Positions 1-21,082 of a DNA stretch of 21,082 bases are shown here, one piece after another (the first letter of the stretch is position 1; the number at the start of each line of letters is the position of its first letter). The position numbers and the translations under genes are program-made. The stretch spans positions 1-21,082 of IMG/VR virus record IMGVR_UViG_3300043436_003907; one strand, written 5' to 3'. Under the pieces are notes generated by a model that was not told the DNA's origin, did no database searches, and saw only the letters and a list, made by a program, of their open reading frames with translations. Source of the stretch: a virus.

Positions 1-214
1 TAGTTCCTTCTAACATAGATATTCTTATTTCTTTTGCTAGATCGCAATTGCGAGATTCTTGTAAATCAGCATCTTTAGCGTTGTATGGAGTGCCATCACT
101 TCGACGATATATACCTTTTGATCCACCGGTATTTGCTTGGCAACAAACTCTAATGTCTCCATTATTTCTTACAGCTTGGAATATCCAAGGTAATGGGCAA
201 AATTTGTCATTCAT
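1..214 (-). CDS. N-terminal-twitch radical SAM protein (partial, C-terminus off window)
   Basis: Only the first 71 codons are in the window; the gene continues past position 1. The start is ATG at 214, which overlaps the end of the preceding methyltransferase-like gene by 8 bases. The visible residues begin MNDKFCPLPW and include an NGDIRVCC motif (Cys6, Cys24, Cys25), then an IRISMLEG stretch. This is the same order as in the two complete genes at 750-2150 and 7779-9284: C-x-LPW, DG-x-x-R-x-CC, then an IR..ML.G helix before a CxxC pair. In this family these N-terminal cysteines are thought to bind an auxiliary iron-sulfur cluster ahead of the radical SAM core. The core (CX3CX2C) is not in the window, so its integrity cannot be judged. 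No clear Shine-Dalgarno precedes the ATG; translational coupling is likely. Confidence 0.8.
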   Translation of the reverse strand, partial: MNDKFCPLPWIFQAVRNNGDIRVCCQANTGGSKGIYRRSDGTPYNAKDADLQESRNCDLAKEIRISMLEGT

Positions 215-749
215 ATATTCTAACCCATGGGTTATTTAAAATTTCTATATTATATTTTTTATTATTTAAATAATCTAAAACAATATTTCGTTCTTTTCTT
301 CTCGACTCCGTACTTGTTGGTAATAAAATAAAAATATTTTTACTGCGTGGTATTTTTTCTAAAATTTCTATAATGTTAGCTGAGTGTTGTCCAACATCTA
401 TTATTGTTAAATCATAATAATCTTTTAATAGAACATGTGACTCCTGAAAATTAGCTATTACTAAATTAACTCTATCATTCATTTTTTTATAATTTTCAAC
501 AAAGTATGTAAAAACGTCAATATGTTGCATTACATCGTGCAAACAATCACAAGATGTAATATTGGCGTTGCAAAACGTTTCATATAGTTTAAGTGTTGAA
601 TCTAATACAAAGTTTCCTATTTCTAAAATTTCTAGTTTATCATCAAGAGCATAGTGTTTCGTTATTTGTGAAAATACATAATTTCGTACTTCCGCAGTTT
701 GTGAGTGGTACTTGTAATACTCTAATGTTTTTAGCTTGCGTTTTTTCAT
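207..749 (-). CDS. Small Rossmann-fold protein, possibly SAM-dependent methyltransferase-like
   Basis: 180 residues, soluble, without signal peptide or membrane segment. The layout suggests a class I methyltransferase-like Rossmann fold. A beta strand and glycine turn lie at LEILEIGNF (39-47), an acidic strand end at ITSCDCL (64-70), and a motif-IV-like strand at YDLTIIDVG (112-120), with a further strand at IFILLP (139-144). Motif I is degenerate (E-I-G-N rather than ExGxGxG), so SAM binding is not assured. The start ATG at 749 directly follows the stop of the radical SAM gene upstream (TAAATG). An AAGGA ribosome binding site at 757-761 has 7-base spacing. It sits between two N-twitch radical SAM genes and probably serves the same pathway. 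The function call is inference; it could be a non-catalytic paralogue. Confidence 0.55.
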   Translation of the reverse strand: MKKRKLKTLEYYKYHSQTAEVRNYVFSQITKHYALDDKLEILEIGNFVLDSTLKLYETFCNANITSCDCLHDVMQHIDVFTYFVENYKKMNDRVNLVIANFQESHVLLKDYYDLTIIDVGQHSANIIEILEKIPRSKNIFILLPTSTESRRKERNIVLDYLNNKKYNIEILNNPWVRIYE

Positions 750-2150
750 TTATATGTCCTTAAAAATAGGAAATACTTTTAAAAATTTGCTTTCCCAGTT
801 ACGCTGTTTATTAATTAAATTAATGTATTCTTGAGTTTCAGGCAGTCGAGCAGACCAATCCTCGCTGTTCATAAAATTAATAATTCCCTTAAATCTTTTT
901 AATCCATAATCAGCTTGTAAAAACTGTTCTTTAGAAATATTATTTTCCTGTATACCTGTAAATCTATTCCAATTGTCTTCTATCCATGGATAAAACTCAT
1001 TTTCATATTTGTCAGTAATTTGTTTTTTAATGTGTGCAGGTAATACTTTAACGTTTAATTGTGGTGGCCAATATGCAAAGTGCATATTAATGCCGCCTGC
1101 TCCCAAGGGCCATTTATTAATTTTCTTAAATCCTTGATCAACCTTCCATTTTACAAACTCTGGAATATATGGCACGTTTAATGCCATAAGAGTTGTAGCC
1201 GTAGTAACTTCTACTTGAGGTGCAGTATTGTCAAGTTTCCAAAAAACTTCCTCTTGATGAGACCAGTTGCTAGGATATCGAATATAATCGTTTTGTTCAC
1301 CATATGCATCAATACTATAATGAAAGCGTACACGTTTAAATTCTGCCCATAAATCAAACAAGTCATCTCGCCATTCAACAGCGTTACTATTATATCTTAA
1401 CTCAATATTTTTTGCGTGTCCCCGTCTAATGCATTCTTCAAGAAGATTGTAATGCTCGTCTATAATAAGACTTTCGCCGCCGGCAAAATATAGTTGATAC
1501 ATATTTGGAATTTGTTCATATAACTCATCCCAAAAGCGCGGATTGTTCTTATGCCAATTGTAACTTGCTCCATGAACTCTGCCTTTGTTTTCCCATTGAC
1601 TTGTGTTCTTTAGTTTTTCATTTTGTATTTGTGGAAACACTTGATTCCACTCTTTGATCCAGCCCGAACTATCATGCGGGCTACACATTACACATGCTAA
1701 TTGACATTTACTTCCCATGCGTAAATCAATGTATCTTATTTTTACTGGTATAGATCCGTCTTCTTGAGTTTCTGCAACCAGTTGTTCTAAATCATATCGG
1801 GCACCCCAATACTCCGTTTCCCAATTGCGTTTGCTTAAATGTCCTGCTTCTTCCTCTTTGTAGCATTTTAAACAGCTTGCTGGTTTTTCTCCACGTAACA
1901 TCATGTTTCTTACATTACGCATGTACCCGCTATTCCATGCTTCTTCGAGCGTTGTGTGATTAAAATTTGCTGGGATTCCACTGTCGTTTTTTACTACACC
2001 AACTTCGCCACCGCCGATCTTAATGTTAGAATTTGGATCTTGTACAGAACTTGCGTTACTTGTACAACAAGTTCTCATTTTTCCATCCGGGCGACTCGAT
2101 AAATGAAGCCATGGCAAAGCACAAAATGTTGGAGATGGTAAGTTAGGCAT
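750..2150 (-). CDS. N-terminal-twitch radical SAM protein
   Basis: 466 residues from the chosen start. The N-terminal part carries the twitch-type cysteines: Cys10 in TFCALPWLHL, Cys28 and Cys29 in DGKMRTCC, and Cys93/Cys96 in ASCLKC. The radical SAM cluster motif follows at 149-156 (CQLACVMC, spacing CX3CX2C). The SAM-binding GGEP position reads GGES (224-227). This order, auxiliary cluster first and radical SAM core second, matches the family I know as twitch domain-containing radical SAM protein; the substrate is unknown. The open frame extends upstream to a GTG at 2198. I prefer ATG at 2150 because it gives an 8-base overlap with the upstream PP-loop gene, as at two other junctions here, and puts TFCALPW at the usual distance from the N-terminus. 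A close GGAAG precedes it. Coupled to the PP-loop gene. Confidence 0.85.
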   Translation of the reverse strand: MPNLPSPTFCALPWLHLSSRPDGKMRTCCTSNASSVQDPNSNIKIGGGEVGVVKNDSGIPANFNHTTLEEAWNSGYMRNVRNMMLRGEKPASCLKCYKEEEAGHLSKRNWETEYWGARYDLEQLVAETQEDGSIPVKIRYIDLRMGSKCQLACVMCSPHDSSGWIKEWNQVFPQIQNEKLKNTSQWENKGRVHGASYNWHKNNPRFWDELYEQIPNMYQLYFAGGESLIIDEHYNLLEECIRRGHAKNIELRYNSNAVEWRDDLFDLWAEFKRVRFHYSIDAYGEQNDYIRYPSNWSHQEEVFWKLDNTAPQVEVTTATTLMALNVPYIPEFVKWKVDQGFKKINKWPLGAGGINMHFAYWPPQLNVKVLPAHIKKQITDKYENEFYPWIEDNWNRFTGIQENNISKEQFLQADYGLKRFKGIINFMNSEDWSARLPETQEYINLINKQRNWESKFLKVFPIFKDI

Positions 2151-2823
2151 ATCTTCCAAACGCCCAATATCTTTCTTTACACCACCAGCATTCTCCACAA
2201 TGTTGAGAAAAATCTGTAGTTGTTACCTCACAGCTTCGTGTAAGAGGAAACAGATCTTCTAAAATTCCTAAATTTGTATAGTATTCAGCAATTCCTTTTT
2301 TATCTGTATTAACAAATGGCGAAAAAGAATAAGCTTTTCGCTGATTCTTTTTAGTAGTTTCTTTGAAACGATTATCAGTAGGACCAGTATCTTCTATTTC
2401 TTCGTATAATTCTGGAGCATCATTAATATCCGGAACAGCTGAAATTCCGGTAAGGTGCATGTCTATAAGATTAGAATCGTATAATTGTTGTAAGAGTGTG
2501 TTTTGAACTTCAAGATATCTGTGTGGGTTACGTGTTTCTGTATATGCAACAAAATGCTCTCCAAAATTTTTATAATCAAGGAGTTCTGAAATCTTATTAA
2601 CTATCTGTTTGGCAAAGATTTTTTGATATGGCTTGGCTGATATAACCGCCGTTATCGGATGTATAATAACGTCCGGTCGAGATGCTTTTAAGTACTTTGT
2701 TAGCATATAACAAGCTAAGGCACTGTCTGCTCCGCCACTTAGCTTTATTCCTATTTTTTTAATATGAGTAGGAATTGTGATATCATTAAACTCTATGATA
2801 TCTTGACTATTTTTAAAAATCAT
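2143..2823 (-). CDS. QueC-like PP-loop ATP pyrophosphatase
   Basis: 226 residues. A PP-loop (SGGADS, 29-34) follows a short beta strand (IGIKLSGG), the hallmark of N-type ATP pyrophosphatases that adenylate a substrate. The C-terminus has a four-cysteine zinc-site pattern, Cys198, Cys209, Cys212, Cys215 (HCGECWWCKER at 208-218), matching the C-x(n)-C-x2-C-x2-C arrangement of QueC, which makes preQ0 from 7-carboxy-7-deazaguanine. The middle is not a close QueC match, and no queD, queE or folE is visible. I therefore call it QueC-like rather than queC. The ATG at 2823 is preceded by AAAGG at loose spacing. It overlaps the downstream radical SAM gene by 8 bases and follows the SPASM radical SAM gene by 24, so the three are probably co-translated. 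Alternative: an amide- or nitrile-forming ligase acting on another carboxylate. Confidence 0.8.
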   Translation of the reverse strand: MIFKNSQDIIEFNDITIPTHIKKIGIKLSGGADSALACYMLTKYLKASRPDVIIHPITAVISAKPYQKIFAKQIVNKISELLDYKNFGEHFVAYTETRNPHRYLEVQNTLLQQLYDSNLIDMHLTGISAVPDINDAPELYEEIEDTGPTDNRFKETTKKNQRKAYSFSPFVNTDKKGIAEYYTNLGILEDLFPLTRSCEVTTTDFSQHCGECWWCKERYWAFGRYA

Positions 2824-2847
2824 CTTTTTATATAACCTTTAATTTAC

Positions 2848-3927
2848 TTATCTAAACTGTTCGGCAAAAGGATCAAATTCGGCGCCACATTTCATAGCAC
2901 ATACTTTAAGTCTTCCTTCGTTATAACTTTTTTCTTCCCAAGAATCTTCAATGAGAGTAAATATTTCTGTGTCAAATATTTTTTTTAATCCATGAATTTT
3001 AGCATTAATTGCATCTTTCCCGCCAGCCATATCGATAAATTGCCATATTTGTTCATTTTTTGGATTTTGATTCCACCATTTATACATACGACCAGCAGTC
3101 CAACAACAAGGCAAAGCTAACCCTTCAGCAGTAATAAACAAACTGCCCTCATCTTTTACTTTACAATAAATTGGCGTTTGTTGATAGTATGCATCCATAC
3201 TGCCATATTTTATTTCTAACAACGATTGTTTTTTTAATGCGCTGTTTACATATTTGTCATCGGGTTTTTTAAGCTCAGTCGTTTGATTACCTTTGCGGTC
3301 AATTGCCTGGTGTGATTCTTTTTTCTTGCTGTCTTGTGTGATAAATCTACCAGTTTTTTTTGGGGTAAATTTTTCAAATCCCCAAATTTTAGAAAGTGCT
3401 TCAGCTTCGTCAACTTGATGTTGATTATGTTCAAATATTAAAAAATCCCATCTAGCTCTACCGCCTGCTGCAATAAAAGCTTTCATGTTGCGTTCTACAT
3501 TTTCCCACACAACTCCTTGCCTATATAAATGATTTGTATCTAATAATCCATCTACACTAAATGTTACAGAACCCATTGTTTTAAAAATATCTGCAAGCTC
3601 TGTCCACCATATTTCATCTCTTGCTCCTGCATTTGTATTCATACTTAACCAAATACGAGAATTATGTTGTCTAAAATAACGAAATATTTCTAATGTGTCT
3701 CTAGCAATAATTGGATCTCCTAAATTTCCACACATGTACATTGTGTTTAATTGTGCTATAAAATCTGGCGGGAATATTTTTTTACAATCATTTAATGTTA
3801 ATTCGCTTAAATCAATATGAGGATTTAGTGCGCCGCCGTTTTGGTTACGATCGCACATAGGACAACTTGCTTGACAGTTTTGTGTAACTTCGAGATGAAT
3901 TTTTTTTATGTCTGAATAATTGTACAT
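2848..3927 (-). CDS. Radical SAM/SPASM domain protein
   Basis: 359 residues. The radical SAM cluster motif is close to the N-terminus at 18-25 (CQASCPMC, CX3CX2C). A GNLGDP segment (68-73) takes the place of the GGEP SAM-contacting motif. Further core strands include LSMNTNAG (94-101) and FSVDGL (123-128). The C-terminal third has SPASM-like auxiliary cluster cysteines: Cys255, Cys274/Cys275 in GLALPCCW, and Cys343/Cys347 in VCAMKCG. Unlike the N-twitch proteins nearby, its auxiliary site follows the core. SPASM enzymes modify peptides, carbohydrates or cofactors; nothing here identifies the substrate, and no precursor-peptide gene is seen next to it. ATG at 3927 lies 9 bases after the stop of the methyltransferase gene. 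No strong Shine-Dalgarno is visible. Confidence 0.85.
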   Translation of the reverse strand: MYNYSDIKKIHLEVTQNCQASCPMCDRNQNGGALNPHIDLSELTLNDCKKIFPPDFIAQLNTMYMCGNLGDPIIARDTLEIFRYFRQHNSRIWLSMNTNAGARDEIWWTELADIFKTMGSVTFSVDGLLDTNHLYRQGVVWENVERNMKAFIAAGGRARWDFLIFEHNQHQVDEAEALSKIWGFEKFTPKKTGRFITQDSKKKESHQAIDRKGNQTTELKKPDDKYVNSALKKQSLLEIKYGSMDAYYQQTPIYCKVKDEGSLFITAEGLALPCCWTAGRMYKWWNQNPKNEQIWQFIDMAGGKDAINAKIHGLKKIFDTEIFTLIEDSWEEKSYNEGRLKVCAMKCGAEFDPFAEQFR

Positions 3928-3936
3928 TTTAAATAT

Positions 3937-4584
3937 TTACTTATAGCCAATTAGCATAAATCTTGTATAATTGTCTAATTCTAGTAATCCTTCATAAAGT
4001 ATATGTGTCATGGGTGCTGTATTTTTAAAATGTTCAATGTCAGTTACACAATTAACATGTTCTTCAATCTTAAAAAAATTATTAGATTGTAATATTATTA
4101 ATGTTTCTTTTGGAATGTTTTCATACCAAATTTTAAAATCGCCAATGTGTTCGCAACTAGTGTTAATAATAGTATCTGGGTATTCGGTTAGTTCTTCTTC
4201 GGAATTATCATATTTTTTTGTTTTATAATTAAATGGATAATTAATATCTAATATATTCATAGTAGTTGCTTTAAATTTCCAACCATTTATTACCCAAGAT
4301 CTGTTAAAGGTATCTGCAATCGGAGCACAAGAATTATCTATGTCAAAGCTTCGTATTTTATCTAATTTCAACGGACTTTCGAATAAAAATGTTGCTAAAC
4401 TACCGTACCACCCACCACATATGAAGATTGTGCCTAAATCTAAATCTAATTTAATTAGTTCGTTAACTAACCAACGCTTCGATTGCATTTGTCCTTTTGA
4501 AAAAAGATCTTTTAAATTTATATCTGGATATTTATTTAATAGTTGTCCAAAATTATCAAAAAATACACTATTGTGAATTGACAT
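3937..4584 (-). CDS. SAM-dependent methyltransferase-like protein (GGWYG motif I)
   Basis: 215 residues from the chosen start. Motif I reads IFICGGWYG (53-61), a variant glycine-rich SAM loop; an acidic residue ends the next strand at SFDID (79-83). A motif-IV-like strand is at TIINTSCEHI (138-147), followed by LIILQSNNF (162-170). I recall this GGWYG type from marine phage genomes, where it is annotated as a class I methyltransferase; the acceptor is unknown. The open frame begins at ATG 4614, but ATG 4584 (MSIHNSVFFDNF) has an AAGGA ribosome binding site with 8-base spacing and cuts the overlap with the upstream repeat protein to 17 bases, so I use it. It lies between the nine-module protein and the SPASM radical SAM gene. 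Confidence 0.75.
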   Translation of the reverse strand: MSIHNSVFFDNFGQLLNKYPDINLKDLFSKGQMQSKRWLVNELIKLDLDLGTIFICGGWYGSLATFLFESPLKLDKIRSFDIDNSCAPIADTFNRSWVINGWKFKATTMNILDINYPFNYKTKKYDNSEEELTEYPDTIINTSCEHIGDFKIWYENIPKETLIILQSNNFFKIEEHVNCVTDIEHFKNTAPMTHILYEGLLELDNYTRFMLIGYK

Positions 4585-7500
4585 CAAATTGTTCCTTAAG
4601 CCATAAAAAGTCATTTATTTTTGCAAGAGCATCTACGTTGTTTTGATTTTCGTAACCGTATATTTTTCCTGCTGTTGCACCGTTAACAGCATACTTTCCA
4701 AACGGGCGGTCTTGTCCTACAGTACACCAAATCTTTAATCTAGTTGCAGTTTCTTCATTTTTCTGTCTATCAATGATATTACTGCTTAGTTTAACACATT
4801 CTCTAAAAGCAGATTTCCATGTATTAAATGGATCTGTGTTGAATGCTGTTGTATTTGAAATTTCCTGAACTGCTTTAAATTTTTTACTAATACTAGTCGT
4901 CATATCCGGCTTCGATGTATCCATATTTAATACTAACTCAGTAGGAAGCAATTTTACGCCGCCGTAACCATATACTAAGTCATTAATAGGATTGATTGAT
5001 CTCCAAACATGTACCGTATCTCGATCCCATCTTGCAACCTGATAGTCAAAATTAAATTTAGAATCAATAAGAGCGTCCCCGTCTACAACCCAAAACATAT
5101 CAGTTGAACATAATTTTGCTGCTTCTATATGAGCTTGGTGAATCCCTTTTACCCCGTGAATTCGTTTAGTATTAGAAAATCTATCTGTAAGATGTTTATA
5201 AAACTCGTCAGCTTTGGGTTCTTGATAACTAATAAAAACTATATCATACGGTTTTGGCGTCGAGATAACAATGTTTATTTCTTTCTTATTGGATATAAAT
5301 TTGTAATCGAGTTCTCGTTTGCTAAATTTTGAATATTTACTACACAATATAATTCCGTCATTGTATTTTCCATTTAAGTATACATGGTTGATTTTTCTTT
5401 CAAAGTTTTGATTATGAGGAAAGTATGTATCAAATTTAAATCTAGTTGACGGTATAACATAGTTCGGAATAATCCAAAACATTTCTGTTTTAGAAGTCGA
5501 TAATGCTGTTAAGTATTCCTCATATGTGTTTATATTGTATTGCTCATATTTTACGGGGCCGCTGGCTACTATAGGCCATTCTTTTCGATGCACTAGATGT
5601 CTGTGTTCGATTTCTTTTTCAGTAATTTTTTCATGCTTGGTTAAAAGAAAAAGCCCATTGTATAAATTCTGAGTATCAACTCTATGTATAAATGCATGAT
5701 TTATTTTTCTGTCATATTCGTTATCATGCGAGAAATAAATGTCAAAGTTAAAATCAGTTGTATCGATATTATTACTAGTACCCCAAAACATTTCTGTTTT
5801 GCTATTTTCAAGTGCATGTAAGTAATCGTTATAAGTTTCTACTATAAAGGTATCATATTTTACAGGGCCACTGGCTACTATAGGCCATTCTTTTCGATGC
5901 ACTAGATGTCTGTGTTCGATTTCTTTTTTAGAAACAGGTGTATGTTTGCTAAACAAAAATATTCCGTTATATAAATCTTTACCGTCTACACTGTGCATAA
6001 ATGCATGATTTATTTTTCTGTCATATTCGTTATCATGCGAGAAATAAATGTCAAACTTAAATTCTTTATTTATTTCTATGTTATTGCTTGTACCCCAAAA
6101 CATTTCTGTTTTGCTATTTTCAAGTGCATGTAAGTAATCGTTATAAGTTTCTACTATAAAGGTATCGTACTGTATAGGACCGCTGGCTACAATGGGCCAT
6201 TCTTTTCGATGCACCGGGTGTCTATATTCTATTTCTTTTTCTGACAACGGAGTATACTTGCTTAAAAGAAAAACACCATTGTATAGATTATTGCCATCTA
6301 CTTGATGTATAAACGCATGATTTGTTTTTCTTTCGGTGATAAATTCGTTATCTCTGTAATCATAATATATGTTAAAGTCAAAATTTTGATCAATTTGTAT
6401 GTTACGACTAATACCCCAAAACATTTCTGTTTTAGATTTTTTAAGTGCTTCTTTATAATCTTCGAAACTGTCTATATCAAAAATATCATACGAAACATAA
6501 GTAGAAGCAATAGTAGGCCATTCTTTTCTATTTACAATAAATCGATGCTCAATTTCTTTTTTAGAAACAGGTACATGCTTACTAAACAAAAATATTCCAT
6601 CGTATGTATGTTTTCCTAAAACATCGTGGACAAATGCATGGTTTATTTTTCTGTCGTATTCGTTATCATGCGAGAAATAAATGTTAAAATTAAACGTCTC
6701 TAAAACTTTTATTTTTGAACTTGTACCCCAAAACATTTCTGTTTTGCTATTTTCAAGTGCATGTAAGTAATCGTCGTACGAATCAATATCAAACTTATCG
6801 TACTGTACAGGCTTACTTGCTACAACAGGCCATTCTTTAGCATTGACTATAAATCGATACTCAATTTCTTTTTTTGTTAATGTGCAATGTTTACTACAAA
6901 GAAAAACACCGTTATATAGATTTTTATCATCTACTCGATGTATAAACGCATGATTTATTCTAGAATCGTAGTTGTCGTGTGATACATAAATGCTATGTAA
7001 AATGTTTAAGTCAGCTGTTATATTTCTCGATAACATCCAGAACATATCGGTTGTAGAATTCTCAAGTGCATACAAATACTCATCGTAGGTATCTATATTA
7101 AAGTAATCGTATTTTACAGGACCACTAGCTACAATAGGCCATTCTTTTCTATTTACAATAAAGCGATGTTCTACTTCCCGTTGTGTTAAAGATTTATTTT
7201 TACTACAAAGAAAAACACCATTATAATAATCAGTATTATTAACTCGATGTATAAATGCATGATTTTCGTTTCTATCATAACTGTTATGATGAGAAATATA
7301 AAAGTCTTTTATAACACTGCTGATAAATTGTAAATTTTTTGACAACATCCAAAACATGCCTGTTTTGCTATTTTCAAGTGCATATAAGTACTCTTCGTAG
7401 GTATCTATATTAAATTGATCATAAGCAGTAGAAACACTAGCTTTTACAGCAACTTCTTTTTTATTGATAAAAAATCGGTGTATGATTTCTTTATCAGTAA

Positions 7501-7768
7501 TAGAAGCTGTTTTAGGAACCAAACAAATTCCATCGTAATGCTCATTGTTTAAAAAAACATGAACGTGTTGTTTACTCCAATTATCCGGATTATAAGAAAA
7601 GTCAAAACTTTCTAGTACTTTGCAATCATTCCATACTACCCAAAAAAAATCAGTCATAGCCAATCGTTGGGCATGTCTAAAGTCTTCTGCTTTTTTTGCA
7701 ATAGGAAATCTAATTTTAAATTCTTTATATTCTTCTACTGTTGGATTAATAAGAATTATATCGTACAT
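4568..7768 (-). CDS. Nine-module protein: eight degenerate GT-A-like modules plus one DGD-containing C-terminal domain
   Basis: 1066 residues. Module 1 (1-115) has the core FFWVVWND (41-48) and HVHVF (68-72). Modules 2-8 span 116-219, 220-322, 323-426, 427-533, 534-637, 638-740 and 741-840, each about 103 residues. Each contains a (T/S)(D/E/G)MFW core, an (S/Y)-H-type acidic loop, NHAF(I/V/M)H, YNG(V/I/L)FL and KEWP(I/V)VAS. The C-terminal domain (841-1066) contains MFWVVDGDALI (891-901), HVWRSINPIND (920-930) and VYGYGGVKLLP (932-942), which align with the repeat landmarks. The DGD triad (896-898) resembles the metal- and nucleotide-sugar-binding DxD of GT-A glycosyltransferases and is absent from every other module. 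I read this as one catalytic domain preceded by eight pseudo-domains. The C-terminal family is one I recall from marine phages; its activity is unproven. The ATG at 7768 follows the radical SAM stop by 10 bases. Confidence 0.85.
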   Translation of the reverse strand: MYDIILINPTVEEYKEFKIRFPIAKKAEDFRHAQRLAMTDFFWVVWNDCKVLESFDFSYNPDNWSKQHVHVFLNNEHYDGICLVPKTASITDKEIIHRFFINKKEVAVKASVSTAYDQFNIDTYEEYLYALENSKTGMFWMLSKNLQFISSVIKDFYISHHNSYDRNENHAFIHRVNNTDYYNGVFLCSKNKSLTQREVEHRFIVNRKEWPIVASGPVKYDYFNIDTYDEYLYALENSTTDMFWMLSRNITADLNILHSIYVSHDNYDSRINHAFIHRVDDKNLYNGVFLCSKHCTLTKKEIEYRFIVNAKEWPVVASKPVQYDKFDIDSYDDYLHALENSKTEMFWGTSSKIKVLETFNFNIYFSHDNEYDRKINHAFVHDVLGKHTYDGIFLFSKHVPVSKKEIEHRFIVNRKEWPTIASTYVSYDIFDIDSFEDYKEALKKSKTEMFWGISRNIQIDQNFDFNIYYDYRDNEFITERKTNHAFIHQVDGNNLYNGVFLLSKYTPLSEKEIEYRHPVHRKEWPIVASGPIQYDTFIVETYNDYLHALENSKTEMFWGTSNNIEINKEFKFDIYFSHDNEYDRKINHAFMHSVDGKDLYNGIFLFSKHTPVSKKEIEHRHLVHRKEWPIVASGPVKYDTFIVETYNDYLHALENSKTEMFWGTSNNIDTTDFNFDIYFSHDNEYDRKINHAFIHRVDTQNLYNGLFLLTKHEKITEKEIEHRHLVHRKEWPIVASGPVKYEQYNINTYEEYLTALSTSKTEMFWIIPNYVIPSTRFKFDTYFPHNQNFERKINHVYLNGKYNDGIILCSKYSKFSKRELDYKFISNKKEINIVISTPKPYDIVFISYQEPKADEFYKHLTDRFSNTKRIHGVKGIHQAHIEAAKLCSTDMFWVVDGDALIDSKFNFDYQVARWDRDTVHVWRSINPINDLVYGYGGVKLLPTELVLNMDTSKPDMTTSISKKFKAVQEISNTTAFNTDPFNTWKSAFRECVKLSSNIIDRQKNEETATRLKIWCTVGQDRPFGKYAVNGATAGKIYGYENQNNVDALAKINDFLWLKEQFDVNSQ
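4593..4597 (-). promoter_or_regulatory. Ribosome binding site deciding the start at 4584
   Basis: AAGGA on the minus strand, 8 bases before ATG 4584. The alternative ATG at 4614 has no comparable site, which supports the shorter methyltransferase. Confidence 0.65.
5249..7423 (-). repeat. Seven tandem coding repeats, period about 309-312 bases
   Basis: In-frame tandem repeats inside the nine-module gene. Unit spans are 7112-7423, 6803-7111, 6491-6802, 6170-6490, 5858-6169, 5549-5857 and 5249-5548. Each unit begins with a Tyr-Asp/Glu (or Tyr-x-x-[FY]) segment and ends at KEWP..AS or its variant. Divergence is uneven: the outer units (7112-7423, 5249-5548) are the most different and the inner ones the most alike. 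A more divergent first unit lies at 7424-7768, and the intact domain follows at 4571-5248. Confidence 0.9.
5549..6169 (-). repeat. Nearly identical adjacent repeat pair
   Basis: Units 6 (5858-6169) and 7 (5549-5857) are the closest pair. A 77-base run is identical between 5778-5854 and 6090-6166, an offset of 312. A second stretch covering KEWPIVASGPVK differs at only a few bases. Their first 31 residues are the same. This indicates a recent duplication or ongoing gene conversion within the array. Confidence 0.9.
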
Positions 7769-7778
7769 CGATTACCAT

Positions 7779-9284
7779 TTAAAATAAATTGTTAAATTCT
7801 GGAAAAGTATCAAGGAAAGTTGTTCCGCGACGAGCATCATGTTGTGAAACATATTTTACAAAGTTTTTTCTATTTATATTCATTTCTTCGTCTGTAATTT
7901 TTGTACGATCATTAAAAATAGCCAAATTTCTTTCTGCTTTTGATATTTCAAAATCGTAAAAACCTACAAAATTAGATACGTCTGAATTTTCTTTCATGAA
8001 AGAAATTCCTTCTTCGAGGTATGCAGCAAACTCTAGTGGAAGCACATTCATATTTTGCCAGGACGGATTTCTTAAAAGTGGAATGTCAAACCAAATACGT
8101 TGTCTTGGATGTATTTCATAGTCTGGATGAGTATAATACGGGTCGTGGATAGGAATATATTGTATTCCTTGTTTGTCTTTGCTAAATTCAGATCTTAGAT
8201 CAAGTATGTATTGTAAATAATCTTTAAATTTAGGAAAACTAAGTGCATTAAAAGTATTAATAAAAGTAACTGTAGTATTTTTAGTTTTACTTAAAAATCT
8301 AATAACATTTTCTTGCATATAAGAATAATTTAGCCCTGTACGAATGTATTCTGCTTGACTTCCTACAGAGTCAACGCTTACAAACAATGCAAGATTTTTT
8401 AACGCCATATTTACATACCAATGGTTGTTTGCACCTGGATTAAATCTTTCTTTATCTTCCCATATTTGTATTTCTTCAAGCTTTTTAACTTTATCTATAA
8501 ACTTGTCCATTAGTTCAGGCTTCGGTGGAGAAAAATTACTAGTAATACTTAATTCTAGCCAAGTGTTAGGATTTTCATAAATGTAATCTAAAACTTTAAA
8601 GGTGTTTGCGTCCATTAAAGGCTCACCGCCAGTAATTCTAAACACTTCTAATTTTTTGTATAGCTCAGGCCACCATTGCCAAAAAGCAGATACGTATGGG
8701 TTTTCTGCCTGCTTTGTTTTCAAAGGCATTAATCCCATAGCTGCAAGCGCATCGAGATTGTTATGTCCTATTTCGTTTCCGTCCTTGTCAAGTATTTTAA
8801 ACTCGCCTAATCTTCTAACTTCGTCTTCCCATTCGGTGCTTAGATGAGGCGAGCAATACATACACTTTAAATTACATGCTTGATTAAAGTTAACCTCTAG
8901 GTAACGAGGGTTTATATTACCAGTGTCAAGTGCATCTATAATATCGCTACGAGAGTTTTGTGCCCAGTATTCTCCAGAACGATATATACGATCGCTTCTG
9001 TTACCAGAGTCTTCTATATTCCAACAATAAGAACATCCAGCTGGACGTTCTCCTTTAAGCATTAAGGATCTTTCTTCTTTTTTTTCTGCTGTATTATGCA
9101 ACGCACTTGGGTTTTTTTCTATTTCAGAAATACTTATCTTGTGCAGAGGAGGATGATAACAGCTATGTGTTGTTCCATTAGTTAAGTGCATCGATACTTG
9201 TGCCCATTTAGCATAGCACATTGTTTTGCTTATTTTTTTAAGCTGATTTTCTGCTCGATCAGCAGACTCGTTGTAATCACTCAT
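7779..9284 (-). CDS. N-terminal-twitch radical SAM protein
   Basis: 501 residues. N-terminal auxiliary-cluster cysteines are at Cys23 (TMCYAKW), Cys42 (THSCYHPP) and Cys84/Cys87 (AGCSYC, after a MLKGERP helix). The radical SAM motif CNLKCMYC lies at 137-144 and the SAM-contacting RITGGEP at 216-222. Later core elements include LELSITSNF and FVSVDSVG. The arrangement matches the gene at 750-2150 and the partial gene at 1-214, so these are three members of one family within 9.3 kb. The substrate is unknown. ATG 9284 has an AAGGA site (9290-9294) with 5-base spacing and sits just downstream of a strong predicted promoter (9302-9329), making this the likely first gene of the downstream transcription unit. 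The N-terminal LPW signature is altered (YAKW), so it is the most divergent of the three. Confidence 0.9.
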   Translation of the reverse strand: MSDYNESADRAENQLKKISKTMCYAKWAQVSMHLTNGTTHSCYHPPLHKISISEIEKNPSALHNTAEKKEERSLMLKGERPAGCSYCWNIEDSGNRSDRIYRSGEYWAQNSRSDIIDALDTGNINPRYLEVNFNQACNLKCMYCSPHLSTEWEDEVRRLGEFKILDKDGNEIGHNNLDALAAMGLMPLKTKQAENPYVSAFWQWWPELYKKLEVFRITGGEPLMDANTFKVLDYIYENPNTWLELSITSNFSPPKPELMDKFIDKVKKLEEIQIWEDKERFNPGANNHWYVNMALKNLALFVSVDSVGSQAEYIRTGLNYSYMQENVIRFLSKTKNTTVTFINTFNALSFPKFKDYLQYILDLRSEFSKDKQGIQYIPIHDPYYTHPDYEIHPRQRIWFDIPLLRNPSWQNMNVLPLEFAAYLEEGISFMKENSDVSNFVGFYDFEISKAERNLAIFNDRTKITDEEMNINRKNFVKYVSQHDARRGTTFLDTFPEFNNLF

Positions 9285-9301
9285 GGTAATCCTTTTTTAT
9301 A

Positions 9302-9329
9302 ATTATAACTAATTTATAAAAAATGTCAA
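9302..9329 (-). promoter_or_regulatory. Predicted sigma-70-type promoter, consensus hexamers
   Basis: On the minus strand, TTGACA (9329-9324) and TATAAT (9307-9302) are separated by 16 bases. Both hexamers match consensus exactly. The predicted transcription start is near 9295, giving a leader of about 11 bases that still holds the AAGGA site before ATG 9284. The -35 hexamer contains the TGA stop of the SGNH gene. It lies in one of the few true gaps in the window. Confidence 0.65.
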
Positions 9330-10171
9330 GTGTTAGAATATTTTTCTTTAATAAAACCGGCTAATTCTTCTGCTATTACTTTATACCCGTCAATAGTAGG
9401 GTGTATACAATTAGTTAAATGTTTTTTTGGATAATCTAAATTACTATAGTGTTCGTAATAGTGCGGCTGTCGTTCTTCTGAAAGCCAGTTGTCTTTTTTA
9501 ATCAATAATTCTACAAATGTGTTATAATCTTTGTAATCGTGTATATAGCAAGACCAGTCTACTTTATTTGCTAAATTGCCACAGTGCTTAAATAAAAATT
9601 CTTTGCCACGATCATCAAAAGCATTTGCTAAAACAAACTGCAATCCGTTAGCTTTACAAAAAGTTTGGACTTCTAAGATATTACACAAAGTTTCAGCGGC
9701 AGTTCCATCTTCTGCATAAACTTGACGTGTGTATATATCCCATAATTTATTATTGCCTAAATGCGGCCACACTGTTTGAAAATTATAATGTCCTGCATCT
9801 TTAGTATTGCTGTTATAACAAATTTTTGGATTTTTCCAACTGTCTCTAAAAAAATCATATCTTTCGTATCCACTTAGCATGAATACTACTGTCCCACTTT
9901 TAATGTTTGAAAAATCCAAATTTGTAAGATATAAGCTTCTTGCGCTACCTCGATTACCCATACCACGTTGTCCCAAGTTACAAGGAATATAGTTTTTTAA
10001 ATGATCTCTACATAATACATTAACCCAACTATTTTCATGTTCTTGTGGTATAAGATGATAGCTTTCATGCATCGGAAGATTAATTTTTCCGTTATATTGC
10101 TTCCACGTTTCATCAGAGTATCCTCCTTCACCCTGTGTCCAGCTACATCCTAACCCAATTAATACATTCAT
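9326..10171 (-). CDS. SGNH/GDSL-like hydrolase
   Basis: 281 residues, no signal peptide. Block I with the nucleophile is GLGCSWTQGEG (Ser10 in G-C-S-W-T) directly after an N-terminal beta strand. The oxyanion region is NLGQRGMGNRGSAR (65-78), with Gly and Asn candidates. A strand, VVFMLSGYERYDFF (95-108), follows in the place of block III. The C-terminal block V is NCIHPTIDGYKVIAEEL (254-270), with His257. In SGNH enzymes this block is normally DxxH; here the Asp position is Asn254, so activity may be weak or altered. SGNH members deacylate polysaccharides and lipids. The ATG overlaps the amidinotransferase stop by one base (TAATG), so the two are coupled. Its own stop lies inside the -35 hexamer of the next promoter. 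It could be a carbohydrate esterase or a non-catalytic SGNH fold. Confidence 0.75.
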   Translation of the reverse strand: MNVLIGLGCSWTQGEGGYSDETWKQYNGKINLPMHESYHLIPQEHENSWVNVLCRDHLKNYIPCNLGQRGMGNRGSARSLYLTNLDFSNIKSGTVVFMLSGYERYDFFRDSWKNPKICYNSNTKDAGHYNFQTVWPHLGNNKLWDIYTRQVYAEDGTAAETLCNILEVQTFCKANGLQFVLANAFDDRGKEFLFKHCGNLANKVDWSCYIHDYKDYNTFVELLIKKDNWLSEERQPHYYEHYSNLDYPKKHLTNCIHPTIDGYKVIAEELAGFIKEKYSNT

Positions 10172-11211
10172 TAGCTATAATCTCCGTACTGATCATCTCT
10201 TACAGTGTCTAATGTAGCACAATGTGGACCACCGCTTAAGGTTCTAGCATGACGCATTTGTACTGGCATTATATCAAACCCATTGGATTCAAGTTGTCGT
10301 ATTAGCGGAATTTGTGTTTGTTCTACTGCAACTAAGTTTTCGCTAATACTTAATACATTCATGCTTAACCAAGGACTTGCTGCGGCCCAGTGTTCTATAA
10401 AAGGAGTAGGAATAGGGTCTGCTGCCCAAATTTTATCCCACGATTTAAAGTATTCGGGAATATTGTTATCGTTAACTCTACTAGGATTTAACAAAACTTT
10501 TCCCGGAGCCAGTGGTAATATAGTTGTATCAACGTGAACATAAGCGTATATATTGTCCATAACATGAACATTATATTTTTCGCCTAGCGTAGATTGTAAC
10601 CACTGAGCTCCTAATCTATTACCGGAGTTTGACACAAGATAAAAAATATCTTTTCCACATTTTATCACATTTGCTGCGTCAAAGGCTATTTCAAAATCCG
10701 TAAGTGTAGGTTTTGACAAGTCTGTACGATCATATAAATCATCTAACAATTCTGGCTTCGGTGCAGAAATCCAGTTACTTCCTTTAGAAAAATAATCTTT
10801 AAATATTTTTTTATATGCTAATGTTTCAAAATATCGAGACCTCAACGGCATAGGAGTTTCTATTAAAGTATCTCCTATTACCAATACACTATCACGTGGG
10901 CAATAAGAATAATAGCCATCACTAGTCCAGTCTGGGCTAGCACATAGTAACCCTAGATTCTTTACCTCGGGTCGCAATACTTTTACGCCAGCCGATTCAA
11001 GTTGTGTTTGAAATACACTTAAATCTTCGATGGTTTCTTCGATTACCTGGCTAGGATATTTGCCGCCTGGCAATCCCGATGTTGTATCATAGTTTGCATA
11101 ATCGACACAGTGAATGTCGTGCTTTTTTGTTTTAGGTATTTGTGCATTTTCAGCACGGCCTAAAATTACTTCTTTAAGGGTTCCCCACTCAGTATTCGAA
11201 TTAACTTTCAT
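10171..11211 (-). CDS. Amidinotransferase-family protein (glycine/inosamine amidinotransferase-like)
   Basis: 346 residues, close to the usual length of the family. It opens with EWGTLKEVILGRAE (8-21), a typical N-terminal strand of the pentein fold. The family's RD motif is CPRDS (104-108). The probable catalytic triad is Asp178 (FDAANV), His226 (YVHVDTT) and Cys331 (GGPHCATLDT). Members move the amidino group of arginine to an amine acceptor such as glycine, a fatty-amine-type precursor or an aminocyclitol. All three residues are present, so activity is likely; the acceptor is not predictable. The gene overlaps the aminotransferase-like gene upstream by 11 bases and the SGNH gene downstream by one. 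A gene able to install an amine directly before a gene able to amidinate one suggests sequential steps (inference). An arginine deiminase-type hydrolase is a less likely alternative. Confidence 0.88.
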   Translation of the reverse strand: MKVNSNTEWGTLKEVILGRAENAQIPKTKKHDIHCVDYANYDTTSGLPGGKYPSQVIEETIEDLSVFQTQLESAGVKVLRPEVKNLGLLCASPDWTSDGYYSYCPRDSVLVIGDTLIETPMPLRSRYFETLAYKKIFKDYFSKGSNWISAPKPELLDDLYDRTDLSKPTLTDFEIAFDAANVIKCGKDIFYLVSNSGNRLGAQWLQSTLGEKYNVHVMDNIYAYVHVDTTILPLAPGKVLLNPSRVNDNNIPEYFKSWDKIWAADPIPTPFIEHWAAASPWLSMNVLSISENLVAVEQTQIPLIRQLESNGFDIMPVQMRHARTLSGGPHCATLDTVRDDQYGDYS

Positions 11212-11857
11212 ATATTCTATAAGGCCAAAAAACCTTTTGCTCCTTTAAATTTTTATATGTTAAATTGCTACCAGTGTCTGGATTTTCGTCTGGCAACTCT
11301 TCCATTAGTAATAGTCCAGTAGCTGCTTCTTCTGGGGTCATATACATATGGTAACCAATACATTCATACTCGTCTTCAGAGTGCATTATGTACTTGTGTC
11401 TGCCATCGTATATCATCGGACGGCACCACTCGACAAAATCTTTGTCATCGGTTAAAATAACACCACCTTTGCCTATTTTAAGAGTTTTTCTATGGTGAAA
11501 ACTAACACAAAAATAACTGTCTGGCAAGTACATGTTTTTTCTAAAGCAAGTTGCTGCATCAACTATAGGAGTAGGTTCCAAATAATAGATTCCGCTCCAT
11601 TCTTTTTCAACAAATTTAATGGTATTTCCTGCATGTATTATTTGCATAGGAGTGCTTGCATAAGTATGCGAGGGAATTGTGATTGTTTGATTGTATATTT
11701 TTAAATATTTCATACAAAGAAACATAGCATTTGAACAACTATCAACACAAACTGCATATTTTGATCCTGCATATTCTGCTAATTTATTTTCAAATAATGT
11801 TACTGCATCCCATGGGTCATTTATCGCATACCCTTTATTTTTCAGTTGGGATATCAT
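11201..11857 (-). CDS. Short DegT/DnrJ/EryC1/StrS-type aminotransferase
   Basis: 218 residues from the chosen start, against about 370 for the family. Present elements: the N-terminal FENKLAEYAGSKYAVCVDSC (22-41), the PSHTYASTP segment (62-70) that normally contacts PLP, an Asp in PIVDAA (97-102), and the lysine-bearing SFHHRKTLKIGKGG (119-132), with Lys124 the candidate Schiff-base lysine. A GYHMYMTPEEAA segment (168-179) matches the G-x-N-x-R-M-x-x-x-x-A block, but most of the C-terminal small domain is missing. The family aminates keto-sugars with glutamate as donor. ATG 11857 is chosen over ATG 11929 because of an AGGAG site with 6-base spacing; the extra 24 codons only shadow the upstream gene. 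It overlaps the oxygenase gene by 23 bases. It may act with a partner, or be a reduced form special to phages. Confidence 0.8.
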   Translation of the reverse strand: MISQLKNKGYAINDPWDAVTLFENKLAEYAGSKYAVCVDSCSNAMFLCMKYLKIYNQTITIPSHTYASTPMQIIHAGNTIKFVEKEWSGIYYLEPTPIVDAATCFRKNMYLPDSYFCVSFHHRKTLKIGKGGVILTDDKDFVEWCRPMIYDGRHKYIMHSEDEYECIGYHMYMTPEEAATGLLLMEELPDENPDTGSNLTYKNLKEQKVFWPYRIYES

Positions 11858-12575
11858 AGGGTTCTCCTGTTTCTTCGTCAAACCAATAAAGACTTCTATG
11901 AGGTAAATCTTTAGAATCGTACTCTGCATTACTTACATAAAAGAACAATCTAAATGCATTTCTTGTTATATTTTCAGGACATGTTAACGGATCTGGAAAT
12001 CCATGAAATCCTTTTTTATGATGTCTCCATAATACTGCGCGGTTAAACAATGGAGGAACACGCTGTATCACATTTTTATTTTGAAAATCATTAAATTGCA
12101 AATGGCCTCCCCATTCTTCTTTCCAGTCGCTATTTAAATATATAATAAAAGACAACATGCGGTGTACTTTCATTGAATCGTTCCAATTAAAGTCTGTGTG
12201 TATTTTTAAAGACGATCCTGACTTAATCTTACTATATCCTGCACCTACTAAATAGGGATCAGGGATCAAGTCTTTAATCCCTGTTATTTCAGTAAGCCAT
12301 TTCATGAATTGCTGACTGTGAAATTGATTTACAAAACTTTCTGCAACAGGAGCAACATTCATGTTTATGCATTCTTTCATACTGCTGCCACGTCTAGTAA
12401 ATTCTGTCCAATAATGATCTGGAATTGTGTTGCATTCTTTTTCTAATTCAAGAGCTAGTTCAGTAGGAAGAAAGTCGTCTAGAACAATCATTGGATACGG
12501 CGGTGTTCCTACAAAAGTATCGTTTAGCTTTTTAGTATTGTTAAATTTTGTTCTAATATGGTCAATAATTTTCAT
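11835..12575 (-). CDS. 2-oxoglutarate/Fe(II)-dependent oxygenase (prolyl-4-hydroxylase-like)
   Basis: 246 residues. The facial-triad motif HxD is in LKIHTDFNW (His126, Asp128) and the distal histidine in GFHGFPDP (His191). An arginine for the 2-oxoglutarate carboxylate is in RNAFRLFFY (Arg209, or Arg205). Strands MLSFIIYLNSDW (140-151) and GGHLQF (156-161) form the expected double-stranded beta-helix core, and VLDDFLP (31-37) is the usual N-terminal entry. All cofactor ligands are present, so hydroxylase activity is likely. Such enzymes are common in marine phages and act on proteins, amino acids, nucleotides or sugars; the substrate here is not evident. ATG 12575 follows the preceding stop by 13 bases, and the 3' end overlaps the aminotransferase gene. 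Its place among sugar-modifying genes hints at a metabolite or glycan substrate. Confidence 0.9.
   Translation of the reverse strand: MKIIDHIRTKFNNTKKLNDTFVGTPPYPMIVLDDFLPTELALELEKECNTIPDHYWTEFTRRGSSMKECINMNVAPVAESFVNQFHSQQFMKWLTEITGIKDLIPDPYLVGAGYSKIKSGSSLKIHTDFNWNDSMKVHRMLSFIIYLNSDWKEEWGGHLQFNDFQNKNVIQRVPPLFNRAVLWRHHKKGFHGFPDPLTCPENITRNAFRLFFYVSNAEYDSKDLPHRSLYWFDEETGEPYDIPTEK
11864..11868 (-). promoter_or_regulatory. Ribosome binding site deciding the start at 11857
   Basis: AGGAG on the minus strand, 6 bases before ATG 11857 and inside the end of the oxygenase gene. It is one of the best ribosome binding sites in the window and supports the shorter aminotransferase. Confidence 0.75.
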
Positions 12576-12588
12576 TTTAATACTTTCT

Positions 12589-13854
12589 TTAATATTGATT
12601 GTTAAACCAATGATCCGGTATCTTATCTAGCAATAAATTATCAAATGTTTTGTCAAATGTTTGATAATTTATATTAGATTTAATATCAACTAACTTATTC
12701 ATGACTAAATTATAATTGTGTGTTGTTTCCGGAATAGTTTTGTAAATAGTTTTCTTGAATTCTTCGTCAGAAATATTATTAAGATCTTCTACCTGATTAT
12801 GAATATGGTAAATTCTTGCCCATACACTATCTAGTGTGTCGTAGGTTTCATCAAATGCGTTAGAAAAAGTTTTAAATCCATACTGACGAGTACGATATAA
12901 TTGGTGTTGCGTTCCATACACAAAAAACGGATGTCTATATATCATAGATTTATAAGTTTTTTCTGTACACTGAAAATGATCTGCTGAATCAAATGCATTT
13001 GTTTCTACTAATAGACTCATAGCAGAATTTGTAAATGCGTCTTGTAATGTATTAGAAATAAACTGTTGTCCAGGTCGGCCTGGGATTTCCTCAGTTTCAT
13101 TATTAAGCAGATATGGCATGCCTTCGACAATGTTTATTTTTTCATCATTCCAGTATTCGTGTAATTCTTTTGCCCATTGAGAATTTATTGCTGATAAAGC
13201 TGGTATATTTGTATTAACATATTCATCCATTTCTGTTATTGAATAATATTCATAAGGGTCTGTGTTAGGATTCGAATATACATCCTTAACGTTAAAAAAA
13301 GAATAATAACAATTGTCTAATATTCCTCTTCTTTTTAAATCAATAAATGAAATAAGTCTTGATTGATTCCAGTTTCTGCTTAAAAACAAAAATCGTTTTT
13401 TATATCGTCTGCCCAAAAATTCATTAAATGCTATATGAGTTGGTCCCTGAATAATAACAAAATTTATTTTTGTGTCTTTGTCAATTATACGCTTTATTAA
13501 CTCACATTCATGCTGTGAATGTGATATTATTAATATTTTTTTGTCAGGGATTTTATTTGTTTCTATCCATTTTTTTAATTTTTCAATAATATATATATTA
13601 GTACCGTCACAAAAATCTACTAAAAACAAAGCATCTAATTTTTTAAATTTTTTACTATCAAATAAAAACTCGTCATTTATTGCTTGTTCTCGTATATATA
13701 CTATTTTTTGCAATAAAGATTTACTATCAACAAACACACCAAAGTTATTTACTATTTCTACTTTATTCATATCAAAATGTCTATGATGGTTACTTATTGG
13801 ATTTCTTGATGGATATCTTGAAAGACCATAAAGTAAGTATTCTTTTTTGCTCAT
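12589..13854 (-). CDS. Two-lobed ET..TEKT family protein, putative glycosyltransferase-like
   Basis: 421 residues. The N-terminal half looks Rossmann-like, with strands at LDALFLVDF (73-81) and KKILIISHS (105-113). The family landmark FLFLSRNWNQSRLISFIDL (155-173) is followed by GILDNCYYSF. The C-terminal lobe holds SLLVETNAF (280-288), CTEKTYKSMIYRHPFFVYG (296-314) and FDETYD (334-339). The same landmarks occur in 15173-16435, 16478-18526 (twice) and 20419-21082, so this is the most divergent of five copies. The E-T..T-E-K..P-F pattern resembles the donor-binding half of GT-B glycosyltransferases such as family GT10, but this is resemblance only. ATG 13854 overlaps the UDP-sugar dehydrogenase stop as ATGA. 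No signal peptide or membrane segment is seen. Confidence 0.6.
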   Translation of the reverse strand: MSKKEYLLYGLSRYPSRNPISNHHRHFDMNKVEIVNNFGVFVDSKSLLQKIVYIREQAINDEFLFDSKKFKKLDALFLVDFCDGTNIYIIEKLKKWIETNKIPDKKILIISHSQHECELIKRIIDKDTKINFVIIQGPTHIAFNEFLGRRYKKRFLFLSRNWNQSRLISFIDLKRRGILDNCYYSFFNVKDVYSNPNTDPYEYYSITEMDEYVNTNIPALSAINSQWAKELHEYWNDEKINIVEGMPYLLNNETEEIPGRPGQQFISNTLQDAFTNSAMSLLVETNAFDSADHFQCTEKTYKSMIYRHPFFVYGTQHQLYRTRQYGFKTFSNAFDETYDTLDSVWARIYHIHNQVEDLNNISDEEFKKTIYKTIPETTHNYNLVMNKLVDIKSNINYQTFDKTFDNLLLDKIPDHWFNNQY

Positions 13855-15026
13855 TTTCTTGTATTTCCATAATGTATTGTACGATAATTATTCGACGACG
13901 TAATGCGTCTCCAAGGATCTATTACGGTACAGTTAGTAGGCCATGCTATATTTTCTACCCACTCTTCCCAGTAACCTATTAAGTAGACATCTGCTATAGG
14001 AAATATATTGTCACCTGTGTTAGGATCATAATAGTGTACTGTTCCTCCGTGCATTTCGATGTAATGTCCAGTTAACATGCTTGCCGATCCTATAGTATAA
14101 GGAACACCCGGTTTGTAAGCTTTTCCTATAATACAAACATTATTGCTAACTGTTAAACAACGTTTAGCCATATTTTCTGCTTGTTTCTCTCTAGCAGTCA
14201 TTATAGAGCCAAACAAGTCATACCCGAGATCTAATTTTTCTGATAACCATCTTAATGCAATATTGTCTCTCGGATGACATGCGCCGCCATCGCCCATACC
14301 GGCTACCATGTATCCTTGTCCCATTATGCGATTAGTTGACTTTTTGAGAGCATCTGTGACTTTATCTACATTTATATTCCCACTAATTTCTGCAACATCT
14401 TGTATCATATTAACTAGTGCTAATTTAGTTGATATAAATGTATTATAAAATATTTTTATCGATTCGGCTTCGTCCCAGGTACCGACTTCATATCTAGGAT
14501 TATTTTGCATCAACGTTTTATAGAAATCTATTAATTCCAGTGCATCAGAGGTTAAACTACCGTTCTCTGTTCCGATTATAACCATTTCTGGATTTACCAT
14601 GTCCCATTTAACAGTGCCCATAGCAATTAAATAAGGATTATACACAAACCTAGCATTTGATATTAGATCAATAAACTCCGATCTAACAGTACCCGGTAAA
14701 ACAGTTGAAATAAGAACTACTAGTTGTTTTTTATTCACATACCGATTAACTTCGATTAGCACATCTTTTACAAAACTGTAATCAAAGTTCTTATTAGGCA
14801 AATGACTAATAGGCGTCTCGCCGCCGTATTCTAACTCGTGTGGAGTCGGAACTGCAATAAAAATAATGTCTCTATCAGTTACTGCTTCTTGCAAAGTTTT
14901 TGCCATATTAAAATTTTTAGGCGATCTCGGTGCAACATCATATCCGATCACGTCGTAAGTTTTGGCCATTACTTCTGCGCAATCTTGTCCAAGTTTTCCG
15001 CAGCCTATCATTGATATTTTTTTCAT
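13851..15026 (-). CDS. UDP-glucose/GDP-mannose dehydrogenase family protein
   Basis: 391 residues. The NAD-binding motif is MIGCGKLGQDC (6-16). FIAVPTP (56-62) and STVLPGT (107-113) are typical later strands. The helix with the family lysine and asparagine is ESIKIFYNTF (188-197; Lys191, Asn195), and the catalytic cysteine is Cys250 in GDGGACHPRDN (245-255), in place of the usual GGSCFPKD. The C-terminal UDP-binding region starts GKAYKPGVP (301-309). These enzymes oxidise a nucleotide sugar C6 alcohol twice to a uronic acid using NAD+. All key residues are present. Substrate (UDP-Glc, UDP-GlcNAc, UDP-ManNAc, GDP-Man) is undecided. The open frame starts at TTG 15044; I choose ATG 15026 (AGGAG, 4-base spacing), with ATG 15029 possible. 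It is the first gene after the window's largest gap. Confidence 0.88.
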   Translation of the reverse strand: MKKISMIGCGKLGQDCAEVMAKTYDVIGYDVAPRSPKNFNMAKTLQEAVTDRDIIFIAVPTPHELEYGGETPISHLPNKNFDYSFVKDVLIEVNRYVNKKQLVVLISTVLPGTVRSEFIDLISNARFVYNPYLIAMGTVKWDMVNPEMVIIGTENGSLTSDALELIDFYKTLMQNNPRYEVGTWDEAESIKIFYNTFISTKLALVNMIQDVAEISGNINVDKVTDALKKSTNRIMGQGYMVAGMGDGGACHPRDNIALRWLSEKLDLGYDLFGSIMTAREKQAENMAKRCLTVSNNVCIIGKAYKPGVPYTIGSASMLTGHYIEMHGGTVHYYDPNTGDNIFPIADVYLIGYWEEWVENIAWPTNCTVIDPWRRITSSNNYRTIHYGNTRK

Positions 15027-15172
15027 CATACTCCTATTAAACAAAGTTTTTATACTTTCGCAATCACGGTGTATTTTCTGTATCCGTAATTGATACGTTA
15101 ATTATTTTTTTACTTCTAATGATATATATGATATATTTTTTTCTAATTCTATCATTCTAGAATAGTTGTATT
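15027..15172 (-). other. Largest intergenic gap, very AT-rich
   Basis: 146 bases between the truncated two-lobed protein and the UDP-sugar dehydrogenase gene. It holds an AGGAG site near its downstream end and alternating AT tracts around 15118-15136. I see no pair of hexamers as convincing as at 9302-9329, and no hairpin followed by a T-run that would make a terminator. A weak inverted repeat (ACGG..CCGT) lies near 15067-15088. It is the most natural place for a promoter of the middle block, but none is supported. Confidence 0.4.
15031..15035 (-). promoter_or_regulatory. Ribosome binding site for the UDP-sugar dehydrogenase gene
   Basis: AGGAG on the minus strand. It is 4 bases before ATG 15026 and only 1 base before ATG 15029, which favours 15026 and rules out the TTG at 15044. 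Confidence 0.65.
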
Positions 15173-16435
15173 TTATTTTTGGCAAGAACATTTTACTACA
15201 GTTACTTCTATATTATACTTGTTAACTACATACTCAAATTCCGGTGTTACTTCTGCAAAACTCTCGTCCTCTACAAAAATTGTAATGTTTAAAGGTTTGT
15301 GTTGTTCTATTTCTTGTATTATCTTACTAAACTCAAAATCTTGGCAAAAGTTGTATTTAAAACGAAAAGGTCTTCCATAAAAGTTTCGTTTAATAATTTC
15401 TTTATTTTTAATTTCTCTAAATTCTTCTATTAACACAAAATCGCATTCACTAATTAAATCGGTATTCCAACTAACTATGTCTTCGTACCTTTCTTTGATT
15501 AGATGAGGAATAGTATCCCACGACTGAAAGAATGTTTTTGCATGATTTTTATTTCTTTCAATTTTATGTTCTATTGATTTGTATAATATGTCAATTCTGT
15601 GAAAATTATCGATAACAAATTTTACATTTTTTAAAATTAATGCTATTCTTAAATCAAGCGATTCAACTTCGTCAAACGAATAGTCAAAAATTTCTGTGTA
15701 TAACTCAAATCCTAAATCTTTTAATTTTTGATGAAAGCCCGGGGCGCCTAAGGTTAAAAAAGGTAGACCGCAAAGTATAGGAGTCGCTGTTTTTTCGGAT
15801 ATTAATACTACATTAACATCAGTTTCCGTTGGTATGTGTAAAAAGCTTTGTAAAAATCTTTTATCAAATTTGTAACTCGAAGGATCTGTTGTAAAACCAT
15901 CGTCAATAGTAATAGGAGTTCCGTTGTGGTATTTCCAATTAAAATCATCGTCGGGCGCTCCCATCATATGATAGGTTACTATTCCTTTGTCTAAATAATT
16001 TCGCTTAACGAGTTGATCAACTATTGTGGATCTATGATGATTTGTTCGGCCGTTAAAACATAAAAAAGGATATAAAAAATTTTTATTTGATGTAATAGTA
16101 GAATAAAGAAACGAATTATCCCTAATTATGTTAAAATGACTTTTCATAAACCAATAACCTGGCCATATTTCTACACGCAATAGTTCATTGCGTACTCCAA
16201 CATCGGTTAGCCTGCGAGTAAGCCAATCTAAATCAGCCGAACAAGTTATTAAATTAATTTTAATATTATTATCATTAATAAATTTTGCTGTTTCATTTGT
16301 TATACTAAAGTCATATTCAAAATACCAATAAAAATAAAAATCTGTGTATTTGCCAGATTGAATCAACATATCATTTGGCAAAAATCCATCTTGCCATGTA
16401 TAATAATGATATTTTTTTACTTCTTTTTTATCCAT
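15173..16435 (-). CDS. Two-lobed IPTET..SEKT family protein with truncated second module
   Basis: 420 residues. Module 1 runs from about 30 to 320. Rossmann-like strands include INLITCSADLDWL (60-72) and the WPGYWF motif (91-96). FLCFNGRTNHHRSTIVDQL (124-142) is followed by DKGIVTYH (149-156). The second lobe has SFLHIPTETDV (197-207), SEKTATPILCGLPFLTLG (213-230), LGFELYTEIFDYSFD (241-255). Residues 365-420 (IIQEIEQHKPLNITIFVED and what follows) align with residues 365-415 of the 682-residue neighbour, where a second module begins. Here the frame stops after about 50 residues of it, so this looks like a two-module protein cut short. Function: putative glycosyltransferase-like, by weak motif resemblance. 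ATG 16435 lies 42 bases after the upstream stop, with no clear ribosome binding site. Confidence 0.6.
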   Translation of the reverse strand: MDKKEVKKYHYYTWQDGFLPNDMLIQSGKYTDFYFYWYFEYDFSITNETAKFINDNNIKINLITCSADLDWLTRRLTDVGVRNELLRVEIWPGYWFMKSHFNIIRDNSFLYSTITSNKNFLYPFLCFNGRTNHHRSTIVDQLVKRNYLDKGIVTYHMMGAPDDDFNWKYHNGTPITIDDGFTTDPSSYKFDKRFLQSFLHIPTETDVNVVLISEKTATPILCGLPFLTLGAPGFHQKLKDLGFELYTEIFDYSFDEVESLDLRIALILKNVKFVIDNFHRIDILYKSIEHKIERNKNHAKTFFQSWDTIPHLIKERYEDIVSWNTDLISECDFVLIEEFREIKNKEIIKRNFYGRPFRFKYNFCQDFEFSKIIQEIEQHKPLNITIFVEDESFAEVTPEFEYVVNKYNIEVTVVKCSCQK

Positions 16436-16477
16436 AATTTTTAAAAAATCTATTATTAATTTTTTTTGTTATTGTTA

Positions 16478-18526
16478 TTATATATTAGTATTTAAAATAC
16501 AAAAATACTTGTTTAATCTTCCGTGATCGGTAAGAGGTGCAGGCTCAATTTTTGTAATACAATTTTTTATCTCACTGGGTATAAAACTCCTGTCATCGAT
16601 TATTTTTAAAAAATTTTGATAATTAAATTCTATTTTTGGTTTTAATAAATTATATACTTCGTCAAAATTTCTTATATTGCTAATTTTTTCCATGTTCTTT
16701 ACAAATTTGTGAGCACGAGTGTCAAGATCTTCTATAACGTCAAAACTGTAATCTATTATTTCGTCGTATAATACAAATCCTAACTCCTGTAAATACTTAT
16801 TAAAATACGGTGCTGATAGTGTAACAAACGGTTTTTTTAAAATTATCGGTGTTATAGTTTTTTCACTGATCATTATTGTTTCGTGAGAACATTCTGTAAC
16901 AAAGTCAAATAGACTTTCGTGATACTGATGAGGAAGCAAAAATGAATCAAGCTTTACATCAAACTCGTCGTCAATTTTCTTAACAGTGTTATCAAAATAT
17001 TTAAACTTAAAGTTGGTATTTTCTTTTAGAAAATTATGCCAAGTTACAACACCTTTGTCAAATAAATTATATTTTGAAATATAATCTATTGCATGACAAC
17101 GATGTAAGTGTCCACGGTTGTTAAAACATACAAATGGATATAAAAAAGTTTTTTGATTTTGTAAATTTGATATATCTTGTTGTTTTAAAATAGACAGTGT
17201 ATGATTAAACCAAAAGGTCGGATAATGTTTTAATTTAAAGTTTTTAATACCAAAATTATTTACACGGTCAGAAAGATATTTAGATTCAGGAGATCCTGTA
17301 ATCCACGTTACTTTAATATTACGCAAATTTACTGTATTTACAAATTCTTGTGTTACCCATGGATCCCACTCATTTTCTCCATAAATTGTAACCAATTCAG
17401 GATTTCCATGTTCGATGCTTTGGATTAATTCATCGTAACTAAAATTATGCCACAAGTCAGCTTCAAGCTCAAAAACTTTATCTTTATATTTTTGTGTATC
17501 AATATTATATGTTTTAAATTTAGAGAAAAGCTCTATTAATTCTCTGTTATAACCAGATAGGTGTGTTTGATTACGTAATTTAGTATTAACAAACTTTTTA
17601 ACTAAAATAGGTACATGCTCGTCAGTTTTTGTTATATCTAGTGCCAATTTTCTGTTATAATCTAATTTATCTTTTATCTTTTTATACAAGTCATTTAAGT
17701 TATCTTTTTGATTTATAACTTCTGTTACATTTGTCATCAACTTTTGTATACGCTGTTCAATGTCTGCTTCGTCGTCAAAAGAATAATCAAAGATTTCATC
17801 ATATAATTTAAAACCCATGTCTTGAAGATTTTTATGATAATGCTGTGATCCAAGTGTTAATGTCGGTAACCCACACAATATAGGATTGGCTGTTTTTTCA
17901 GATAAAAGAAATGTATCAACAGTTGTTTCTGTCGGTATGTGTAAAAATGATTCTAAAAAAGTCTGATTAAAATGATAACTAGAAAAATGATTTTCAAATC
18001 CGTCGCCAGAAAGCAATATTTCTCCTGTGTAGTATTTCCAATTTTCTTGTTTTTCATCTTGAGGGATTTGCTGGTAAGAAACTATTCCTTCTTTAATATA
18101 ATTATTTTTTGCTAACTCGTCTATCCACAGTGTTCGCTGAGGGCGAGTTCTCCCATTAAAAGTTAAAAAAGGATTTTTAAAATCAAATTTATGCTTTTTA
18201 ATATTGTTAAAAAAAGCGTTGTTTTGCTCAAGCTCGTGTGCTGCTTTTAAAAACCAAAACGTCGGCCATGTAATGACTTTTGTTATCAAATCTTTATTGA
18301 TACCCAATTTACTAACATTATTATGTAACCATTTTTTATCTTTTATACAGAGTATAACTGTTACAGTAATAGAATTTTTATTAATGTAGTCAACCACATG
18401 TTTTGATAAATTTATTTCGCATTCGTGCATATAAAAAAAATTTATATGCTTTAATTTTTTCATCTTTATATAATTGTATAACTCGTCGCTAACAAATTCC
18501 CATGCATAAATTGTATTATCAATCAT
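16478..18526 (-). CDS. Two-module IPTET..SEKT family protein, putative glycosyltransferase-like
   Basis: 682 residues with two copies of the same two-lobed module. Module 1 (about 25-310): WPTFWF (87-92), FLTFNGRTRPQRTLWIDEL (120-138), EGIVSYQ (146-152), SFLHIPTETTVDTFLLSEKT (193-212), PILCGLPTLTLG (215-226), EIFDYSFD (244-251). Module 2 (about 365-645): YPTFWF (435-440), FVCFNNRGHLHRCHAID (465-481), KGVVTWH (491-497), FVTECSHETIMISEKT (542-557), PFVTL (566-570), EIIDYSFD (589-596). Module 2 has lost IPTET but keeps SEKT. No transmembrane segment or signal peptide is visible. ATG 18526 overlaps the radical SAM stop by 8 bases (ATGATTGA). The resemblance to GT10-like donor-binding motifs suggests, but does not show, a glycosyltransferase; alternatively one module may be regulatory. 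Confidence 0.6.
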   Translation of the reverse strand: MIDNTIYAWEFVSDELYNYIKMKKLKHINFFYMHECEINLSKHVVDYINKNSITVTVILCIKDKKWLHNNVSKLGINKDLITKVITWPTFWFLKAAHELEQNNAFFNNIKKHKFDFKNPFLTFNGRTRPQRTLWIDELAKNNYIKEGIVSYQQIPQDEKQENWKYYTGEILLSGDGFENHFSSYHFNQTFLESFLHIPTETTVDTFLLSEKTANPILCGLPTLTLGSQHYHKNLQDMGFKLYDEIFDYSFDDEADIEQRIQKLMTNVTEVINQKDNLNDLYKKIKDKLDYNRKLALDITKTDEHVPILVKKFVNTKLRNQTHLSGYNRELIELFSKFKTYNIDTQKYKDKVFELEADLWHNFSYDELIQSIEHGNPELVTIYGENEWDPWVTQEFVNTVNLRNIKVTWITGSPESKYLSDRVNNFGIKNFKLKHYPTFWFNHTLSILKQQDISNLQNQKTFLYPFVCFNNRGHLHRCHAIDYISKYNLFDKGVVTWHNFLKENTNFKFKYFDNTVKKIDDEFDVKLDSFLLPHQYHESLFDFVTECSHETIMISEKTITPIILKKPFVTLSAPYFNKYLQELGFVLYDEIIDYSFDVIEDLDTRAHKFVKNMEKISNIRNFDEVYNLLKPKIEFNYQNFLKIIDDRSFIPSEIKNCITKIEPAPLTDHGRLNKYFCILNTNI

Positions 18527-20441
18527 TTATTTTTGTTATCCAAGACTTACCAAAATTTCTTCTTCTTGCAAAAAATATTTGTTCACAAAACCCCTGCAAA
18601 CTAATATTCTTATCTTCTGGAAAATCAAATTTATACACTTGAATATTATTCAGATTTGTGTTTGATTGTATATATCCTATAAAGTCATAATCAAACTTTA
18701 TTTCTTTTGGATAAGACTTTACTTGTGTGTATTCAACAATATAATTTTTTTGAAGATTGATTAGTTGATCTAACATATTGTTATCTAAATCAAAATTTTC
18801 TGTTAAAAACTTAAATATAACATCAAATATATGCTGATTTTTATTTTTACTGTGCATGTTGATTATAGTACTATGCACAAGGTTCCATCCGTGTATTTCA
18901 ATACCTTCTATTGGAATATGATCTATTTTTCCATAATCGGCCCAATTTTTATAATGCTTTCTTATTCTGTTAATTTCAGAATTTAACCATTGGTCTTTTT
19001 TAATGTATTCAAATAATTTTTCATAAAATTCTTCGTAAGATACGTTTGAATATTTAAATAAAAATCTGCTAATATAATTTGTTATACCGTTAATGTGAAA
19101 GGTATTCATAAACCAACTAAAAACCTGTGCATCAAGCATTGTTTCAAGTGGCAAATCTCTTGTTGAAATTACTACTTCTACGCCTTCTTTTAGTTCGTTC
19201 TCGTTATATGTTCCTACAAGATAATCATATACAACTGTTCCTTCTATATTGTATTCTGATCTCTGTGATAAGTTCATCTCAGCATTTTCAAGAAGTTGTG
19301 CTTGATATATTGTTATACCGGTATGATTACCAGCACGGTACAATTTGTAAAAGTTTTCCTTCCACGAATTTAAAGTTTCTCCCGGTAAACCTAAAATAAG
19401 CTCTGTGTACAATGGTATATTGTTTTCTTCACACAACTCGAACACTTCTTCGATCTTGTTTGTATCAAGATTTTTTCTTTTGATGATTTCTAAAACATTT
19501 TCGTCCATTGTTTGAACGCTTAAGTTTAAGCCTATTTTTGCACCACCGTCATATATTAACTTTTTAACAATGTCTACTATTTCTCGTTTTTGATTCTTTG
19601 CCCAGCTTATGGTATAGGCTTTTGGATTATCATAGGTTTTTTGTACTTCTATCAATTTGTCAGCTATTGCAGAATCTCTTTCCGGAAATATTCCAAAGTT
19701 GGCATCTGTAATACTAACAAAATCGCATTTATTTTTTCCTATCCACTCGAGCTCTTTGTAGACTCTATTAAGATCAAACTTTTTAACTTTGTTGTATGTT
19801 AAACTTCCCCAATCACAAAAAGTGCAAGCATATGGGCATCCACGATTTGTTTCTAGTGTTGCATTCCATCTAATTTCAGGATGCTTTGACATTAAATCGT
19901 CAAAAATACCAATTAGATAAGGACTAGGAATTTCGTCTAGTTCTGTTATTCTTAAGCTGGTTCCTGTATCAACGGTTTTATTATTTACATTAACCAACAA
20001 TCCAGGTATTTTTAAAATATCTTCTATATTGGTTGCTTCTAATATTTTCTTAAAAGATATTTCACCTTCTTGTTTAACACATATATCAACATAAGGATAA
20101 AGTTCAAAGAAATTAGGATTTTCTATCTTGGGTTCAGGGCCTCCAAATACTATTGTAATATCAGGATTTGCTTTTTTTAATTCTCTTGCTAGTACATTGT
20201 TATAGCTTTTGTTCCAAATATAAGTACTAAATCCAACTATATTAGAATCTTTTAAAAGATCAACAGTTTCGTCAATCGGATCTCTTCTCCATATAAAGTC
20301 TCCTAAAAAGTAGTTGTTTTTAATATTATCAAACTGTTGAGCATATGCCCAGTTAACTGCCGGACTATATGGGAGATAGTATGCATTAAACTCTTTTGGG
20401 CCTTGTTGAAAATTTGGACTAACAAAGCTTATTTTTTTCAT
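18519..20441 (-). CDS. B12-binding-type (class B-like) radical SAM protein
   Basis: 640 residues. The N-terminal 160 residues form a B12-binding-like Rossmann domain: IVGFSTYIWNKSYNNVLARE (68-87), ITIVFGGPEPKI (95-106), then EGEISFKKIL (125-134). No DxHxxG cobalamin-ligating motif is visible. The radical SAM motif is RGCPYACTFCDWGS (200-213), with Cys202, Cys206 and Cys209. Further core motifs are SITDANFGI (243-251), LNLSVQTMDENVL (305-317) and LILGLPGET (348-356). The last 250 residues are unassigned. Members with this architecture often methylate or rearrange unactivated carbons. The open frame begins at ATG 20516, but ATG 20441 (MKKISFVSPNF) gives the family-typical start and a 23-base overlap with the upstream gene; AGGAAG lies loosely upstream. 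It sits between two members of the two-lobed family, suggesting a shared pathway. Confidence 0.85.
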   Translation of the reverse strand: MKKISFVSPNFQQGPKEFNAYYLPYSPAVNWAYAQQFDNIKNNYFLGDFIWRRDPIDETVDLLKDSNIVGFSTYIWNKSYNNVLARELKKANPDITIVFGGPEPKIENPNFFELYPYVDICVKQEGEISFKKILEATNIEDILKIPGLLVNVNNKTVDTGTSLRITELDEIPSPYLIGIFDDLMSKHPEIRWNATLETNRGCPYACTFCDWGSLTYNKVKKFDLNRVYKELEWIGKNKCDFVSITDANFGIFPERDSAIADKLIEVQKTYDNPKAYTISWAKNQKREIVDIVKKLIYDGGAKIGLNLSVQTMDENVLEIIKRKNLDTNKIEEVFELCEENNIPLYTELILGLPGETLNSWKENFYKLYRAGNHTGITIYQAQLLENAEMNLSQRSEYNIEGTVVYDYLVGTYNENELKEGVEVVISTRDLPLETMLDAQVFSWFMNTFHINGITNYISRFLFKYSNVSYEEFYEKLFEYIKKDQWLNSEINRIRKHYKNWADYGKIDHIPIEGIEIHGWNLVHSTIINMHSKNKNQHIFDVIFKFLTENFDLDNNMLDQLINLQKNYIVEYTQVKSYPKEIKFDYDFIGYIQSNTNLNNIQVYKFDFPEDKNISLQGFCEQIFFARRRNFGKSWITKIND

Positions 20442-21082
20442 TATTTCTATAACTTCCTGAAAATATTTCTCTTGTTGTTTTAAGCAATCTTTTATAAGAT
20501 TCGTATGTATAATCATGAGATTTAAAAACCGTTTGATTATGTTTTAATATTTTTAAAGATTCACGTAAATACATCTCTTTATCTTTTCGACTTGTGTTTA
20601 TCCATTTTATTAACGAGTTGTGTGCAGCATAAAATCTATCAACAGGATCAAGTATTTCGTCATACGACTGATCTATGCCAGGAAAATCTGTTCTATAACC
20701 CATTTTATTTAGTTCTTTTAAAATATGGTGTTGTCCTAATATTATAAACGGATGTCCTGCAACTATAGGTTTAAAAGATTTTTCAGTTATAAACATTCCC
20801 GGTTGATGAAATGCTGTTTCAGTTACAAAACTTAGTAAACTATTTTTATAAATTGAATGATTAAAGACCGTTTCTTCGTTGTAATCAGGATTATCAACTA
20901 TAACATTTTTATCTGCAATTAATGGTAGATTTTCTTTTAAAATTTTAGAAAATACCGAATACTGTTGTTCTAATATACGACTTTCCGGGATCCACGAACT
21001 GTTTAAATTATTAGAATAATGTCCACTTACCAATCCTTTGTCGACTAACTTTTTTAATATTAAATAATATAGATGTTCGACC
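20419..21082 (-). CDS. Two-lobed ET..TEKS family protein (partial, N-terminus off window)
   Basis: The frame is open to the right edge, giving 220 visible residues that begin in the middle of the protein. The first visible stretch, KKLVDKGLVSGHYSNN, matches the D-K-G-x-V-(T/S) landmark of the neighbours. The second lobe follows: LLSFVTETAFHQPGMFITEK, then SFKPIVAGHPFIILG, LNKMGYRTDFPGIDQSYDE. Its nearest analogues are the genes at 15173-16435 and 16478-18526. The apparent TTG start near 21033 is not a real start, because the conserved family sequence runs through it. The C-terminal tail ends in basic, polar residues and overlaps the radical SAM gene by 23 bases. Function as for the relatives: putative glycosyltransferase-like, unproven. 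Confidence 0.65.
   Translation of the reverse strand, partial: VEHLYYLILKKLVDKGLVSGHYSNNLNSSWIPESRILEQQYSVFSKILKENLPLIADKNVIVDNPDYNEETVFNHSIYKNSLLSFVTETAFHQPGMFITEKSFKPIVAGHPFIILGQHHILKELNKMGYRTDFPGIDQSYDEILDPVDRFYAAHNSLIKWINTSRKDKEMYLRESLKILKHNQTVFKSHDYTYESYKRLLKTTREIFSGSYRNNEKNKLC

Follow-up and report, generated by a model that had tools for sequence, protein, structure and literature searches.

A putative GT-A-type glycosyltransferase of a large phage preceded by a tandem array of apparently non-catalytic GT-A-like modules

The window, which is the whole 21,082 nt stretch of DNA analyzed, comes from an uncultured large virus of bacteria. One gene on its minus strand is open throughout and codes for 1066 amino acids. 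The first-pass annotation had described this protein as eight copies of a domain placed before a single intact one. The spacing of the [M/F]FW anchors (amino acids 41, 138, 242, 345, 449, 556, 660, 763 and 891) agrees with this layout: a first module (M1), seven repeats of about 103 amino acids (M2–M8) and one C-terminal domain. The features of the locus are the following, with the supporting evidence in parentheses.

750..2198 (-): cassette gene for a radical SAM enzyme
2848..3927 (-): cassette gene for another radical SAM enzyme
3937..4614 (-): next cassette gene (225 aa), whose product is probably a class I SAM methyltransferase (neighbours, homologues)
4568..7768 (-): complete array gene (1066 aa), running from M1 through seven trimmed modules to a putative catalytic GT-A-like domain (ORF; module and C-domain HMMs)
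4568..5248 (-): putative catalytic GT-A-like domain, aa 841–1066 (alignment, model, Foldseek PDB matches)
4799..4807 (-): FRE, aa 988–990, candidate catalytic-base position, in no module (catalytic-domain alignment)
4958..4972 (-): YGYGG, aa 933–937, candidate G-loop (catalytic-domain alignment)
5075..5083 (-): DGD, aa 896–898, putative metal/nucleotide-sugar DxD motif (catalytic-domain alignment)
5303..5602 (-): M8, aa 723–822, C-terminal cap class of module, with MFWIIP and INHVYLNGK (HMM; position classes)
5603..5911 (-): M7, aa 620–722, trimmed module, equivalent unit missing in the near-identical virus L002 (module HMM; L002 comparison)
5620..5928 (-): 309-bp stretch, one module, absent from L002, with a 58-bp direct repeat at the breakpoint (L002 comparison)
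5912..6223 (-): M6, aa 516–619, trimmed module, 84% DNA and 80% protein identity with M7 (module HMM; repeat identities)
6224..6544 (-): M5, aa 409–515, trimmed module of 107 aa (module HMM, 169.2 bits)
6545..6856 (-): M4, aa 305–408, trimmed module (module HMM, 181.6 bits)
6857..7165 (-): M3, aa 202–304, trimmed module (module HMM, 179.2 bits)
7166..7477 (-): M2, aa 98–201, trimmed, apparently non-catalytic GT-A-like module (module HMM, 165.6 bits)
7478..7768 (-): M1, aa 1–97, N-terminal copy, near-complete predicted GT-A core (b1-a1-b2-a-b4...) with WND in place of DxD (hhalign against the C-domain, E=1.8e-24; model pLDDT 93)
7779..9284 (-): radical SAM enzyme immediately upstream of the array gene

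The array gene is part of a cassette of glycosyltransferase, methyltransferase and two radical SAM genes, which is also found in bacterial genome assemblies. In several of these a homologue of the methyltransferase adjoins a glycosyltransferase gene, and the sole INPHARED relative is annotated as a putative methyltransferase. The radical SAM enzyme at 2848..3927 has a homologue fused to a GT-A domain in locus L167. Homologues of the one at 750..2198, 56–77% identical, lie near the glycosyltransferase in L159–L161, L163, L168 and L175. Besides genes for glycosyltransferases, methyltransferases and radical SAM enzymes, the neighbourhood includes nucleotide-sugar dehydrogenase genes.

M1 to M8 are homologous to the C-terminal domain of the same protein. 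With the module HMM every repeat scores 109–189 bits, M1 26.5 and the C-terminal domain 8.3; the repeats share 38–80% protein identity and 53–84% DNA identity among themselves. The landmarks of the repeats had been said to match those of the C-terminal domain in the same order, and the match goes beyond chance. The two profiles align over 66 columns with a probability of 96.3% (E=1.7e-9), while 30 column shuffles give at most 0.9% and the reversed profile 0.75%, which rules out a chance resemblance. This HMM alignment had been named beforehand as a comparison able to overturn the proposal, and its result is significant. For all modules, hhalign comparisons with the GT-A domain range from E=1.3e-9 down to 1.8e-24. 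The lowest value corresponds to M1 (probability 99.6%, 92 columns), which is similarly close to the modules (E=1.8e-25), as expected from the intermediate status proposed for it. An origin of M1 from the upstream paralogue A is disfavoured, with E=9.9e-7 to A and 1.8e-24 to the catalytic domain, B.

Predicted structures point in the same direction. The AlphaFold model of M1–M3 (pLDDT 93.2, pTM 0.85) presents the three modules as a fairly rigid unit, and the model covering M6 to the C-terminal domain has a pLDDT of 90.7. The C-terminal domain has a predicted GT-A-type topology. In a Foldseek comparison of the model that contains it with the PDB, the 50 matches listed (E from 6e-5 to 9e-4) are all glycosyltransferases, except for the nucleotidyltransferase HddC. 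The M1–M3 model mostly retrieves GT-A glycosyltransferases and nucleotidyltransferases (E 0.01–0.24, probability up to 0.95), so that models and Foldseek together rule out an unrelated repeat fold, the other outcome named beforehand as able to overturn the proposal. When both folds are compared by the order of their elements along the two models, M1 appears as a near-complete, dead GT-A core. The trimmed modules have no alpha1-beta2 hairpin, and the helical tail which bears an invariant Arg-Glu pair is missing from every module.

As had been claimed, DGD is confined to the last copy. Both Asp residues are present in all 143 viral and bacterial catalytic domains, and no DxD is found at the expected place in any of the 486 modules of the family. 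Five homologues (L013, L017, L020, L022 and L046) contain a DKD, which is located in an extra N-terminal domain and not in the modules. The first Gly of the final GG in YGYGG (aa 936) is also found in 143 of 143 catalytic domains; its assignment as a G-loop is based on order in the sequence, not on superposition. In FRE, Arg is invariant (143/143) and Glu nearly so (142/143). No Asp is found at this xED-type acidic position, and GT-A families which use Glu or do not have the xED Asp have been reported (PMC7185993). The C-terminal half of the 143 domains contains no conserved metal-coordinating His (C-His). This residue has been lost independently across GT-A families (PMC7185993), so its absence is compatible with the GT-A fold class. 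Pfam GT2 families (Glycos_transf_2, Glyco_tranf_2_3 and Glyco_tranf_2_4) score 12.8–17 bits, below their cut-offs of 23.3–27.5, and the best Pfam E value for a glycosyltransferase, 0.0087, does not reach the threshold. Judged by sequence, only the last domain appears to be catalytically competent. Sequence and prediction indicate that the last 226 residues or so are the GT-A-type domain of a large-phage glycosyltransferase, and that the preceding 840 or so form a tandem array of probably dead GT-A-like modules, one near-complete and seven trimmed.

The modules had also been called degenerate, a misleading term. They are under purifying selection and are maintained rather than decaying, because dN/dS is low: dN and dS are 0.113 and 0.618 for M6/M7, 0.204 and 0.837 for M4/M6, and 0.262 and 0.859 for M1 compared with that of L004. 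They also form positional classes: the first module is of the M1 type in 49 of 49 cases and the last one of the LAST type in 44 of 49. Beyond the core, internal modules conserve the polar residues R2, K8, E9, D69, R70, N73, H74, G88, S93, K94 and E102, with a conservation of 1.00 for H74, G88 and E102; some residues are invariant across 73 non-redundant internal modules. A non-adaptive spread of repeats through slippage, for which the turnover seen when near-identical strains gain or lose whole or partial units might speak, is disfavoured as the least probable explanation of the array by the low dN/dS, these invariant residues and the conserved classes.

In the tree, phage and bacterial catalytic domains group together (100/100), the trimmed modules are placed opposite (99/94) and M1 lies between them; forks within the module side are poorly resolved. 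Because of this arrangement, the simplest history, and the one which the tree favours, is that catalysis was lost early and that modules already dead were then amplified. An early duplicate of the catalytic domain would have lost catalysis (M1 type), a descendant would have lost the alpha1-beta2 hairpin, and in-frame duplication and deletion would have amplified the trimmed unit. The earlier proposal of duplication with loss of catalysis is therefore retained as to homology and loss of motifs, but not as to repeated duplication of the catalytic domain itself.

The catalytic domain is matched in at least 537 viral contigs, and our family set contains 92 distinct array ORFs. Counting modules in homologues, as had been suggested, gives 0–17 before a single catalytic domain in viral sequences and none in the bacterial homologues (L158–L236). 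Phages also have standalone catalytic-domain genes, so the basic reaction does not require an array. Array length changes by whole or partial units. L002 has exactly one module (309 bp) fewer than the virus studied here, in frame; given the 58-bp direct repeat at the breakpoint, the exact position of the missing stretch can slide, and assembly collapse is a possible source of the difference. L017 and L046 differ by 207 bp in frame, in 15-kb loci which are otherwise 99.98–100% identical. Their breakpoint has no repeat, so collapse is not the simplest reading in this case. An apparent difference of eight modules in L080 is due to a frame break in the contig (two overlapping ORFs), and it was left out.

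The most likely of several explanations, to which we give a probability of about 0.4, is that the array serves one glycosyltransferase as a modular arm for binding or positioning. On this view a GT-A domain, dead and trimmed, would have become the unit of a repeat protein with 1–17 units and N-cap and C-cap classes, providing a single active enzyme with a selectable glycan- or substrate-binding arm whose length shifts between sister strains. The arm would be stiff and would bind or position a repetitive acceptor, either a surface polysaccharide or a virion glycoprotein. Each module would carry one low-affinity site, and array length would tune reach and avidity. The neighbouring methyltransferase and radical SAM enzymes would make or modify the sugar that the C-terminal domain adds. 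Multivalent binding of sugars or surfaces is a plausible role. The homology, the predicted fold, the motifs confined to the C-terminal domain, the module counts, the purifying selection, the length differences, the neighbouring genes and the conserved module residues speak for this account. Against it count the sub-threshold Pfam scores, the missing C-terminal His and the standalone phage genes, and the conserved module residues could reflect packing between modules, three of which are predicted as a fairly rigid unit, instead of a binding site.

Those polar positions, conserved in each module, would also suit a docking scaffold, in which each module holds a cassette partner (the methyltransferase, the radical SAM enzymes or the upstream glycosyltransferase paralogue) and an intermediate is handed along the array to the terminal enzyme. 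The conservation of the cassette across phages and bacterial assemblies agrees with this idea, and the fusion in L167 means that physical coupling does occur. Nevertheless, we consider it unlikely: module-free cassettes exist in bacteria, and partner stoichiometry should be constrained, while array length varies from 0 to 17 and differs between near-identical strains. Somewhat less likely still is an inert spacer or molecular ruler, which would set the distance between enzyme and anchor or the length of a glycan, like the coiled coils of some chain-length regulators. The rigid packing in high-confidence models, the stepwise changes in length and the distinct first and last modules are what a ruler would show, but strongly conserved polar residues are not, and in a plain reading of the protein sequence neither a membrane anchor nor a coiled coil stood out. 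Finally, the array might be a fibre or adhesin-like rod of a virion or surface protein, with the glycosyltransferase domain either left over from an ancestor or acting as an enzyme at the tip. Of the 94 larger array loci, 33 also contain tail, neck or fibre genes, and the host-recognition islands of pelagimyophages mix fibres, glycosyltransferases and radical SAM cassettes (PMC7029224). We find this improbable, since the catalytic motifs are invariant, a PHROGs search gives no tail-protein family match and the cassette partners are enzymes.

A dead enzyme domain appears to have become a building unit for repeats. Although environmental phage contigs commonly carry the family, our searches of Pfam, PHROGs and NCBIfam gave no match above threshold, and searches of INPHARED, with three members, and of PDB sequences gave no convincing relative. 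Through this family, a phage glycosyltransferase is connected with a conserved methyltransferase/radical SAM cassette that bacterial genome assemblies also contain. The series of 0, 1, 2 ... 17 modules, with a bacterial catalytic outgroup, is a test case for the passage from an enzyme fold to a structural or binding repeat.

Non-catalytic glycosyltransferase domains that occur singly are already known. Our literature searches for arrays of dead GT-A domains, or for the cassette, found no description. The claim that no such protein had been described holds in this sense, but the layout is not unique: apart from the large family itself, two uncharacterised proteins of uncultured Caudovirales phages in BFVD, A0A6J5LK21 (804 aa) and A0A6J5L5L5 (1076 aa), apparently have the same tandem arrangement when compared at the fold level (E=1.1e-11 and 8.5e-11 with the M1–M3 model, TMq 0.48–0.49, 11–12% identity). 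The bacterial homologues, standalone and paired (Bdellovibrionia/Oligoflexia assemblies, Photorhabdus and Streptomyces), have catalytic domains about 30–65% identical; those of the bdellovibrio type share the methyltransferase and radical SAM neighbours, and they differ from the phage proteins in having no modules. Among the GT-A glycosyltransferases matched by structure are RmlT, WrtF, SunS, the chondroitin polymerase K4CP, ppGalNAc-transferases and the PBCV-1 capsid glycosyltransferase 2p72. Like them, the C-terminal domain has a predicted GT-A-type core, a DxD, a candidate G-loop and a conserved Glu after the core. Unlike them, it has a helical C-terminal tail, an array of dead copies and no sequence-family match above threshold; the C-terminal His of canonical enzymes is also missing. 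K4CP, LARGE and ppGalNAc-T likewise combine an active GT-A domain with extra modules (PMC7185993 is the source for part of these layouts). In these enzymes the extra part is one glycosyltransferase or an unrelated lectin, whereas here it consists of 1–17 apparently dead GT-A copies, in a number which varies between strains.

The window, an IMG/VR virus contig of 21,082 bases, contains the array gene (4568-7768, minus strand), which codes for a 1066 amino acid protein with [M/F]FW anchors at residues 41, 138, 242, 345, 449, 556, 660, 763 and 891. They delimit an N-terminal module (M1), seven modules of about 103 amino acids (M2-M8, pairwise protein identity 38-80%) and a C-terminal domain. The structural unit of a module extends from the YDxF strand to the following KEWxIVAS strand, and the phase of the module HMM begins at 'HRF'.

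A common origin of modules and C-terminal domain, proposed in the first-pass annotation, is supported by hhalign: 122 non-redundant modules match 42 catalytic domains significantly (96.3%, E=1.7e-9), with column-shuffle controls at 0.9% or less (n=30). E values are 1.8e-24 for M1-C, 1.8e-25 for M1-internal, 1.3e-9 for C-internal and 4.5e-11 for C-last; judging by these profiles, M1 is the link between the trimmed modules and the C-terminal domain.

Two confident AlphaFold models, with input alignments from the family loci gathered in this analysis, cover M1-M3 (pLDDT 93.2, pTM 0.85) and M6-C (pLDDT 90.7, pTM 0.77). The predicted order in the C-terminal domain is b1-a1-b2-a-b4(DxD)-b-b-b-a-long b, followed by about five helices. 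M1 has the same order as far as the long strand, the trimmed modules lack a1-b2: The modelled element order agrees between modules, M1 and C-terminal domain. The 50 Foldseek matches listed for the C-containing model are glycosyltransferases save for one nucleotidyltransferase, HddC (E 6e-5 to 9e-4). The M1-M3 model matches mainly GT-A-type enzymes, glycosyltransferases and nucleotidyltransferases, weakly in the PDB (E 0.01-0.24, none below 0.001), and a few other entries, methionyl-tRNA synthetase and PIP synthase among them, also turn up. In BFVD its first matches are a pair of phage proteins (804 and 1076 aa, both uncharacterised) at E about 1e-11 to 1e-10; those that follow are mainly glycosyltransferases or likewise uncharacterised.

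The DGD is kept by the last domain alone, as first noticed: Both DxD aspartates are invariant in 143/143 viral and bacterial catalytic domains, and DxD is found at the corresponding position in 0/486 modules. One glycine of YGYGG is also invariant (143/143), and FRE keeps its Arg in 143/143 and its Glu in 142/143. Compared with the GT-A features DxD, G-loop, xED and C-His (PMC7185993), the C-terminal domain has the first two; for xED the candidate is the Glu of FRE, and a conserved C-His is absent. Pfam GT2 cut-offs are not attained, so the label 'glycosyltransferase' rests on predicted fold, motifs and neighbourhood, with no family match behind it. Motifs and models together show one apparently competent GT-A-type domain and several dead GT-A-like modules. 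An additional N-terminal domain of about 150 aa, present in five homologues only (L013, L017, L020, L022, L046), contains VWVVDKD and may be one more GT-A-like copy, in front of the array, in which DxD survives.

In the family tree, which has few columns, rough support and some misplaced rows, catalytic domains of phage and bacteria group at 100/100, internal and last modules at 99/94, and M1 lies in between. Because of this grouping, the simplest history would be an early loss of catalysis, with dead modules amplified afterwards. The suggestion that the copies lost catalysis stands; repeated duplication of a catalytic domain would give way to amplification of dead modules. Modules are under purifying selection (dN 0.113, dS 0.618 for M6/M7); several wider comparisons gave a dS that was saturated or had no defined value.

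The catalytic domain is encoded in at least 537 viral stretches (best 80 listed). Among the ORFs fetched, module number is 0-17, and sizes form a series: standalone domains (226-238 aa), M1 plus C-terminal domain (355-373 aa), M1 plus last module plus C-terminal domain, and up to 2013 aa. Arrays open with an M1-type module in 49/49 cases and close with one of the final-module class in 44/49, a measure of consistency, not prediction, as the sequences scored had also served to build the class models. The L002 array gene has zero mismatches with that of the window across the aligned part but is one module (309 bp) shorter, the gap lying at a direct repeat of 58 bp; identity in the L002 flanks is mostly 95-100% (one 300-bp bin, 87%). 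L017 and L046 are 99.98-100% identical across 15 kb, save for a difference of 207 bp that keeps the reading frame and whose breakpoint shows no repeat. Two otherwise normal arrays (L025:5905-9753, L080:272-4688) are broken by a stop or frame change, which may be a real break or a sequencing error.

The probable methyltransferase gene (3937-4614) has a homologue within 3 kb downstream in 25 of the 67 arrays with sufficient flank, and radical SAM homologues occur in about 19-22 of them; in the window, the radical SAM genes of this cassette are at 2848-3927 and 750-2198. A second catalytic paralogue (32-35% identical) is often found upstream of the array gene. Other genes of the window are:

2143-2823, minus: PP-loop/QueC-like ATPase within this cassette (phrog_1550, E 2e-7), homologues in only 12 viral loci among those fetched
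10171-11211, minus: 346 aa, phrog_25854 (E 7e-41), family without assigned function; weak arginine-deiminase match under the Pfam cut-off
11201-11929 and 11835-12575, minus: DegT-type aminotransferase ORF (242 aa, below family-model length, best match to profile positions 5-94 of 360) and 2OG-Fe(II) oxygenase-like ORF, overlapping by 95 bp in a different frame
15173-16435, minus: second expanded protein family
16478-18526, minus: two stretches of the 15173-16435 type, each about 35% identical
12589-13854 and 20419-21081, minus: weaker relatives of this type; no Pfam match above threshold for the 12589, 15173 and 16478 ORFs
18519-20516, minus: B12-binding radical SAM, nearest to KedN5-type C-methyltransferases (E 3.7e-73, under the curated cut-off)

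Bacterial homologues, mostly on MAG contigs, have no modules. In bdellovibrio-type assemblies the catalytic domain lies beside homologues of the methyltransferase (35-54%) and radical SAM proteins (35-77%), and in a MAG titled Oligoflexia the catalytic domain is fused, within one 654-aa ORF (L167:6747-8708), to a radical SAM enzyme of the 2848-3927 type. One bacterial locus (L161) is on a 494-kb contig; two others (L158, L159) are phage-like in appearance and may be misbinned.

Large phages are among the carriers of the array: An array and a tail sheath occur together on two contigs, of 330 kb and 382 kb, and array loci encode sheath and neck proteins with 34-47% identity to their counterparts in giant phages of the PA5oct, Atu_ph07 and Phosso types. 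No recognised structural gene is found in the window itself. The array protein of the 330-kb contig has 858 aa, equal in length to that of L004, a locus with about 80% DNA identity to the window across 7.7 kb.

No match above threshold was found for the array protein in Pfam, PHROGs or NCBIfam (the sole weak NCBIfam match, FtsQ, E 0.003, is far under cut-off), no convincing relative in PDB sequences, INPHARED or among cultured phages, and no published description in the literature searched. For the cassette methyltransferase, INPHARED gave a single distant relative, in Pelagibacter phage Mosig. From sequence and models, we consider the array protein a putative GT-A-type glycosyltransferase that carries dead copies of itself as an amplified array.

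The array may bind or position a repetitive acceptor, the likeliest of several readings. Polar positions conserved in internal modules (R2, K8, E9, D69, R70, N73, H74, S93, K94, E102) could fit one site per module, and equally packing contacts; an array acting as a scaffold is unlikely. Sequence comparisons show an array maintained by selection and variable in length. Its use as a ruler seems doubtful, slightly more so than a scaffold. That the array is a virion fibre is improbable. For an array that binds or positions an acceptor, surface-glycan modification would be a reasonable setting by analogy, since pelagimyophage host-recognition islands combine fibres, glycosyltransferases and radical SAM cassettes (PMC7029224).
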